From: Mangrovibacterium diazotrophicum
Lineage (GTDB): Bacteria; Bacteroidota; Bacteroidia; Bacteroidales; Prolixibacteraceae
Length of the DNA stretch: 64,000 nt
Assembly (NCBI RefSeq): GCF_003610535.1
Contig: NZ_RAPN01000001.1
Location: forward strand, 2,901,320-2,965,319
Direction: 5' to 3'
The notes beneath the pieces are model-generated. The model had not been told where the DNA came from and did not search any database. It saw only the letters and a program-made list of their open reading frames with translations. Both the position numbers and the translations under genes were made by a program. This document shows positions 1 to 64,000 of this stretch, one piece after another (positions within the stretch are counted from its first letter, which is position 1; every line of letters starts with the position of its first letter).

Positions 1-2
1 TC

Positions 3-1754
3 CGCGTTACCGCAGTTTTCCTGGTTCCAGATGACAAAGGAAATACCGTTGAACTGAAAGCGGAACTGAACAAACGATTCGAGACAAAGGCCGAAGCGCA
101 GAAGTTCCTGGAGAAATGCCAAACAGCTGAATTCAGCATTGCCGACATTCAAACCAGGCCGTCGAAAAGAACGCCGGCAGCGCCATTTACAACTTCGACC
201 TTGCAACAGGAAGCCAGCCGCAAACTGGGATTTTCGGTTTCGCAAACCATGTCGGTTGCTCAGCGCTTGTACGAATCCGGAAAGATCACCTACATGCGTA
301 CCGACTCGGTAAACCTGTCGGACCTGGCGATCAACACATCCAAAAGCACTATTATTAATACACACGGCGAGAAATACCACAAGTATCGTCAATATACGAC
401 CAAATCAAAAGGAGCGCAGGAAGCGCACGAGGCTATCCGTCCTACCTACATGGACCAGGAAGAGGTTTCGGGAACTGCACAGGAAAAACGCCTGTACGAA
501 TTGATTTGGAAAAGAACAATCGCCTCGCAAATGGCCGATGCCGAGTTGGAACGCACAACCGTTTCCATTAAAGTATCGAACACCAGCGAAGTTTTCCAGG
601 CAACCGGCGAGGTGATCAAGTTCGACGGTTTCCTCCGGGTTTACCTCGAGTCGACCGATAACGAAGACGAAGGTTCCGATGCAAAAAGCTTGCTTCCACC
701 GGTTAAAACAAACCAGGTATTGCGCGCTAACTTCATCGAAGCCACCGAGCGTTTCAGCCAAAAGCCACCACGATACACTGAAGCGAGTTTGGTTAAAAAA
801 CTGGAAGAGCAAGGCATTGGCCGTCCTTCAACTTACGCGCCAACGATTACAACGATCCAAAACCGCGGTTACGTGGTGAAGGAAGATCGTCCGGGCGTTG
901 AACGCGAGTATATCCAACTGACGCTGAAAAACGGAAAGCTTTCCGACAAAACGAAGGTGGAGACGACCGGTGCTGAAAAATCGAAACTGTTCCCGACCGA
1001 CATCGGCATGGTTGTGAACGACTTCCTGATGAAATACTTCGACCAGATCATGGATTACAGCTTCACGGCAAATGTTGAAGTTGAATTCGACGAGATTGCA
1101 GACGGCAAGCGCGTTTGGAACGAAGTGATTGACGAGTTCTACAAACCATTCCACCAACATATTGAAAATGCCCTGGAGGTATCGGAACGTACAAACGGCG
1201 AACGCGTACTGGGTGATGACCCCAAAACGGGACTGCCCGTTTCGGTGAAAATTGGCCGCTACGGCCCGTTGGCACAATTGGGCGAAGCAACCGAGGAAGG
1301 CGAAAAACCTCAATTTGCGAGCCTCCGTCCGGGACAAATTCTGGAAACCATTACCTTGGAAGAAGCATTGGAGCTGTTCAAACTTCCGCGCGAAATTGGC
1401 GAGTACGAAGGCAAAAAGGTGAAAGTAAATATTGGTCGTTTTGGCCCTTACATTCAGCACGACAGCAAATTCGTATCGTTGGAGAAAAATGTGGATGACC
1501 CCTACTCGGTGGAACTTCCACGGGCAATCGAACTGATTGAAGCCAAGCGGGAAAAAGACCGAAATGCGCTGATAAAAACCTTCGAAGAAGAACCGGAACT
1601 TCGCATTCTGAATGGGCGGTGGGGACCGTACATTTCTTATAAAAAGAAAAACTACAAGATTGCAAAAGGAACTGAAGCCGAAAAACTTAGTCTGGAGGAC
1701 TGCATGAAAATTATTGAAGCAGGCCCGGCACCTAAGAAAGGCCGAAAAAAATAA
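3..1754 (+). CDS. topA: DNA topoisomerase I (type IA), 5'-truncated by the window edge
   Basis: Relaxes negatively supercoiled DNA by cutting one strand through a tyrosine intermediate. The frame is open from the first bases of the window, so the N-terminal Toprim domain lies outside and no start codon is visible. The catalytic motif ITYMRTDS sits near 288-311, its tyrosine being the attacking residue. The usual helix region with EEQGIGRPSTYAPT follows. The last third carries repeated topoisomerase C-terminal modules (IGRYGPLAQLG, IGRFGPYIQH, NGRWGPYISY), the arrangement typical of Bacteroidota TopA. The C-terminus is basic (KKGRKK). A perfect terminator hairpin follows at once, so the gene is probably transcribed separately from the next one. 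Identification is firm. Confidence 0.97.
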   Translation, partial: RVTAVFLVPDDKGNTVELKAELNKRFETKAEAQKFLEKCQTAEFSIADIQTRPSKRTPAAPFTTSTLQQEASRKLGFSVSQTMSVAQRLYESGKITYMRTDSVNLSDLAINTSKSTIINTHGEKYHKYRQYTTKSKGAQEAHEAIRPTYMDQEEVSGTAQEKRLYELIWKRTIASQMADAELERTTVSIKVSNTSEVFQATGEVIKFDGFLRVYLESTDNEDEGSDAKSLLPPVKTNQVLRANFIEATERFSQKPPRYTEASLVKKLEEQGIGRPSTYAPTITTIQNRGYVVKEDRPGVEREYIQLTLKNGKLSDKTKVETTGAEKSKLFPTDIGMVVNDFLMKYFDQIMDYSFTANVEVEFDEIADGKRVWNEVIDEFYKPFHQHIENALEVSERTNGERVLGDDPKTGLPVSVKIGRYGPLAQLGEATEEGEKPQFASLRPGQILETITLEEALELFKLPREIGEYEGKKVKVNIGRFGPYIQHDSKFVSLEKNVDDPYSVELPRAIELIEAKREKDRNALIKTFEEEPELRILNGRWGPYISYKKKNYKIAKGTEAEKLSLEDCMKIIEAGPAPKKGRKK

Positions 1755-1757
1755 TTG

Positions 1758-1791
1758 AAAGGCAAACAAGTTGATTGTTTGCCTTTTCTTT
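1758..1791 (+). terminator. Rho-independent terminator of topA
   Basis: A perfect 12-bp inverted repeat (1758-1769 with 1775-1786, AAAGGCAAACAA against its complement) with a 5-nt loop is followed by a T-rich run. It starts four bases after the topA stop. It also argues against a TTG start at 1775 for the next gene, because that codon lies inside the hairpin's 3' arm. Confidence 0.9.
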
Positions 1792-1828
1792 TGAAAAGAC
1801 TAATTTCAAGCTGAGAAATAATAAACTG

Positions 1829-2983
1829 ATGAACCTCCAAGATTACCTAAAACCGGTTGATTTTTCCGGCTTCACCCTTCCCCAATGGGTGCAAAAGAAA
1901 TATGCGCTGGGCACATTGCTCGAAAAAAACAGCGAAAAGCTGGCAGTCGACAAAGCCAAGATTGTCCTGATTGGTGTTGAAGAAGACCGAAACTCGGTTC
2001 GCGAAGGTGCTTCGCTTGCGCCGAATAAAATCCGGGAATACCTGTACGCATTGAATCGCATTGCTCCTCGTTTTAAGATGCTTGACCTGGGCAACCTGAT
2101 AGTCGGGAAAAGTGCCGCCGACACCTATTTCGCGCTGAAAGATGTCTGCCAGTATTTTATGGAACAGGGAATTGGAGTGGTGATCATGGGAGGATCGCAA
2201 GATCTTACTTTCGGTATCTCAAAAGCATTCGAAGACCAGTTTTTCAACCTGGTGACTGTTGATCCGAAACTCGATTTTTACAAAGGTGCTAAAACCATCA
2301 ATTCGGAGAATTATCTGAATTTCGTGTTCGAGAAACATCCGAATCTTTTCTCACATGTTACTTTAGGCTATCAGAATTACTACACCGATGCGCTCGAACT
2401 GACGCATGCAACCGATATCAATTCAGATCATAAACGACTTGGCCAAATCCGCTACAACATGGCCGAAGTTGAACCATACATGCGCGGAGCTGATATCTTC
2501 AGCTTCGACCTCAATTCTGTTCGGCAAATTGAAGCGCCTGGCCAGTACTTTGGGTCTCCAAACGGCGTTTATGCCGAGGAAGCCTGCCAGATTGCGCATT
2601 ACGCAGGCATGGCCGACCAAATGAAAGTTGCCGGATTCTTCAACCTCATTCCTTCGCTCGACCGCGATGATTTGAGTTCTAAACTGATGGCCCAAATCAT
2701 TTGGCACTACGTTGAAGGATTTTACTTCAAAGTGGTGGAAGATCCTGCCAATAAACCACATGAATTCAGCGAGTTCATCATCGAAATGGACGACGTTGAC
2801 CTACCTTTGACATTCTACCAAAGCCGCAAAACGGGCCGTTGGTGGATGAAAGTTTACAACCAAAACGACGACACCGACCACGTTTTCCCGTGTTCGCAGG
2901 AAGATTACGACCTTGCTGCACGCTACGAGATACCCGATCGTTGGTGGAGAAACATCAGAAAATTAAACCAATTAGCAAAATAA
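1829..2983 (+). CDS. Arginase/formimidoylglutamase-fold protein with altered metal site
   Basis: A protein of 384 residues from ATG 1829 (MNLQDYLKPVDFSGF); the frame is open further upstream but that stretch overlaps the topA terminator. The ureohydrolase (arginase/agmatinase/HutG) fold is recognisable from three positions. GGSQDLTFG stands where family enzymes have GGDHS, DPKLDF where they have DAHxD, and SFDLNSVR where they have DxDxxDP. Three of the six manganese ligands are therefore changed (His to Gln, His to Lys, Asp to Asn), so ordinary arginase or formimidoylglutamase activity is doubtful. It lies directly upstream of porP-gldKLMN on the same strand, with a possible promoter between. 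Databases often label such proteins formimidoylglutamase by similarity. I infer a non-catalytic or altered role. Confidence 0.8.
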   Translation: MNLQDYLKPVDFSGFTLPQWVQKKYALGTLLEKNSEKLAVDKAKIVLIGVEEDRNSVREGASLAPNKIREYLYALNRIAPRFKMLDLGNLIVGKSAADTYFALKDVCQYFMEQGIGVVIMGGSQDLTFGISKAFEDQFFNLVTVDPKLDFYKGAKTINSENYLNFVFEKHPNLFSHVTLGYQNYYTDALELTHATDINSDHKRLGQIRYNMAEVEPYMRGADIFSFDLNSVRQIEAPGQYFGSPNGVYAEEACQIAHYAGMADQMKVAGFFNLIPSLDRDDLSSKLMAQIIWHYVEGFYFKVVEDPANKPHEFSEFIIEMDDVDLPLTFYQSRKTGRWWMKVYNQNDDTDHVFPCSQEDYDLAARYEIPDRWWRNIRKLNQLAK

Positions 2984-3055
2984 AGTTAAGCTGCGCTGCG
3001 TTCAAGGAATTGCAATGACCGTTTAAATGTGCGAAAAATAGGCTGATTGTATTTT

Positions 3056-3063
3056 TACATTTG
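3056..3063 (+). promoter_or_regulatory. Candidate Bacteroidota -7 promoter element upstream of porP
   Basis: TACATTTG matches the Bacteroidota sigma-ABfr -7 consensus TAnnTTTG, 40 bases before the porP start. A clear TTTG -33 element at the usual spacing is not visible, so the call is tentative. It would drive porP-gldKLMN. Confidence 0.45.
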
Positions 3064-3102
3064 CTTATTTATGTACTGTAAAAAGGCAACATTAGCCCAT
3101 TT

Positions 3103-4041
3103 ATGAAAAATAAAATTTGTTTTTTATTTTTATTTGTAATTGTAAATTTGGCCGCAAAAGCACAGCAGGACCCGCAATTCAGCTTTTACGAGCAGGCCCG
3201 ATTGGTCTACAATCCGGGGTATGCAGGTACGAGCGGTGCGATTTCAGGCTTGATTTTAAACAGAACCCAATGGAGCGGTTTGGAGGGAGCTCCAAAGTCC
3301 ATGGTGTTCAGTGTAGAATCGACAACTGATTTAGGCGGCATTAAGAGTGGCATTGGTTTGAATATCATCAGGGATGAACTTGGTTTTGAGAAAAATACAC
3401 TGGTTAACTTAAATTACGCTTACCTTGTTCAAACTGACTACGGAGATTTAGGAATCGGAGCATCGCTGGGAATCTTTAACAAAGCGATTGACGGCGAATG
3501 GACTGTTCCCGACGGAGAGTACTGGGTGCTTTCGGATGGTTATCTCCCCTCAGGCAGTGTCAGCGAAATAGCTTTAGACTTTGGTTTTGGACTTTTCCTG
3601 AAATCGAACAATTATTTCGCAGGAATATCCGTTACACATGTTAACCAGGCAAAAATTTCGTTCTCGGATGACGCATATACTTTTTATACCCGCCACTATT
3701 ATTTTTCAGGTGGATATACTATTCAGATGCCAAATCCGTTATTCTCTTTGCAACCGTCTGTTTTATATAAGACAGACTTAGCCGGATCTCAATTAGATCT
3801 GAATGGAGACATTATTTATAATGAGCGCTTTACCGGAGGAATCGGCTACCGTTTAGACGACGGATTGATTTTCAGATTCAGTGTTATTTTGAATAATGGA
3901 TTGAAAGCCGGTTACGCATATGATTTAACAACATCGGCTCTTGGAGCCTATAGCTCGGGATCGCACGAACTATTTTTAAGTTATTCGTTTGCCGTCCAGA
4001 AGAGCCGAAATAAGAAGTATAAGAGTGTTCGATATTTGTAA
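3103..4041 (+). CDS. porP: PorP/SprF family type IX secretion outer-membrane protein
   Basis: A 312-residue protein with a signal peptide (hydrophobic core at residues 5-18, cleavage near AKAQ) followed by QDPQFSFYEQARLVYNPGYA, the N-terminal signature of the PorP/SprF family. The rest consists of alternating amphipathic strands ending in aromatic residues, as in an outer-membrane beta-barrel, and it ends in a short basic tail. PorP/SprF proteins work with the GldK/GldN ring and can link secreted adhesins or attachment complexes to the outer membrane. It is followed after 34 bp by gldK, so the two are probably co-transcribed. Members of this family are often present in many copies per genome; the position here marks it as the core porP. 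Confidence 0.92.
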   Translation: MKNKICFLFLFVIVNLAAKAQQDPQFSFYEQARLVYNPGYAGTSGAISGLILNRTQWSGLEGAPKSMVFSVESTTDLGGIKSGIGLNIIRDELGFEKNTLVNLNYAYLVQTDYGDLGIGASLGIFNKAIDGEWTVPDGEYWVLSDGYLPSGSVSEIALDFGFGLFLKSNNYFAGISVTHVNQAKISFSDDAYTFYTRHYYFSGGYTIQMPNPLFSLQPSVLYKTDLAGSQLDLNGDIIYNERFTGGIGYRLDDGLIFRFSVILNNGLKAGYAYDLTTSALGAYSSGSHELFLSYSFAVQKSRNKKYKSVRYL

Positions 4042-4075
4042 GAAATTCTAAAAGTAAGCAACATATTTCATCGCT

Positions 4076-5416
4076 ATGAAAAAAATACTCTCTCTGTGTT
4101 CGATGACCTTGGTGCTCCTGTCGATGATTAGCTGTAATAAGTCGGGAAGCAATGGTGAACTTACCGGTGTCCGCGGACGGGGTAAATGGTTTGAACCCGC
4201 ACCTTACGGGATGACCTTCGTTCACCGGGGAAGCCTCAATGTAGGCCCCAGCGATCAGGATGCTAGTTGGTCCGAAACACCAACCAAAACGGTTTCTGTT
4301 GATGCATTTTGGATGGATGATACAGAAATCACCAACAACGAATATCGTCAGTTCGTGAACTTTGTTCGCGACTCAATCGCACGTACGATGTTGGGTGAGC
4401 AATTTCCTGAGTTTTTAATTTCAGAAGATCGTGAAGGTAATCCTATCGATCCGCCACGTCTGAATTGGGACGAGCGTTTGGAATGGGATAACCCTGATTA
4501 TAAAGATGCATTGGAGCCAATGTATTACACTGAGAGCGATCGCATCTTCAACAAAAAAGAAATTGATAGCCGTAAATTATTCTACACCTACTATTGGATC
4601 GACTACCAACAAGCGGCCAAGCGTTCGAATATGTACGACTACGAAACACAAAGCTACCACGGTGTTGTTTACGATAAAACCGGGGCTACCAAACCAATTG
4701 AAAACCGTTCATCATTCGTGTTCAGCGAATTGGTTAATGTATATCCCGATACCCTTTGCTGGATCCGCGACTTCACCTATTCGTACAACGAGCCTTGGGC
4801 AACACGCTACTTCTGGCACCCTGGCTTCGACGAATATCCGGTGGTTGGCGTAACCTGGACTCAGGCGAAAGCTTTCTGTCACTGGAGAACCCGCCTGCAC
4901 AACGAGTACCTGTTGAGCAAACGCGAACAACCACTGCAGGACTACCGTTTGCCTACCGAGGTTGAATGGGAATATGCTGCCCGCGGCGACAAACAAGTAT
5001 CCATGTACCCTTGGGGGGGCTATTATACCCGCGACGAAAGAGGAAAGTTCCTGGCTAACTTCAAGCCTCTGCGCGGTAATTACATCGAAGACGGCGGTAT
5101 GGCGACCATGAAAGTAGGAAACTACGACGCCAACAAGTTCGGGCTGTACGATATGTCCGGTAACGTGGCCGAGTGGACTATTACCGCTTACGACGAGTCG
5201 GCTTACATGTACATGCACGACTTTAACCCCAACTTCGAATACAATGCAAAACCAGACGATCCACCTACAATGAAGCGTAAAGTTATCCGTGGCGGATCTT
5301 GGAAAGATATTGCAGCTTTCGTGCAAACCTCAACACGGAGCTACGAATACCAGGATACAGTTAAATCATACATTGGATTCCGCTGCGTCCGTTCATCTTT
5401 TGGAAACGAGTTTTAA
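4076..5416 (+). CDS. gldK: Type IX secretion / gliding motility lipoprotein GldK (PorK)
   Basis: A 446-residue lipoprotein: N-terminal hydrophobic stretch and lipobox LLSMISC with the lipidated cysteine at residue 20. Most of the chain is an FGE-sulfatase (SUMF1-like) fold, including FWMDDTEITNNEYRQF, YRLPTEVEWEYAARG, MSGNVAEWT and the closing IRGGSWKD...IGFRCV signature. In T9SS, GldK forms a periplasmic ring with GldN under the outer membrane. The gene lies in porP-gldK-gldL-gldM-gldN order with short gaps. A run of seven G residues occurs at 5024-5030 within the coding region. A close paralogue lies at 9140-10489. Confidence 0.95.
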   Translation: MKKILSLCSMTLVLLSMISCNKSGSNGELTGVRGRGKWFEPAPYGMTFVHRGSLNVGPSDQDASWSETPTKTVSVDAFWMDDTEITNNEYRQFVNFVRDSIARTMLGEQFPEFLISEDREGNPIDPPRLNWDERLEWDNPDYKDALEPMYYTESDRIFNKKEIDSRKLFYTYYWIDYQQAAKRSNMYDYETQSYHGVVYDKTGATKPIENRSSFVFSELVNVYPDTLCWIRDFTYSYNEPWATRYFWHPGFDEYPVVGVTWTQAKAFCHWRTRLHNEYLLSKREQPLQDYRLPTEVEWEYAARGDKQVSMYPWGGYYTRDERGKFLANFKPLRGNYIEDGGMATMKVGNYDANKFGLYDMSGNVAEWTITAYDESAYMYMHDFNPNFEYNAKPDDPPTMKRKVIRGGSWKDIAAFVQTSTRSYEYQDTVKSYIGFRCVRSSFGNEF

Positions 5417-5434
5417 ACCCTTAATTGTGATCAT

Positions 5435-6400
5435 ATGAGTTTTGGTGAAATGTTACATAGTAAACGCTGGAAAGTATTTACTGGCTATGTGTACAACATT
5501 GGTGCATCTGTTGTACTTATCGGTGCACTGTTCAAACTGCAACACTGGGCATTTTCCGGCCCTATTCTGGTAATCGGTCTTTGTACCGAGGCTTTTATCT
5601 TCTTCATCTCGGCATTCGAGCCGCCTATGGAGTTACCTGAATGGTCTAAAGTTTACCCTGAATTGCGTGAAGATTACGTACCGGAAGACGAAGTGGAAAC
5701 TTCGAAAGATGATCAATTGGGTAAATTGCTCGGACAAGCTGACATCTCGCCTGAGTTACTTTCAAAAGTATCAAAAGGCCTGACAGATTTGAGCAATACC
5801 GCTTCTTCAATCAGCGATATCAGCGCTGCTACTCTGGCTACCGATGTGTACGTTAAAAACCTGAATTCCGCATCTGAGTCTATGAGTACCTTTGCTGAAA
5901 TCAACGGCAAGGCCAACAATAACATCAGCCAATCGGTAAACGTTTTGGTTGAGTCTTATACCAACACAGCACAACGTTTGAGCTCGAAAGGCGACGAAAT
6001 GCTGAACAAAATGGCCATTTCGAGCGAAGAGTTTACCAACGTTTTATCGATGTCGGGTAAAAAACTGGTTAGCTCTTACGACAAAGTTGCAGAGACAATC
6101 GAAAGAGGATTTGGCGACTTGGGTGAAAAATCAAGTAACTACAGCGACAAACTGGCTAAGTTAAATGATAACCTGGAAGCGTTAAATGCGTCTTACGCGT
6201 CACAATTAAAAGGCACCACCGAACAGCTGGCAGCCTCACAAAAATTCTTCTCCGAAATGGGTCAAATGAATCAAGCGATCCAAAGCTCGATGGAAGAAGT
6301 GAAAAAATACCATTCGAATGCAGCCGAGTTAAACAAACATTTAGAAGCACTTAATTCGATTTATGGCAATATGCTTGGTGCCATGAATTATAAAAAATAA
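5435..6400 (+). CDS. gldL: Type IX secretion inner-membrane motor protein GldL (PorL)
   Basis: A 321-residue protein with two N-terminal transmembrane helices (about residues 18-35 and 42-62) separated by the KLQHW turn. A long cytoplasmic helical region follows (about 90-315), rich in Ser, Asn and Glu. An acidic residue, Glu52, lies inside the second membrane helix (GLCTEAFIF), where GldL proteins carry the glutamate proposed to take part in proton-driven motion. GldL with GldM forms the rotary motor that powers T9SS and gliding. It starts 18 bp after gldK and is followed 11 bp later by gldM. Confidence 0.95.
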   Translation: MSFGEMLHSKRWKVFTGYVYNIGASVVLIGALFKLQHWAFSGPILVIGLCTEAFIFFISAFEPPMELPEWSKVYPELREDYVPEDEVETSKDDQLGKLLGQADISPELLSKVSKGLTDLSNTASSISDISAATLATDVYVKNLNSASESMSTFAEINGKANNNISQSVNVLVESYTNTAQRLSSKGDEMLNKMAISSEEFTNVLSMSGKKLVSSYDKVAETIERGFGDLGEKSSNYSDKLAKLNDNLEALNASYASQLKGTTEQLAASQKFFSEMGQMNQAIQSSMEEVKKYHSNAAELNKHLEALNSIYGNMLGAMNYKK

Positions 6401-6411
6401 AACGCCAGAAT

Positions 6412-8025
6412 ATGGGAACAAAGAATTGCCCGGAAACGGCGAGGCAGAAAATGATCAACATGATGTATCTGGTTCTGCTGGCGATGATGGCAATGAACGT
6501 CGCCGCAGAAGTTTTGGATGCATTTCGTGTAGTCGACGCAAGTCTTGTGCAAACTTACGGAACACTTGAGAAAAAGAGCGACCAGCAATACAACGCATTT
6601 AAAGCAGCTTACGATCTCAATCCGAGCAAAGTAGACCCATGGCTGAAAAAAGCCAATGAGGTGCAAGCCAAAGTTGACTCGGTTCAAAAATTGATCTTCG
6701 ATATCAAGGAGGACCTGGTTCTTCGCGGTGGTGGTATTAAAACAGCCGATATCGATGATTTTGAATATGACCCGTCAAGATCGTACATCACAAACTACGA
6801 GGGCGACTCGATAATGATCACAAAAGATGACGAGTTGAATGTTCCTTCTGAGTTGATGGTTCGACTTGGTCGCGGAAAAGAGTTGCGCGCAGCGATGTCT
6901 TCTCTACGTAGCGATTTAGCTGGCATGGTTGGAGAAGATGCTCCAATCCATTCAACTATTGAACAGGAGCTGGCAACACCGGATCCTAAACGCAATATGA
7001 AAGAAGGAGGCGAAAACCTAAGCTGGGAAGAGCAAAACTTCGAGCATAAACCGATGATTGCTGTCATCACCTTGTTGAGCAAAATGCAGATCGATGTTAA
7101 AAACACCGAAGCAAACTTGCTGAACTATTTGTATAGCCAAATCGATGCAAGCTCGTTCAAATTCAACAAGCTTTCACCAGTGGTGATCCCGAAATCTTCT
7201 TACGTATTGGAAGGCGATACTTATCATGCAGAGGTTTTCCTGGCAGCGGAAGATACTACGCAGCAACCTCGGGTTTTCGTAGGTGGTAAAGAACTGAAGA
7301 TTGTCAACGGAAAAGGTATTTACGAAGTACCTGCAGGAAAAGCTGGCGACTACCCATGGGAGGGAGAAATCCAGTTTAAAAACCCGGAAGGAGAATATGT
7401 CCCGTACAAATTCTCATCTACCTACCAGGTTGGAAAACCGAGCGTTACCATTTCACCAACAAAAATGAACGTTTTCTACCTGAATATTGCCAACCCGATT
7501 AGTGTATCAGTCCCGGGCGTACCTTCTGCAAACCTGAGGGTTACGATGTCCAACGGTCGAGTTGAAGAACGCGCTGACGGTCGAGTTGTATTCCCTGCGA
7601 AAGAAGATATTAACGGTAAAAATACACAAGTCATTGTTGATGCGATCATCGACGGTCAGACAAAACGAATGGGATCGATGGTATTCCGTGTAAAACGTGT
7701 ACCGGACCCCGTTGCTCAAATTGCTGAGAAAAACGGTGGCGTACTTCGGAAAGAAGACCTGATGGCAGAACAAGGTATTTTTGCCGCCCTGATCGATTTC
7801 GATTTCGACCTGAAATTTAAAGTGACCCAGTTTGATGTGACCATCACCGGTTCGGGAGGTTTCAACAATACCTGGACTTCAAAATCAAATGCCTTTACGG
7901 CCGACATGAAGAAACAATTTGCGAGTCTTCAAGCAGGTAGTATCATTTATTTCGACAACATTATGGCGCACGGTGACGACAAAACTGACCGTAACCTGGC
8001 TCCAATCAGTTTCAAAATTCGATAA
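6412..8025 (+). CDS. gldM: Type IX secretion motor/periplasmic shaft protein GldM (PorM)
   Basis: A 537-residue protein. After a short N-terminal basic segment (GTKNCPETARQKM), a single transmembrane helix spans about residues 15-32, followed by VLDAFRVVD. The large periplasmic part would form the stacked domains known from PorM/GldM crystal structures, ending with a beta-rich C-terminal domain (FDVTITGSGGF). GldM spans the periplasm and transmits motion from GldL to the GldK-GldN ring. Full length for the family. The gap to gldN is 137 bp and holds two strong hairpins. Confidence 0.95.
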   Translation: MGTKNCPETARQKMINMMYLVLLAMMAMNVAAEVLDAFRVVDASLVQTYGTLEKKSDQQYNAFKAAYDLNPSKVDPWLKKANEVQAKVDSVQKLIFDIKEDLVLRGGGIKTADIDDFEYDPSRSYITNYEGDSIMITKDDELNVPSELMVRLGRGKELRAAMSSLRSDLAGMVGEDAPIHSTIEQELATPDPKRNMKEGGENLSWEEQNFEHKPMIAVITLLSKMQIDVKNTEANLLNYLYSQIDASSFKFNKLSPVVIPKSSYVLEGDTYHAEVFLAAEDTTQQPRVFVGGKELKIVNGKGIYEVPAGKAGDYPWEGEIQFKNPEGEYVPYKFSSTYQVGKPSVTISPTKMNVFYLNIANPISVSVPGVPSANLRVTMSNGRVEERADGRVVFPAKEDINGKNTQVIVDAIIDGQTKRMGSMVFRVKRVPDPVAQIAEKNGGVLRKEDLMAEQGIFAALIDFDFDLKFKVTQFDVTITGSGGFNNTWTSKSNAFTADMKKQFASLQAGSIIYFDNIMAHGDDKTDRNLAPISFKIR

Positions 8026-8091
8026 CATTGAACCCGGATTTTCCCGGGGAATCGATAACATAGCCGCGAGGCGAAAAATAAAGACAAAACA

Positions 8092-8135
8092 GGAACAACC
8101 TTCATATGCAAGGCTGTTCCTCCCCTTCGGGGGAG
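8092..8135 (+). promoter_or_regulatory. Tandem RNA hairpins in the gldM-gldN gap
   Basis: Two adjacent inverted repeats. The first is GGAACA (8092-8097) with TGTTCC (8115-8120), enclosing CCTT (8099-8102) with AAGG (8110-8113). The second is CTCCCC-TTCG-GGGGAG at 8120-8135, a 6-bp stem closed by a UUCG tetraloop. They share base 8120, so only one can have its full stem. No T-run follows, so this is not a normal terminator; RNA processing or protection is possible. Confidence 0.65.
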
Positions 8136-8162
8136 CGATAGAAATTATAAACAAAAAGACAG

Positions 8163-9017
8163 ATGAAAAAGCTAACACTGGCAATTGGGATATTGATTTG
8201 TGCGCTATGCTTCACGGGCAATCAGGCACACGCGCAAATTGTAGATGGAGCGTTTCAGCGGGTTGACATCGGTAAAAAGAAACCGATGCAGTTTCCCTAC
8301 GTTCGCGAAGCCGATGTAATGTGGTCAAAAAAGATCTGGCGAATTATCGATTTGCGCGAAAAGATGAACCAAGTGCTATACTTCCCGACTGTTGAAACAG
8401 AAGGAAGAAACAGCTTGACTAATCTCTTTTTGAAAGCGATCGAAGACGGACTTTTGACCGCTTATGATGCCCGTACAGACGATGAATTTAAAATTCCTTT
8501 GACTTATGACCAAGTGAAGGAAGCCTTCGGCGCTACAACCCGCACCAAACGCGTTCGCAACCTGGAAACAGGGGAATTTGAGGATAAAACCGTTGAAGGA
8601 CAGGTTCGTGGCGAAGAAGTTATGCAGCTCATGGTCAAAGAAGAATGGTTCTTCGACAAGCAGACTTCAACCATGAATGTGCGCATTATCGGTATTGCCC
8701 CAATTCAGGAATATTACCGCGATGAAGACATCAACCGTGAAAATCCACAACGCCGCGTTGTGTTCTGGATTTACTATCCTGAAGCTCGCGAGCTTTTGGC
8801 CTCAAACGCGGTGCTAAACACCCGTAACACGGCTTACAACATGTCGTTCGACGACCTGTTTATCAAACGTCGCTTCAACAGCTATGTGGTAAAAGAGAGC
8901 AACGTTTACAACAACCGTGCGATTAGCCAATACCTGACTGGTAGAGATGCGATGCTCGAGTCTAAAAAGATTGAACAGAAGATCTTTAACTACGAACAAG
9001 ATCTTTGGGAATACTAG
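8163..9017 (+). CDS. gldN: Type IX secretion ring protein GldN (PorN)
   Basis: A 284-residue secreted protein with a signal peptide (residues 1-24, cleavage after AHAQ). The GldN family signature is clear: a VREADVMWSKKIWRIIDLRE segment near residue 50, then the GLLTAYD and WIYYPEARELL blocks, and a C-terminal IFNYEQDLWEY. GldN assembles with the lipoprotein GldK into the large periplasmic ring of T9SS. It is the last gene of the porP-gldKLMN run and is followed by a strong terminator. Confidence 0.95.
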   Translation: MKKLTLAIGILICALCFTGNQAHAQIVDGAFQRVDIGKKKPMQFPYVREADVMWSKKIWRIIDLREKMNQVLYFPTVETEGRNSLTNLFLKAIEDGLLTAYDARTDDEFKIPLTYDQVKEAFGATTRTKRVRNLETGEFEDKTVEGQVRGEEVMQLMVKEEWFFDKQTSTMNVRIIGIAPIQEYYRDEDINRENPQRRVVFWIYYPEARELLASNAVLNTRNTAYNMSFDDLFIKRRFNSYVVKESNVYNNRAISQYLTGRDAMLESKKIEQKIFNYEQDLWEY

Positions 9018-9040
9018 GCCAAAATGGTCTTGATCAAAGA

Positions 9041-9076
9041 AGCCTTTTGAGAGAAAAATCTCAAGAGGCTTTTTTT
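9041..9076 (+). terminator. Rho-independent terminator after gldN
   Basis: A 12-bp stem (9041-9052 with 9059-9070, one G-T wobble), a 6-nt loop and six T residues. It closes the porP-gldKLMN unit and separates it from the second gldK-like gene, which therefore probably has its own promoter. Confidence 0.9.
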
Positions 9077-9139
9077 GTTAAAAAGAACAATATTATCCTT
9101 TCGCCTCCGTTTTTCTTACTGCATGTGCAGGTTTAGACT

Positions 9140-10489
9140 ATGAAATTACGCAATACCATCCTTGTTGTTTGTTGCCTTGGGCTTCTTGTCTCGTGCGAGA
9201 CGAATGAATTGGCACAATACGCGTCGAATGATCGGGTGAAGCCCTATTACGAACCGGCTCCATTCGGTATGTCATACATAGACCGGGGAAGTGTTGTAAT
9301 TGGTCCCGACGACGAAATCTACCAGGAAAACACCGAAGCCAAACGCGTATCGGTAGAGGCCTTCTGGATGGATGAAACAGAAATCACTAACAATGAATAC
9401 CGGCAATTCGTCTACTGGGTTCGTGACTCCATAGCACGCACAATGCTCTCGGAACAGTTTCCCGAATTCATGCGAACTGAAGACGAACGAGACAATCCGT
9501 TGGATTACCCCCACCTGAACTGGGAAGATCCCATTGAATGGGACAACCCCGACTTTCAGGAAGCATTGCAGGATTTGTACCTCGAAGCTGATGACCGTGT
9601 ATTCTTCCAAAAATCAATCGACGCCCGCAAACTAATTTACAACTACCAGTGGGTGGATTACCAACAAGCAGCTGAAAGTCGAAACAAGTATAACTTCGAA
9701 ACTCAATCGTATAATGGTACGGTAACCGATATCGATGGAAATGTGATACCAATTGCGAACCGAAAGTCATTTGTTTTCAACGAAACGACCCCTGTCTATC
9801 CGGATACACTTTGCTGGGTTCGCGACTTTACCTACTCGTACAACGACCCCATGACTGAAAAGTATTTTTGGCACGTGGCTTTCGATGATTACCCACTCGT
9901 AGGTGTAACCTGGCAACAAGCCAACGCCTTTTGTAACTGGCGGACTAAAATATTTAACGACTACCAACGTCAATCTAACAGTGTCGACGTATTCGACTAT
10001 CGGCTTCCGACTGAAGTGGAATGGGAATATGCTGCGCGCGGTGGTGTAGAACGAACCCTGTATCCTTGGGGAAGCTACTACATCCGGAACCAAATGGGAT
10101 GCTTTATTGCCAACTTTAAACCACGCCGTGGAAACTACGTGGCCGACAGCAACCACTCTACGACTACTATGCCTGTAGGGAGTTATGCGCCAAATAACAA
10201 AAGACTTTACGATATGGCCGGAAACGTGGCCGAATGGACAAGTACTGCGTTCCACGAATCAGCATACGAATATATGAGCGACTTCAATCCGAATGTTCAG
10301 TATGCTGCCCGTCCGGACGATCCGCCGGTACTGAAACGAAAAGTTATTCGCGGTGGTTCCTGGAAAGACGTTGCCTACTTCTTGCGAAACGGCACCAGAA
10401 GCTTCGAATACCAGGATTCTGCCAAATCGTATATTGGTTTCCGTTGTGTAAAAACGTCTTTCGTAGACGAGTTTAAACTGAAAAAATAA
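9140..10489 (+). CDS. Second GldK-like T9SS lipoprotein (gldK paralogue)
   Basis: A 449-residue lipoprotein with lipobox LLVSC (Cys19) and the same SUMF1-like fold as gldK at 4076. By eye, long blocks match closely: EPAPFGMSYIDRGS, FWMDETEITNNEYRQF, RDSIARTML, WDNPDF, RDFTYSYND, RLPTEVEWEYAARGG and MAGNVAEWT. It is closer in length and sequence to GldK than to the longer lipoprotein GldJ, so it looks like a tandem duplication of gldK. It lies beyond the gldN terminator, so its expression is likely separate. It could replace or mix with GldK in the ring or serve a subset of substrates; neither is shown by the sequence. Confidence 0.85.
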   Translation: MKLRNTILVVCCLGLLVSCETNELAQYASNDRVKPYYEPAPFGMSYIDRGSVVIGPDDEIYQENTEAKRVSVEAFWMDETEITNNEYRQFVYWVRDSIARTMLSEQFPEFMRTEDERDNPLDYPHLNWEDPIEWDNPDFQEALQDLYLEADDRVFFQKSIDARKLIYNYQWVDYQQAAESRNKYNFETQSYNGTVTDIDGNVIPIANRKSFVFNETTPVYPDTLCWVRDFTYSYNDPMTEKYFWHVAFDDYPLVGVTWQQANAFCNWRTKIFNDYQRQSNSVDVFDYRLPTEVEWEYAARGGVERTLYPWGSYYIRNQMGCFIANFKPRRGNYVADSNHSTTTMPVGSYAPNNKRLYDMAGNVAEWTSTAFHESAYEYMSDFNPNVQYAARPDDPPVLKRKVIRGGSWKDVAYFLRNGTRSFEYQDSAKSYIGFRCVKTSFVDEFKLKK

Positions 10490-10612
10490 CATTACCCATT
10501 ACGATCTATTTTCCAGACGATTACACAAAGGTGAGAATTTGAATTAACGAATTATTCATAAAAAACAATGGTTAATTTCGATTAATTTAACAATTTTCAG
10601 ACAAGTTTGCCT

Positions 10613-10620
10613 TATATTTG
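10613..10620 (+). promoter_or_regulatory. Candidate -7 promoter element of module A
   Basis: TATATTTG fits the Bacteroidota TAnnTTTG consensus. It lies 51 bases before the TTCAG of the leader element, close to the spacing at the other two copies (53 and 72). The -33 element is not clear. Confidence 0.5.
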
Positions 10621-10670
10621 GAGAACCAAACGTGCGAGAAAAATCAGATAAATAATCTATCTTTTTTCTA

Positions 10671-10711
10671 TTCAGAAGCTCCCCAACGCTGTAACTGAAT
10701 CGGCGAAGCCG
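10671..10711 (+). promoter_or_regulatory. Leader element, copy A (proposed antiterminator recognition site)
   Basis: TTCAG at 10671, GTAACTGA at 10691-10698, a 3-nt gap, then GGCGAAGCC at 10702-10710. The end can fold as CGGC-GAA-GCCG. The same order and near-identical spacing recur at 24561 and 49750. Lies 105 bases before the first gene of module A. Function as a UpxY/RfaH-type site is inferred. Confidence 0.6.
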
Positions 10712-10815
10712 TAGGAGCAATCAGCTTTAATCATCATTCCACAACTCTTTTCAAATTTGCAGAAATAAACTTCTGTGACTATACGTATCTGTACTATTCT
10801 TATTCAAAAATATAG

Positions 10816-12375
10816 ATGAGTGTCGCAAATCGAGTCATTAAAAATACTGGGTTTCTCTACGCAAAAATGGGGATTACCATTTTTATTTCGCTGTATACAA
10901 CCCGACTTATCCTAAACGCATTAGGAGCAGAAGACTATGGTATATTCAACGTAGTGGGTGGTGCAATTGCTATGCTAGGATTTCTGCATGTCGCCATGGC
11001 CAGCGCAACCCAGCGTTTCATGTCCTATTCTGAAGGAGAAGGCAATCAAAACAAACAAAAAAGTATATTTAATATCAGCATCATCCTACATGTGTCGATA
11101 GCGATAATCGTCGCTTTGGCCTTACTGATAGCAGGTTACTTCTTTTTCAATGGAGGACTAAATATTCCGACAGAACGGATAAATGCAGCAAAAAGCATTT
11201 ACTATTTCATGATTGTGAGCACAGCTATTACGATCATTGGAGTCCCGTACGAAGCAGTACTGAACGCTCATGAAAACATGCTTTACTTCTCCATAGTTGG
11301 TGTTCTCGAATCAATATTAAAGCTAATTGTCGCAATTACCGTCGTATACACACTCAAAGACAAACTTGTAGTATATGGAGTACTGATGGCGGGGGTTGCA
11401 TCTCTGTCGACTCTGTTAATGGGAACATACTGTCACAAAATGTATAGTGAATGTAGTTTTCATCCATTACGTTATTGGAATAAACATTTGATGTTGTCAA
11501 TGACGAAATTTGCAGGCTGGAATTTTCTAGTTGTAAGTTCGTCTATGATTTCACAATACGGTTTGAGTATTGTACTAAACAACTTTTGGGGAACGATTCT
11601 TAACGCGGCACAAGGGATTGCAAACCAAATATCGGGTCAATTGATGGCCTTCTCCAACACAATGATGACCGCACTGAATCCTGTGATTGCGAAGAGTGCA
11701 GGGAGTGGACAACGAAATATGATGCTTACTGCATCTATGACAGGTGCGAAATTTTCATTTCTACTGCTTGCATTTTTTGCTGTCCCATTTATAATTGAAG
11801 CCCCCTTTATACTTGGATTTTGGCTTAAAGAGGTGCCAGAATGGGCTATTCTATTTACTCGATTGCAACTACTAAGAAGTCTTACCGAGCAGCTCACTGT
11901 AATGATATCTGGTACAATTTCGGCACATGGTGACATCAAAAAATATTCAATCGCCAAGAGTGTTTTAAATATATTACCGATCATCTTAACGATCATCCTT
12001 TTTATGTTGGGGTACCCACCTTATTATTTGTACATTACATGGATATCATGCTGGGGGATCCTAGGAGGTATAACAATACTTTATTTTTCAAATAGAAACT
12101 GCGGACTAAGCTACAAAGAATATCTCTCGAAAGTATTTTTGCCGGCGCTCGTAAGCCTTTCAATCATGGGCTTAGCGGGTGCAATACCGCTCGCTTTGAT
12201 GGATCAGGGGTTTATGCGTTTGATTACCATCTCTGCATTTACCTCGGCCGCTTTCGTCACCACTTATTTCGCGCTTTTTGTTACGAACGACGAAAAAAAT
12301 ATATTGACATCCATCTGGTCAGTCATCAAGGTCAAACTATTTGGCCGAAAAATCAATATTGACTCAATCACTTAA
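10816..12375 (+). CDS. Polysaccharide flippase (Wzx-like, MOP superfamily)
   Basis: A 519-residue polytopic membrane protein with about 12-14 hydrophobic helices and no signal peptide. The N-terminus (NTGFLYAKMGITIFISLYTT, then ALGAEDYGIFNVVGG) is the typical start of Bacteroidota oligosaccharide flippases of the MATE/MOP superfamily. These move lipid-linked repeat units from the inner to the outer face of the cytoplasmic membrane. First gene of module A. The next gene is a clear sister, with matching blocks such as TQRFMSY and NAHENML, so the pair arose by duplication or two lipid-linked products are made here. Substrate unknown. Confidence 0.9.
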   Translation: MSVANRVIKNTGFLYAKMGITIFISLYTTRLILNALGAEDYGIFNVVGGAIAMLGFLHVAMASATQRFMSYSEGEGNQNKQKSIFNISIILHVSIAIIVALALLIAGYFFFNGGLNIPTERINAAKSIYYFMIVSTAITIIGVPYEAVLNAHENMLYFSIVGVLESILKLIVAITVVYTLKDKLVVYGVLMAGVASLSTLLMGTYCHKMYSECSFHPLRYWNKHLMLSMTKFAGWNFLVVSSSMISQYGLSIVLNNFWGTILNAAQGIANQISGQLMAFSNTMMTALNPVIAKSAGSGQRNMMLTASMTGAKFSFLLLAFFAVPFIIEAPFILGFWLKEVPEWAILFTRLQLLRSLTEQLTVMISGTISAHGDIKKYSIAKSVLNILPIILTIILFMLGYPPYYLYITWISCWGILGGITILYFSNRNCGLSYKEYLSKVFLPALVSLSIMGLAGAIPLALMDQGFMRLITISAFTSAAFVTTYFALFVTNDEKNILTSIWSVIKVKLFGRKINIDSIT

Positions 12376-12386
12376 AATTTAATTCA

Positions 12387-13940
12387 ATGGGAGCCGCGAA
12401 ACGAGTAGCAATGAATACCGGATTTCTTTACGCCAGAATGGCCATCACGGTATTTATCTCACTCTATTCAACACGACTTGTTCTGGCAGCCTTGGGCGAA
12501 ACCGACTACGGTATTTTCAATGTCGTCGGTGGAGCAATCGCGATGTTAACATTCCTGAACATCGCTATGACAACTGCCACGCAGCGATTTATGTCCTATG
12601 CTCAGGGAGAGAAAGATGCAGAAAAGCAAAAATACATTTTCAATGCATCCATCATATTACACATCGGAATATCTATTCTGGTTGTAGCCTTGTTAGAAGC
12701 TGCATCCTATTTCCTTTTTAACGGTATACTCGAAATACCACAAGAGCGGGTCTCGGTTGCCAAGATTGTCTATCAAATCACTTTGATCAGCACTTTCTTC
12801 ATGATTATTTCCGTTCCGTATGACGCAGTGATCAACGCACACGAGAATATGCTGTTTGTCGCAGTATTGGGAATATTTGAAGCAGTAATTAAGTTGGCAA
12901 TTGCTTATTATATAACATTCACAGTTCACGATAAACTTAAGATGTACGGCGTTCTGATGGTCGCCCTTCCTGTTTTTATTCTGCTGGTGAGAAGTATCTA
13001 CTGCCATCGAAAGTATGCTGAAGTCATACTGAACCCCAGAAAATACTCAAACAAAGCCTTACTCAAGGAGATGACAAGCTTTGCTGGCTGGTCACTCTTG
13101 GATAGCTCCGCCAGCATCATATCCATGCAAGGTATCTCGATCCTCATCAATTCCTTCTTTGGCGTGGTTGTAAACGCAGCTCAAGGAATCACCAATCAAG
13201 TGTCAGGCCAGTTAATGGCTTTTTCCACTACAATGCTAAAAGCGCTTAACCCGGTGATTGTAAAAAGCGAAGGTGAAAAGAACAGGGATAATATGCTAAA
13301 AGCATCCCTAACCGGAAATAAGATATCCTTCTTCCTAATGGCTATCTTATCGATCCCTGTTATCATAGAGATGCCGACGATCTTCAAATTTTGGCTAAAA
13401 GATGTTCCGGAGTACGCAATCGTATTCTGTCAATTAAATTTAGTACGTTCAATGTTGAGCCAATTAACAATTACCTTCCCAACAGCAATTGGGGCGACTG
13501 GTAAAATAAAGCAATTTAGCTTCTGGAATTCAATCATCTTTATTTTGCTGCTACCCGCAAGTTATATTGCGTTCAAATTCGGAGCACCTCCTCCGGCTAT
13601 CTATGTAAATCTGCTGCTCATGAGCATGGGGTTGTCCGCGTGCCGGGTTTACTATACGCATAAAATATGCAATCTGGATGTCAATGATTTCCTCAAAAAC
13701 GTGTTATTGAAAAGCATTCTAACTGCAGCACTTATCTATATTGTGGGCAGTTTACCCAGCCTGTTTCTGGAAGAAGGCCTGTTCAGAGTAATCCTAACGA
13801 TAGCAGTTTCTGGTGTATCATCATTAATAATCATATTTAGTGTCGGATTGAATGAGAAAGAACGTCAATTGATTAAAAATGGGATTTCGGCGGTTCTGGG
13901 AAAGATTCGAAGAAAAACGGCACAGAGCATAACAAACTAA
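12387..13940 (+). CDS. Polysaccharide flippase (Wzx-like), sister of preceding gene
   Basis: A 517-residue multi-helix membrane protein beginning NTGFLYARMAITVFISLYST and ALGETDYGIFNVVGGAIAML. It is closely related along its whole length to the gene 11 bp upstream and less so to the flippases at 31457 and 51798. It exports lipid-linked glycan repeats across the cytoplasmic membrane. Both copies look intact, with the central NAAQGI(A/T)NQ(I/V)SGQLMAF block present in each. Followed after 13 bp by a pyruvyltransferase-family gene, so the three are probably translated from one message. Confidence 0.9.
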   Translation: MGAAKRVAMNTGFLYARMAITVFISLYSTRLVLAALGETDYGIFNVVGGAIAMLTFLNIAMTTATQRFMSYAQGEKDAEKQKYIFNASIILHIGISILVVALLEAASYFLFNGILEIPQERVSVAKIVYQITLISTFFMIISVPYDAVINAHENMLFVAVLGIFEAVIKLAIAYYITFTVHDKLKMYGVLMVALPVFILLVRSIYCHRKYAEVILNPRKYSNKALLKEMTSFAGWSLLDSSASIISMQGISILINSFFGVVVNAAQGITNQVSGQLMAFSTTMLKALNPVIVKSEGEKNRDNMLKASLTGNKISFFLMAILSIPVIIEMPTIFKFWLKDVPEYAIVFCQLNLVRSMLSQLTITFPTAIGATGKIKQFSFWNSIIFILLLPASYIAFKFGAPPPAIYVNLLLMSMGLSACRVYYTHKICNLDVNDFLKNVLLKSILTAALIYIVGSLPSLFLEEGLFRVILTIAVSGVSSLIIIFSVGLNEKERQLIKNGISAVLGKIRRKTAQSITN

Positions 13941-13953
13941 AAAATATAGGCAC

Positions 13954-15036
13954 ATGAAAAATACGAAAATCGGAATCCTAACCCTGCCATTCAATTACAA
14001 CTACGGAGGGATTCTTCAAACATACGCATTACAACGCTTCCTGATTGCAAACGGATACGACACCTACCATATTTACAGAGATTTTCCTGAAAAAAATAAA
14101 GCGACTCAAATCATAAAGGATCTCATCAAATTAATAATTGGCAAGAATAAAAAAACGCGTTTTGAAGGCACACTTATCCGAAAGTTTTTTGATGAGAAAG
14201 TCGTACCCAAAACCCATCGGATAAGAACCTTGTCGGATCTAAAGAAACTTCATAAATACGGGTTCACAACATTTATAGTCGGCAGCGACCAAGTTTGGAG
14301 AAAAGCATGTATTTACGGAGATTTGAAAACGAACTATTTCCTTGATTTCCCGAAAGATGATGTAAACAGGATATCGTACGCGGCATCGTTCGGTGTCGAC
14401 AACTGGGAGTTCACCTCGGAGGAAACGGTCAAACTTAAAACACTGTTGCAAAAATTCAGTGCGGTTTCAGTTCGGGAAAACTCCGGGATAAAGCTTTGTG
14501 AAGAACATATGGGAGTGGCCGCAAACCACGTACCAGACCCAGTGTGGCTCTTGAAGGCGGAAGACTATAGACAACTTATAGCGCAGGAATCCGAGCGAAC
14601 TGAAGTTAATGGAGAGTGCCTGGCTTACGTACTAGATAGTACCGACGAGAAGAAAAAAATCATCCAGGATGCAGCCGAAAAACTAGGCTACCAAACATTT
14701 ACGATAAGTTACGGCAACAACGGAGTCAAACCCTCGGTCATAACCTGGTTAAAGGCTTTTGCTGAAGCGAAATTTGTAGTCACCGATTCCTTCCATGGAT
14801 GTGTCTTTTCAATCCTGTTTAACAAGCCATTTCTTGTAATCGGGAACATAACCCGAGGTCTATCAAGATTTAGTTCTGTATTGAGCGAATTAAACCTTGA
14901 AAACCGAATGATATTCACAGAAAAAGATGACTACCTTGCCATAGTTGGAAAACCAATTGATTGGGATACCATCAACAAAGAGATTGAAGAAAAAAGAGCA
15001 AAAGCCCGAAACTTCATATTTTCTTCGATCAAATAG
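13954..15036 (+). CDS. Polysaccharide pyruvyl transferase family protein (SFHG type)
   Basis: A 360-residue cytoplasmic protein of the CsaB/WcaK-like pyruvyltransferase superfamily. Visible marks are the N-terminal NYGGILQTYALQRFL, GSDQVWRK near residue 110, the YFLDF and SYAASFG strands, VSVRENSG, the PDPVWLL block and the C-terminal TDSFHGCVFSILFNKPF. Characterised members add a pyruvate ketal to a sugar, or are sugar transferases of the same fold. The acceptor cannot be told from sequence. It sits between flippase and glycan-assembly genes, so a tailoring or transfer step on the repeat unit is likely. Confidence 0.85.
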   Translation: MKNTKIGILTLPFNYNYGGILQTYALQRFLIANGYDTYHIYRDFPEKNKATQIIKDLIKLIIGKNKKTRFEGTLIRKFFDEKVVPKTHRIRTLSDLKKLHKYGFTTFIVGSDQVWRKACIYGDLKTNYFLDFPKDDVNRISYAASFGVDNWEFTSEETVKLKTLLQKFSAVSVRENSGIKLCEEHMGVAANHVPDPVWLLKAEDYRQLIAQESERTEVNGECLAYVLDSTDEKKKIIQDAAEKLGYQTFTISYGNNGVKPSVITWLKAFAEAKFVVTDSFHGCVFSILFNKPFLVIGNITRGLSRFSSVLSELNLENRMIFTEKDDYLAIVGKPIDWDTINKEIEEKRAKARNFIFSSIK

Positions 15037-15133
15037 TACGAACACCGTTCGATGAAAAATATCATTAGTCAAATTTATTCAAATAACAGACCAATAGTCT
15101 GACGAACGAGTCTTACAAGATAACCCAGAACAA

Positions 15134-16099
15134 ATGAATAAATCGCAGATTACCACCTTGAAGCTACTCCGAAAAATCTACTCAAGCTTTTCTGGCAGAT
15201 CTGAATCAACAAAACCGGTTTCAGAAAGCGACCCTGATATAGTTTCCAACATCATTTCCGAAAAATTGACAAGTGGCTCACCGACGATGATTGCGCGGTA
15301 TGGTGCTTTTGAGTTGAAAACCGTAACCTGCTACATGGATCAGAAGACAAATGAAAATCGGTTAGTGAACTACTTAAAAGGAAAATCAGAAGGCTGGTGG
15401 TGGGACAGTGAATTGATAGCACACATGCAAAACAATGCTGGGTTTTTCCCCCCGACTGAAGAGAACCTAGCTCGTTTCAGCCAACTCATGATTAACGACA
15501 GCCAGTATGTGGACGTTTTGGGAAGCTGGCTACCCAGGGAGAAACGAATTGGCACACTCCCTGAAAACCACCTGAAAGTTGATCTGGAGCTTTTAAATCC
15601 ATTTTTCTCAGCAGCCCCATGGACAAAAGCCTTGGAAGAAAAAAAGGTCTTGATTGTTCATCCTTTTGTTCGTTCAATCAAAGAACAGTATCAACAAAAA
15701 GACAAAATATTCCCCAATGGACTACTCCCCAATTTTGACATGAAGATTATTCAGGCAGTACAAAGTATCGGTGGGCGCAATGACGACTTTCGTGATTGGT
15801 TCGAAGCGCTGGACTTCTTGAAACAGAAAATTGACGAACAAGATTTCGACATTTGCCTGCTGGGATGCGGCGCATATGGCTTTCCACTGGCTGCACATAT
15901 AAAGAGACTGGGGAAAAAAGCATTTCACTTGGGAGGAAGCCTTCAACTCCTGTTTGGCATAAGAGGAGCCCGATGGGAAAACCCCAACTACAACCCAATT
16001 TACAACTATTCAGCTTTAATGAATCAGTATTGGATTAGACCCCAAATGAACGAAACACCGTCAAATTCAAAAAAAGTTGAAAACGGATGTTATTGGTAA
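15134..16099 (+). CDS. Putative GT-D-fold glycosyltransferase-like protein
   Basis: A 321-residue soluble protein. The segment TMIARYGAFELK near residue 55 resembles the R-Y/F-G-x-x-E motif of GT-D (DUF1792) glycosyltransferases, and the C-terminal half ends with GAYGFPLAAHIKRLGKKAFH then LGGSLQLLFGIRGARW, a block I associate with polysaccharide-locus proteins of this kind. The canonical GDGE acidic motif is changed to GAFE, so catalysis is uncertain. No membrane segment. It stands alone with about 100 bp gaps on each side, within module A. Assignment is by motif memory only. Confidence 0.55.
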   Translation: MNKSQITTLKLLRKIYSSFSGRSESTKPVSESDPDIVSNIISEKLTSGSPTMIARYGAFELKTVTCYMDQKTNENRLVNYLKGKSEGWWWDSELIAHMQNNAGFFPPTEENLARFSQLMINDSQYVDVLGSWLPREKRIGTLPENHLKVDLELLNPFFSAAPWTKALEEKKVLIVHPFVRSIKEQYQQKDKIFPNGLLPNFDMKIIQAVQSIGGRNDDFRDWFEALDFLKQKIDEQDFDICLLGCGAYGFPLAAHIKRLGKKAFHLGGSLQLLFGIRGARWENPNYNPIYNYSALMNQYWIRPQMNETPSNSKKVENGCYW

Positions 16100-16224
16100 A
16101 CAATTTGTTCCTTTCATGAACGAACGAAACACTTCCATTCATCATACTAATTATCGATATGAGTTAAGTTCGACCCCTCAATACAACTTTTCACACACTG
16201 TGTGATTGTAATAAACGACCAACC

Positions 16225-17538
16225 ATGAAAACATACTATAACAAACTATTTCCAATATTGATAGTGTCTATTACTTTTACATCCGTTAACCAATGGAGTA
16301 AAATAGAAATTGGCAATACCGCTGTTACTATGGCGCTCTCTCTGTTTGTCATTATTCTTTGTGTCTTTTATTTTAAGCAATATTTCAAAAGTTTTTCGAA
16401 CCTAAAATATTTGACATTAAAATTATATTTCGCTTGGCTTGTAATCAGTGTTATTCGAGGCTGTATAATAGCTGAAAATTACTGGGAATGGAAACAGCTA
16501 ATGTCTGCATCCCTGGCATTATCACTCCCCATCTTGATTTTCCCATTTGATAATCCAATGCTACTCCACCGCGTTTTGAACAAGTGGTTCATTTACGCTA
16601 CTATAGCTTTCTTTGCTGTATTCATTTGGATCACCGGACGAGACGCAAAACATTATTACCTCGGGCCAATGTTACTTGTGGCATGCTTCATCCCTGCATT
16701 AAAACCAAAGTGGCAGATAGTTTTTCTTTTCTGTATCATATTGATGCTCATAGGTGACTTTGGAGCCCGAAGCCAAGTAATCAAAAGCGCCCTTGCTATT
16801 CTATTCTCGCTTTTCTTTCTATTACGAAAATTTATTAGCAACCGTCTTCTGAAAGTAAGCCATTGGTTGTTCTACATTCTACCAATTCTACTGCTCTACT
16901 TTGGTATAAGCGGAAAATTTAACGTTTTTGAGGACTTATCCAAGGATAATAAGTATGTTAGCAAGAAAGTCGTAAACGGTAAAGTTGTAAAAGAAAACTT
17001 AGCCGGAGACACACGAACTTTTATATATTATGAGGTCATTAGTTCAGCGATTAAACACAATTATGTGATCTTCGGAAGGACTCCCGCCAGAGGGAATGAT
17101 TCTAAACAATTTGGAGAAAAAATTGCAGAAGAACTAAAGACAGACAAGCAAGAAAGACATTCTAATGAAGTCTGTTTCCCAAACGTATTCACTTGGCTGG
17201 GACTAATAGGTATGTTATTGTATTGCTCGATGTATCTAACATCCTCTTATTTAGCAGTCTATAGATCAAACAATATCTACACTATGATTATTGGTGTATT
17301 TATTGCATTTCACTTTGCTTTCGGATGGATAGAGGATTTCAATCGTTTCGATATTTCGAATATCTCATTGTGGATGGCTATTGCTATAGGTTACTCTAAT
17401 AAATTTAGGTCTATGTCAAATCGCGAGTTTAAAATCTGGATTAAAACGATTTTCGCTACACGTCGCCCTAAAGCTAAACTCGTCTTCCTTTGGTCATTAA
17501 CAAAAGGCGACCAAATTAAATCGGTCTCAAACCACTGA
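16225..17538 (+). CDS. O-antigen/capsule polymerase candidate (Wzy-like)
   Basis: A 437-residue protein with about ten to twelve hydrophobic helices and one large polar loop (about residues 230-310, containing GDTRTFIYYEV and FGRTPARGND), the usual plan of Wzy/O-antigen ligase proteins. A basic tail ends the chain. Polymerases of this class join lipid-linked repeats on the outer face of the cytoplasmic membrane. Similar-plan genes occur at 30156 and 56469, so each polysaccharide module has its own candidate. Sequence conservation in this family is low, so function rests on topology and context. Confidence 0.75.
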   Translation: MKTYYNKLFPILIVSITFTSVNQWSKIEIGNTAVTMALSLFVIILCVFYFKQYFKSFSNLKYLTLKLYFAWLVISVIRGCIIAENYWEWKQLMSASLALSLPILIFPFDNPMLLHRVLNKWFIYATIAFFAVFIWITGRDAKHYYLGPMLLVACFIPALKPKWQIVFLFCIILMLIGDFGARSQVIKSALAILFSLFFLLRKFISNRLLKVSHWLFYILPILLLYFGISGKFNVFEDLSKDNKYVSKKVVNGKVVKENLAGDTRTFIYYEVISSAIKHNYVIFGRTPARGNDSKQFGEKIAEELKTDKQERHSNEVCFPNVFTWLGLIGMLLYCSMYLTSSYLAVYRSNNIYTMIIGVFIAFHFAFGWIEDFNRFDISNISLWMAIAIGYSNKFRSMSNREFKIWIKTIFATRRPKAKLVFLWSLTKGDQIKSVSNH

Positions 17539-17606
17539 TTAAGATACTTAACGAGAGATTAAATATTACTGATTCCTTACTTCAAAATCCAGTCAATATC
17601 TTTCCT

Positions 17607-18695
17607 ATGAAAATTGCATATACTTATCAAGGTATCACAAGCCACCGTATAGGAGGCGTATCAAGATATTTCTTCGAAATTATATCAAGATTGCAACCTC
17701 GCGCTGAAATATCTATTTTAGGCAAATATTCTAAGAATATTTATTTTGAGGGAATGATCGACAAAAGTGAATTCTTGAGAAACCTCAGATTTAAAGGTAA
17801 AGCAAAACTGGAATTTCTAATACAGGAGCATAATCAAAAAACACGACTCAGAAAACACAATTTTAACATTATACATCATACAGGGGAAGGTCTGAGTGTT
17901 TTCAAACAAAGTAATAATACTCCCGTTATAATCACGATCCATGACTTTATTCCCGAAATATTCAACTACCAACCGCATAGGATTAAGATCAGAGAACAAG
18001 CGATAAAAAATGCATCCGCAATTATATGTGTTAGTGAGAATACCAAGAAGGATTTATTAAACTTTTTTCCAAAAATTGAGCAAGAAAAGGTTCATGTAAT
18101 TTACCACGGTTTCACAAGCCAATCCAAACACTATTCCGAGAACAAATTAGGGAATTACATCCTCTACGTAGGAGCACGAACAGAATACAAAAACTTTGAA
18201 TATTTTACCCGAGCTATAGTGCCAGTACTAATAGAACATGACATTAAGTTGGTTTGTACAGGCCAACCTTTTAGTTCATATGAACTTGAACTGATTCAAT
18301 CGCTTGAAATTGGTACAAGAACTATTAATGTTGGATTTGTAGACGACAATACTTTAAACACTCTATACTACCATGCTCGTTGTTTTGTTTACCCTTCTCT
18401 CTACGAAGGATTCGGAATACCAATTTTAGAGGCCTTTGGCAACAGATGTCCAGTCTGCATCAGTGATACCTCCTGTTTCCCGGAAATAGCAGCTGATGCA
18501 GCTTGCTACTTCAACCCAAAAGACAAGAACTCGATCAAACAAAATCTTGAAAAAATTCTCACTGATGACTCATATCGACAAAAATTAATCGAAATAGGAA
18601 CCGAAAGATTGACTTTCTTTTCTTGGGACAAAGCGGCTAGCGAAACCCTAGAAATATACAAGAAGACTATTGAAAACGCCAGCAAAATTGACTAG
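17607..18695 (+). CDS. Glycosyltransferase family 4 (GT-B fold)
   Basis: A 362-residue cytoplasmic protein with the N-terminal acceptor half beginning YTYQGITSHRIGGVSRYFFE and a C-terminal donor half with the GT4 signature YEGFGIPILEAFG (the E-x7-E pair) and VGARTEYKNFEYF just before it. It would transfer a sugar from an activated nucleotide donor onto the lipid-linked repeat. The gene lies 68 bp after the Wzy candidate and 33 bp before a second GT4. Sugar and linkage unknown. Confidence 0.88.
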   Translation: MKIAYTYQGITSHRIGGVSRYFFEIISRLQPRAEISILGKYSKNIYFEGMIDKSEFLRNLRFKGKAKLEFLIQEHNQKTRLRKHNFNIIHHTGEGLSVFKQSNNTPVIITIHDFIPEIFNYQPHRIKIREQAIKNASAIICVSENTKKDLLNFFPKIEQEKVHVIYHGFTSQSKHYSENKLGNYILYVGARTEYKNFEYFTRAIVPVLIEHDIKLVCTGQPFSSYELELIQSLEIGTRTINVGFVDDNTLNTLYYHARCFVYPSLYEGFGIPILEAFGNRCPVCISDTSCFPEIAADAACYFNPKDKNSIKQNLEKILTDDSYRQKLIEIGTERLTFFSWDKAASETLEIYKKTIENASKID

Positions 18696-18728
18696 GTTTC
18701 TAATTCCCCTTTTTAAAAATATCCAGCA

Positions 18729-19934
18729 ATGAAACAAATACTACTTTCAGCGTTTGGTTGTAACCCCTATAAAGGCTCCGAATCCGCAAGTGGTTGGAAC
18801 TGGGCAATAGAATTAGCTAGCCAAGGATATAGTGTTCATGTCCTTACTCGCTCAGATAGCAAACCAGATATTACGAAACACCCTCCAGTTGACAATCTGC
18901 ATTTTCATTTCATTGGACTAAATAATGGTCTAGAAAAGCTTTACACTTTTTCCATACCAACGATGTATCTCTACTACATACTCTGGCAATGGAAAGCATA
19001 CCGCATTGGCAAAAGTCTTCACAACAAATACTTATTCCACCGAGTACATCATGTTTCATGGGGTAGTTTCCAACAAGGTTCTTTCCTTTACAAAATAAAG
19101 ACACCTTTTATTTTTGGACCTACTGGAGGTGGCCAAAAGGCTCCTGAGTCATTCAAGGAGTACTTCCTGCAAGGCTGGGAAAATGAAATCAAGAGGGAAA
19201 AGATCAGTGCGTTATTCCTTCGGTTCAATCCTGCTTGCCGCAACATGTTGAAAAAGTCATCCGCTGTTCTAGTTTCAAACACCGAAACCATGGAGGTAGT
19301 TAGGGCTGCAGGAGCCCCAAAAATATTTTACTCTCTAGATTCCGCTCTATCAAGTGATTTTTTTCCCAAACAATTACCACTAAGAAACCCTTCATTAAAT
19401 AGAATGCGGCTTCTCTGGGTTGGAAGATTTATGCCAAGGAAAGGTCTCCCGCTTGTCATAGAAGCAATGAGCCGACTGAAGGAAAATAAAGGTATAACTC
19501 TCACAATCGTTGGAGATGGTGAATTAAATGACCACGCCAGGCGAATGGTCTCTGAATTAGGATTAAATGAATCCGTAAAATTCACTGGTCTACTACCATT
19601 TTCTGAAGTTAGGAACTACTACAACACCCACGACGTTTTTTTCTTCACCTCACTTCGTGATTCAGGCCCTGCCCAACTAATTGAAGCAATGGCATTTGGA
19701 TTGCCTGTCGTATGTCTAAATCTACATGGGCAAGGATACATTGTATCTGACAAAACAGGAATTCGCGTACCTGTTACTACGCCGTCAATTGTTGTTAAGG
19801 AATTAGCCGACGCAATTAACTATCTAGCGAGTAATCCTCAAATTTATGAACGGATGAGTAGGGCTGCCTATGAATTTGCACGCCAACAAGAATGGAGCAA
19901 TAAAGTCGCAACTACTATTCGCCAACTCTATTAA
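18729..19934 (+). CDS. Glycosyltransferase family 4 (GT-B fold)
   Basis: A 401-residue protein. The start MKQILLSAFGCNPYKGSESA with GWNWA is typical of a GT4 subgroup common in Bacteroidota exopolysaccharide loci, followed by the FGPTGGGQKAP loop. The donor half shows LLWVGRFMPRKGLPLVIEAM, TIVGDGEL and SGPAQLIEAMAFGLPVVC. Cytoplasmic, no membrane anchor. It forms a run with the GT4 before and the GT2 after (gaps of 33 and 23 bp), consistent with sequential sugar additions to one repeat unit. Confidence 0.88.
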   Translation: MKQILLSAFGCNPYKGSESASGWNWAIELASQGYSVHVLTRSDSKPDITKHPPVDNLHFHFIGLNNGLEKLYTFSIPTMYLYYILWQWKAYRIGKSLHNKYLFHRVHHVSWGSFQQGSFLYKIKTPFIFGPTGGGQKAPESFKEYFLQGWENEIKREKISALFLRFNPACRNMLKKSSAVLVSNTETMEVVRAAGAPKIFYSLDSALSSDFFPKQLPLRNPSLNRMRLLWVGRFMPRKGLPLVIEAMSRLKENKGITLTIVGDGELNDHARRMVSELGLNESVKFTGLLPFSEVRNYYNTHDVFFFTSLRDSGPAQLIEAMAFGLPVVCLNLHGQGYIVSDKTGIRVPVTTPSIVVKELADAINYLASNPQIYERMSRAAYEFARQQEWSNKVATTIRQLY

Positions 19935-19957
19935 CCTATTCTAACTTTAAATGATCT

Positions 19958-20788
19958 ATGAAATCAATCGCGGTTCTTCTAACAGTGTTTAACCGAAAAG
20001 AAAAGACATTGGCATGCCTTCAATCATTTTTTAATGCTGACCTTCCAGCAGAACTAAACTCACTGGAAGTATTTCTTGTAAATGACGGGTGCACAGACGG
20101 AACTCCAGATGCCGTAAAGGCGGCATATCCTTCGGTCAATATCATCAACGGTACAGGAAATCTCTTTTGGAATAGAGGTATGCATCTTGCTTGGAAAGAA
20201 GCTACACAAATAAAAATCTACGACTACTTTCTATGGATAAATGATGACACCTTTTTCTACACCCATGCTCTCCAAGCTCTTTACAAAACTACGATCCTAT
20301 ACAACGACGAAAGAATTGTCGTTGGTACAACCTGCGCCGTTAATAATTCCAAAGTGATCACTTACGGAGGCAGAGATAAAAACGGCTCTCTGATTATTCC
20401 TCAAGAATATCCCACTGACTGCGGCTTCTTTAATGGAAACATCGTATTAATTCCGTCATCTGTTTTTGAGATCGTCGGCATGAACGACCCTTGTTTCAGA
20501 CATGCATTAGGAGATTTTGACTACGGACTTCGGGCATCAAAACTAGGCATTAAATCCGTTGTAGCTCCCGGAATACTGGGCAAATGCGACGAACACGAAA
20601 GTTTAGCGACTTGGTGCGATCCTGCAAAATCGCTTTCCAAAAGATGGAAAGCTTTCAGGTCTCCATTGGGACAAGATCCCGAAGAGTTTTTTATATTCGA
20701 AAGCAGACATAATGGCTTATTGAAAGCTTGCTTTCATTATTTAACAAACCACTTACGTGTACTCGCCCCATGGATTTGGACAACTTAA
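19958..20788 (+). CDS. Glycosyltransferase family 2 (GT-A fold)
   Basis: A 276-residue protein of rhamnosyltransferase-like GT2 type. N-terminal VLLTVFNRKEKTLACLQSFF is the nucleotide-sugar binding start, VNDGCTDGTP the first acidic motif, and WINDDTFF (Asp-Asp) the metal-binding DxD equivalent. GDFDYGLRASKLG supplies the later ED-type acidic motif. It is last in module A and converges on the reverse-strand beta-helix gene 81 bp later. No terminator is seen in that short gap. Confidence 0.87.
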   Translation: MKSIAVLLTVFNRKEKTLACLQSFFNADLPAELNSLEVFLVNDGCTDGTPDAVKAAYPSVNIINGTGNLFWNRGMHLAWKEATQIKIYDYFLWINDDTFFYTHALQALYKTTILYNDERIVVGTTCAVNNSKVITYGGRDKNGSLIIPQEYPTDCGFFNGNIVLIPSSVFEIVGMNDPCFRHALGDFDYGLRASKLGIKSVVAPGILGKCDEHESLATWCDPAKSLSKRWKAFRSPLGQDPEEFFIFESRHNGLLKACFHYLTNHLRVLAPWIWTT

Positions 20789-20869
20789 CCAAACAGTTTA
20801 ATTTGAAAACCCACCGCCTCCCATCTGCTTTAGTGTTTTTCGGGCATAATTTGCGGCGTTACTCCAATA

Positions 20870-23497
20870 TCACTTGGCTTTTACGACAACCACTCCAGTG
20901 TAAGGCGATAAAATAACATTCGAAATTTGCTCTCCCTTCAAATTATAATAAGTGCCAGTCAAAATAACTGTCTTAATTTCAGGTGTTTCATTGTAATATA
21001 TTTCCTCCTCGCCTTTGCTAATTTCATAAATTTCAGAATTCGCATCTAAGCCCGAATTAGACCGCCAAGTTGGAAATTCTGAGTATATCGGATCCAAACT
21101 CGCAGAAACAAATGGCTTCGTATTGTATGGAGTATAGTATGTGTTTGCATCCCATTCGCTAACTGTCGATCTGTTCCTGATATTAACCAAACTACCGTAG
21201 GTGTTGTAATCTGTCAAATATGTATTTAACTCGACAACAGTGTTCCCAATTGCTGAGTTTCCGTTTTTTCCGTCAGAATCACACTTTAAGCCATGGTAAC
21301 ATTGCACAACATAATTATTTTTCATCATGCAATTCGTTGTATTGTGAAAAACAATCCCATCTTGCACACATCTAACGATGAAATTATTTTCCGCTAAACC
21401 ACGATCCATGTTATCATCGAAATAAATTCCGTTAGCAAGTGTTGTGCCAGCACCAGCCTCTCCTTCCGTCGTTCCAAAGGCATTCTCAATAATATTGTAG
21501 CGAATTATACTACCATTAGCCTGCGAATAAATCCCTCCCCCATCATCAATTGTCAAGCAAACATTCCTAGTTACATTATACTCGATAAGCCCATTGACAA
21601 CCATTCCACAATACCCGGCCTTTTCCACATAATTATGGTGTATATGGGAAGTCCCAGGTGTAGAGTAACTTGCTGAAATACCGTTACCACTTTGCTGTCC
21701 TCGGGTACCTGTAGTTGATAGGGAGTATAATAACCCGGAATTTTCAATGCGATTATAACTAATATCCAAGTTATCACAATATATCGTGCGGATCCCGTCC
21801 CATTTGCTATTAGTTATTTGGTTATTAACAATTTCTGAATAATCATTTTGACTATTCAGAAAGATTCCGCCTTTACAAGAGTAATTTATCTCGCAATTTT
21901 TAATCGTAATATATCCACCACCATTGGGTGAACTATCAATTCCATGCCCTGCTGAAGCATTTAAATTGAGGTTTTCAATCGTTATTGCCTTACGTGTCCC
22001 CAACTCTAATGTATTTCGAACAGACACAGCCACCTTCCTTTTAGAGGGTGAAGAACTATCGCTTAGCCAAACATATAAATACCCATCAGATGAATTATAG
22101 TACCAACAACCGGGATAGGTCATAAACGAAGCATTATTAAGCATAAAAAATCCCCAATTCTGCTTATATGCATAAGAAGTTGGTGCCGTTGTCGTCAAAT
22201 CACCACCACTGGAACTTAAAACATCAACAGTCATCAATGACCAACTATTAGGCTTGAACAGCAATTTTGAACCAGCATAATCAATCCCAGTGTTTATTTC
22301 GTTACTTGTTATTTCAGTGGTTGTTTGTACGCTACTAATTGTAAGGTATCCTTCACGCGGATATCTGGAAATTTCCAACGGCTCACTATCCACAAATACT
22401 TGCCCCACATCTGTTCCAACTTTCGCTCGATAAATCGATCCTTTATAGCTCTCCCACCCTGTTATATCGCTCGCCCCCGATATAACAGGCTTCTCCCCTA
22501 TACCATACGCACCGTAAACGACCGGACTACCGACACTACCACTAAGCGGGACGTTTAAAGTCTCTTCAAATATATCTCCAGCCTTTAACGAAACCTTTTC
22601 CCCTGCTTCTGGCATCAATGCAACCGCTGCAGCGATTGTCTTCTTGGGGCGATCAGGAGACAAGCCGTCATTCGAATCATGCCCTTCCGAAGAGCTCACA
22701 AAATAGGTTCCTTCCATCCCAAAATCTATCAAACTATCGGAAACCTCGGGCACGACAGAAGCTATATAAGTTTGGTTGATGACTTTGACATTATTTCCAG
22801 CACGTTGATTCAACACCGTAAATTCACTCCGATCAGGATCTGTTGATGTACCTGATTTTTCAAAAGCTGCCGACAGCAACGCCGAAGTCCCTGAACTAAC
22901 AACCGAGTAGTTCTCGTTGCCTTCATCAATTACTGAAATCGAATCACGTTGCTGCCCAGGAATGACAGAAAAGCTATAATTGGTTACCGAACCACTCGTC
23001 GAAATTAATCCGAAGCTATCACTTTTGTAGTCGTGTGATCTCGCCGATAAGGAAGTACTCAACGCATCAGGTATCACAACCACACCTTTCGACACTGCCT
23101 CGATCGACTTCACATCAAATCCGGTCCCGTTTCCGACCAGAAAATCCAATTCTTCGACCTCTACACCAAAAATAGTGCCGGCTTCAACAGCCAACCATGC
23201 GTTATTCTCAACCGGTTCGGGTGTCGCATCTCCGACAGCACTATAACCAGCAAAGACCAATGATGGATCTTCCGCTGTAAGCGACGATTGTATAAATGCG
23301 TTTTGCTCAGCAAGACTATTCGTTGAAGAACTAATAATTCGGATTTCCCGACTTACCGTCGTATCCGCCAGATTTATTTCATACAATCCCCCGGCTGCAA
23401 GCGTTCCAGACCATCCAATGCTCCAGAAAAAATGAAGAAGCATTAGATACCCCTTTAATCCATAAACTCTTTCAATTAAATACCTAAGTCCGTACAT
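20870..23497 (-). CDS. Secreted right-handed parallel beta-helix protein
   Basis: An 875-residue protein on the strand opposite to all its neighbours. A hydrophobic N-terminal stretch (about residues 16-36) suits a signal sequence. Residues about 40-260 form a Ser/Thr-rich domain I do not recognise. FVSSSEGHDSNDGLSPDRP starts a DUF1565-like region with the LKAGDIFEETL block, then PbH1 repeats from about residue 500 (ITIENLNLNAS, ITIKNCEINYSCKGG, LDISYNRIENSG, IIRYNIIENAF). The last 30 residues (YYNLKGEQI...GVVVVKAK) resemble a T9SS type A sorting tail, weakly. Beta-helix proteins in such loci are often polysaccharide lyases, epimerases or adhesins; no catalytic residues could be assigned. Confidence 0.8.
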   Translation of the reverse strand: MYGLRYLIERVYGLKGYLMLLHFFWSIGWSGTLAAGGLYEINLADTTVSREIRIISSSTNSLAEQNAFIQSSLTAEDPSLVFAGYSAVGDATPEPVENNAWLAVEAGTIFGVEVEELDFLVGNGTGFDVKSIEAVSKGVVVIPDALSTSLSARSHDYKSDSFGLISTSGSVTNYSFSVIPGQQRDSISVIDEGNENYSVVSSGTSALLSAAFEKSGTSTDPDRSEFTVLNQRAGNNVKVINQTYIASVVPEVSDSLIDFGMEGTYFVSSSEGHDSNDGLSPDRPKKTIAAAVALMPEAGEKVSLKAGDIFEETLNVPLSGSVGSPVVYGAYGIGEKPVISGASDITGWESYKGSIYRAKVGTDVGQVFVDSEPLEISRYPREGYLTISSVQTTTEITSNEINTGIDYAGSKLLFKPNSWSLMTVDVLSSSGGDLTTTAPTSYAYKQNWGFFMLNNASFMTYPGCWYYNSSDGYLYVWLSDSSSPSKRKVAVSVRNTLELGTRKAITIENLNLNASAGHGIDSSPNGGGYITIKNCEINYSCKGGIFLNSQNDYSEIVNNQITNSKWDGIRTIYCDNLDISYNRIENSGLLYSLSTTGTRGQQSGNGISASYSTPGTSHIHHNYVEKAGYCGMVVNGLIEYNVTRNVCLTIDDGGGIYSQANGSIIRYNIIENAFGTTEGEAGAGTTLANGIYFDDNMDRGLAENNFIVRCVQDGIVFHNTTNCMMKNNYVVQCYHGLKCDSDGKNGNSAIGNTVVELNTYLTDYNTYGSLVNIRNRSTVSEWDANTYYTPYNTKPFVSASLDPIYSEFPTWRSNSGLDANSEIYEISKGEEEIYYNETPEIKTVILTGTYYNLKGEQISNVILSPYTGVVVVKAK

Positions 23498-24499
23498 AGC
23501 TTTTCCATTACTAGATTACACATTACATTCCATATTCAACAACTTTCAAATGATTAAGTTGCTGTACATCCCTCCCTCAAATAATGCAATGCAGCTTCCC
23601 TTTCAACCGCAGTAAAGATTCCACTCTCTAATTATCGCCTTTCAGCCGCAATACTAACTATTTTTTACGGGCTTTATTGCACTTTTTTAATGATTTTTAT
23701 CAAACAGCATGCTTTTTAACTGCTTGATATAGTTCCTACTAGAAAGGAATAGCCGCAAATAGCGACTGAAATCTGTTTTAACTTCGTTACCTACCAAAGT
23801 CCTAATCCAGGCGAGCGAAACAGCAAAAATAATATCTTCAATATTAAAACTCCAAGAATAGTTGCCTTCAGTCTTACTGTAAAAAAAAAACGAAATCAAC
23901 TTAAAATTTATGATAGCTCATCAGAGTGCCTACTTCAGAAAACCTGCTAACATAAAGTTTAGCTTCCTCCTCGTTCCTAAAATTATCCAATTACTAAAAT
24001 TTAGGAATTAGTTCAACAACAAGCCAACATATGTTAATATTTTAAACAATTCTAAATTAAAGTACGGTCGAGATCCCCTTTCCCGCAATTCATCTAACTT
24101 AACGACCAATTGAGAAAGAAATACAGCTATTATTACGAACAAAAGATACATAAACTCAATTACCAACTTAACAGAAAAAACGATCTTTGTCGATATGGTG
24201 TGAGAACTGCCGTCATCTCCGACTTTACGTAGCAAAAGTTACGCGAGGAGGGTGTTAATACGGCACTATTGTTCTTAAGAAATTGCAAGAAAAAGGGAAA
24301 AACGCCTACCGACTCGGGTTCAATTATCCGCTATGATAACAGACCGGATTCCTTGAACCGAGCCAAGCGAGTAGCAAATAAGGCTTCCAACAGGCGCCCA
24401 AATTGTTCGTTCGTCAAGCGAAAAAAGGGGGTAAAAGGAGATTTTACATTGCTTCATACAACTTTCTTTTTTCTTAACAAATGTCAATAAACTTTCTTG
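23498..24499. other. About 1 kb AT-rich region with no recognisable gene
   Basis: Only short open frames occur here (for example 24008-24235 minus and 24269-24490 plus), with low-complexity content and no family resemblance. The promoter of the reverse-strand beta-helix gene should lie near 23500-23650 but no clear element is visible. An A10 run at about 23882-23891 is present. May contain decayed sequence. Confidence 0.6.
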
Positions 24500-24508
24500 T
24501 AATTTTAG
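24500..24508 (+). promoter_or_regulatory. Candidate promoter element of the antiterminator gene
   Basis: TAATTTTAG resembles the -7 consensus with one change and lies 53 bases before the TTCAG of leader copy B. The consistent spacing with the other two copies is the main reason to list it. Confidence 0.4.
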
Positions 24509-24560
24509 CATCGAAATACGATTGCGATAAACAGGAGGTCTTATCCAATACAATTTGTTT

Positions 24561-24599
24561 TTCAGGAACATACAACGGGTAACTGAGGTGGCGTAGCCA
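24561..24599 (+). promoter_or_regulatory. Leader element, copy B (upstream of the antiterminator gene)
   Basis: TTCAG at 24561, GTAACTGA at 24579-24586, 3 nt, then GGCGTAGCC at 24590-24598. The end folds as TGGC-GTA-GCCA. Compared with copy A the closing pair changes from C-G to T-A with pairing kept. About 400 bases before the UpxY-type gene, suggesting self-regulation (inference). Confidence 0.6.
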
Positions 24600-24997
24600 T
24601 TTTTAAAGCTCAAAGAAAACACCTCAATACCACCAGAAAATAAATAGAAAACATGTTTTTCATGTACCGAATTCCAACGAAAACACAGAACAGATAAGAC
24701 AAAAAACTAACGTTCTAAACTGCCGGCATATGTCACTTCATATATCGGCAACTAAAGCTTCTGACTGCAAAAAATGCAGCTGCAAAATACAGTTGTTTTT
24801 GTCCTTCCATTGGCCGGGATAAAAACACGTTGAGTTGATTTAAAAGACCATTGCCCTAAAATAGTTTATTTTTAGGCGATGCCTTAACTGAACTAGCGAG
24901 CTATTGCGGTCAATCCGGAACATAATTGACTCTCATTCGAACTTTTAAATAAAAGCGTTGCGGATAATTTGCAGAGTTCGGTTAAAACTTGTGAAAC

Positions 24998-25534
24998 GTG
25001 AAAAAGAATGTAAACTGGTATGCGATTTATGTAAAAGCCCGCCACGAGCGAAAGGTCTTGGAGGCTTTACTCCGAAAGGAAATAGAGTGTTATTTACCAC
25101 TGCGAACGGAGACCCGTCAATGGAGTGACAGAAAGAAAGAGGTGGAAGAACCGCTCATCCGTGGTTACTTGTTTGTTCGCATCAATATTCGGAGCTATTA
25201 CGATGTACTTGTCATCCCCGGGGTTATTAGTTTTGTAGCTTTCGACCAAAAACCAGCGGTCATCCCCGACTATCAAATTGAAGACCTGAAAATATTCCTT
25301 CGCGATGGAGGCAAAGACATCGAAGTCACGAACGAACATATCCAAAAAGGTCAGTTGGTGCAAATCAACGAGGGACCATTAAAAGATGTTATTGGAGAGG
25401 TGACCGAGTTGCGCGGAAAAAAACGAATTCTTATTCGAATAAAAGCACTTGGCTGTTTAGTACTTGCCGAACTGGGAGTTAACCAAATTGAACGATTCAC
25501 CGAGGACACCCCAATGCCGTCTGCAAAAAAATAG
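24998..25534 (+). CDS. UpxY-family transcription antiterminator (NusG N-terminal domain)
   Basis: A 178-residue NusG/RfaH paralogue. The NGN domain starts WYAIYVKARHERKVLEALLR and contains LPLRTETRQWSDRKKEVEEP and LIRGYLFVRI; a C-terminal KOW-type segment (about residues 120-170) includes GQLVQINEGPLKDVIGEV. In Bacteroides, UpxY proteins act on the leader of the capsule operon they belong to and prevent early termination. The start is GTG at 24998, immediately after an in-frame stop. Here it has one clear downstream partner (Wzi, 25910) but shares a leader element with modules A and D, so its reach may be wider. Only one such gene is in the window. Confidence 0.92.
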   Translation: MKKNVNWYAIYVKARHERKVLEALLRKEIECYLPLRTETRQWSDRKKEVEEPLIRGYLFVRINIRSYYDVLVIPGVISFVAFDQKPAVIPDYQIEDLKIFLRDGGKDIEVTNEHIQKGQLVQINEGPLKDVIGEVTELRGKKRILIRIKALGCLVLAELGVNQIERFTEDTPMPSAKK

Positions 25535-25909
25535 AAAAAGCACGCAGATCAAAGTTAGCGGAACAGTTAATGATAGAATTGACCTTTGCCCATAAAATAC
25601 AATTTGAATAAAACTGATTTGACAAAAGTCAGGAGAACAAACGCTGACATTGCTCGCAAACAAGCCACAATGATTTAAAAAGTAAAACTCACTAATCTGA
25701 TGTAGTATTACATCACGATCACCGAGTATCACTAATCACCGGCATACAATGCTAATCGCGAAATTATCGATTTTTAAATAATAATAAATTAACGAATATA
25801 CAGCTGACTGTTCCGATGATTATTCAGAACTTGGGATGAAAACCAGTCCGCGCCTTTAAGACACCTGATGAAAGAGTACAAAACGAACAACAAACTCATT
25901 AAGAGAGGT
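25535..25909 (+). other. Non-coding gap before the first Wzi gene
   Basis: About 375 bases without a recognisable gene, AT-rich in its middle part. No leader element copy and no clear terminator were found. A start at 25868 for the next gene would shorten the gap by 42 bases. Confidence 0.6.
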
Positions 25910-27535
25910 ATGAAGACGCAAAACACGATCATTGGATTAATTCTTTGTTTAAATCTACAAGCCCAGGTTCCGGCAGACACCACTAGCAACCCGATTCTTC
26001 ATAATTACAATCAAAACCTGGTTGCACTTTCCGCTGGCAACGAACGCCAAAACATACTACCAGGTGGATTAGAAAAACCTGTTCCTGCAGTAACAACCGC
26101 CCATTCACAATCCATCGCACCAATATCCGAAGAGAATACCTACGGTGCGTTTATGACAGCCGGCTTATTTGCCACCACCGACGGAACCGTTCCCTTTTGG
26201 ATGCGTAGTCGTCGCTTTGGCAGTATTCCCGCTGATGGTTTATCGGCATCAATAATTGCCGGAGCACACAAAGAATATGACAATACTCCAAACCAGCTAT
26301 TTGCTTGGGGAGCAGGCGTCGAAGCGCGATTCAATGCTGCTTCAAACAGCGAACTAATTCTAATTGAAGGATACACCAAAGGTCGACTGGGAGTCTTTCA
26401 ATTGAAAGCAGGACGCTTCCGCGAAACCACTGGACTGGTCGACAGCACCCTCTCCAGCGGTGCGTTTTCGGTATCCGGTAATGCGCTGGGCATTCCGCAA
26501 ATACAAATCGGATTTCCCGATTATTGGGATGTTCCACTAACAAATGGTGTGTTTGCGTTGAAATGGAGCTTGGTGCACGGATGGATGGGAACATACACGA
26601 TTAACGATGACGACGGTAATCTAAGGCTGGAAACCTACCTGCATCAAAAGTCCATCTATGGGAGATTAGGCAAACCAAGTTGGAAAGTCAAGTTTTATGC
26701 CGGTCTGAATCACCAGGTGACCTGGGGAAACGAAAAGCAAATCTACCCCAGTTGGGGCCTGTCAAACTTTGAAACATACAAATACGTTTTTCTTGGTAAA
26801 GCTTACGGCACTTCAAGCATCCCCGAATCAAAAGTGGGTAATCATCTGGGATCTATTGACCAAGCCATGGAATGGGACATGAAATCCGTATTGTTTACCG
26901 GCTACCACCAGTTTTTCTACGACATTGGCGGGCTTGCCAAGTTGTCGAACGCCAAAGACGGCCTCTGGGGAATTAGCTTAAAAAATAAAAGCCCAAAAGA
27001 AAGTAGCTGGCAATGGCAAAAGTTTCTCGTTGAATTTCTGTACTCAAAAAGCCAGGGAGGTGAAGTCGATTCAAAACCACGTCCGTCGGGCGCAGAAGAT
27101 TATTATAACAACTTTTTATATTACGAAGGATGGTCCTACCAAGGTGAGAACTTGGGGAATCCTTTGTTTACAACCAAAAAATACATTCAAGAAGGTTACC
27201 CGGCGAAAAGCTACCAGTATTACCCGAACAACCGATTGATGGCCTTTCACGGAGGTGCCGACTTCAGCGTCTATGACTGGCAATGTCGGGCGCTTTTAAC
27301 CTACTCGGTGAACTGGGGAACCTACTCCACCAGCCCTGCCGAGCGATCATTGGGAGACAGAATCGTTTATCACGATCCGCCTTACTTTCCAGAGATAAAC
27401 CAATTCTCTGCCCTCGTGGAAACCCGCAAACCACTGCGTAATGGGTTCGAACTGGGACTGCAATTTGCCATTGACCAGGGAGACCTGCTGTACAATTCGG
27501 TTGGCGGCGGCGTTACGCTGACCAAGAGATGGTGA
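25910..27535 (+). CDS. Capsule assembly Wzi-family outer-membrane protein (copy 1)
   Basis: From ATG 25910 a signal peptide (MKTQNTIIGLILCLNLQAQ) is read directly; an upstream ATG at 25868 would add 14 polar residues and is less likely. About 541 residues. The Wzi family beta-barrel is shown by FWMRSRRFGSIPADG, AGAHKEYDN, GRFRETTGLVDSTLSSGAFS, GNALGIPQIQIGFPDYW, and the closing FAIDQGDLLYNSVGGG then VTLTKRW. Wzi proteins sit in the outer membrane and hold or organise capsule at the cell surface. It pairs with the antiterminator upstream. A clear paralogue opens module D at 50009. Confidence 0.9.
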   Translation: MKTQNTIIGLILCLNLQAQVPADTTSNPILHNYNQNLVALSAGNERQNILPGGLEKPVPAVTTAHSQSIAPISEENTYGAFMTAGLFATTDGTVPFWMRSRRFGSIPADGLSASIIAGAHKEYDNTPNQLFAWGAGVEARFNAASNSELILIEGYTKGRLGVFQLKAGRFRETTGLVDSTLSSGAFSVSGNALGIPQIQIGFPDYWDVPLTNGVFALKWSLVHGWMGTYTINDDDGNLRLETYLHQKSIYGRLGKPSWKVKFYAGLNHQVTWGNEKQIYPSWGLSNFETYKYVFLGKAYGTSSIPESKVGNHLGSIDQAMEWDMKSVLFTGYHQFFYDIGGLAKLSNAKDGLWGISLKNKSPKESSWQWQKFLVEFLYSKSQGGEVDSKPRPSGAEDYYNNFLYYEGWSYQGENLGNPLFTTKKYIQEGYPAKSYQYYPNNRLMAFHGGADFSVYDWQCRALLTYSVNWGTYSTSPAERSLGDRIVYHDPPYFPEINQFSALVETRKPLRNGFELGLQFAIDQGDLLYNSVGGGVTLTKRW

Positions 27536-28710
27536 TTGAAGGAATGAGGGAATGAAGGACCGATGGATTGATGGATTGACTAATTAGCCATTTACAATTG
27601 ACAATTTAGGGAAAGTTTCAACACCGGTTACAGTTAGCAGTAACGAGTCATGAGTCGTAAGCGACTATGCCCCAACGGGGCAACAGCAACAGCCTGCGGC
27701 AACGCCGTAGGATAGAGAGCGCCCCCCAATCCCCCCAAAGGTTGCTCGAAGCACAACGGCCCAAAAAGAGGGATTAGCGATTGGGCAGAGGGCAAAGAGC
27801 GCAGAGCCAAAAGTAAAAATTCACAACCTACCATTGACGATTGACACTTAAAAATCGCAGAGTACGCGGAAAAAACACAGGGCATTTACTATCTACAATT
27901 TACCATTGACAAATAAAACCGCAGGGCGGTTGACACTATTGTAGAAAACGATCTACCATTAACCATTAAAACCGCGGAGCGGTGAAATATTTGTAGTTTC
28001 AACAAACATCCCCTGCCCCGCAAGGTCGCTCGAAGCACATCGTTCCCAAAAAGGGATTAGCGATTAACGATTCGGGATTAATGATTGAAGATTTGGAAGA
28101 AGGCAAAGTGCATGGGGCAGAGAGCCAAGAGTAAAAATTCACAATCTACCATTGACGATTGACAATTAAAGAACGCGGAGAAAACACAGGGCATTTACTA
28201 TATACAATTTACCATTGACAAATAAAACCGCAGGGCGGTTGACATTATTGTAGAAAACGATCTACCATTATCCATTAAAACCGCGGAGCGGTGAAATATT
28301 TGTAGTTTCAACAAACATCCCCTGCCCCGCAAGGTCGCTCGAAGCACATCGTTCCCAAAAAGGGATTAGCGATTAACGATTCGGGATTAACGATTGAAGA
28401 TTGGGCAAAGGGCAAAGGGCGCGGAGCCAAGAGTAAAATTAACGATGTACAATTAACAATTAAACCCGAGAAATAGACGCGAAGATTGACGACAGATCAC
28501 CGGATATTAGACAAAAAATGCTGTGAACAAACCGAAAAACTGAAATACGCTACACGTAACAATTCAACTTTATTCAACAATTCAACAACTCTTAACGTAT
28601 TGTAAAACAGATTGCCTTCGATTTGAATTAAACGTAATTTTATTCCCAACATTGGTTCTATACCATGGAATTCTAAATTATGTATAAACCCATCAATTAA
28701 CCTTTAAAAA
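27536..28710. other. Repeat-rich non-coding region
   Basis: No gene is seen over about 1.2 kb. Most of it is the roughly 309-bp direct repeat described separately, built of short phrases such as GATTAACGATT, CCATTGACAA and CCGCGGAGCGGTG. The last 270 bases are AT-rich and may hold the promoter of the gene at 28711, with a weak TAATTTTA at 28635-28642. Confidence 0.7.
27741..28440. repeat. Direct repeat of about 309 bp, one full copy and two partial copies
   Basis: Marker phrases recur 309 bases apart: GGCATTTACT at 27881 and 28190, AAGGTCGCTC at 28022 and 28331. The two later copies are nearly identical over about 200 bases. An older, more diverged partial copy precedes them (GGATTAG phrase about 283 bases upstream). 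Contains paired GC-rich phrases (CCGCAGGGCGG, CCGCGGAGCGG) that could form small hairpins. Confidence 0.85.
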
Positions 28711-29463
28711 ATGAATGGAGATACAAATCGAAAGTTTAATTGCAGGAATGAAGAGTTACCTGTGATTTGCGGCTTCGTAGCCGACAGTCTGAACCGCGAC
28801 CTGGCCGACTTCAGCCAGTTTTCGCCGAAGTACAGTGAAACCTACGTGAGCGATTTTCGCTCGGCCATTGATGCTGTTACCGAATTGGTTACACCGCGCG
28901 AGGAGACCTTGCAGGTGAAACTGCTTACCGAGCAGATTTATAACTTGCAAAGCGAACTCGCCGACCAGCTGAACCGATTACAGGCATACCTGGACATGGC
29001 CGGCAAGAGTATTCCACTATCCGCAAGCGATTTCGGAATTCTTCCTTGCCGCCGAAAGATACACCAACATGAAACCGAAGGTGTAATGCAGGCTCTAAAG
29101 TTGGTCATGAATAACGTGGCCCGCTACAAAACGCCCTTGAATGAACAGGGAATGAGCGATGAGTTTGAAGCCCGGCTCCAGGCCATCTCGTCCGAACTTT
29201 CAACGGCTGTACAAAAGCGTTACGAACTGGTCTCGCGACGAGCCGAACTGGTGCAGGACAACATGGGCGAGCTGAATGCCCTGTTCGAACAAATGAACCT
29301 GATTTGCAAAACGGGTAAGGCGCTGTATAAAAACAACAACCCGGCCAAAACAAAGGATTACACGTTTAGCCATTTGCTGAAGCAGATCAGACGCCCGAAA
29401 GCTGCCGAGCCGCAACCCGACGAAAACGACGAATCGGGTATTAACGCCGAAGCAGCCGAGTAA
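28711..29463 (+). CDS. Hypothetical helical protein
   Basis: A 250-residue soluble protein I do not recognise. It has no signal peptide or membrane helix. Long stretches are predicted helical by eye, with coiled-coil-like spacing at about residues 70-100 (VKLLTEQIYNLQSELADQLN) and 155-210. The C-terminus is acidic (EPQPDENDESGINAEAAE). Codon use and GC look like the conserved part of the genome rather than the AT-rich glycan modules. It lies alone between two repeat zones, followed by a palindromic repeat, a terminator-like hairpin and the 21-bp tandem repeat. Composition and length support a real gene. Confidence 0.7.
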   Translation: MNGDTNRKFNCRNEELPVICGFVADSLNRDLADFSQFSPKYSETYVSDFRSAIDAVTELVTPREETLQVKLLTEQIYNLQSELADQLNRLQAYLDMAGKSIPLSASDFGILPCRRKIHQHETEGVMQALKLVMNNVARYKTPLNEQGMSDEFEARLQAISSELSTAVQKRYELVSRRAELVQDNMGELNALFEQMNLICKTGKALYKNNNPAKTKDYTFSHLLKQIRRPKAAEPQPDENDESGINAEAAE

Positions 29464-29479
29464 AGAGCCTCTCTGAAAC

Positions 29480-29572
29480 CGTCATTGCCTGCCCCGCTGG
29501 ACAGACGGGCGAGGACGCGGCAAATCTTTACCGCTATAAGCAACAAATTGCTTCACTCCGTTCGCAATGACG
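29480..29572. repeat. Palindromic REP/MITE-like repeat copy
   Basis: Bounded by CGTCATTGC at 29480 and CGCAATGACG ending at 29572, an inverted pair. The inner part carries the AAATTGCTTCACTCCG phrase of the family also found at 38.9, 39.5 and 40.9-41.3 kb. Confidence 0.75.
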
Positions 29573-29590
29573 GGATACGAATGAATTTAT

Positions 29591-29634
29591 AAACCTCAGC
29601 TTAGAGGTACACAATACCAACAGGCTGAGGTTTT
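29591..29634 (+). terminator. Terminator-like hairpin after the hypothetical gene
   Basis: A perfect 10-bp stem (AAACCTCAGC 29591-29600 with GCTGAGGTTT 29624-29633) contains a smaller inner GGTA/TACC stem and ends in a short T run. It is 128 bases after the stop of the gene at 28711 and directly before the tandem repeat. Confidence 0.55.
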
Positions 29635-29635
29635 C

Positions 29636-29929
29636 CGGCGCCTTGCTGCAAACATCCTCTGGCTCTTGCAAGGCAACCGAATGCTTCTGCAAACGTACAT
29701 AGCGCTTTTGCAAAATAATAACTTGCTCCCGAAACTCATCCAAAGCGGGATGCAACGTACCAGGATGCTTCGGCAAAACAACCGAACATTTCCGCAAACG
29801 AACACGATGCTCTTGCAAAGCGTGCAATACGCGATGCAAACGAACACGATGCCGTTGCAAAACTGCCGAACCCTTGTGCAAAGCCGGCAAAGGCAATTAT
29901 AAAACCGGCAACAGCGATTGCAAGCGCTG
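29636..29929. repeat. Tandem repeat, 14 units of exactly 21 bp
   Basis: The stretch divides without gaps into fourteen diverged 21-base units of the type CGAATGCTTTTGCAAACGAAC; the most conserved core is TTGCAAA or TGCAAA. The period equals seven codons and about two turns of DNA. Frames on both strands stay open across it, giving heptad-like translations, but no start, product or domain is convincing. Confidence 0.85.
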
Positions 29930-30155
29930 CAGACAAAATAAACCAGAGAAGAAGGCATAACCCAAAGGGCAAAAGGCTAAACTGAAAACGGCCAACTTTT
30001 GCAACCGGATGCCAACAACTTAAAGCTTGACACTTGAGGCTCAAGCGCAAAACGCCTAACCCGCAACACGTATTAAAACACCCTATCCATCGCCGTTGGC
30101 GAAGCGGGGAAACCTTGCCGCAAATACAGAAAAAGCCACTAGCAGATCAACAAAA

Positions 30156-31415
30156 ATGAAACCCAATAATAAATTCTATCTATACTACCTGCTTATATGC
30201 TACATACTCGGTGTTCTACTCTACGATTTCATCGGTTTTGACTATACTGATGAAATCCTATTGCTGGTTTTAGTAACCAACACTTGCTACAACCTGCTAA
30301 CCAACAGGGTTAAAAAGAGAAAAGATCTGACTGAGGTTGCTATCGTGATTCTTATTTTTATCTCGTATTTATGCTATTCTTTAGCGATAAAGTCAAATAC
30401 TCATAAAGCAATTTTTTCGGATTTCGTCATACAACTAAAACCTTTTTTAGCATTCTATTGCATATATCTAACGGATTTTAGCTTAGCAGATAACGACAAA
30501 AAAATAATCCGCACAACGGCCGTATTTTCAACAATTTATATTGGAAGTATTACGCTCTTTGGGTTAGGAACAGGAACGTTTGATAATACTATTAAATCGT
30601 TCTTCGGACATCCTTCCAGATATGCTACAACAATTACGATCACAAGTGTACTTTACCTGTATGCTTGTTCTACGTTTTCGTTCAAGCAAATCCTAAGTGC
30701 TATCCTAATTCTCAGTATTGGATTATTCTCCTTCCGCTCTAAATTTTTCGGATTCTTTGTTGCTGCAATCGCGACATTGTTACTCAGAAACCGCATCGAA
30801 TTAAAAATAAACTTAAAAAATACAATTGCTTCAATCGTGATTGTAGCATCAATTATTGTAGTTGCTTACTCTAAGCTTTCATACTATTTTGTTGAAGGAA
30901 GCCAGAACGGAGAGATTTATGCACGCCCTGCGTTGTACATGACATCCATTAAAATCTTGTCAGACTACTTCCCTCTCGGAAGCGGCCTGGGAACATTCGC
31001 GACTCATGCATCTGCTGTAGATTATTCTCCGTTGTACGATCAATATGATTTGTCAAGTGTTTTCGGTCTTACCCCTGACAAGCGGTCGTTTATAAGTGAT
31101 ACTTTCTTCCCTTCTTTAGCTCAATTTGGATTTCTTGGCACCATTCTTTTCTTTACTTTCTGGGTGAGATTATTCAAAAAGATTCGCATATACAGCTCTA
31201 TTAAATCGCCTGTGGCTACGCAGTTAATTACCATATCTTTCCTTATCCTACTATTTCTATTCATTGAATCGATTGCTGATTCTACTTTTACTCAAAACAG
31301 AGGACTTTTTACTATGCTGCTACTAGGTTTATCGATGAATGATATGCACCACGAAGCGGTCAAAAATATCTGCCGTTTAAATATTTTGAATAAGAGTGTT
31401 CTACTTTATAAATAA
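30156..31415 (+). CDS. O-antigen/capsule polymerase candidate (Wzy-like)
   Basis: From ATG 30156 (MKPNNKFYLYYLLICYILG) a 419-residue membrane protein with about 11-12 hydrophobic helices. The frame is open to 30096 but that part is polar repeat-derived sequence. The segment DYFPLGSGLGTFATHAS is the characteristic loop of O-antigen ligase/polymerase (Wzy_C type) proteins. Opens module C, followed by a flippase 41 bp later. It would polymerise the repeat unit built by the downstream glycosyltransferases. Confidence 0.8.
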   Translation: MKPNNKFYLYYLLICYILGVLLYDFIGFDYTDEILLLVLVTNTCYNLLTNRVKKRKDLTEVAIVILIFISYLCYSLAIKSNTHKAIFSDFVIQLKPFLAFYCIYLTDFSLADNDKKIIRTTAVFSTIYIGSITLFGLGTGTFDNTIKSFFGHPSRYATTITITSVLYLYACSTFSFKQILSAILILSIGLFSFRSKFFGFFVAAIATLLLRNRIELKINLKNTIASIVIVASIIVVAYSKLSYYFVEGSQNGEIYARPALYMTSIKILSDYFPLGSGLGTFATHASAVDYSPLYDQYDLSSVFGLTPDKRSFISDTFFPSLAQFGFLGTILFFTFWVRLFKKIRIYSSIKSPVATQLITISFLILLFLFIESIADSTFTQNRGLFTMLLLGLSMNDMHHEAVKNICRLNILNKSVLLYK

Positions 31416-31456
31416 AAATTCTCGAAGCTAATTCGTCCTATCCTTTAATACCTAAA

Positions 31457-32998
31457 ATGAGTGGAAATCTAAAAAAGTCTGTTGTTAATACTGGCTTTAT
31501 GTATGGGAAGATGGTTGTATCGATGGTTACGACCTTTGTTGGAACGCGAATTGTACTGGAACAATTAGGGGCTGAAGATTTTGGACTCTACAATTTGATT
31601 GCAGGTATTACAGCGATGTTAGGCTTTTTCCGAAGTTCTCTTTCAACCAGCAATCAAAGGTATTTATCTCTGGCATTGGGAGCTGAAGACAACAAAAGGC
31701 TCCAGGAAGTTTTCAACTCATCCAAAGTATTACATTTAGTATTATCAATTAGCTTGATCGTTGCACTTGAGGTAGTCGGAATTTACCTCATCTACTATAA
31801 ACTGGATATCCCACCTAATAGCACGGAATTAGCTTTAATCATTTTTCAGTTTCTAATTTTCGACATTGCTTTTTCAATTACATCCATACCTTATTCTGCC
31901 CTCATCTCATCGCATGAAGATATCCATGTCATTGCGATTCTCTATACTCTTGACGCTATTGGAAAATTTGCTGTTGCTTTGCTCCTGATATTTATTCAGA
32001 GCAATCAATTAATCGTTTATGCAGCAGGTTTAACAGTTACTTTTACGTTATCACGAATGGCTCTGCAACTCTATTGCAAACACAAATACAAAAACCTGAG
32101 TTATAAATTTGTCTTTCGAGGAAATAAAGGCTTAATGAAAGAAATATTTTTCTTCACTGGGTACAGTTCCTTCGGTGCAATAAGCGACTTGGTCAGAACA
32201 CAGGGCATTGGGGTTGTACTTAACCTTTTTTTTGGTGTCCTCATCAATGCTGCTTATGCCTTGGTTTTGCAGATAAACGGTCAACTCCGTTTTTTTGCCA
32301 GCAGCCTAATGATGACGCTCAACCCACAAATTATTAAAGCTGAAGGCAGTGGCGACCGGGTTAAAATGCTGGAATTAGCCCTGCAATCAACGAAGTTTTC
32401 CTTCTTTATTTTAAGTTTTGTGTCCATTCCTATATATTGGCAATTACCCAATATCCTGGACATCTGGTTAAAAGACGTGCCAAAATATACATTAGAGTTA
32501 GCACGTCTCATCATTATTCAAGCTTTAATTTATCAACTGACCAGTGGTATTCATACAGCCATTAATTCTATTGGTAATATCAAGAAATATCAAATCATAT
32601 CGAGTTTCATTTATTTAATGACACTCCCGCTTGGCTATTTTACTCTTAAAGCAGGCTACGGGGTAAGTTCGATCTTATATATTTCCATAGCTATTGAAAT
32701 AATAGTCTTTTGTTTTCGAATCCAGTACTTAAATAAGTTGAGTCACTTTCCTATAGTAGATTTTTTAAAGAAAACATTTAGATATACACTCCTCCCAGTT
32801 ATTACAGCAACTATAATCATTATCGGATTTTATAAAAGCATCTCCGAGCTTAACCAATACCTGGCAATTACAGTAGCGTTCGTTATTTCTTCATTAACAT
32901 CAATAACATCAATCTATTTTATTGGATTGGGAAAAGACGAACAAAGCCTGTTGATCAAACAATTCAATTTATTCTACGCAAAATATACCGGAATATGA
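31457..32998 (+). CDS. Polysaccharide flippase (Wzx-like) of module C
   Basis: A 513-residue MOP-superfamily membrane protein of the same subfamily as those at 10816, 12387 and 51798: NTGFMYGKMVVSMVTTFVGT, GAEDFGLYNLIAGITAMLGF and the NAAYALVLQINGQLRFFASS central block. It transports lipid-linked repeat units. Its stop overlaps the start of the next gene by four bases (ATGA), showing translational coupling with the FrhB-like protein. Confidence 0.9.
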   Translation: MSGNLKKSVVNTGFMYGKMVVSMVTTFVGTRIVLEQLGAEDFGLYNLIAGITAMLGFFRSSLSTSNQRYLSLALGAEDNKRLQEVFNSSKVLHLVLSISLIVALEVVGIYLIYYKLDIPPNSTELALIIFQFLIFDIAFSITSIPYSALISSHEDIHVIAILYTLDAIGKFAVALLLIFIQSNQLIVYAAGLTVTFTLSRMALQLYCKHKYKNLSYKFVFRGNKGLMKEIFFFTGYSSFGAISDLVRTQGIGVVLNLFFGVLINAAYALVLQINGQLRFFASSLMMTLNPQIIKAEGSGDRVKMLELALQSTKFSFFILSFVSIPIYWQLPNILDIWLKDVPKYTLELARLIIIQALIYQLTSGIHTAINSIGNIKKYQIISSFIYLMTLPLGYFTLKAGYGVSSILYISIAIEIIVFCFRIQYLNKLSHFPIVDFLKKTFRYTLLPVITATIIIIGFYKSISELNQYLAITVAFVISSLTSITSIYFIGLGKDEQSLLIKQFNLFYAKYTGI

Positions 32999-34164
32999 AT
33001 ATTTCAAGTACGCCTTCATTCTTAAACACCCTGAAGAAAGAAGAGTGTTATGGCTGCATGGCATGCGTAAATGCGTGTGGAACTGATTCTATTTCCATAA
33101 CAAGAGACTCAGAAGGATTTATCTACCCTGCTGTAGACAAAAATAAATGTATTCTTTGTGGGAAGTGTGCAAAAGTGTGCCCTCTGGTCAATGAACCGCC
33201 CGAATTACAAGAAGGGCAAGAAGTATACTACGCTTGGTCAAACAATACACAAAACCGATTAGATAGTTCATCAGGTGGTATTTTCTCGGAAATAGCAACA
33301 ACAGTTCTATCAAATAACGGGTTAGTATATGGCGCTGCTTATGCAAATGATATGAGCGTCGTTCATATCAAAATAACAACTAAAGAAGAACTACCCAAAA
33401 TAAGGGGATCAAAGTATATACAAAGTGATATTAGCCCAACCTTTAAGACCATAAAAGCTGACCTAAAAGCTGGGAAGCTTGTTTATTTTACAGGGACCCC
33501 GTGCCAAGTCAGCGCCATAAAAAAATTCACGAACAATCCAGACAATCTTATTACTTCAGACTTAGTATGTCACGGTGTACCTAGTTCTAAAATGTTCCAG
33601 GACCAACTCTCCCTATTCGATCAAAAGATCAACAACATAAGCTTTAGAGACAAAAAAAGAACCGGATGGGGATATGATTTAAGATTAGTTAGCGACAATA
33701 AGACATGGAGAATGGAACCATTGGCCCTACCCTATTTTTATGGTTTTTGGAAGAATCTAACATTACGTCCATCCTGTTATAATTGCCAATTCGCAACTAT
33801 TAACAGAGAGGGAGATATAACCTTGGCTGACTATTGGCTAGTAAGGAAATCACACCCAAGTATAAAAACAGGGAAAGGAGTTAGCGCTATTATAGTTAAC
33901 ACTGATAAAGGTTGTAAAATAATAGAAGATTTAAACAATATAACAGTTGAAAAGTCTTCTATGGTTAATCTATTAAAAGGATTGGGTCGACTAAAATCTC
34001 CCGTAAAAAAACCCCAAAGCCGTGACCTAATCATGCTAGAATATTCACAAAAAGGATTTAGCTATATCGCAAAAAATTATTTGATGCCTCCCCGACAGGT
34101 GATTCTCAAAGAAAAAGCACTAAGAGGACTCAAGCAATTAATATTGTTCAAATACTGGAAATAA
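32995..34164 (+). CDS. FrhB/FdhB-like iron-sulfur protein of polysaccharide loci
   Basis: A 389-residue cytoplasmic protein. The N-terminus holds two classic 4Fe-4S motifs: Cys18, 21, 24, 28 (CYGCMACVNAC) and Cys52, 55, 58, 62 (CILCGKCAKVCP). The rest is the coenzyme F420 hydrogenase beta-subunit-like domain, with SSGGIFSEIA, GTPCQVSAIKKF and CHGVPSSKMF. Similar proteins are common in bacterial glycan loci beside pyruvyltransferase-family genes; F420 itself is not expected in Bacteroidota, so a flavin is the likelier cofactor (inference). It overlaps the flippase by 4 bp and precedes a pyruvyltransferase-family gene by 4 bp. Confidence 0.87.
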   Translation: MNISSTPSFLNTLKKEECYGCMACVNACGTDSISITRDSEGFIYPAVDKNKCILCGKCAKVCPLVNEPPELQEGQEVYYAWSNNTQNRLDSSSGGIFSEIATTVLSNNGLVYGAAYANDMSVVHIKITTKEELPKIRGSKYIQSDISPTFKTIKADLKAGKLVYFTGTPCQVSAIKKFTNNPDNLITSDLVCHGVPSSKMFQDQLSLFDQKINNISFRDKKRTGWGYDLRLVSDNKTWRMEPLALPYFYGFWKNLTLRPSCYNCQFATINREGDITLADYWLVRKSHPSIKTGKGVSAIIVNTDKGCKIIEDLNNITVEKSSMVNLLKGLGRLKSPVKKPQSRDLIMLEYSQKGFSYIAKNYLMPPRQVILKEKALRGLKQLILFKYWK

Positions 34165-34168
34165 CATC

Positions 34169-35296
34169 ATGAAGGATAATTTAATTTACTATAAAACAAC
34201 TGCTGATTTTGACAACACCGGAGAAGTTTTGATCTACAAAAGCTTACTAGAGCTATTAAGGAATCACGGACAAGTAGTAATAGATGATTCAACCAAAACT
34301 CCAAGGTTATTTCTTGAACGCATCAAAATCCAAGATTCTGAACGCTTGAGCAGTATTTCCAAACTTACTTTCAGTTCTAGTTTGTGGCGATCCGCTTTAC
34401 AGTATTGTTTTCGAAAAAAAAGAGTCTTTTTCGTCACGGGTATTGGTGCGCACTCGGTAAAAGGAATTAAATCGGCAATAAAAAATATAGTTGCTACTGT
34501 ATATTGTACAGGGCTACGATTGTTTGGGGTAAAACTAATTCGCTTAGGAATGTCCATGCAGTTTGCAGGAAAACCTGCTGAACTTTCTGAAGTATTATTA
34601 AGCAAAAGCTTTAATCATTATTATGTGAGAGATTCAATATCACTAAAAAATTGTCAAAAGGCAGGGGTGAAAAAAGTGAAACTAGCACCAGACCTATCGT
34701 GGGCATATAATATTGGCGTTAAACAAACAAAAATTAACCATAACAAGATTATACTAAGCTTTAGAGAATATGCAGGTACGAAAGACAAACAAGTCGAATA
34801 CAAAAAGCGGCTTTCAGCTGCCATCATTAGTTTATGCGAACTTATAAATAAATTGTTGCCGAACAGCTCATTTATTCTGACACATCAAGTGAATGCTGAT
34901 CTTAAATTTATGGGAGAAATAAAATCGCATTTGTCTGAGAACGGATTTCAATCTGAATTAGTAGAAGAATTCATCACGCTCGACAATGCTTCAAATTACT
35001 ATACTGACGCGAACTTGGTAATTTCAAACCGCCTTCACGTATTGCTTCTAGCTTATAAATTCGGAGGACTTCCTATCGCATTTACTGATCTCCAAAATCA
35101 CCTAAAGATTAAAGGAATATTTGAAGATTCACAGTTAGGGCAACTCTTATTTGACTTTAACTATAAAACCCCTGAGTTAACACAATTACTTCAAAATGTC
35201 ATCGAAAACAGAGAACGACTATTGTCTAGTACAAAGGAAACAGCCAAGTCAAACAAACTTGAGCTTGAGAGAATAACTAAAACAATCTTTTCATGA
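34169..35296 (+). CDS. Polysaccharide pyruvyl transferase family protein (NRLH type)
   Basis: A 375-residue cytoplasmic protein. It shows the pyruvyltransferase-superfamily layout: an N-terminal NTGEVLIYKSLLELL, YYVRDSISLKN and LAPDLSWAY in the middle, and SNRLHVLLLAYKFGGLPIAF near the C-terminus in place of the SFHG motif of other members here. It shares this NRLH variant with the gene at 58945. Paired with the FrhB-like gene upstream, a common association. It overlaps the following GT4 by 4 bp. Whether it transfers pyruvate or another group cannot be seen. Confidence 0.83.
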   Translation: MKDNLIYYKTTADFDNTGEVLIYKSLLELLRNHGQVVIDDSTKTPRLFLERIKIQDSERLSSISKLTFSSSLWRSALQYCFRKKRVFFVTGIGAHSVKGIKSAIKNIVATVYCTGLRLFGVKLIRLGMSMQFAGKPAELSEVLLSKSFNHYYVRDSISLKNCQKAGVKKVKLAPDLSWAYNIGVKQTKINHNKIILSFREYAGTKDKQVEYKKRLSAAIISLCELINKLLPNSSFILTHQVNADLKFMGEIKSHLSENGFQSELVEEFITLDNASNYYTDANLVISNRLHVLLLAYKFGGLPIAFTDLQNHLKIKGIFEDSQLGQLLFDFNYKTPELTQLLQNVIENRERLLSSTKETAKSNKLELERITKTIFS

Positions 35297-36447
35297 GAAT
35301 AGCCATTGTCCGTACAGCCAATGGTGCACTGAATCCAAACAAATACAATATTCAAGAGATAGGCTTAGGTAAAGGCCTTGTTCAACAGGGGCATTCAGTT
35401 GATCTATATTCAAGTTTCATCGGAATTTCGCAACCTACAATTCACTTTCAAAATTCAAATTCGACACTTTTGTTAATACCGATAAAGGGAATTGCCTTTA
35501 AACAAATTAGCTATTACCGAGGACTTATAACGCAAATGCTCAAGGGGCAATATGATTTGATACAGGTACACGAGGACTCGCAATTAATGACTGCAATTAT
35601 TCTAAAGGCCGCTAAAAAAGCAGGTATTAAAACGGTGCTTTACCAAGGGATGTACGAAAACTATACCGGACTTGGAGTAATCTACCAAAAGACATTAGAT
35701 TTTCTTTTTAAAAGAACAACCCAACGGAACGCCGACTTTGTATATGCTAAAACAAATGCAGCAAAAGCCTATTTGGAAAACAAAACTTACCGTGACGTAC
35801 AAATACAACCAATTGGATTAGATATCAAGGACAAAACGGACCCTTTTGAGAGGCTAGAAAGTCTAAACGAGTTCAAAGATCGATTCGACCACCTGTTGTT
35901 GTATGTTGGCGTGTTAGAGCCCCGCAGAGAAGTAAACCTAGTACTGCAATCACTTAAAGTACTAATTTCTAAAAAAAACAAAAACATCGGTTTCGTAATT
36001 GTTGGTAAAGGACCGGATAAACGAACGATAGAACGTGAAATTAAAGAGCTAGCACTTGAACGAAATGTTTACTGGATCGAAAGTGTGCCCAACGAACAAA
36101 TTGGCTCGATCTACCAAGCCTGTGATTTATTTTTACTGCCCTCACATTACGAAATCTATGGAATGGTAGTTATGGAAGCATTGTATAACGGTATTCCTGT
36201 TGTATCATCTCCAACTGCTGGGCCGATTGATATTTTAACCGAAGAATTTCTGGGTGCTACTGCCCCATTGAAAATAGCTCTTTGGTCGGAAACTATTAAT
36301 CATTATCTGAATTCAATCTTTAATTCTAAGGAAAGTAAACAACAAAGAAAAGATTATATCCTTAAAAGGTTTTCCTGGAACCAATTAGCTCAAGAATACC
36401 TTAGAAAACTAGAGAATAATGTCTATGAAAGTTCTACAGATAAATAA
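35293..36447 (+). CDS. Glycosyltransferase family 4 (GT-B fold)
   Basis: A 384-residue protein. The N-terminal half begins MRIAIVRTANGALNPNKYNI; the donor half shows LLYVGVLEPRREVNLVLQSL, FVIVGKGPDKRTIE, and HYEIYGMVVMEALYNGIPVV with the E-x7-E pair. The overlap of 4 bp with the pyruvyltransferase-family gene and 29 bp with the next GT4 shows a tightly packed operon. Donor sugar unknown. Confidence 0.88.
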   Translation: MRIAIVRTANGALNPNKYNIQEIGLGKGLVQQGHSVDLYSSFIGISQPTIHFQNSNSTLLLIPIKGIAFKQISYYRGLITQMLKGQYDLIQVHEDSQLMTAIILKAAKKAGIKTVLYQGMYENYTGLGVIYQKTLDFLFKRTTQRNADFVYAKTNAAKAYLENKTYRDVQIQPIGLDIKDKTDPFERLESLNEFKDRFDHLLLYVGVLEPRREVNLVLQSLKVLISKKNKNIGFVIVGKGPDKRTIEREIKELALERNVYWIESVPNEQIGSIYQACDLFLLPSHYEIYGMVVMEALYNGIPVVSSPTAGPIDILTEEFLGATAPLKIALWSETINHYLNSIFNSKESKQQRKDYILKRFSWNQLAQEYLRKLENNVYESSTDK

Positions 36448-37654
36448 ATACTTCCATATCAAAGGAGGCGCTGACAGTGTATTCTTTAATACCTCCGCTT
36501 TACTGGGAGAACAAGGCCATGATGTTATACCTTTCTCAATAAAGCATCCTAAAAACAAATATTCCTCTTACTCTAAGTATTTCATAAATGCTCCGGAGAT
36601 AAGAGAACTAAGAGGCATTAAAAAGCTACTGAATATCCCCCGCTTTTTTAGCAATAAAGACGCCGCTCGTCAACTTGGAAAGATCATTCAAGAGCAAAAA
36701 CCAGACATAGCTCATATCCACAATTTATTCAACGGGATCTCATTGTCCATTTTGCCGGTCTTAAAGAAACATCGCATTCCTGTTGTTATTACATTACATG
36801 ATACGCGCTTTATCTGTCCCTCGTCCTATTTCAATTTAAGGGGTAAATTATGTGATAACTGTAGAAACTTGTTCTATTCAAATTGTGCAGTCCATAAATG
36901 TTATCAGGATAATTTGACAAATAGCATCATGTGCGCAGCGGAGATGTTCCACAAAGATTTCGTATTCAAATATGATCAGTATATCGATCGGTATATATTT
37001 GTCAGTGATGCCTATCATTACCTTCATAAACGAAGACACTCATTTTTCGAAACGAAAGGAACCGTCCTATACAATTTCGTCCCTTCTCTTTTGAAATGCG
37101 CGATTAATAAACAACAAGGAGAATACCTGTTTTACTATGGGCGAATCACAAAGGAAAAAGGGGTTGTCACTCTAATTAATGTGATGAAACAGTTTCCGGA
37201 GTTAAAATTGAAAGTTGCAGGAACCGGCCCCTTATTAGAAGAACTAAAAACAACATCGCCAAAGAATGTTGAATTCCTGGGTTTTTTAAGTGGCGATACC
37301 CTTTTTAATGAACTTAGAAATTCCTCTTATGTCATCGTCCCTTCAGAATGGGAAGAGAATAATCCGTTAACGGTGATTGAATCATATGCCCATGGTAAGC
37401 CAGTAATCGGATCTAAAATAGGAGGTATTCCCGAAATTATTCTGGAAAATGAGACAGGCTTCTATTTTGAACCAGGAAATGCAGATTCGTTATGTGCAGC
37501 ACTAAAGCAAGCTCAAAATGTTTTGCCGAATGATTATGCAAAAATGTCAGTGAATGCCCGGGATTTTGCAGAACAGCATTTTAACCCGGCCACGCATTAC
37601 AATGAATTAATGACTATCTACAAGGACACAATTAAATCGTATGAAAATTTTTGA
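36419..37654 (+). CDS. Glycosyltransferase family 4 with Cys-rich insert
   Basis: A 411-residue GT-B protein; a second ATG at 36425 (MKVLQINKYFHIKGGADSVF) is the more typical start. An insertion near residue 136 carries several cysteines (RFICPSS, CDNCRNLFYSNC, KCYQDN), as in a GT4 subgroup and possibly metal-binding. The donor half has YYGRITKEKGVVTLI, VAGTGPLLEEL and EWEENNPLTVIESYAHGKPV. It overlaps the previous gene by 29 bp and the next by 14 bp, so translation is coupled. Confidence 0.87.
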   Translation: MSMKVLQINKYFHIKGGADSVFFNTSALLGEQGHDVIPFSIKHPKNKYSSYSKYFINAPEIRELRGIKKLLNIPRFFSNKDAARQLGKIIQEQKPDIAHIHNLFNGISLSILPVLKKHRIPVVITLHDTRFICPSSYFNLRGKLCDNCRNLFYSNCAVHKCYQDNLTNSIMCAAEMFHKDFVFKYDQYIDRYIFVSDAYHYLHKRRHSFFETKGTVLYNFVPSLLKCAINKQQGEYLFYYGRITKEKGVVTLINVMKQFPELKLKVAGTGPLLEELKTTSPKNVEFLGFLSGDTLFNELRNSSYVIVPSEWEENNPLTVIESYAHGKPVIGSKIGGIPEIILENETGFYFEPGNADSLCAALKQAQNVLPNDYAKMSVNARDFAEQHFNPATHYNELMTIYKDTIKSYENF

Positions 37655-38831
37655 AATAGGAACAGGATATACGTCGATACCTGCCCGGATTGGTGCAGCA
37701 ACTGAAATCGTTGTCGAAGAGTTGACAAAATCAATGGTAAAAAAAAATAAAGATGTTATTATCGTTGATATTCAAGATAAGAACCGAGGATCAAACGAAT
37801 TGCCAATTAAAGAAGCATATATGCCTCAGTTCTTCAGCTCAACAGATACGAAACTGGGGATTGTACATAAATTAAAACGGGTGTTCTACTCCGTATCATT
37901 AGCTCTAAAATTAAAGCGTATTTTAAAAAAAGAGGATCGATGCACTTTTCACTTCCACAATCAATATAACCTGTTTTTCTTTTTAAAGCTGACACCTAAA
38001 CAATTAAGACGTAAAGCGAACATTATTTACACAGTGCATAGCTATATCTGGTTTGGAGAATGGGCGGCGATTGAAAATACCATCAAGCGAAAATACTTCC
38101 AGGAGGTCTATAGCATTAAAAACGCAGACCAGGTTTTCGTACTGAATGAAATCACAAGAAACCATCTAATAAAAGAATTAGGCATTGATCATTCAAAAAT
38201 TATCTTGGTTCCCAATGGTGTAAACACCGAAGTATATAAACCTCTTGATGAAAACGAGAATAATGCTAAAAAAGCAGTATTAGGAATAACAGGCAAGACA
38301 GTCTTTTTCCAAGCTGGTTCAGTATGCGAGCGAAAAAATCAACTCGGGAGTTTGGAACTTTTGTTACCGCTATTAAAATCAAATTCGGATTGTGTATTTG
38401 CTTATGCCGGGGGCATTATTGATCCAGAATATAATCAGATTCTGGCCGATTATACTGCAAAAAACAAGCTCAATGATCAAGTTATCTATCTGGGCGAACT
38501 AGCTCCGGGAGAAGAGCTCAATAAGTATTATAGCCTTTCATCGGCATATATGTTCTCCAGTAAATCAGAAGCATTTAGCCTTGTTATTTTAGAAGCGTTA
38601 TCAGCTGGAGTTCCTGTTATAATGAATGCCAATATCAAACTCGAAATTCCCGGCAAGAACAATAATGGTATTCTTAAATATCAGGATGAGAAGGATTTTT
38701 CAACGCTCGTTGAAGAAGAAATTTTAAACAAAGAAAACCATGCACTTCATTCCGAAAATGGTCGGAGACTAATTGAGAAGCAATACAGTTGGGATGCTGT
38801 AGCTGAGCAATACTTAGAAAAAATATCATAG
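37641..38831 (+). CDS. Glycosyltransferase family 4 (GT-B fold)
   Basis: A 396-residue protein, last of the three overlapping GT4 genes of module C. N-terminal FEIGTGYTSIPARIGAATE is a GT4 subgroup start; then TVHSYIWFGEWAAIE, NGVNTEVY, GSVCERKNQLG, YAGGIIDPEYNQIL and KSEAFSLVILEALSAGVPV. Cytoplasmic or membrane-associated. Directly after it the palindromic repeat zone begins, so module C probably ends here. Confidence 0.87.
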   Translation: MKIFEIGTGYTSIPARIGAATEIVVEELTKSMVKKNKDVIIVDIQDKNRGSNELPIKEAYMPQFFSSTDTKLGIVHKLKRVFYSVSLALKLKRILKKEDRCTFHFHNQYNLFFFLKLTPKQLRRKANIIYTVHSYIWFGEWAAIENTIKRKYFQEVYSIKNADQVFVLNEITRNHLIKELGIDHSKIILVPNGVNTEVYKPLDENENNAKKAVLGITGKTVFFQAGSVCERKNQLGSLELLLPLLKSNSDCVFAYAGGIIDPEYNQILADYTAKNKLNDQVIYLGELAPGEELNKYYSLSSAYMFSSKSEAFSLVILEALSAGVPVIMNANIKLEIPGKNNNGILKYQDEKDFSTLVEEEILNKENHALHSENGRRLIEKQYSWDAVAEQYLEKIS

Positions 38832-39196
38832 GTCCCTGCGCAAAAACTAAAATTTCCTGATAAAGTTGAGAAGTTTTCGGCAGAGAAATACTTTCAGGAA
38901 TTGATGGCGTTGTACCGGCAGTAGATTGCCGCGCTCCACGTTTCGCTCGCAATGACGGAGGAAGCAGCCTCAGCGCGTCATTGCGAGGGAGGAGGTACGA
39001 CGATCGAAGCAATCCGTTTATTCAAACACGCCCTCGTCATTGCGAGGACGACGTAGGAGGACGAAGCAATCTCTCTTCGATTTGCGACAGATTGCTTCCC
39101 GCTTCGTGCCTCGCGGTCGCAATGACGGGTGAAGCGGGATCGCAATGACGGGTGACAGCAATGACGGGTATCGCAATGCCGCATAATACAGAGACC
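38832..39196. repeat. Cluster of palindromic REP/MITE-like repeats upstream of the GIY-YIG gene
   Basis: From about 38917 the family phrases repeat several times: AGATTGCC...CGCAATGACGG, GCGTCATTGCGAGG, GACGAAGCAATC, CAGATTGCTTCCCGC and short CAATGACGGGT runs up to 39181. Inverted halves (CGTCATTGCGAG against CTCGCAATGACG) allow long hairpins. No gene is supported on either strand. Confidence 0.85.
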
Positions 39197-39490
39197 ATGA
39201 CACGAGGTGGATACATCTATATTTTAACCAACAAGAATCACACAGTGCTATATACCGGTGTAACCAGTAACCTTACGAAACGCTTATACGAGCACCGTAC
39301 CAGCTTTTACAAGAATGCTTTCACCAGTCGGTACAATGTTTACAAACTGGTGTACTTCGAAGGTTTTACCAGCATTGAAGAGGCAATTGCCCGGGAGAAA
39401 CAGATCAAAGGTGGCAGCAGACAAAAGAAACTTGAGTTAATTAACGGCTTTAACCCTGACTGGAACGATTTGTCGGGGATGGTGGAGTGA
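39197..39490 (+). CDS. Small GIY-YIG nuclease-domain protein
   Basis: A 97-residue protein from ATG 39197. It contains the GIY-YIG layout: GGYIYILTNKNHTVLYTGVT at the N-terminus, then SNLTKRLYEHR, and KLVYFEGFTSIEEAIAREKQ with the glutamate in the usual place. This is the stand-alone YhbQ/UPF0213-like class, of uncertain function, often DNA-associated. It is bracketed on both sides by clusters of the same palindromic repeat. An in-frame upstream start at 39152 lies in the repeat and is unlikely. Confidence 0.88.
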   Translation: MTRGGYIYILTNKNHTVLYTGVTSNLTKRLYEHRTSFYKNAFTSRYNVYKLVYFEGFTSIEEAIAREKQIKGGSRQKKLELINGFNPDWNDLSGMVE

Positions 39491-39724
39491 CAGATCACTT
39501 CGCGGCGCTCGTGATGACGGATGAAGGTTCACCGGCGCGTCATTGCGAGGAGTGAGGAACGAACTACGAAGCAAACTCTCCTCAACTTGCGACAGATTGC
39601 TTCTCCGGCAAAGCCGGATCGCAATGACGGGGGAAGGGGCAGATTGCTTCCCGCTTCGTGCCTCGCGGTCGCAATGACGGGTGAAGCGGGCTCGTCCGTC
39701 TGTCCAGCCGGACAGGCAATGACG
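39488..39724. repeat. Cluster of palindromic REP/MITE-like repeats downstream of the GIY-YIG gene
   Basis: Contains GCGTCATTGCGAGGAG, GCGACAGATTGCTTCTCCGG, GGATCGCAATGACGG and a copy of CAGATTGCTTCCCGCTTCGT found also at about 39090. It begins at the GIY-YIG stop codon, so that gene may read directly into the repeat. Confidence 0.85.
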
Positions 39725-39751
39725 GATAATAGAAAATAACCAAAACAAAAT

Positions 39752-40885
39752 ATGAATCAAAACATACCGATGCCGACCGATGTGTCGATCATCACGACCT
39801 ATCGATGCCAGATGCGCTGCAAGATGTGCGACATCTGGCGTTACCCCACGGATGTCAAACAAGAGATCACTGCCAAAGAGCTGGAGATGCTCCCCGACTT
39901 TAAGTTTGTAAACCTAACCGGGGGCGAGCCTTTCCAGCGGGAAGACCTGGAAGATATCGTGGAAGTGATGTTCCGCAAGGCGCCGCGCATTGTAATTTCC
40001 ACCTCGGGCTGGCATCACGACCGCATTTTGAAGCTGGCCGAGAAATATCCCAACATTGGTCTCCGAGTCAGTATTGAAGGGCTGGAACGCACCAACGACT
40101 CGTTGCGTGGCCGGATCGGCGGATTCGAGCGTGGCTATGGCCTGCTAAAGGAACTGAGCCAAATGGGCATAAAAGACATTGGTTTCGGAATGACGGTTTC
40201 GAACCTGAACCACGGCGACCTGATTCCCCTTTACGAACTGTCGCGCGAGCTAAAACTGGAATTTGCCACCGCTGCTTTTCACAACTCGTACTACTTTCAC
40301 AAGGAGGACAACCTGATTAGCAACAAGGAGGCTGTGAATGCCGATTTCGAAAAGCTGATCAACGCCTTGTTGAAAGAAAACAGTCCGAAAAGCTGGTTCC
40401 GGGCATTCTTCAACATGGGTTTAATCAACTACATCAACGGAGGGCGCCGTATGCTCCCCTGCGAGGCGGGCCTGGTAAACTTTTTTATTGAACCTTACGG
40501 TGAAGTGTATCCGTGCAACGGGCTGGAAGACGGCATCTGGAAACAAAGCATGGGCAACATTCGCGAGGCGAAGAACTTCGAGGAGATTTGGTATGGCGAG
40601 AAAGCCCGCCAGGTACGCGAACGGGTGGCCAACTGCCCCAAAAACTGCTGGATGGTGGGTACAGCCGCCCCGGTGATGAAGAAATACATTAAGCACCCGG
40701 CGACCTGGGTGGCTAAAAATAAACTGAAAAGCCTGATGGGCCAACATATTTGCGCGGATCAAATCCCCTGGTTCAATGTGGGCCAGGATCCGAAGCAAGG
40801 AGACCTGAACTTTCACCGTCTTCAACCTTACAACGACGGCACGGGCGTTAAACCCGACCGCAAGCTGCCGCTGGTAGAGGAATAA
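39752..40885 (+). CDS. Radical SAM protein with SPASM-like C-terminus
   Basis: A 377-residue protein with the radical SAM cluster motif Cys19, Cys23, Cys26 (CQMRCKMC), followed by FVNLTGGEPFQREDL and VSIEGLERTNDSLRGR. The C-terminal part has LPCEAGLVNFFIEPYGEVYP followed by CNG, then NCPKNCWMV, the Cys pattern of SPASM/Twitch domains that hold extra iron-sulfur clusters. Such enzymes modify peptides, sugars or lipids by radical chemistry. Its GC-rich composition resembles the conserved genome, and it is flanked by repeat clusters. Association with the polysaccharide genes is by position only. Confidence 0.88.
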   Translation: MNQNIPMPTDVSIITTYRCQMRCKMCDIWRYPTDVKQEITAKELEMLPDFKFVNLTGGEPFQREDLEDIVEVMFRKAPRIVISTSGWHHDRILKLAEKYPNIGLRVSIEGLERTNDSLRGRIGGFERGYGLLKELSQMGIKDIGFGMTVSNLNHGDLIPLYELSRELKLEFATAAFHNSYYFHKEDNLISNKEAVNADFEKLINALLKENSPKSWFRAFFNMGLINYINGGRRMLPCEAGLVNFFIEPYGEVYPCNGLEDGIWKQSMGNIREAKNFEEIWYGEKARQVRERVANCPKNCWMVGTAAPVMKKYIKHPATWVAKNKLKSLMGQHICADQIPWFNVGQDPKQGDLNFHRLQPYNDGTGVKPDRKLPLVEE

Positions 40886-41354
40886 AGAACAACAAAGTCA
40901 GCGCAAAGATTGCTTTTCGATACTCGCCCGTCTGGCCTGCCGGACAGGTAATGACGGACGAAGGTTCCTTAGATCGTCCTTGCGGGGAGAAACAACGAAG
41001 CAATCCATTGATTCCAACACGGCCTCGTCATTGCAAGGAGGATCCGCCAGTCGGCGGAAAGGACGAAGCAAGCTCTGCGGATACTGGTAACAGATTGCTT
41101 CATTCCGCTAAGCTTCATTCGCAATGACGATGCCAGAGACAGATTGCCGCACTTCACTGCGTTTCGCTCGCAATGACGATGCCCAATTGGGGTAAAACTA
41201 CACCCCCTCTATAAAACACCTCCGTCATTGCGAGGGAGGAACGACCGAAGCAAACTCAGATTGCCGCTCCCAATAACAGCTATAACAAAACACAAACAAC
41301 CCAAAAACCTTTTCTCTCCACCCCTGAGAGAAGCCTAACCCAAACTCACAAAAC
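40886..41354. repeat. Palindromic repeat zone between radical SAM and GT4 genes
   Basis: About 470 bases with no gene. From 40908 to about 41258 it holds at least four partial copies of the family: AAGATTGCTTTTCG, CTCGTCATTGCAAGG, CAGATTGCTTCATTCC...CGCAATGACG, AGATTGCCGCAC...CGCAATGACG and CGTCATTGCGAGGGAGG. The last 95 bases before the GT4 gene are AC-rich with nothing recognised. Confidence 0.82.
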
Positions 41355-42497
41355 ATGAAAATCTTTGTCACGGGCACCCGCGGGATACCAGGTATCCAGG
41401 GTGGTGTGGAAACCCATTGCCAGGAGCTTTACCCGCGCCTGGTGAAGATGGGGCACGAGGTGGTTATTGCCCGCCGCAAGGCTTACGTGGACGATCATTG
41501 CCAAAGCAACACGTATAAAGGGGTTCGTTTAGTTGACGTACCTACTGTAAAATCGAATGCGATTGAAGCCTTCGTACATACCTTTCTTGCTGTGCTAAAA
41601 GCACGGACGATGAACCCGGATTTGGTACATATCCATGCCATCGGCCCAAGCATCATGGCTCCTTTAGCGCGTTTGCTGGGCCTGAAGGTTGTGGTGACCA
41701 ACCACGGGCCCGACTATGACCGCCAGAAATGGGGACGCTTTGCCAAGCGGGTCCTGAAAACCGGTGAGAACTTAGGAACCCGCTATTCCAACCAGGTGAT
41801 TGCGATCTCGGAACCGATCCGCACAACACTTAAAGAGGATTATAAGCGTCAGGATGTCCATTTGGTTTTTAACGGGGTGAATACGCCAATTAAACATCCC
41901 CGAACCGATTACCTGGAATCCCTGGGAATTCAACCGGGCAACTATCTGTTTGCAGCGGGACGCTTTGTTCCGGAGAAAGGCTTTATCGACCTGATCAAAG
42001 CCTGGGATCAGCTGCCGGAGCCCAAACCTCAGCTGGTGATTGCGGGCGACTCAGATCACGAAACCTGCTACAGCAAAGGAATCAAGAAACACGCGAAAAA
42101 GTACGGCGCCATCCTGACCGGATTTGTTAAAGGGGGAAAACTAAACCAGCTGTTCAGTCATGCCCGGTTGTTTGTGATGCCTTCCTACCATGAAGGTTTA
42201 CCAATTGCCTTGCTGGAAGCCTTGTCCTATGGGTTGGATGTGGTGGTGTCGAACATCCCGGCCAACCTCGAAGTCGCCCTCGACCCGGCTTGCTTCTTCG
42301 AAACCGGAAACAGGCAGGCCCTGACCGCATCGATTCAAAAGCGGCTTACCCTTAACCAACAACCGGATTATGAGCAGCTGTTGAAAAAATACAATTGGGA
42401 CACGATTGCTTTACAAACAGAAGCCGTCTACAAGCGCTGCATGAAGAATCCGCTTTCCAAAGCTATTAAACCAGACCCGGTTCGGGTAACACACTAA
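41355..42497 (+). CDS. Glycosyltransferase family 4 (GT-B fold)
   Basis: A 380-residue protein beginning MKIFVTGTRGIPGIQGGVET, typical of a widespread GT4 subgroup (WcaL/RfaB-like names are often given). The DVHLVFNGVNTPIK linker, FAAGRFVPEKGFIDLIKAWD and YHEGLPIALLEALSYGLDVV mark the donor half. Higher GC than the glycosyltransferases of modules A, C and D. It stands alone between two repeat zones. Substrate unknown. Confidence 0.88.
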   Translation: MKIFVTGTRGIPGIQGGVETHCQELYPRLVKMGHEVVIARRKAYVDDHCQSNTYKGVRLVDVPTVKSNAIEAFVHTFLAVLKARTMNPDLVHIHAIGPSIMAPLARLLGLKVVVTNHGPDYDRQKWGRFAKRVLKTGENLGTRYSNQVIAISEPIRTTLKEDYKRQDVHLVFNGVNTPIKHPRTDYLESLGIQPGNYLFAAGRFVPEKGFIDLIKAWDQLPEPKPQLVIAGDSDHETCYSKGIKKHAKKYGAILTGFVKGGKLNQLFSHARLFVMPSYHEGLPIALLEALSYGLDVVVSNIPANLEVALDPACFFETGNRQALTASIQKRLTLNQQPDYEQLLKKYNWDTIALQTEAVYKRCMKNPLSKAIKPDPVRVTH

Positions 42498-43007
42498 GGG
42501 CGTGGAGCACGGAGCGCTGAGAAGAGGAGAATGTGAGAGGGAGAGAAGATGAAAAGGATAGATGGAATGACTGATTGAAGGTTAATTAATGATTAATGAT
42601 TAACGATTGAGGATTAACGAATAGCGATTGTAGTAATCGAACTACCTGCAACTTGGAATCTGAAACATGGAACTTACATTAACGCCCAATAATAAATATT
42701 CAATATAGAATAACCAATAAAAAAACTCTACGGTTAACTCTGCGTCCTCTGCGGTTAAAATGGATTAACGATTTGAACCCAGAACTCGAACCCTAAGAGA
42801 CAGATTTTCAGACACCGGATTTCCAGATTGCCGGACAAGAAACGCAAGGCGCAAAGAGCAGAGCGATTGATTAGTGATTAACGATTGAGGATTAACGAAT
42901 AACGATTGCTGAAATCGAATTAGCCGGAACTTGAAATCTGAAACCAGAAACTTGGAACTTAAACCAACACGCACCCACCTCTGCGAAGCTGAATAAAAAA
43001 ATAAAAC
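42498..43007. repeat. Non-coding region with GATTAACGA-type direct repeats
   Basis: About 510 bases without a gene. Two related blocks (about 42589-42676 and 42867-42960) share TAACGATTGAGGATTAACGA and the ACTTGGAA/CTTGAAATCTGAAA phrases, 278 bases apart. The same short phrases occur at 27.7-28.4 kb and inverted near 49.05-49.16 kb. Confidence 0.75.
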
Positions 43008-44246
43008 ATGGGAAACTTAACGCGAAGATTTTTACACACGCTGGCAGCGACGCTGGTCGTGGGAACGGCTGTGGCCCAACAGGCCGCTAAAGAAGTGCAA
43101 CAACAACTTCGGGAAACCGGGTTCGAAGAGATCCGGTTGGAGGCTGTACGTATGCTGGAAGGCGATTCGATTGTGACCTGCACAGTAGAACGTGGCCTGG
43201 AAACTTCGCCGGGCAAAGATTTCCGGAAGGCATTGGATTTGTTGAGCAGCCATTACCCAGCAACAACGACCATCCGCATTGTTATGCTCGAGCAGGGACA
43301 AGCGACTTATGTCCTGGAAAGCGCCGGATCAGCTGTTTCTGTCCAAAACAGCGACGAACAAACCGATGGCAGCTCCCAACGTGCTTTTGAATTAAACTAT
43401 GCCGACGGAACGTACTTTAAACGGATTGAATGGCAAAAGCCCCTACGTTCGGTGCATTCGGGAGTCACCTTTACAATCTTCCCGCAGCTTCGTTTGCAGA
43501 ATACCTATTACGACAAAATCTACGAGGTTCAGTTCAACCTGGCTCCCGCCCTCGAATATTCGCCCTGGCGCGGCATGTTGTTAACCGGTCAAATGCTATT
43601 CCCTCTGTATAACGACCTGGATTACGCCGGCGACTATATCCGTCCGGGCTTCCTGACCGCCCGTCAGCAATTCAACCTCCCCCACCTGAACCGAATTGCC
43701 TTGACAGTTGGTAATTTCAACCAAAGCCGCTACGGCGCCGATCTGAAATGGTACAAGTTCTTTCAAAACAGTCCGTGGAGTGTTCGCGCTCAGATAGGAT
43801 TGACCGGGCACTCGAATGTGAAAAACTGGTATTGGGATCACAGCTCTGTTGAAGATCTTAGCTGGAATGTCCGGGCTTCGTATTACCTAAGCCGGTATAA
43901 CCTGCGGGCCGATGTGCAAGCCGGTCGATACTTTGCCGGCGACTATGGTACACGCGTTGACTTGACCCGTCACTTTGGGCAGGTAAGTGTCGGCTTTTAT
44001 GCCTCGTATGCCGGTGGCGATGCCAATGGTGGCTTCCATGTAGCTATTCCGATCGACCCGTTCCGTCATCGCCACCAACATGCCGTTCGCGTGATGGTTG
44101 CCCCTTACTTCGACCAGGAATACACGCTTGAGGGCGCCCTTACGACCGCCCGGTACTATGAAACGAGCCCGCGCGAAAACCGTTCAGAAATGGATCTTTA
44201 CCCGCAATACATAGACTATTTAATCAATAAATCGAAAACAAAATGA
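43008..44246 (+). CDS. YjbH-type outer-membrane protein, C-terminal half
   Basis: A 412-residue protein with a signal peptide (about residues 1-23, cleavage near TAVAQ). The C-terminal part matches the later half of the YjbH/GfcD exopolysaccharide outer-membrane family, most clearly in AGRYFAGDYGTRVDLTRHFG, VSVGFYASYAGGD and GGFHVAIPIDPF. The N-terminal 140 residues resemble the linker that precedes this part in full-length YjbH. The N-terminal half of the family is encoded separately at 45260-45940. It overlaps the following lipoprotein by 4 bp. In E. coli, YjbH/GfcD works in secretion of surface polysaccharide with Wzc-type kinases. Confidence 0.72.
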   Translation: MGNLTRRFLHTLAATLVVGTAVAQQAAKEVQQQLRETGFEEIRLEAVRMLEGDSIVTCTVERGLETSPGKDFRKALDLLSSHYPATTTIRIVMLEQGQATYVLESAGSAVSVQNSDEQTDGSSQRAFELNYADGTYFKRIEWQKPLRSVHSGVTFTIFPQLRLQNTYYDKIYEVQFNLAPALEYSPWRGMLLTGQMLFPLYNDLDYAGDYIRPGFLTARQQFNLPHLNRIALTVGNFNQSRYGADLKWYKFFQNSPWSVRAQIGLTGHSNVKNWYWDHSSVEDLSWNVRASYYLSRYNLRADVQAGRYFAGDYGTRVDLTRHFGQVSVGFYASYAGGDANGGFHVAIPIDPFRHRHQHAVRVMVAPYFDQEYTLEGALTTARYYETSPRENRSEMDLYPQYIDYLINKSKTK

Positions 44247-45001
44247 TGAACGTGGAAAAAACTCTGAAAGCACCTTTTATTTTACTCGCCTTTTTAACTC
44301 TCGGACTTTGCAGCCTGAATGCCTGCCGTGATGAAGATCCGGAATTTACAACGATCGACGACATCCTGGATGTTAGTGTAGCAACCGACTATTCTTCCGC
44401 TATCACATCGGCGACCAGCCTGGATGCATTACCGGAAGAGGTTGATGCCGCTGCCACGGTAGCCGAAGAGGTGATAAGTACAGAGAGCATTGAAACCTTC
44501 AGCAGTGTTGACCTGACTAATGTTGTTGCCGATCTGGAAGCACAAATCACACTGAGTAAAGAAGAAACCTCCCTGTTATTGAAAAACGACGCGGCGACCT
44601 ACAAGACGGTTGTCAGCCGCTTTGCGACTTTACCCGGCTTTACATCAGGCACGGAAATGAATCAGATTGCCTCGAATATGGCAGGGAGCGAGGAATGGAG
44701 TGACTTCCGGATCGAGGTGAGCGGTTCGGCAGAATACCTGTATGCTGACGACTATTACAAAGCAGTGGTGACGATGCAGAAGTTTATCAGTCAAACAACC
44801 ATCCCAACACTCGAACAGATTGAAGTCCTCAAAACATCAGGCGACAAGGCAGCCTATATCAACCAGCAGACGGCTGCACTTACGGACGCGCAAAAGCGCC
44901 AAATTGCAACGATGGTTTGCATCAGCATTCATCATTTTCAGCAATTCGTACAAGCATTCCTGAACTCTCTGCCCGACCACGATGGCGGCGCGTCGAACTA
45001 A
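44243..45001 (+). CDS. Lipoprotein of the YjbH/Wzc module, function unknown
   Basis: A 252-residue lipoprotein: hydrophobic N-terminus and lipobox SLNAC with cysteine near residue 28, followed by an acidic stretch (RDEDPEFTTIDD). The remainder is Ala/Glu/Thr-rich and helical by eye, with no motif I recognise. Its start overlaps the YjbH C-half by four bases, and the YjbH N-half follows, so it probably acts with them at the outer membrane. E. coli group-4 capsule loci also carry a lipoprotein (GfcB) beside GfcD, but I see no sequence likeness. A second start at 44246 is equally possible. Confidence 0.75.
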   Translation: MMNVEKTLKAPFILLAFLTLGLCSLNACRDEDPEFTTIDDILDVSVATDYSSAITSATSLDALPEEVDAAATVAEEVISTESIETFSSVDLTNVVADLEAQITLSKEETSLLLKNDAATYKTVVSRFATLPGFTSGTEMNQIASNMAGSEEWSDFRIEVSGSAEYLYADDYYKAVVTMQKFISQTTIPTLEQIEVLKTSGDKAAYINQQTAALTDAQKRQIATMVCISIHHFQQFVQAFLNSLPDHDGGASN

Positions 45002-45259
45002 TCCTGATCTTCATTGAATTTGTCAGTTCTAAAAAAACGCAACGCAAAAGCTGCGGAAACCAATTTCATCCAGCAGCTTTCGCATTCGTTTCACTATAGC
45101 GGAAATCAGACCTTGCAGCATAGGCGATTTCCCGAACGGAAGACTCCTTGTCGTGAGAAAATTGATGCAACGTCCGAAACAGATGTCCATCGTGCTGAGC
45201 TGAGCCGACGCGGTCGAAAGACAAAACCAGCTGCTAGAGGCGCACTCAAAATCTGTCTT

Positions 45260-45940
45260 ATGATTGGGCTTACAATTCTGGCATTTTCGAGTCAACTATC
45301 CGCTCAACAATACATCGGCGGTAGTGGTTTACTAAAGATCCCCGGGGGAGAATTGCGCCCGGATAAAACCGTAATAATTGGTTCCAATTATCTACCGGAA
45401 GGAATCGAAACCGCTCGTATCCATTATAACACCGCTAACTATTTTTTCAGCATTAGTTTTCTTCCTTTTCTGGAAGCGAACTACTACTTAACCTTCTTAA
45501 AAGACAATGCTGGTGTATTCAATCAACAAGATCGTTCTTTCGGGCTAAAACTGAGAGCATGGAAAGAAAAGGCCGCCCGCCCGTCTCTTTTACTTGGCAT
45601 GAACGACTTTTACACTCACACAGCCGAAGAAAACAATCAAACCTTTGCCAGTATCTACCTTGTCTCTGACAAAACACTGCCGATTCAAGACCATCGACTG
45701 AAACTCACACTTGGTTATGGGTTCCGTTTTAAAGGGAAGAGCAATTTGAATGGCTTGTTTGGTGGCCTTCGTTTTTACCCGGCAAAACTAAACTGGCTGG
45801 AGCTATTGGCGGAATATGACTCAAAGCACCTCAACTGTGCAGTCTCGGTGCTACTATGGAAACACCTTTCGCTTTACGGTGGCTGGTACGGAATTGGAGA
45901 ACCGGCTGCAGGATTGGCTTATCGGTTTCAGTTACCCTAG
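45260..45940 (+). CDS. YjbH-type outer-membrane protein, N-terminal half
   Basis: About 226 residues from ATG 45260 (MIGLTILAFSSQLSAQQYIG). The frame is open to 45014, but that stretch is polar and contains a repeat-like phrase (CATCGTGCTGAGCTGAGCCG), so the shorter form is preferred; its signal peptide lacks early basic residues, so the exact start is uncertain. The N-terminal signature of YjbH is present: GGSGLLKIPGGELRPDKTVI, FLPFLEANYYLTF, RSFGLKLRAW and LLLGMNDFYT. It precedes the Wzc kinase by about 190 bp. The C-terminal half is encoded upstream at 43008. Confidence 0.7.
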   Translation: MIGLTILAFSSQLSAQQYIGGSGLLKIPGGELRPDKTVIIGSNYLPEGIETARIHYNTANYFFSISFLPFLEANYYLTFLKDNAGVFNQQDRSFGLKLRAWKEKAARPSLLLGMNDFYTHTAEENNQTFASIYLVSDKTLPIQDHRLKLTLGYGFRFKGKSNLNGLFGGLRFYPAKLNWLELLAEYDSKHLNCAVSVLLWKHLSLYGGWYGIGEPAAGLAYRFQLP

Positions 45941-46127
45941 CAGAGAGCTGGGAGCAAAGAGCGAAGAGTCCTGTGATAAGTGATCAGTCGCAGTTTACAG
46001 GGATAGAAGGATGGATGGATTGATGGATTGATTTACTCTTGAAACCCGTAACCTGTAACTCAAAACCCACAACGCGTAACTCGAAAACAACGAATCAACA
46101 AATAGAATAATTTTACTGACCTGAAAC

Positions 46128-48572
46128 ATGGATAACAACGAAGAATTACTAAAACTCTTACTACCGAAAGAGGAAGAACCGCAGAACATCAAAGATTTTC
46201 TGTTTAAAATACTTTACTACTGGAAGTGGTTTCTGCTGACTGCGATTCTGGGTGTAGGTGCAGCTTTTGTGTTCAATCATTTCGCGCCTCCTCAATACCG
46301 GGTGAACAGCGTACTAATCGTGAAAGACAGTAAATCTGAAAGCCTGAGCCTGGATAATATTTTCAGCAGTTCACCGCTAAAATCAGATGTGAAAATCGAG
46401 AACCACATCGGCATGCTGACTTCATTCACGATGAACCACCAGGTTTTGGAAAACCTGGGCTGGCATATTTCGTGGTATAAATCGATGCCACTGGGCGATT
46501 TTACCATGTACGGAAACGAACCTTACCGAGTTGAATTCAGTTCCGATGCGTTTAACCTAAAAGGAGTTCCCATCCATGTTGAGGTTTTAGACGATAAACG
46601 CTACAAAGTTGACGTCGATGCAAAGACGATGCTATTGGGGATTGAAACCGAAGTTGTCTTTGAAAAAGAGGGCGTGTTCGGACAGCCCTTCGAGAACCAG
46701 TATTTTAGTTTTACCCTGCAAAAAGCGGTTACTCCTAAAGAAGGGAAATATTACTTTGTGTTTAACGATCTGGGGAAACTCACCCTGGCTAATCTCGCAA
46801 AACTCCAGATCAGCGCCGTTAATAAAAATGCGGATCTGATCAATCTGCAGATTGAGGGACAAAACCCGAACCAAGAGATTACCTATCTGAACGAGCTTTC
46901 GCATGTGTACATTCAATACGGGCTGAAGGAAAAGAATCAGATTTCAGAAAATACGATTCAATTTATAGACCACCAGTTGAAGGACATCGTAGATACCTTG
47001 AAATCGACCAGCAACCAGTTCACAGAGTACCGTTCCAGCAAAAAGGTATTTGACCTGGGGACAGAAGCCTCGCTGGTTGCAGAGAAACTCTCGGACCTTG
47101 ATTCGAAACGCTCCATGGCTAAATTACAACTCGAGTATTACGAAAACCTTCGCAAATACGCGAGCCAGGAAGACGAGATGAAAAACATGGTCATTCCGAG
47201 TGTGGTTGGCATCACCGACCAGGGCTTAAACAGCATGGTGGTTCGTTTGAGCGAGCTGAATAGTAAAAAAGAAGCCCTCTCCTACAGTTTGCATAGCAAA
47301 AACCCGAGCGTATTGGTCATTGACAAAGAGATCGAATACCTGCGAAAGAGCCTGGAAGAAAACCTGAACAACCTGGTTTTCAACACAACCAACGAGCTTA
47401 AATCGATTGAGAAAGACATTGCAGAGGTAAACAAACAGCTGGCCATGTATCCGCAAACCGAACAGGACCTGATCAACATCAAACGGATGGTAGACCTGAA
47501 CAACGAATTGTACACCTTCCTGTTACAACGCCGGGCTGAGGCCCAGATTACAAAGGCTTCCAATGTACCGGATGTCGACATTTTGGATCCGGCGCGCTAT
47601 GATACGATCGAAAAAACCGGTCCCCGTAAGAAGCTAAACCTGATCATCGGGCTAATTATGGGCTTGGCAATTCCTTTTGTGATCATAGTTATCCGGGACT
47701 TTTTAGATGAAACAGTGCACGATCGCGAACAGGTTGAAAAACTAACCGACATACCGGTTGTTGCCGATATTATGCACAGCAACTACCGTGAGCCTTTGCC
47801 GGTGATCACGCACACCCGGTCGGTGTTGGCCGAATCCTTCCGCGATTTACGTACGAGCCTCGAGTACCTGAGCCTCGGCAAGGAAAATGGTGTTCTGGGC
47901 GTCCACTCTACAATTCCTGGAGAAGGTAAGTCATTCGTTGCCTCCAACCTGGCTGCGATGATCGCCATGAACAAGATGAAAGTTGTGATCGTTGGAGCCG
48001 ACATGCGCAAACCGACACTGCATAACTATTTTGGCTTACCTAAAGAAGTGGGTCTAAGCACTTACCTGATCGGCCATCACGATTTGGATGAAGTGATCAA
48101 ACACAGTGAATTGGAAAACCTGGATGTCATAACATCGGGGATTGTTCCTCCAAACCCGGTTGAATTGTTGAGTTCTGACGAATTCGGAAATCTTATCGAC
48201 GATCTAAAGCAACGTTACGACCTTGTGGTCATCGACAATTCTCCGATGAACCTGGTAACAGACGGTGCGGTCATTAGCCGCTATACAGATAGCAACCTGT
48301 TTGTCGTGCGTCAAAAATATACACCACGCAAACTCATTCTGAAACTGAAACAAATTATCAGTAAGAACAAAATGGAGAAGGCCGGCATTGTATTAAATGA
48401 TATTAACCCGAAACGCTACGCCAGCTATAGCTATAATTATAGTGGTGGCTACTATAAGAAAGGCTACTATGGTAAACGCGACGGCTACTTTGACGAAAAC
48501 ACGAACGGGAAAGGCAGTCTGAATGATTTTAAACCCGGCAAGAAAAAGAAAGTAAATGATTTTAGCCATTGA
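46128..48572 (+). CDS. wzc: Polysaccharide co-polymerase / tyrosine autokinase (Wzc-like)
   Basis: An 814-residue inner-membrane protein that controls polysaccharide chain length and export. N-terminal Wzz domain with a first membrane helix about residues 30-50, a long periplasmic coiled-coil region, a GNVR-type PQTEQDLINIKR segment, and a second helix near residues 505-525. The cytoplasmic kinase has Walker A STIPGEGKSFVASNLA, Walker A' VVIVGADMRKPTLHNYFG and Walker B DLVVIDNSP. The C-terminus carries a tyrosine cluster (YASYSYNYSGGYYKKGYYG). It overlaps a HAD gene by 17 bp. No Wza-like gene is in the window. Confidence 0.94.
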   Translation: MDNNEELLKLLLPKEEEPQNIKDFLFKILYYWKWFLLTAILGVGAAFVFNHFAPPQYRVNSVLIVKDSKSESLSLDNIFSSSPLKSDVKIENHIGMLTSFTMNHQVLENLGWHISWYKSMPLGDFTMYGNEPYRVEFSSDAFNLKGVPIHVEVLDDKRYKVDVDAKTMLLGIETEVVFEKEGVFGQPFENQYFSFTLQKAVTPKEGKYYFVFNDLGKLTLANLAKLQISAVNKNADLINLQIEGQNPNQEITYLNELSHVYIQYGLKEKNQISENTIQFIDHQLKDIVDTLKSTSNQFTEYRSSKKVFDLGTEASLVAEKLSDLDSKRSMAKLQLEYYENLRKYASQEDEMKNMVIPSVVGITDQGLNSMVVRLSELNSKKEALSYSLHSKNPSVLVIDKEIEYLRKSLEENLNNLVFNTTNELKSIEKDIAEVNKQLAMYPQTEQDLINIKRMVDLNNELYTFLLQRRAEAQITKASNVPDVDILDPARYDTIEKTGPRKKLNLIIGLIMGLAIPFVIIVIRDFLDETVHDREQVEKLTDIPVVADIMHSNYREPLPVITHTRSVLAESFRDLRTSLEYLSLGKENGVLGVHSTIPGEGKSFVASNLAAMIAMNKMKVVIVGADMRKPTLHNYFGLPKEVGLSTYLIGHHDLDEVIKHSELENLDVITSGIVPPNPVELLSSDEFGNLIDDLKQRYDLVVIDNSPMNLVTDGAVISRYTDSNLFVVRQKYTPRKLILKLKQIISKNKMEKAGIVLNDINPKRYASYSYNYSGGYYKKGYYGKRDGYFDENTNGKGSLNDFKPGKKKKVNDFSH

Positions 48573-48948
48573 TTTCGACGGCACGATCGTCGAGCATAAA
48601 TACCCAAAAATCGGTAAAGAAATCCCCTTGGCGATTGACAAACTACGCCAGCTACAGGAAGATGGTTTCCAATTAATCCTTTGGACATCGAGGTACGGCG
48701 AATTGCTCGATGAAGCGGTAGCCTATTGTCAAGACCGGGGGCTGGAATTCTATGCCATCAATAAGAACTTCCCTGAAGAGACAGATAACCATGAAGCGGG
48801 CCGCAAGATTGTCGCCGATTGTTACATTGACGACCGCAATCTGGGCGGCCTTCCCAACTGGACAGAGATCTACCGGCTCGTAACGGGTAAAGAAGAAATT
48901 GTCACTCCGGTTCGTCGGGCATCTGTTTTCAGTTGGCGGAGAAGCTGA
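48556..48948 (+). CDS. Small HAD-superfamily phosphatase-like protein
   Basis: A 130-residue cytoplasmic protein with the HAD nucleophile motif DFDGT (Asp6, Asp8), the WTSR motif near residue 44, and a later DCYIDDRNLGG acidic motif. It matches the short BT0820-type HAD proteins of Bacteroidota. It overlaps wzc by 17 bp, so it is translated with the kinase. In other capsule systems a low-molecular-weight tyrosine phosphatase (Wzb) occupies this position; a similar role here is inference. The last 20 residues (VRRASVFSWRRS) look unusual for the family. Confidence 0.82.
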   Translation: MILAIDFDGTIVEHKYPKIGKEIPLAIDKLRQLQEDGFQLILWTSRYGELLDEAVAYCQDRGLEFYAINKNFPEETDNHEAGRKIVADCYIDDRNLGGLPNWTEIYRLVTGKEEIVTPVRRASVFSWRRS

Positions 48949-49291
48949 CCAGTTTGAAAATGTGATAGAAGTAACACTGGTTATTTAAAGTCAATGGTAG
49001 CCCCGGGAGTTGTCAGTTATAAGGTTACAGTTTTGAGTTAGAGGTTCCAAGTGCTGCCCTTAATCGTTAATCAATTACTCTGTTCCCGGTGCTCTCCCTC
49101 TCCGCTATCTTAGGCTTTTGCGTTCTGTAATCGTTATTCGTTAATCCGTCAAGGATAATCTTGCAGCAAGCACCTGGCTACTTGTAGCCTGACTACCATC
49201 TAAAATCCGATATTCCTCGTCCTTGAGTTAATAGCCCCGGCTTGAAAACTCATCCTATACTTACGGCTGATTCGTTGTTAAATAGCAGCAG

Positions 49292-49336
49292 GCCCTTGCT
49301 CCTTGCGTTTACTCGCTTTGGTAGCAGGGGCTTTTT
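49292..49336 (+). terminator. Terminator-like hairpin upstream of module D
   Basis: GCCCTTGCT (49292-49300) pairs with AGCAGGGGC (49323-49331), 9 bp with one wobble, followed by five T residues. The 22-base loop can form an inner stem. It lies about 340 bases after the HAD gene, so it would end the wzc transcript late. Confidence 0.55.
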
Positions 49337-49670
49337 AATTTTAATTGAATGATCTTTGCATTAAGACACGCTTCCCCAAAAAAAGCCCCCTGATATCTAT
49401 ATTACCTTCCTAAAACATCAAAATCTCCATCGACTGACTATTCATTTTGCTTCCACCCCCTTGCAAATCCAAACAATCTGTCAACAAATCCTCAATCAAC
49501 CGATCAGCCGCCTCGGTTTTTGTTAATTTAATCTAAACGACTCTATCCTTAAAAAGTGCTGTGAAACATTATTTTTCTCATTTCGTGTTCTGAAATTACG
49601 CTTTCAATCACCAATTCACCTCATTCATCCAACTTTGCATTGGCTTAACACATATTAACATCAATTGTCG

Positions 49671-49678
49671 TAATTTAG
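49671..49678 (+). promoter_or_regulatory. Candidate promoter element of module D
   Basis: TAATTTAG, one base off the TAnnTTTG consensus, 72 bases upstream of leader copy C. Supported mainly by the parallel arrangement at copies A and B. Confidence 0.4.
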
Positions 49679-49749
49679 ACTTGTGACTCTTTTTCTCCGA
49701 AAGGTAAAAGAATAAGATTCACCTAGGACTTAGTAATTCAATCATTTTT

Positions 49750-49791
49750 TTCAGCATTACAACTACATGTAACTGACGAGGCGAAGCTATG
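49750..49791 (+). promoter_or_regulatory. Leader element, copy C (upstream of module D)
   Basis: TTCAG at 49750, GTAACTGA at 49769-49776, 3 nt, then GGCGAAGCT at 49780-49788. The hairpin is weaker than in copies A and B (GGC-GAA-GCT with one wobble, and a mismatch below). It lies 220 bases before the Wzi gene that opens module D. Confidence 0.55.
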
Positions 49792-50008
49792 CGCTTCTAT
49801 CTACCTTTCAGGGTTTAATCATTCGGGGTTCGACTTTTAAAGCATAAAATAATTTGTATTCGGCTCTTTAAACGATGCGTTTTCAACATCGAGCCAAACT
49901 GGTTTAGTTCGGGATTTACGTCTATTGAAGCGTCGATCAGTCAGGACATACCTGAAGTCGAAATCAAATTTGACTTCGATCAGTGTTTAAGAGATCAACG
50001 GAAAAATC

Positions 50009-51700
50009 ATGAGAAAATTAAAATTCGGAAAAGCGGCTCAATTGATCTGCTCTTCTCTTTACATAGTCATACTCCTATTGGCATGCTTTAGCAACACGCT
50101 ACATGCACAATCGAACGAGACACTTCCTACTTTATCTAAAGTGGAAGGGAGTGGCTCTCCGACCAGGTATGCCCTATTCGCAGAGATGAAGCAAGATGGC
50201 TTCGGAGCAGTCACCAATAGCCCTGCTTATCCTAAATATTATACCTCGAGTGGGACTTCTCAGCAAGTGTATGAATCCCCAAAAACAAAAAATTACGGCG
50301 CGTTCATCCAGACAGGAGTTATCTTGACAACTGACAGTCTGGTTCCCTTTTGGATGCGAAGCCGCCAGTACGGGAGTATCCCCTTGGATGGGTTTTCCGG
50401 CTCTGTCTTGGCCGGAGCTCACAAGGAGTACAATAAGAACCGCAAGCAACTTCTTGATTGGGCGGCAGGATTCGAAGGGCGATTTAACGTCAACGAATCA
50501 AAGAATGAAGTTCTCTTGATTGAGGGCTACGTGAAAGGCCGCATAAGTATGTTTGAGATCAAAGGTGGTCGCTTCAAGGATTTTACCGGATTAGTTGACA
50601 GCACACTCTCCAGTGGAGCATTCTCACTCTCCGGCAATGCCTTAGGTATTCCTAAAGTTGAAATCGGATTCCCTGAATATTGGGATATCCCGTTTACAAG
50701 AAAACTTATTGCCGTCAAAGGCAACCTATCTTACGGTTGGTTCGGAAAAAATTACTATCGAAATTGGAAATATTATTTCTACACCGAAACTTATTATCAC
50801 CAAACCAGTTTTTACGGGAGACTTGGCAAGCCAAATTGGAAAGTTAAACTCTACGGAGGGATAAACCATCAAGCAATTTGGGGCGGGGAAGATGAAGCTT
50901 ATAACAGTTGGGATCTCTCTCAATGGGAAACCTTTAAATATGTCTTTATAGGAAAAACATATCGAAAAAAGAATATACCAGCAACCAAAATAGGCAATCA
51001 TGTGGGTTCCATAGACCAAGCATTGACTTATGATACCAAGAAATTATCGTTCTTTCTGTACCATCAATTTTTCTACGAAGCTGGTGCTATCGCAACCTTT
51101 GCAAATGCAAAAGACGGTCTTTGGGGGCTTAGCGTAAAGAATAAAGTCCCAAATTCGAATACTGTTTTTACTTGGAATAAAATCTTGTTTGAATTTCTTT
51201 ATTCCAAAAGCCAGGGTGGAGAGCCTGATTCAAAACCAAGAAATTCCGGTTTCGAGGACTACTATGACAACCCCTATTACGTCTCTGGTTGGACCTACCA
51301 GGGAGAAAATTTGGGTAACCCATTCTTCACTCAGGTTAAGTACGCGCGAGACGAATTACCCGAACCGAAGTCAACATTTCAAAGTTTCTCAAACAATCGG
51401 CTGATGCTTTTCCATCTTGCATCAGAATTTTCCATTAGCGGATTCTATTGTAAAACACTTCTAAGCTATTCGATGAACTATGGGAATTACACCACCAGCC
51501 CCTCTGCTAGAGGATTGGGAGACCATATACGATATTTCCCACCACCCTATTTTGGACAACAGAATCAATTCTCCGGTTATCTGGAAACTTGCAAGCTCGT
51601 TGGCAAAAACCTTGAACTGGGCGTAAAATTTTCGATCGATCAAGGAGACTTACTATACAATTCTCTGGGTGGAGCCATCACACTAACCAAAAGATGGTAA
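50009..51700 (+). CDS. Capsule assembly Wzi-family outer-membrane protein (copy 2)
   Basis: A 563-residue protein with a signal peptide (hydrophobic core about residues 15-29, cleavage near NTLHAQ). It mirrors copy 1 across its length: FWMRSRQYGSIPLDGFSGS, AGAHKEYNKN, GLVDSTLSSGAFSLSGNALG, IGNHVGSIDQALTYD, FEFLYSKSQGGEPDSKPRNS and the C-terminal IDQGDLLYNSLGGAITLTKR. First gene of module D, following leader copy C, so one Wzi heads this module and another follows the antiterminator. Probable role: surface retention of the capsule made by module D. Confidence 0.9.
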   Translation: MRKLKFGKAAQLICSSLYIVILLLACFSNTLHAQSNETLPTLSKVEGSGSPTRYALFAEMKQDGFGAVTNSPAYPKYYTSSGTSQQVYESPKTKNYGAFIQTGVILTTDSLVPFWMRSRQYGSIPLDGFSGSVLAGAHKEYNKNRKQLLDWAAGFEGRFNVNESKNEVLLIEGYVKGRISMFEIKGGRFKDFTGLVDSTLSSGAFSLSGNALGIPKVEIGFPEYWDIPFTRKLIAVKGNLSYGWFGKNYYRNWKYYFYTETYYHQTSFYGRLGKPNWKVKLYGGINHQAIWGGEDEAYNSWDLSQWETFKYVFIGKTYRKKNIPATKIGNHVGSIDQALTYDTKKLSFFLYHQFFYEAGAIATFANAKDGLWGLSVKNKVPNSNTVFTWNKILFEFLYSKSQGGEPDSKPRNSGFEDYYDNPYYVSGWTYQGENLGNPFFTQVKYARDELPEPKSTFQSFSNNRLMLFHLASEFSISGFYCKTLLSYSMNYGNYTTSPSARGLGDHIRYFPPPYFGQQNQFSGYLETCKLVGKNLELGVKFSIDQGDLLYNSLGGAITLTKRW

Positions 51701-51797
51701 ACCAACATAGAACTACAATAAAATCTTTTCTGCTCCTGGAAATGTAATTACAATCGAGCAAAAATATAAGCCCTCAACATCAACAGAACACTCTCTC

Positions 51798-53330
51798 ATG
51801 TCTACTTCCGCAAACAACAAGCGAATCGCTAAGAATACGATGATGCTCTATATCAGGATGCTCTTAACCATGGGAGTTTCCTTGTATACAGTGCGGGTTG
51901 TACTGGACACGCTCGGAACTATTGATTACGGTCTATATAATGTCGTCGGTGGAGTCGTCACCATGTTTGCTTTTTTAAGTGGCACCATGGCTTCCGCTTC
52001 TCAACGTTTTTTCGCCTTTGAACTAGGACGAAATAACATGGGGAAACTTACACAAACGTTCAGTATGACGATGAATATTTATCTCATCATAGCAGTAATA
52101 ATTGTCGTACTCGCGGAAACTGTCGGACTTTGGTTTTTGACCCATAAGATGACCATTCCGCCGGAACGAATGGACGCAGCTCAATGGGTTTTCCATTTTT
52201 CGATTCTGACATTCATGATGACCATGTTCACAATACCTTACAATGCTGCGATTATAGTACAGGAAAAAATGACTGTATATGCATACGTCAGTATATTGGA
52301 AGTGGTGCTTAAGCTTATTCTAGTCTTTTTACTTGTTTTTTCTCCATATGACAAACTAAAGCTATACTCGGTGCTAATGTTTTCTGTAACCACGCTTGTT
52401 ACGCTAATTTATCGCACATATTGCAAACGTAAATTCCAACATTACCGCTACTCCTTTTTTTGGGACAAAGCGTTATTTTATAAATTGATTGGCTATTCGG
52501 GATGGAACTTGTTTGGTGCTTTAGCGGGAATGTTCAATAATCAGGGGGTTAACATCATTTTAAATCTCTTCTTTGGACCGACCATTAATGCAGCCAGAGC
52601 AATAGCATACCAGGTGAGCGCTGCGATCAATCGCTTTGCCCAAAATTTTATGACAGCTACCCGACCCCAAATTGTTAAACACTATGCGGGCGGCGAGAAC
52701 AAGCAAATGCTAAAACTAGTATTTCAAAGCTCAAAGCTTTCTTTCTTTTTACTATTTATCATTTCAATGCCTATGTTGCTTGAGACCAATTTTATTATTG
52801 GACTGTGGCTTAAAAAGGTTCCGGAGTACGTAACACTATTCACCAGATTAGTCATATTGACCGCGCTAATTGATTCTTTGTCACTTCCATTAATGACAGC
52901 CGCTCAGGCTACAGGTAAAATACGAAAATACCAAACGGCTGTTGGTGGGACGATGCTACTGGCCCTACCAGTCTCCTACTTTCTTCTTCTAGGTGGATTC
53001 CCTCCCGAAACCGTTATGTATGTTGCTATTGTCAACTCTGTAATTTGCCTCTTCCTCAGGCTACTCATATTAAAAGACTTAGTTGAACTTCCTGTAAAAA
53101 AATATTTGATGGAAGTCATTCTTCCTAGTTTATCAGCGGCTCTTGTAGCCTACGCAGTACCCTCAATTCTATCATCACAAATCCCTAGAAGCATGGCCCG
53201 CGTTTTTATTGTCGGCTTTACCGGAATAATAACTTCCACGTTGGCCATATATCTGATTGCCTTGACAATGAACGAAAAAAGATACATCCTCGAAACACTA
53301 CATAAATTAAAAACCAGACGCAATGCTTAA
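51798..53330 (+). CDS. Polysaccharide flippase (Wzx-like) of module D
   Basis: A 510-residue MOP-superfamily membrane protein. Start NTMMLYIRMLLTMGVSLYTV, then GTIDYGLYNVVGGVVTMFAF, SASQRFFAFELG and NAARAIAYQVSAAINRFAQN. Fourth flippase of the same subfamily in the window; its best likeness by eye is to the three others over the first 150 residues. It overlaps the nitroreductase gene by 8 bp, so the two are translated together. Confidence 0.9.
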   Translation: MSTSANNKRIAKNTMMLYIRMLLTMGVSLYTVRVVLDTLGTIDYGLYNVVGGVVTMFAFLSGTMASASQRFFAFELGRNNMGKLTQTFSMTMNIYLIIAVIIVVLAETVGLWFLTHKMTIPPERMDAAQWVFHFSILTFMMTMFTIPYNAAIIVQEKMTVYAYVSILEVVLKLILVFLLVFSPYDKLKLYSVLMFSVTTLVTLIYRTYCKRKFQHYRYSFFWDKALFYKLIGYSGWNLFGALAGMFNNQGVNIILNLFFGPTINAARAIAYQVSAAINRFAQNFMTATRPQIVKHYAGGENKQMLKLVFQSSKLSFFLLFIISMPMLLETNFIIGLWLKKVPEYVTLFTRLVILTALIDSLSLPLMTAAQATGKIRKYQTAVGGTMLLALPVSYFLLLGGFPPETVMYVAIVNSVICLFLRLLILKDLVELPVKKYLMEVILPSLSAALVAYAVPSILSSQIPRSMARVFIVGFTGIITSTLAIYLIALTMNEKRYILETLHKLKTRRNA

Positions 53331-54345
53331 GCAAACAGTCAAAAAAATAATTCCGCCTGAGTTGTTAGACCGATATAAAAAGAAGAAAAAAGTTTTCTCT
53401 TTCAAAAAAGGTCTGAAAAAATCATACGAATATGACTACACCAAATATGTTCTCCATTCAAACTCGATTGGGAATGGCACAGCCGATAAGTTGATTGGTG
53501 ACATTATAAAAGAGTACCACGTTATCGAAAAAGGATTGACGATGCCTGATACCCGGCTTGGATTTGGTCAACCAAAACTTATAAACCTGATTAACAACTG
53601 CATCAAATACATCAACCTCTATGGTAACGCGGACGAGCAAGTAGCACATGCAATACAGGTCATTTTAGAGTACGAAGACTTTCATAGAAAGGAAAATTAC
53701 ATTTTACTCGCAGAGACAATACAAGCGCTAAGTAAGATAAAAGAATCCGCTCAAGGGATGAATGCTTGTTCTCAAAGAGAGGTATCGAAAGCGGCTTACT
53801 TTAGCCATATCGAAGATCCTTTTCCTGAGTTCTCAGAATCAAGATCGAGCATACGTAACTACAGCCAGGAAGAAGTTCCAATCAAAGAAATTGAAGATGT
53901 TCTGATATTGGCTAAAAACACACCTTCAGCCTGTAACCGCCAAACGTGGAGGACCTACGTCTACACAAACAAAAATCGAATCAACAAAATACTGGAGGTT
54001 CAAGGCGGAAACAGAGGCTTTGGACATTTAGCGAATAAACTCATTGTTATAACATCTGAATTGGGTGTTTTTTCGAATACCGCCGAACGTTACCAGGCGT
54101 ATGTTGACGGAGGAATGTATGCGATGAATCTTCTATATTCCTTGCATTCTCACAAAATAGCAGCTTGTATACTAAACTGTAGCAATCCCCGCGACAAAGA
54201 CATCAAAATGAGGGAAGTATGCAATATCAAAGACTCTGAAGTATTTATCGCAATGATCACTTGCGGATATCCACCAGAAGAATTCAAAATTGCTATCTCT
54301 AAAAGGTACACTATCGAGAAAACTCACCAAACGATTAACGATTAA
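53323..54345 (+). CDS. Nitroreductase-family protein with N-terminal extension
   Basis: A 340-residue cytoplasmic protein. The C-terminal part is an FMN-dependent nitroreductase-like domain: SRSSIRNYSQEEVPIKEIED for the Arg-Ser start, NTPSACNRQTWRTYVY, GGMYAMNLLYSLHSHKIAAC and ITCGYPPEEF. The first 170 residues form a separate helical part (YVLHSNSIGNGTADKLIGDI) seen in nitroreductases of glycan loci. It overlaps the flippase by 8 bp and is followed 5 bp later by a pyruvyltransferase-family gene. A redox step on a sugar is possible; none can be named. Confidence 0.85.
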   Translation: MLKQTVKKIIPPELLDRYKKKKKVFSFKKGLKKSYEYDYTKYVLHSNSIGNGTADKLIGDIIKEYHVIEKGLTMPDTRLGFGQPKLINLINNCIKYINLYGNADEQVAHAIQVILEYEDFHRKENYILLAETIQALSKIKESAQGMNACSQREVSKAAYFSHIEDPFPEFSESRSSIRNYSQEEVPIKEIEDVLILAKNTPSACNRQTWRTYVYTNKNRINKILEVQGGNRGFGHLANKLIVITSELGVFSNTAERYQAYVDGGMYAMNLLYSLHSHKIAACILNCSNPRDKDIKMREVCNIKDSEVFIAMITCGYPPEEFKIAISKRYTIEKTHQTIND

Positions 54346-54350
54346 GATTC

Positions 54351-55451
54351 ATGAAGATTGCGATACTAACATTCCACAATGCCCACAACTACGGAGCTGT
54401 ATTACAGGCATGGGCGTTAAAAACGTACCTTGCGACAACAGGCAACGACGTTGAAATTATAGATTATCGTACATTCGTTAACACCAGAAGTGATTTTAAG
54501 AATTTCTTCAAACGTCGAAATATTGCCACACTCGTCTTTAGCGTCGCTTTTAAATTCAATCGGTTTTACAGACGCTTCACCCGTTTTGACAATTTTATCA
54601 AGAATAAATTAAATCCGAAATCTACCGTCTATACCCCTTCTGACTTTGCCGATCTCGATTACGACCTGTACATCATCGGAAGCGATCAGGTATGGAATAA
54701 TAAAATCACCGGAAGCCATGATCCTGTATTTTGGGGAGATATTGAGCAGAAAAAAGACTTTAAGTTGATAAGCTATGCTGCCAGCATGGGAAATGAAACG
54801 CTCAATACCCAAAACACGTTACAGATTCAAGACTCATTAATCCGGTTTGACAGTATAAGTGTTCGAGAGAAAAACACTGTCGATCAACTACGAAAGATCG
54901 TTTCGAAAGAAATCTTTCACGTATTTGACCCGACATTCCTGCTAAAGGCACAAGACTACAATGAAATTTTAGCCTCCCCCGTTGTAAAAGGTAAATACAT
55001 TTTGGTTTATCAGGTTGCATTCTCCCCAAAGGTCGAGAATGTCGCTAAGCAAATCGCGAACCAGACGAATTCAACAATCATTCATTTAGAATCCACAATC
55101 AAGTACAACATACCTGTAAAGAATCATTTCGAGACAATGGGCCCGATGGAATATCTGAGTTTAATAAAATACGCCCATTGTATTGTGACAACCTCTTTTC
55201 ACGGGACAGCATTCTCCATTATATACGAGAAGCCATTCTACCTGGTAAATCTGGATAGTCACAACAACCGTCCTAAATCTTTATTGCAAGATCTGGGGTT
55301 GACCCACAGAATAATTGAGAAAGCTGAAGATTGCTCCTTTTCTCCGATTGACTATTCTAAAATTCAATCCGCACTATCTGAAAAACGAGCGTCTTCGCAA
55401 CAATTTCTGCAAAACTCGTTCATTCAACCCATCGTTGGAAAATATGCATGA
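54351..55451 (+). CDS. Polysaccharide pyruvyl transferase family protein (SFHG type)
   Basis: A 366-residue protein with NAHNYGAVLQAWALKTYLA at the N-terminus, YIIGSDQVWNNK near residue 110, SYAASMGNE, ISVREKNTVDQLRK, VFDPTFLLKAQDY and VTTSFHGTAFSIIYEKPFYL. Same superfamily and motif type as the genes at 13954 and 61328. It overlaps the next glycosyltransferase by 8 bp. In module D it follows a nitroreductase, whereas the NRLH-type member in module C follows an FrhB-like protein, an apparent theme of redox protein plus transferase. Confidence 0.84.
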   Translation: MKIAILTFHNAHNYGAVLQAWALKTYLATTGNDVEIIDYRTFVNTRSDFKNFFKRRNIATLVFSVAFKFNRFYRRFTRFDNFIKNKLNPKSTVYTPSDFADLDYDLYIIGSDQVWNNKITGSHDPVFWGDIEQKKDFKLISYAASMGNETLNTQNTLQIQDSLIRFDSISVREKNTVDQLRKIVSKEIFHVFDPTFLLKAQDYNEILASPVVKGKYILVYQVAFSPKVENVAKQIANQTNSTIIHLESTIKYNIPVKNHFETMGPMEYLSLIKYAHCIVTTSFHGTAFSIIYEKPFYLVNLDSHNNRPKSLLQDLGLTHRIIEKAEDCSFSPIDYSKIQSALSEKRASSQQFLQNSFIQPIVGKYA

Positions 55452-56451
55452 TCACTGTATGCCCACACTTTCTATTATCATTCCGGTTTACAACGTAGAA
55501 GAGCACATCCGAAAATGCGTAGATAGTATCGTTGTCAACAAATCGAGCGCGATTGAGATAATCCTGGTTGATGACGGAAGCTCTGACAAGTCGGGAGCAA
55601 TTTGCGACCAGATTGCAGAAACAGATTCCAGAGTTACAGTCATACATAAAAAAAACGGAGGAGTCAGCAAAGCCAGAAACACAGGACTAGCTGTTACTAA
55701 AGGAAAATACATTGGCTTTGTTGATTCTGATGACTATGTAACAGAAAACTATGTCGATAGCTTAATCGAGTTGCTCAACACCGAGTCTCCTGATATTATT
55801 CAATTTGGCGTTGAAAGGGTTTCAACCAGAAATGCATACACGATTTGCCCTGAAAAATCTAGGTTGTATCAAAACTCAAATAACTACATCCTCAAGGAGC
55901 ATTATTCCCATGGTGTTTGGTCTTATGCTTTCAAAGCCGAATTAATCGAAAAAAACAAAATTCGCTTTCCGGAAGATATTCCGTTTTCAGAGGACCAAGC
56001 GTTTATCGCAAGATGCTTCTTAAAAAGCCATTCAATAAAAGCTATAAACAGGTGCTTATACTATTATATCGATCGTTTTAACTCTGCTGTTAACAGTAAT
56101 AAAAAACACGAAAGAGCATATTGCAACCTTTTAGTTTTTAATGACCTCCTACGATTTCACAAGGATAATGAATTAAATGCTACCGCGTTCTCCCGTTCAA
56201 TTTTGAAAAACTTGTTCTTCGACTATTTCTTGTACTTAAAGAGATTTAACATCCTCAAGAAAGAGTTCATTAAAGAAGATTTAAATGTCATCGTCAATTC
56301 AGATTATTTAAAAACGTTCAGCAGGAAACTCCATATTTTATACGCAACGGCAACTGTCTATCCGGTTGAATTTGCGCTTTATTCCCAAGCAGTCAGAAAA
56401 ATAGACAGAACCATACGCTCAATCAAAAAACGAGTCCACCGCCTCTATTAA
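55444..56451 (+). CDS. Glycosyltransferase family 2 (GT-A fold)
   Basis: From ATG 55444 (MHDHCMPTLSIIIPVYNVEE) about 335 residues; a second ATG at 55459 is also possible. The frame is open to 55315 inside the previous gene, which is not needed for the fold. Motifs: LSIIIPVYNVEEHIRKCVDS, EIILVDDGSSDKSG, NGGVSKARNTGL and the DSDD metal-binding motif. Ends in a basic tail (RSIKKRVHRLY) that may touch the membrane. Confidence 0.88.
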   Translation: MHDHCMPTLSIIIPVYNVEEHIRKCVDSIVVNKSSAIEIILVDDGSSDKSGAICDQIAETDSRVTVIHKKNGGVSKARNTGLAVTKGKYIGFVDSDDYVTENYVDSLIELLNTESPDIIQFGVERVSTRNAYTICPEKSRLYQNSNNYILKEHYSHGVWSYAFKAELIEKNKIRFPEDIPFSEDQAFIARCFLKSHSIKAINRCLYYYIDRFNSAVNSNKKHERAYCNLLVFNDLLRFHKDNELNATAFSRSILKNLFFDYFLYLKRFNILKKEFIKEDLNVIVNSDYLKTFSRKLHILYATATVYPVEFALYSQAVRKIDRTIRSIKKRVHRLY

Positions 56452-56468
56452 GAAGAAGAAGAATCCAA

Positions 56469-57725
56469 ATGAGAAATATTTTCTACATCACAACATTACT
56501 TCTGCTTACACTTGGTCCTACAGTACTAAATTACTTGGGCTGGAAGATCGGTTTCTCGAACGGTCCTTTTTATCAAAAGTCTTATCCGGCTTTTTGGCTT
56601 CTGATGCTACTGTTTTCCTGGATATTGACACAAAAGCCAAAATCTACCTTGAGGTACAATCGCACTGAAGTAAATATTTTCGCCCTGTGCATTATAATAA
56701 TCCTAACAATGACAGCTTTGGGATATGACTCTGGACTTTCGATTTTCTCAAACTCAATATTATTACCAGTACTACTCTCTATAAGTCTGACCTATTTTAT
56801 CGCATATAAACCAACAAGAACAACAACCGACATCAAAACTATTTTACTGGGCTTCTTAATTTTAAATTCCGGTCTGGCAATTGCAGAACGAGTCCTGCAT
56901 ACTAATTTTTTCCCTTTCACCCTAGCCTTACAGGACGAAACAGTTTCGATAGAATATGAAAGCATAGCAGAATTCAGAAGCACAGCATTAATGGGACATC
57001 CTTTGAGCAATGCATTATGCACCACTGTCATTATGAGTTTTATTTTGATTTCCGAACTCCCGGAAAAAAAGAAATACGCTTTGTGGCTTTTGGGATACGT
57101 TGCGATTCTATGCTTTAATGCCAGAAGCTCGATATTAGCCTGGGGGGGGTTTGCCGGAATCTACATCATGAACAGATTATGGGATCGACAATATTCAGTC
57201 TCAAAGAAAATTTGGTTAATCGCATTGGGGGCAATTGGTTTACTAGCTATACTTTACCTAATCTTTAATACGGGTATCGGTGGACGCTTACTCTCAATGG
57301 AACTTTTTGATAATAGTGGTACATCCCGCCTACGTATATTTGAAATATTTGACTATTATAGTTTTGGATCATTTCTCTTTGGGGGGGTATCACCTGAAAC
57401 CATGTATATCATGGCCAATACTGTAGGATTAGGTCATATTGAGAACTACTGGCTAATCTATATTTTCCGGTTTGGTATAATCTATACGGTAATACTAACG
57501 ATACTATTCTACAATCTATTTAAACGCTATTTAACTCCATACAACAAGTTCCAAAAAATATTCGTCGTACTGTGCTTTCTACTTATCAGCAGCACGAACA
57601 ATTCGTTAGCCATGGGGGTCCCTGCAATATCAGTATTCTTACTCTGTGCTGTTGCATTTGGAGATAGTAATATGGAATACAGTGGCGAGATTTACGAGCC
57701 AACACCCTATCCCCTGCAAAACTAA
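56469..57725 (+). CDS. Polysaccharide polymerase candidate (Wzy-like) with poly-G tracts
   Basis: A 418-residue membrane protein with about 11-12 hydrophobic helices, no signal peptide, and a soluble region with RSTALMGHPLSNALCTTVIM and the CFNARSSILAWGG segment, the usual Wzy_C pattern. It fits a capsule or O-antigen polymerase; sequence identity in this family is low. Two homopolymer G runs, eight at 57142-57149 and seven at 57381-57387, lie in its second half and could promote slippage. It starts 17 bp after the GT2 gene. Confidence 0.78.
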   Translation: MRNIFYITTLLLLTLGPTVLNYLGWKIGFSNGPFYQKSYPAFWLLMLLFSWILTQKPKSTLRYNRTEVNIFALCIIIILTMTALGYDSGLSIFSNSILLPVLLSISLTYFIAYKPTRTTTDIKTILLGFLILNSGLAIAERVLHTNFFPFTLALQDETVSIEYESIAEFRSTALMGHPLSNALCTTVIMSFILISELPEKKKYALWLLGYVAILCFNARSSILAWGGFAGIYIMNRLWDRQYSVSKKIWLIALGAIGLLAILYLIFNTGIGGRLLSMELFDNSGTSRLRIFEIFDYYSFGSFLFGGVSPETMYIMANTVGLGHIENYWLIYIFRFGIIYTVILTILFYNLFKRYLTPYNKFQKIFVVLCFLLISSTNNSLAMGVPAISVFLLCAVAFGDSNMEYSGEIYEPTPYPLQN

Positions 57726-57837
57726 ATTGCTTTCCCTGGGGAAAAAAACATAACAGGGACGACGCACATACCGCCTTTGGAGTTTAAATAGCGCAAGTCT
57801 AACATAGCAAAGTTGTATTGCCCTAATAATATTGAAG

Positions 57838-58944
57838 ATGACGAAACTCTTGCATGTAATTCACGATTTCCTTAACGGAGGAATAGAGAGCTTCTTGTTT
57901 TATTTGTCACAAGAACAATTAACGAATAAAAACTTAGAGGTCACAATTCTTTGTTTACAAGAAGAGCATAAAATAACAAATCCTCGGATCAAAAGTCTCC
58001 CGTTAAAAATTATATATATTCCTATACCGCCTTTCGGGAAGTCGTTCAAAAGGTATCGGGAATTTCTTAGAACGATTAATGATTATGATATTGTACATTG
58101 GCATACTTTTAAACCAAACCTAGCATTCCTTTCCAGGTTTTCGAATACAAAACACGTTTATACTGTTCATAGTGCGGGTACATTACTTCGTCAGAAATCT
58201 ACCTACCGCGATTTCAAAGCCTACCTATTCAAAAAGTTCTTAAATCAAACAATAGATGGCATAGCTAGCAACTCAATCTATACTCAGAATTTTTGGAAAG
58301 AAAAGGGAGTAAAAACGAAGAACAACAGGGTCATCTATAATGGAGTATACTTCAACAATAGGTACAACAAGGAAAATGTATATCAGGATTTCCCTCATTT
58401 ACGTGGTAAATTCATCATCGGCACAACCTCTCGATTGATCTCTTGGAAGAGAGTAGACATACTGATCAAAGCTTTCTCTGGTCTCACCAACTCAGATTCA
58501 AACACTGTCCTTTTAATTGTCGGCGATGGCCCGGAGAAGGAAAAATTACAAGCACTAACAAAAGCTTTAAAGATCCAAGACCAAGTGACATTCACCGGCT
58601 ATAAAAGCAATGTTACAGACTACCAGGACGCAATGGACATTTGTGTATTTGCCTCTGCTTCTGAGCCTTTCGGTTTGGTAGCAGTCGAATGTCTCCATCT
58701 TGGAAAACCCGTTCTGGTTATGGAAGACGGGGGTGGACTTGTAGAAATAATTGAAAAAGTAGACCATAGAAACATTGCAAATTCCGAATCCGAATTAACA
58801 TCGCTTCTTGAAAAATTCACAAACAATAAAGACAGAGATAGAGAAGAATTTAACCAACGAAAAACTGTTGCAAAAAGCTTTAGTATCACGAATTGTGAAA
58901 AAAATTATTGGGAACTCTATTGTAGCATCGTTAAATATAAATAA
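57838..58944 (+). CDS. Glycosyltransferase family 4 (GT-B fold)
   Basis: About 368 residues from ATG 57838 (MTKLLHVIHDFLNGGIESFL). A TTG at 57832 is in frame but unlikely. The donor half has IGTTSRLISWKRVDILIKAF, LLIVGDGPEKEKLQAL and ASEPFGLVAVECLHLGKPV with the E-x7-E pair. It follows the Wzy candidate after 112 bp, then abuts a pyruvyltransferase-family gene with no gap. Confidence 0.88.
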   Translation: MTKLLHVIHDFLNGGIESFLFYLSQEQLTNKNLEVTILCLQEEHKITNPRIKSLPLKIIYIPIPPFGKSFKRYREFLRTINDYDIVHWHTFKPNLAFLSRFSNTKHVYTVHSAGTLLRQKSTYRDFKAYLFKKFLNQTIDGIASNSIYTQNFWKEKGVKTKNNRVIYNGVYFNNRYNKENVYQDFPHLRGKFIIGTTSRLISWKRVDILIKAFSGLTNSDSNTVLLIVGDGPEKEKLQALTKALKIQDQVTFTGYKSNVTDYQDAMDICVFASASEPFGLVAVECLHLGKPVLVMEDGGGLVEIIEKVDHRNIANSESELTSLLEKFTNNKDRDREEFNQRKTVAKSFSITNCEKNYWELYCSIVKYK

Positions 58945-60072
58945 ATGAACAAAATACTTTATCCGAGTAGAATCATAAAGGGCAACTTAGGGGATGTACT
59001 TATTAACGTTTTGCTTATTCGGGAATTACTAAATCATTCAGAGGTTTACCTTAAAGGAAAACCGAGAGCAGAAGTTTACGATTTGATCGTCCAAAATAAT
59101 CCGGACAAAAACAAACTCAACATAATCGATTCAAACAGCAAAAGCCTGTTCCTGGAGAAGCTCAAAATATTCTCGAATATTGCATTTAAAAATAAATATA
59201 GAATCGTTTTCGATACTCCAGGACATGTTACAGAGAAAAAGAAACATTTGAAAACATTACTCAAAGCGATTTCTGACATCGTAAAAGCAGACATCTACCA
59301 TCTCTTAAATATCAAAATTTACAAATTCGGAATAACACTTGGCCCTTTTAAAAACGACAGTTGGTTCTTATACAAGAAAGTATGCAAAAAAACTGATCAC
59401 GTTATGCTCAGGGACAAGAGAAACTATGAACAACTAAAAACGAGGAAATTAAAAAATATCCACTTAGGTCCCGATCTCGCTTTCTTACTCTACCGACACC
59501 CGCAGCTTAATCCAATCCCTGAGACTAAGATCGAAAAAGAAGGGGTTGTCATCTCCCTACGAGGTTCGCTGATCGGGAAGAAAATTGAGCATAACTACTT
59601 CGACACTGTAGTTTCCAACACAATCTCATTAGTGAGTCAAATAGTCTCAGAGGCACAGATTAACGTCGTTAAACTCTCATATCAAGTTGATTGTGACAGA
59701 GAGCCCGCGATGGTGTTATTCGACAAACTAAAAATCGTTTTCCCTTCAATAGAATTAATCTTCATAGATCATATTCTGAATTTCGACCAAGCATCTGAAC
59801 TTTATCGAAACTCGAAATTTGTTATCACTAACAGGCTTCATGTATTTCTATTTGCAATGATCTTAAATACCAAAAGCTATGTTGTCACCGATATCGTCAA
59901 GCACCAAAAATTAATTGCTATTATAAATGACTTGGAACTTAGCTCTTTGGTATATTCTCCAGAGCTCAGGTATAGTTTCCAAGATCCCTCTCAAATGGAG
60001 CTATTCGCAAAACATGCTGACATAAATGCCAGAACCCTGCGCGAAAGTATTAAAACAATTGCCACTCTCTGA
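58945..60072 (+). CDS. Polysaccharide pyruvyl transferase family protein (NRLH type)
   Basis: A 375-residue protein with GNLGDVLINVLLIRELL at the N-terminus, KFGITLGPFKNDSWF, VMLRDKRNYEQLK, LGPDLAFLL and TNRLHVFLFAMILNTKSYVV. It shares the NRLH variant and the length of the gene at 34169, so the two probably do equivalent steps in modules C and D. It begins on the base after the GT4 stop codon. Substrate unknown. Confidence 0.8.
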   Translation: MNKILYPSRIIKGNLGDVLINVLLIRELLNHSEVYLKGKPRAEVYDLIVQNNPDKNKLNIIDSNSKSLFLEKLKIFSNIAFKNKYRIVFDTPGHVTEKKKHLKTLLKAISDIVKADIYHLLNIKIYKFGITLGPFKNDSWFLYKKVCKKTDHVMLRDKRNYEQLKTRKLKNIHLGPDLAFLLYRHPQLNPIPETKIEKEGVVISLRGSLIGKKIEHNYFDTVVSNTISLVSQIVSEAQINVVKLSYQVDCDREPAMVLFDKLKIVFPSIELIFIDHILNFDQASELYRNSKFVITNRLHVFLFAMILNTKSYVVTDIVKHQKLIAIINDLELSSLVYSPELRYSFQDPSQMELFAKHADINARTLRESIKTIATL

Positions 60073-60143
60073 AGGAACCAGCTCTTTTCGATTAACCTCG
60101 CTGAAAAGAATTCTAAGTTAAACATTACAAAAGTCAATGTACA

Positions 60144-61331
60144 ATGAAGATCGTAATTGCCAATCATGAATTCCGGGCACATTTCCCGGCTCGCATCAAA
60201 TATCTGCATGAACATCTCAAAAAAAATGGCCATGAACTCAAAATCATCGAGTTATTTGGCAAAAGCATATGTTATGAATTCTCCAATGATGACAAAGCGA
60301 TCAATGACTGGGAAATTCTATTCCCAAGCTCTGACGCACATATGGTCGATGGCAAAGAAATTGAACAGAAACTAACGACTAGACTCAACGAAATTGATCC
60401 GGACGTAGTACTTTCCGGAATAGCAACTTTTCCTGTTGGGATTATTTCTCTTCGCTGGGCAAAAAAAAACGGTAAGGGTATCGTCGAATTTGGCAACGCA
60501 AGAAAAGATACCTTCGCTCACAACAAACTCATTCATCAGATAAAAAGAATGATGTTCCGGAATGTCGATGCCTTCTTCTGTCCGTCACCTGCCTGGGACG
60601 AGAGCATGATGTACTGGGGTTTCAAAAAGAAAGAAATTTTCTACGGTTTAAACGTTGCCAACAATGCCTTTTGGCTAACTTCTGTAGAAAATATCCATTT
60701 TCATAATCTACCTCAAAGCTATTTTCTCACCTGTGGAAGACAAGTTCAAATGAAAAACCTTCCCCGGTTACTAAAATGTTTTTTCAAATACAAAGAAGAG
60801 GGGGGCAAGTTACCTCTTGTAATGATTGGAGATGGTGTCTTACACGACACCTTAGAAGAAATAGCGAAAGGAAGAAATGATGTTATCTTCTTACCATTCC
60901 TTAACCACGACAAAATAAAAGAAGTCTTTGTCCAGGCAAGAGCCCTTTTGCTACCGAGTTTCAAAGAAGAAACCTGGGGAATAGTCGCCAACGAAGCAAT
61001 GGCTTCAGGAGTTATAGTTGGAGTAAGTAATGAATGTGGCTGCTCTTCAACGATCGTTGTTGACGATTATAATGGTTACACCTTCAGTGCTTACGATGAA
61101 AACCAAATTATTAATACGCTACATAAAATCGAGCAAATCCCGAACGAAAAATTTTTGCAGATGAAAGAAAATGCCCGAACTCTAATATTGGATTGGGGTG
61201 TGGAGCGGTTTGCGAAAGGCGCATTTGCTGCCGCAGAATACGCTTTAAATAACAAGAAAAAAATTAATAATCCGATCGACAAACTTTTAATTAATTCCTG
61301 GAGAGGCCGGATGACAGTAACAAACAAATGA
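60144..61331 (+). CDS. Glycosyltransferase family 4 (GT-B fold)
   Basis: A 395-residue protein beginning MKIVIANHEFRAHFPARIKY. Donor-half motifs are LTCGRQVQMKNLPRLLKCF, MIGDGVLHDTLEEIA and FKEETWGIVANEAMASGVIV. Cytoplasmic, basic C-terminus. Its stop overlaps the next start by four bases (ATGA), coupling it to a pyruvyltransferase-family gene. Acceptor and donor unknown. Confidence 0.87.
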   Translation: MKIVIANHEFRAHFPARIKYLHEHLKKNGHELKIIELFGKSICYEFSNDDKAINDWEILFPSSDAHMVDGKEIEQKLTTRLNEIDPDVVLSGIATFPVGIISLRWAKKNGKGIVEFGNARKDTFAHNKLIHQIKRMMFRNVDAFFCPSPAWDESMMYWGFKKKEIFYGLNVANNAFWLTSVENIHFHNLPQSYFLTCGRQVQMKNLPRLLKCFFKYKEEGGKLPLVMIGDGVLHDTLEEIAKGRNDVIFLPFLNHDKIKEVFVQARALLLPSFKEETWGIVANEAMASGVIVGVSNECGCSSTIVVDDYNGYTFSAYDENQIINTLHKIEQIPNEKFLQMKENARTLILDWGVERFAKGAFAAAEYALNNKKKINNPIDKLLINSWRGRMTVTNK

Positions 61332-62503
61332 CAGCTAACAGAATGGAAAAGAAAAGAATCGGCATAATAACAATTTTTGACGTTGACAATTACGGTGCGG
61401 AACTTCAGGCATTCGCTTTGCAACACAAATTACGTCAACTCGGACACGACGCGGAGTTAATCAGATATCTGTTCGGAAAACATCCCCTTCACCAGAGGGA
61501 TAAAAACGAAAAGATCATTGTTCCCTTGGACTTCAAAAAGAAGCTTAAGGTTTCTTTGCTTCCTTTAATCGAAAATCTAAAAACTTTACCATTCAAGAAT
61601 ACCAGGAACAGAAGACGCGAGAATTTTGACAACTTTCACAAGTCGTTTTCTAAAACAACGACTGATACTTATCCTTCTGTTAATTCCCTCAACAGAGCTC
61701 AAATGGACTACGATGTATACTGCGTAGGCAGCGATCAAGTTTGGAATTACACATTTGGGTTTAGTCTTTCTCCCTATTTTCTCGACTTCGTTCCACCTAA
61801 TAAGAAAAAGATATCATTTGCATCCAGTTTCGGCGTCTCAGAACTCCCAGATCATGCATTGGAAGAATATAAAAAGGGATTAGGAAAATTCGACTCTTTG
61901 GCTGTAAGAGAGGAAAGCGGTGCTGAATTGGTGAAAAAGATCACGGGTAAAAAAGCAACGGTCGTTCTGGATCCTACCTTATTACTAAACAAAAAGGAAT
62001 GGTCTGAATTTTCGGATGATCGCTACTGCCCAAATCAACCGTACCTATTACTGTACGTAGTTACACTAATCCCAAGTAAATATGCAAGAGAACTCGCAAA
62101 AAAAATCGCGTCAGAACATAAACTCAAGATAGTAAGAATATGCAGAGATGCAGCGCCGGAAGACTATGGCAGTAACATCATCAATATCCGTGATGCAGGA
62201 CCGTCTGACTTCGTTGGTTTAATCAAAAATGCGTCTTTTGTTGTCACAAATTCTTTTCATGGTACCGTATTCTCAATCAACTTTAGCGTGCCATTCTATT
62301 CAATCGTTAGAAAATCTAAGAATAACAATTCCCGGTTATCGAATATACTTAAAAAAGTAAAACTTCAGGAAAGGCTAGTCTTCTCGGGAGATTCCTATCC
62401 TGACACATCAAAGGCACTAATATCGATGGATGAAGCCGATGAAATTATCGGTCTTGAAAGAAAAAATTCCGAAAAATATTTGATTCAAGCGATCTCCTGC
62501 TAA
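61328..62503 (+). CDS. Polysaccharide pyruvyl transferase family protein (SFHG type)
   Basis: A 391-residue protein; a second ATG at 61343 (MEKKRIGIITIFDVDNYGAE) is also possible. Motifs: NYGAELQAFALQHKLRQLG, YCVGSDQVWNYTFGFSLSPY, SFASSFGVSELP, LAVREESGAELVKK, VLDPTLLL and VVTNSFHGTVFSINFSVPFY. Third SFHG-type member in the window and the third pyruvyltransferase-family gene of module D. The 4-bp overlap with the GT4 gene suggests the two products act on the same intermediate (inference). Confidence 0.84.
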   Translation: MTANRMEKKRIGIITIFDVDNYGAELQAFALQHKLRQLGHDAELIRYLFGKHPLHQRDKNEKIIVPLDFKKKLKVSLLPLIENLKTLPFKNTRNRRRENFDNFHKSFSKTTTDTYPSVNSLNRAQMDYDVYCVGSDQVWNYTFGFSLSPYFLDFVPPNKKKISFASSFGVSELPDHALEEYKKGLGKFDSLAVREESGAELVKKITGKKATVVLDPTLLLNKKEWSEFSDDRYCPNQPYLLLYVVTLIPSKYARELAKKIASEHKLKIVRICRDAAPEDYGSNIINIRDAGPSDFVGLIKNASFVVTNSFHGTVFSINFSVPFYSIVRKSKNNNSRLSNILKKVKLQERLVFSGDSYPDTSKALISMDEADEIIGLERKNSEKYLIQAISC

Positions 62504-62538
62504 TTACAGTTCCCATTTTAACACTATCAACTCACACT

Positions 62539-62982
62539 ATGAAAATCATGGCAATAGCCTCAGTTGGCGGACATTGGATAGAATTACTCAGATTAGTACC
62601 GGCGTTCAGAAATATGGAAGTAATTTTCATTTCCACAAATGCCAAATGCGCGTCCATGGTTCCCAATCAAAAATTCTACGAAATCCCAGACGGAAGTAGG
62701 TGGAATTCGATAAACCTAGTCGGCTCACTTTTTAAAATCATAAAGATCATAAAAAAAGAAAAACCTCACTTCATCATATCTACCGGAGCAGCCCCCGGAT
62801 TAATGGGAATAATTGCAGGTAAACTAATGGGATGCAAGACTATATGGGTCGAAAGCATCGCCAATGCTGAAGAATTATCAATGAGCGGCAGAATTGCTTC
62901 TTCCTTTTCAACGATAACTTATGTGCAGTGGCCACACCTATCAAACCATAAAATAAAATATAAAGGAGACATCTTATCATGA
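62539..62982 (+). CDS. Alg14-like glycosyltransferase subunit (membrane anchor)
   Basis: A 147-residue protein of the Alg14/PssD/EpsE type. It begins MKIMAIASVGGHWIELLRLV, the glycine-rich start of the family, and contains FIISTGAAPGLMGIIAGKLM and TIWVESIANAEELS. Alg14-type subunits bring the partner Alg13-type catalytic subunit to the membrane to add a sugar to a lipid carrier. It overlaps the Alg13-like gene by 4 bp, the usual pairing in bacterial glycan loci. Confidence 0.9.
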   Translation: MKIMAIASVGGHWIELLRLVPAFRNMEVIFISTNAKCASMVPNQKFYEIPDGSRWNSINLVGSLFKIIKIIKKEKPHFIISTGAAPGLMGIIAGKLMGCKTIWVESIANAEELSMSGRIASSFSTITYVQWPHLSNHKIKYKGDILS

Positions 62983-63461
62983 TATTCGTAACAGTAGGTA
63001 CTCAAGCACCTTTCGAGCGCTTTGTAAAAGCGATGGACGAAATTGCAGGTAAAATAGAAGAACCTGTCGTCGCTCAAGTTTTTGACGAAAACTACAAGTC
63101 AAAGAATATGGAAACATATGCATTTATTTCTCCTGAAAAATTTTCTAAACTCCTACTAGAAGCTCGCTTAATCGTCTCTCACGCAGGTACCGGCACCATA
63201 CTATCAGCGCTAGAAAACAAAATCCCGATTATTGTAATGCCAAGATTAGCATCACTTGGAGAGCATCGAAATGAACACCAAACGGCCACTGTCAGAAAAT
63301 TTTTGGAACTAGGTTATGTTTACTCTGCGAACAACCTAGATGAATTAGAAAAGCTGATTATAAATGATAAAACAATATCTCTCCATCAATTGGGCAAATA
63401 CGCTTCTACTGAACTAACGGAATCATTACATGATTTCTTCATTTCGAATGCACCTGAATAG
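62979..63461 (+). CDS. Alg13-like glycosyltransferase catalytic subunit (GT28 C-terminal)
   Basis: A 160-residue protein of the Alg13/PssE type. MIFVTVGTQAPFERFVKAMD is the N-terminal signature, and VSHAGTGTILSALENKIPII followed by VMPRLASLGEHRNEHQ is the nucleotide-sugar binding part of GT28 enzymes. It works as a pair with the Alg14-like protein upstream, adding the second sugar to a lipid-linked intermediate in known systems. Start overlaps the upstream stop by four bases. Confidence 0.9.
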   Translation: MIFVTVGTQAPFERFVKAMDEIAGKIEEPVVAQVFDENYKSKNMETYAFISPEKFSKLLLEARLIVSHAGTGTILSALENKIPIIVMPRLASLGEHRNEHQTATVRKFLELGYVYSANNLDELEKLIINDKTISLHQLGKYASTELTESLHDFFISNAPE

Positions 63462-63523
63462 GAGCATCTATATTACCTCTAGAGTTAGATATTCAAAGAA
63501 GTACAATCTAGTTAATTTTAGTT

Positions 63524-64000
63524 ATGAAGTTAGAAATAGAAAAGGTAATTGATGGAAACTACTGCATGGGCTGCGGAGCGTGTGCATACCTTAGTTCGTC
63601 TTCAATGAAAATAAATAAATATGGGGAATATGAGCCTGACATCAATCTGATAAAAAAGTCAGTCAAAACAGAGGAAGATATCCAAAAAATATCATTCGCA
63701 TGTCCGTCCCTAAACCCAGAATATAACGAAGATAATCTGGGGAAAACATTTTTAACAACAGCCAAGGGTTACGACTCTCATCTTGGCTATTACTACTCTA
63801 CCTATGCCGGTTTCGTTAAAGAAAAAAAGTTCCGTGAAAATGGGACTTCCGGAGGATTTGGAACATGGATTGCAACGGAATTATTGCGAAATAAATTAAT
63901 TGATGCAGTCATTCATATTAAACCTACCCGAAAAAGGGAAAAGCCCCAAGACCCTTTCTTTAAATATGAACTCAGTAAATGTGAAGAGGAAATTATTAAC
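63524..64000 (+). CDS. FrhB-like iron-sulfur protein, 3'-truncated by the window edge
   Basis: An open frame from ATG 63524 to the last base, 159 codons seen. It starts MKLEIEKVIDGNYCMGCGAC, with three cysteines (CMGCGAC) and a later FACPSL, the single-cluster pattern of FrhB/FdhB-type glycan-locus proteins. FRENGTSGGFGTWIATELL is the family SGG motif. It differs from the FrhB-like protein at 32995, which has two full 4Fe-4S motifs. Module D therefore continues beyond the window. Confidence 0.85.
   Translation, partial: MKLEIEKVIDGNYCMGCGACAYLSSSSMKINKYGEYEPDINLIKKSVKTEEDIQKISFACPSLNPEYNEDNLGKTFLTTAKGYDSHLGYYYSTYAGFVKEKKFRENGTSGGFGTWIATELLRNKLIDAVIHIKPTRKREKPQDPFFKYELSKCEEEIIN

Follow-up and report, generated by a model that had tools for sequence, protein, structure and literature searches.

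The window, a 64,000-nt stretch of the Mangrovibacterium diazotrophicum genome, carries three copies of a short element, here called A, B and D. A first-pass annotation had placed each copy ahead of a polysaccharide module or of the gene for an UpxY-type antiterminator, and the Pfam content of modules A, B and D agrees with this placement. The features are listed below; for module D the annotation covers the first genes only.

10613..10620, plus strand: promoter-like box TATATTTG of copy A (sequence, TAnnTTT scan; kept in sister genome G104, L075)
10671..10699, plus strand: hairpin of copy A, TTCAG 10671-10675 with CTGAA 10695-10699, inner AGC/GCT (isolated-piece fold)
10691..10712, plus strand: element of copy A, GTAACTGA-ATC-GGCGAAGCCGT (motif and genome searches)
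10816..20788, plus strand: module A, with two MatE flippases, pyruvyl transferase, glycosyltransferases and two proteins without Pfam match (Pfam)
24500..24507, plus strand: promoter-like box TAATTTTA of copy B (sequence, TAnnTTT scan)
24561..24586, plus strand: hairpin of copy B, TCAG 24562-24565 with CTGA 24583-24586 (isolated-piece fold)
24579..24600, plus strand: element of copy B, GTAACTGA-GGT-GGCGTAGCCAT (motif and genome searches)
24998..25534, plus strand: upxY-type antiterminator, 178 aa (NF033644, PF02357, AlphaFold2, Foldseek)
25868..38831, plus strand: module B, with Wzi, Wzy-like (below Pfam cut-off), flippase, FrhB-like, pyruvyl transferase and glycosyltransferases (Pfam)
49671..49678, plus strand: imperfect promoter-like box TAATTTAG of copy D (sequence)
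49750..49776, plus strand: hairpin of copy D, TCAG 49751-49754 with CTGA 49773-49776, inner TTACA/TGTAA (best fold, 63-nt and isolated)
49769..49790, plus strand: element of copy D, GTAACTGA-CGA-GGCGAAGCTAT (motif and genome searches)
50009..55451, plus strand: first genes of module D, namely Wzi, flippase, nitroreductase-family protein and pyruvyl transferase (Pfam)

The first-pass annotation had proposed that a spaced motif starting at 10671, 24561 and 49750 on the plus strand, with 13-15 nt between TTCAG and GTAACTGA, is the recognition element of the antiterminator. A search with TTCAG-N12..16-GTAACTGA-N3-GGCGWAGCY confirmed the motif by three exact matches in the window, all on the plus strand (10671-10710, 24561-24598 and 49750-49788) and with spacers of 15, 13 and 14 nt in copies A, B and D, while 100 dinucleotide-preserving shuffles contained none. 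The conserved portion of the window element is GTAACTGA-N3-GGCGWAGC-YRT. The 5.8 Mb genome contains its core GTAACTGANNNGGCG at three places, all inside the window, and the reversed pattern at none. When up to two mismatches were allowed, GTRACTGANNNGGCGNAGC gave 13 genome matches compared to 14 for the reversed control, and the sole notable one besides the three exact sites was GTGACCCAGTTGGCGAAGC, which adjoins a second upxY on another contig. Numerous copies at unrelated genes, the outcome the annotation had named as contrary to its proposal, were absent from the host genome in both the core and the two-mismatch search.

A TAnnTTT box 50-75 bases upstream had also been claimed for all copies. 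This holds for A (58 nt) and for B, where the match is TAATTTT 61 nt 5' of TTCAG, but D has an imperfect box at 79 nt and gave no match in a TAnnTTT scan over 140 nt. Likewise, the long untranslated leader described for each copy does not extend to A, whose leader is short, the ATG at 10816 following the element by ~106 nt. A terminator scan of leader B returned one weak candidate (24776-24796) at chance level, and none was found in leaders A and D. An invertible promoter was considered and set aside, as inverted repeats were only short or AT-rich, the longest being 21 nt at 76%.

The protein encoded at 24998 scored 154 bits against NF033644, for which the cut-off is 100, and also matched PF02357; it consists of a NusG N-terminal domain and a predicted beta KOW domain. 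Both the NusG N-terminal fold and the beta KOW domain are present in its AlphaFold2 model (mean pLDDT 84.5, pTM 0.60). NusG and RfaH were among the Foldseek matches of this model, and by sequence the protein is closest to RfaH among solved structures (E 1.7e-9). Free RfaH has an alpha-helical, autoinhibiting C-terminal domain, whereas the KOW domain of the window UpxY is beta in this one model, which gives a single state at lower pLDDT in that region. The adjoining polysaccharide operon lies 3' of upxY, with Wzi, Wzy-like, flippase and glycosyltransferase genes.

Relatives from the same family were searched with GTAACTGANNNGGCGNAGC, which occurred 39 times in 31 of 140 genomes, and once when reversed. 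As 122 of these 140 genomes encode an UpxY above the cut-off, mere co-presence with the element says little and its position is more telling. Among 20 loci of one genus, 19 of which were chosen for element and upxY on one contig with strand playing no part in the selection, the element lay on the strand of upxY and downstream of it in all 20. At 30 family upxY loci, the class pattern defined below was found on the same strand in 9 and on the opposite strand in 1 (reversed, 1 and 0). In 39 non-redundant family sites, TAnnTTTG preceded the element by no more than 130 nt in 26, stood farther off on the upstream side in 1, was never downstream, and occurred upstream but on the minus strand in 5; TAnnTTT, a looser box, was less telling, with 28, 7, 10 and 18 in the same four places. 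The upstream placement of TAnnTTTG suggests that the element is probably transcribed early. TTCAG itself was dropped as a part of the sequence motif because a different sequence takes its place beyond the genus, such as CTCA pairing with TGAG; what had been annotated as conserved sequence fits better as the 5' arm of a hairpin and was retained as such.

The linkage to upxY was next followed across 392 Bacteroidota genomes, 197 of which encode an UpxY at E 1e-28 or better. At 69 phylum upxY loci (29 from survey matches and 40 chosen to cover a range of genera), the pattern G[TG][AG][AG][CG]T-N5..7-GCGNAGC was present within 1.5 kb of upxY on the same strand in 29 and on the opposite strand in none, with 0 and 0 for the reversed pattern. 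The loci with the pattern represent 20 of 42 protein clusters, and the strict element was absent near 40 of the 69 loci. The bare GCGNAGC core was enriched only about twofold (50 vs 26 of 69). Since the pattern was written after the survey loci had been viewed, it was tried unchanged on 27 new loci among 30 from another family, where it occurred on the same strand in 17 and on the opposite strand in none (reversed, 0 and 0). For 38 loci of mixed phyla, the corresponding numbers were 16 and 0 (reversed, 1 and 2), and class relatives also adjoin UpxY genes in Shewanella-labelled (L014, L021, L022) and Acidobacteria-labelled (L042) records. An unbiased word search 5' of upxY recovered GCG.AGC in 9 of 20 clusters on the plus strand vs 1 of 20 on the minus strand, at rank 14 among the listed words in a search swamped by the coding start; in Bacteroidaceae loci, part of them wrongly oriented, it found no word.

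Whole genomes were searched with TGTGACT-N6-GCGNAGC, which gave 91 matches in 72 of the 392 genomes and 13 for the reversed control by hand count. UpxY is encoded by 65 of these 72 genomes compared to 132 of the other 320 (p 4e-15). When 31 UpxY positions were compared, 22 of the 91 matches lay within 2.5 kb of an UpxY on the same strand and none on the opposite strand. Not every match accords with the expectation that matches in relatives would lie only 5' of glycan operons. The genes 3' of 30 TGTGACT-class loci were upxY or of glycan type in 21, with upxY itself in 7 and export, nucleotide-sugar dehydrogenase, asparagine-synthase-type or sugar-modifying genes in the remaining 14 (8 labelled by Pfam match, 6 by eye from the first residues). 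At the other 9 loci, the element is followed by Cas6, a TonB plug protein, a sheath-like protein or unknown genes, or no open frame of 110 aa follows it.

The location near promoters and 5' of related operons could also befit a mere companion of glycan operons, either a double-stranded DNA operator bound by an ordinary transcription factor or a riboswitch for a small molecule. We regard this as highly improbable, given that the element is strand-specific, lies downstream of the promoter, is tied to upxY itself and is only ~40 nt long, with no Rfam match above the gathering threshold in the window. Instead, the strand-specific linkage, the holdout, the promoter position and the covariation described below provide good support for the assignment of the window element to a class, G(T/G)(A/G)ACT-N6-GCGNAGC-YRT, that adjoins upxY genes. 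It is also well supported that the element is of the kind used by UpxY-type antiterminators. The annotated role as recognition element therefore stands as to kind, in that the element tracks upxY by strand and distance across the phylum, whereas reading of all three copies by the protein at 24998 is something we infer (see below).

On a tree of 159 UpxY rows, the strict element was present in 63 and absent in 96, and this label was clustered, with 26 changes compared to 49.6 after shuffling. Unlike the class of the window, the Bacteroides-type clade is without the strict element (0 of 27 rows); the leader contains a looser GCGTAGC in at least 6 of these rows. At the loci examined, Bacteroides-type UpxYs of the WYALYVRMHHEKK and WYAMRATYRREL types had no GCGNAGC core within 400 nt upstream. 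Six Mucilaginibacter loci (L018, L025, L026, L028, L029 and L030, ~3400-3900) contain 3-5 tandem elements ~120 nt apart just 5' of upxY, mostly TGTGACTGGATTGGCGGAGC and often ending with GTGAGTGAGTTGGCGAAGC, perhaps as an array of loading sites. G265 (L257-L260) has several TGTGACTGAG-NG-TGCGAAGCCGTACNAA copies before genes without a clear glycan role, which may be a separate repeat. The sequence TGTGACTG(A/T)AT(A/G)GGCGTAGCTTCTTCAA is common to L266-L268 of the three genomes G523, G410 and G445 (family f48), in which no UpxY was found at E 1e-28.

The upstream half-site of the element tends to pair with the sequence directly upstream of it. In 85 sites, the mean longest stem was 5.00, compared to 4.60 with swapped upstreams (reached in 0 of 200) and 4.30 with shuffled ones (0 of 100). 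Stems of at least 5 bp occurred at 39 of the 85 sites, a number within what swapped upstreams gave (mean 34.5, largest 45), while the stems of the other 46 had at most 4 bp. In 17 held-out sites, the mean stem was 6.41 vs 4.89 for shuffled and 5.55 for swapped upstreams (0 of 500 each). Folds of isolated pieces contained the hairpin in all three window copies, while folds of 63 nt contained it in D only, with A and B favouring other structures. Relative to the inner stem of copy A, G104 carries a compensatory change from AGC/GCT to AGTC/GACT, with TCAG/CTGA and the unpaired GTAA kept. Pairing of the half-site with its own upstream arm beyond the controls raises the possibility that the signal is read in RNA rather than in non-template DNA, and there is precedent in LoaP, another NusG paralogue, which binds an RNA hairpin in the leader of long operons (PMC12691694, available parts). 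However, core and half-site are conserved in sequence beyond structure alone, many sites lack a long stem and the core retains the pause register of the E. coli ops site, and recognition in RNA is thus improbable in our judgement.

The ops sequence, GGCGGTAGCGTG, shares with the window element a 12-nt register of G1 G2 C3 G4 ... T11 R12. The register of the element is G1 G2 C3 G4 N5 A6 G7 C8 Y9 R10 T11 R12, with T11 in 88 and a purine at 12 in 104 of 125 sites; all three window copies have the G1-G2-C3-G4 start and T11, and copy B has T instead of a purine at 12. A 12-mer of the GGCGGTAGCNT type with a GNNA loop is absent, all three copies reading GGCGWAGC with one loop base fewer. In the ops-paused complex, according to the available parts of PMC5995543 and PMC11001881, the hairpin is formed by G2:C9, C3:G8 and G4:A7, with G1 closing the upstream duplex and TG at 11-12 needed for pausing. 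Both ops and the element have a loop closed by C-G that starts with G and ends with A, and both are early leader sites of long polysaccharide operons with a NusG-family factor, RfaH or UpxY. They differ in that the element has a GNA loop of three bases with one base between G and A, whereas ops has a four-base GNNA loop with two, and the tail of the element is one base longer. A further difference lies upstream, where the element has the conserved half-site GTRACTGA, itself part of a hairpin; the 12 nt of ops include neither feature. GNA and GNNA loops closed by G-C pairs are known to make DNA hairpins unusually stable, GCGAAGC melting at 78 C (PMC4686876, available parts). Under standard DNA energies, which may give no credit to such loops, a fold is obtained for the cores of A, B and ops and none for those of D and the consensus. 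The assignment of ops to the GNNA type and of the element to the GNA type is our own grouping; RfaH was not found together with a GNNA, mini-hairpin or GNA loop in the searched literature, as far as the accessible portions of these texts go.

In Bacteroides, UpxY is reported by Saba et al. 2024 to read such sites, recognising both the non-template strand and the duplex DNA where polymerase has paused, with nascent hairpins helping. The Bacteroides sites likewise serve a NusG paralogue of the UpxY family. Bridging of UpxY to upstream duplex DNA is credited to Saba et al. 2024 in the available part of PMC12691694, and no printed UpxY motif was found in the parts of the literature searched. The dfn leader of Bacillus velezensis, on which LoaP acts, similarly provides a short leader element needed by a NusG paralogue at long operons, but its signal is an RNA UNCG hairpin with no pause at the hairpin and a sequence unlike that of the window element.

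We propose that the element is likely a co-transcriptional pause-and-loading site for UpxY that resembles ops, and that in this genome one UpxY would use it at three operons including its own. RNA polymerase would leave the promoter and, ~50-95 nt on, pause when it reaches the T in GGCGNAGC-YRT. Within the bubble, non-template GGCGNAGC may form a mini-hairpin with G2:C8, C3:G7, a sheared G4.A6 and one loop base. Behind the polymerase, the upstream half GTRACTGA would already have re-annealed into duplex DNA, where it may help to pick the cognate UpxY. A nascent-RNA hairpin that has the GTRACTGA half-site as its 3' arm and ends ~14 nt behind the RNA end could lengthen the pause. UpxY would then dock, replace NusG and render the polymerase processive across the long polysaccharide operon. 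More tentatively, there may be two natural classes of loading sites for NusG paralogues with the same pause place, each built on one of the two known types of very stable DNA mini-hairpin. RfaH would use GNNA (ops, GC-GGTA-GC) and many non-Bacteroides UpxYs would use GNA (GC-GNA-GC), and the half-site of the latter, which would also form one arm of the RNA pause hairpin, would be an address code for the several UpxYs of a cell; we consider this possible but somewhat doubtful.

The host genome was searched by profile for its UpxYs, with four found above the curated cut-off in addition to one weaker NusG-like match. Three of the four have a class element nearby, GTAACTGA in the window, GTGACCCA in C3 and GTGGGTCA in C5, and none was seen near the fourth (C1:1485975). 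UpxYs of one genome can be seen to adjoin elements with differing upstream halves. As two other UpxYs adjoin GTGACCCA and GTGGGTCA, GTAACTGA would be left to the UpxY at 24998, and the simplest reading, drawn from sequence, is that this protein reads all three copies and controls the three operons and itself. A site of the same kind could instead serve no single regulon, with A and D being read by another UpxY or by several. The sister genome G104 speaks for this in that element A is kept exactly while its nearest relative of the window UpxY is only 44% identical, and the UpxYs of B. fragilis are known to work at their own operon leaders (PMC7593976, PMC7819879, available parts). Nevertheless, GTAACTGA is identical in A, B and D while two other UpxYs of the genome adjoin different halves, and genomes exist with several elements and one UpxY at threshold, such as G505 with five (L261-L264). 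Separate readers for A and D are hence unlikely in our view, and control of the three operons by the single UpxY at 24998 is the reading we prefer. The five G505 elements include two that precede UDP-GlcNAc 2-epimerase and UDP-sugar dehydrogenase genes and three that do not.

To the left of element A, G104 (L255, G104:C8:1656000-1675900, element at 11768) has genes 80-96% identical to window genes, and the promoter box and the element are kept; to its right, the glycan genes differ, with no gene more than 39% identical to window genes up to the end of the compared piece. It is as if the signal had been retained and its cargo swapped, and G104 warns against a fixed one-to-one pairing of element and UpxY. 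An element-like sequence, GTGGGTGAGTCGGCGAAGCCGT, is located at G104:C9:1738324 on the minus strand, away from the listed UpxYs of that genome, and is possibly a distant target.

For many of the UpxY-type factors in the 197 genomes above, the element may provide a searchable address. Regulons could be proposed from sequence, including operons that share a factor, factors that act at a distance and, as in G104, sugar-gene swaps behind a kept signal. The comparison with ops suggests that a very small hairpin of non-template DNA, held at a fixed pause, may be a structural device common to several NusG paralogues, with the choice of reader perhaps set by loop size and upstream half-site. How several UpxYs in a cell are kept apart thereby becomes testable. 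Elsewhere in the window, two pieces at 43008-44246 and 45014-45940, separated by a further open frame, each match the YjbH family at a different end.
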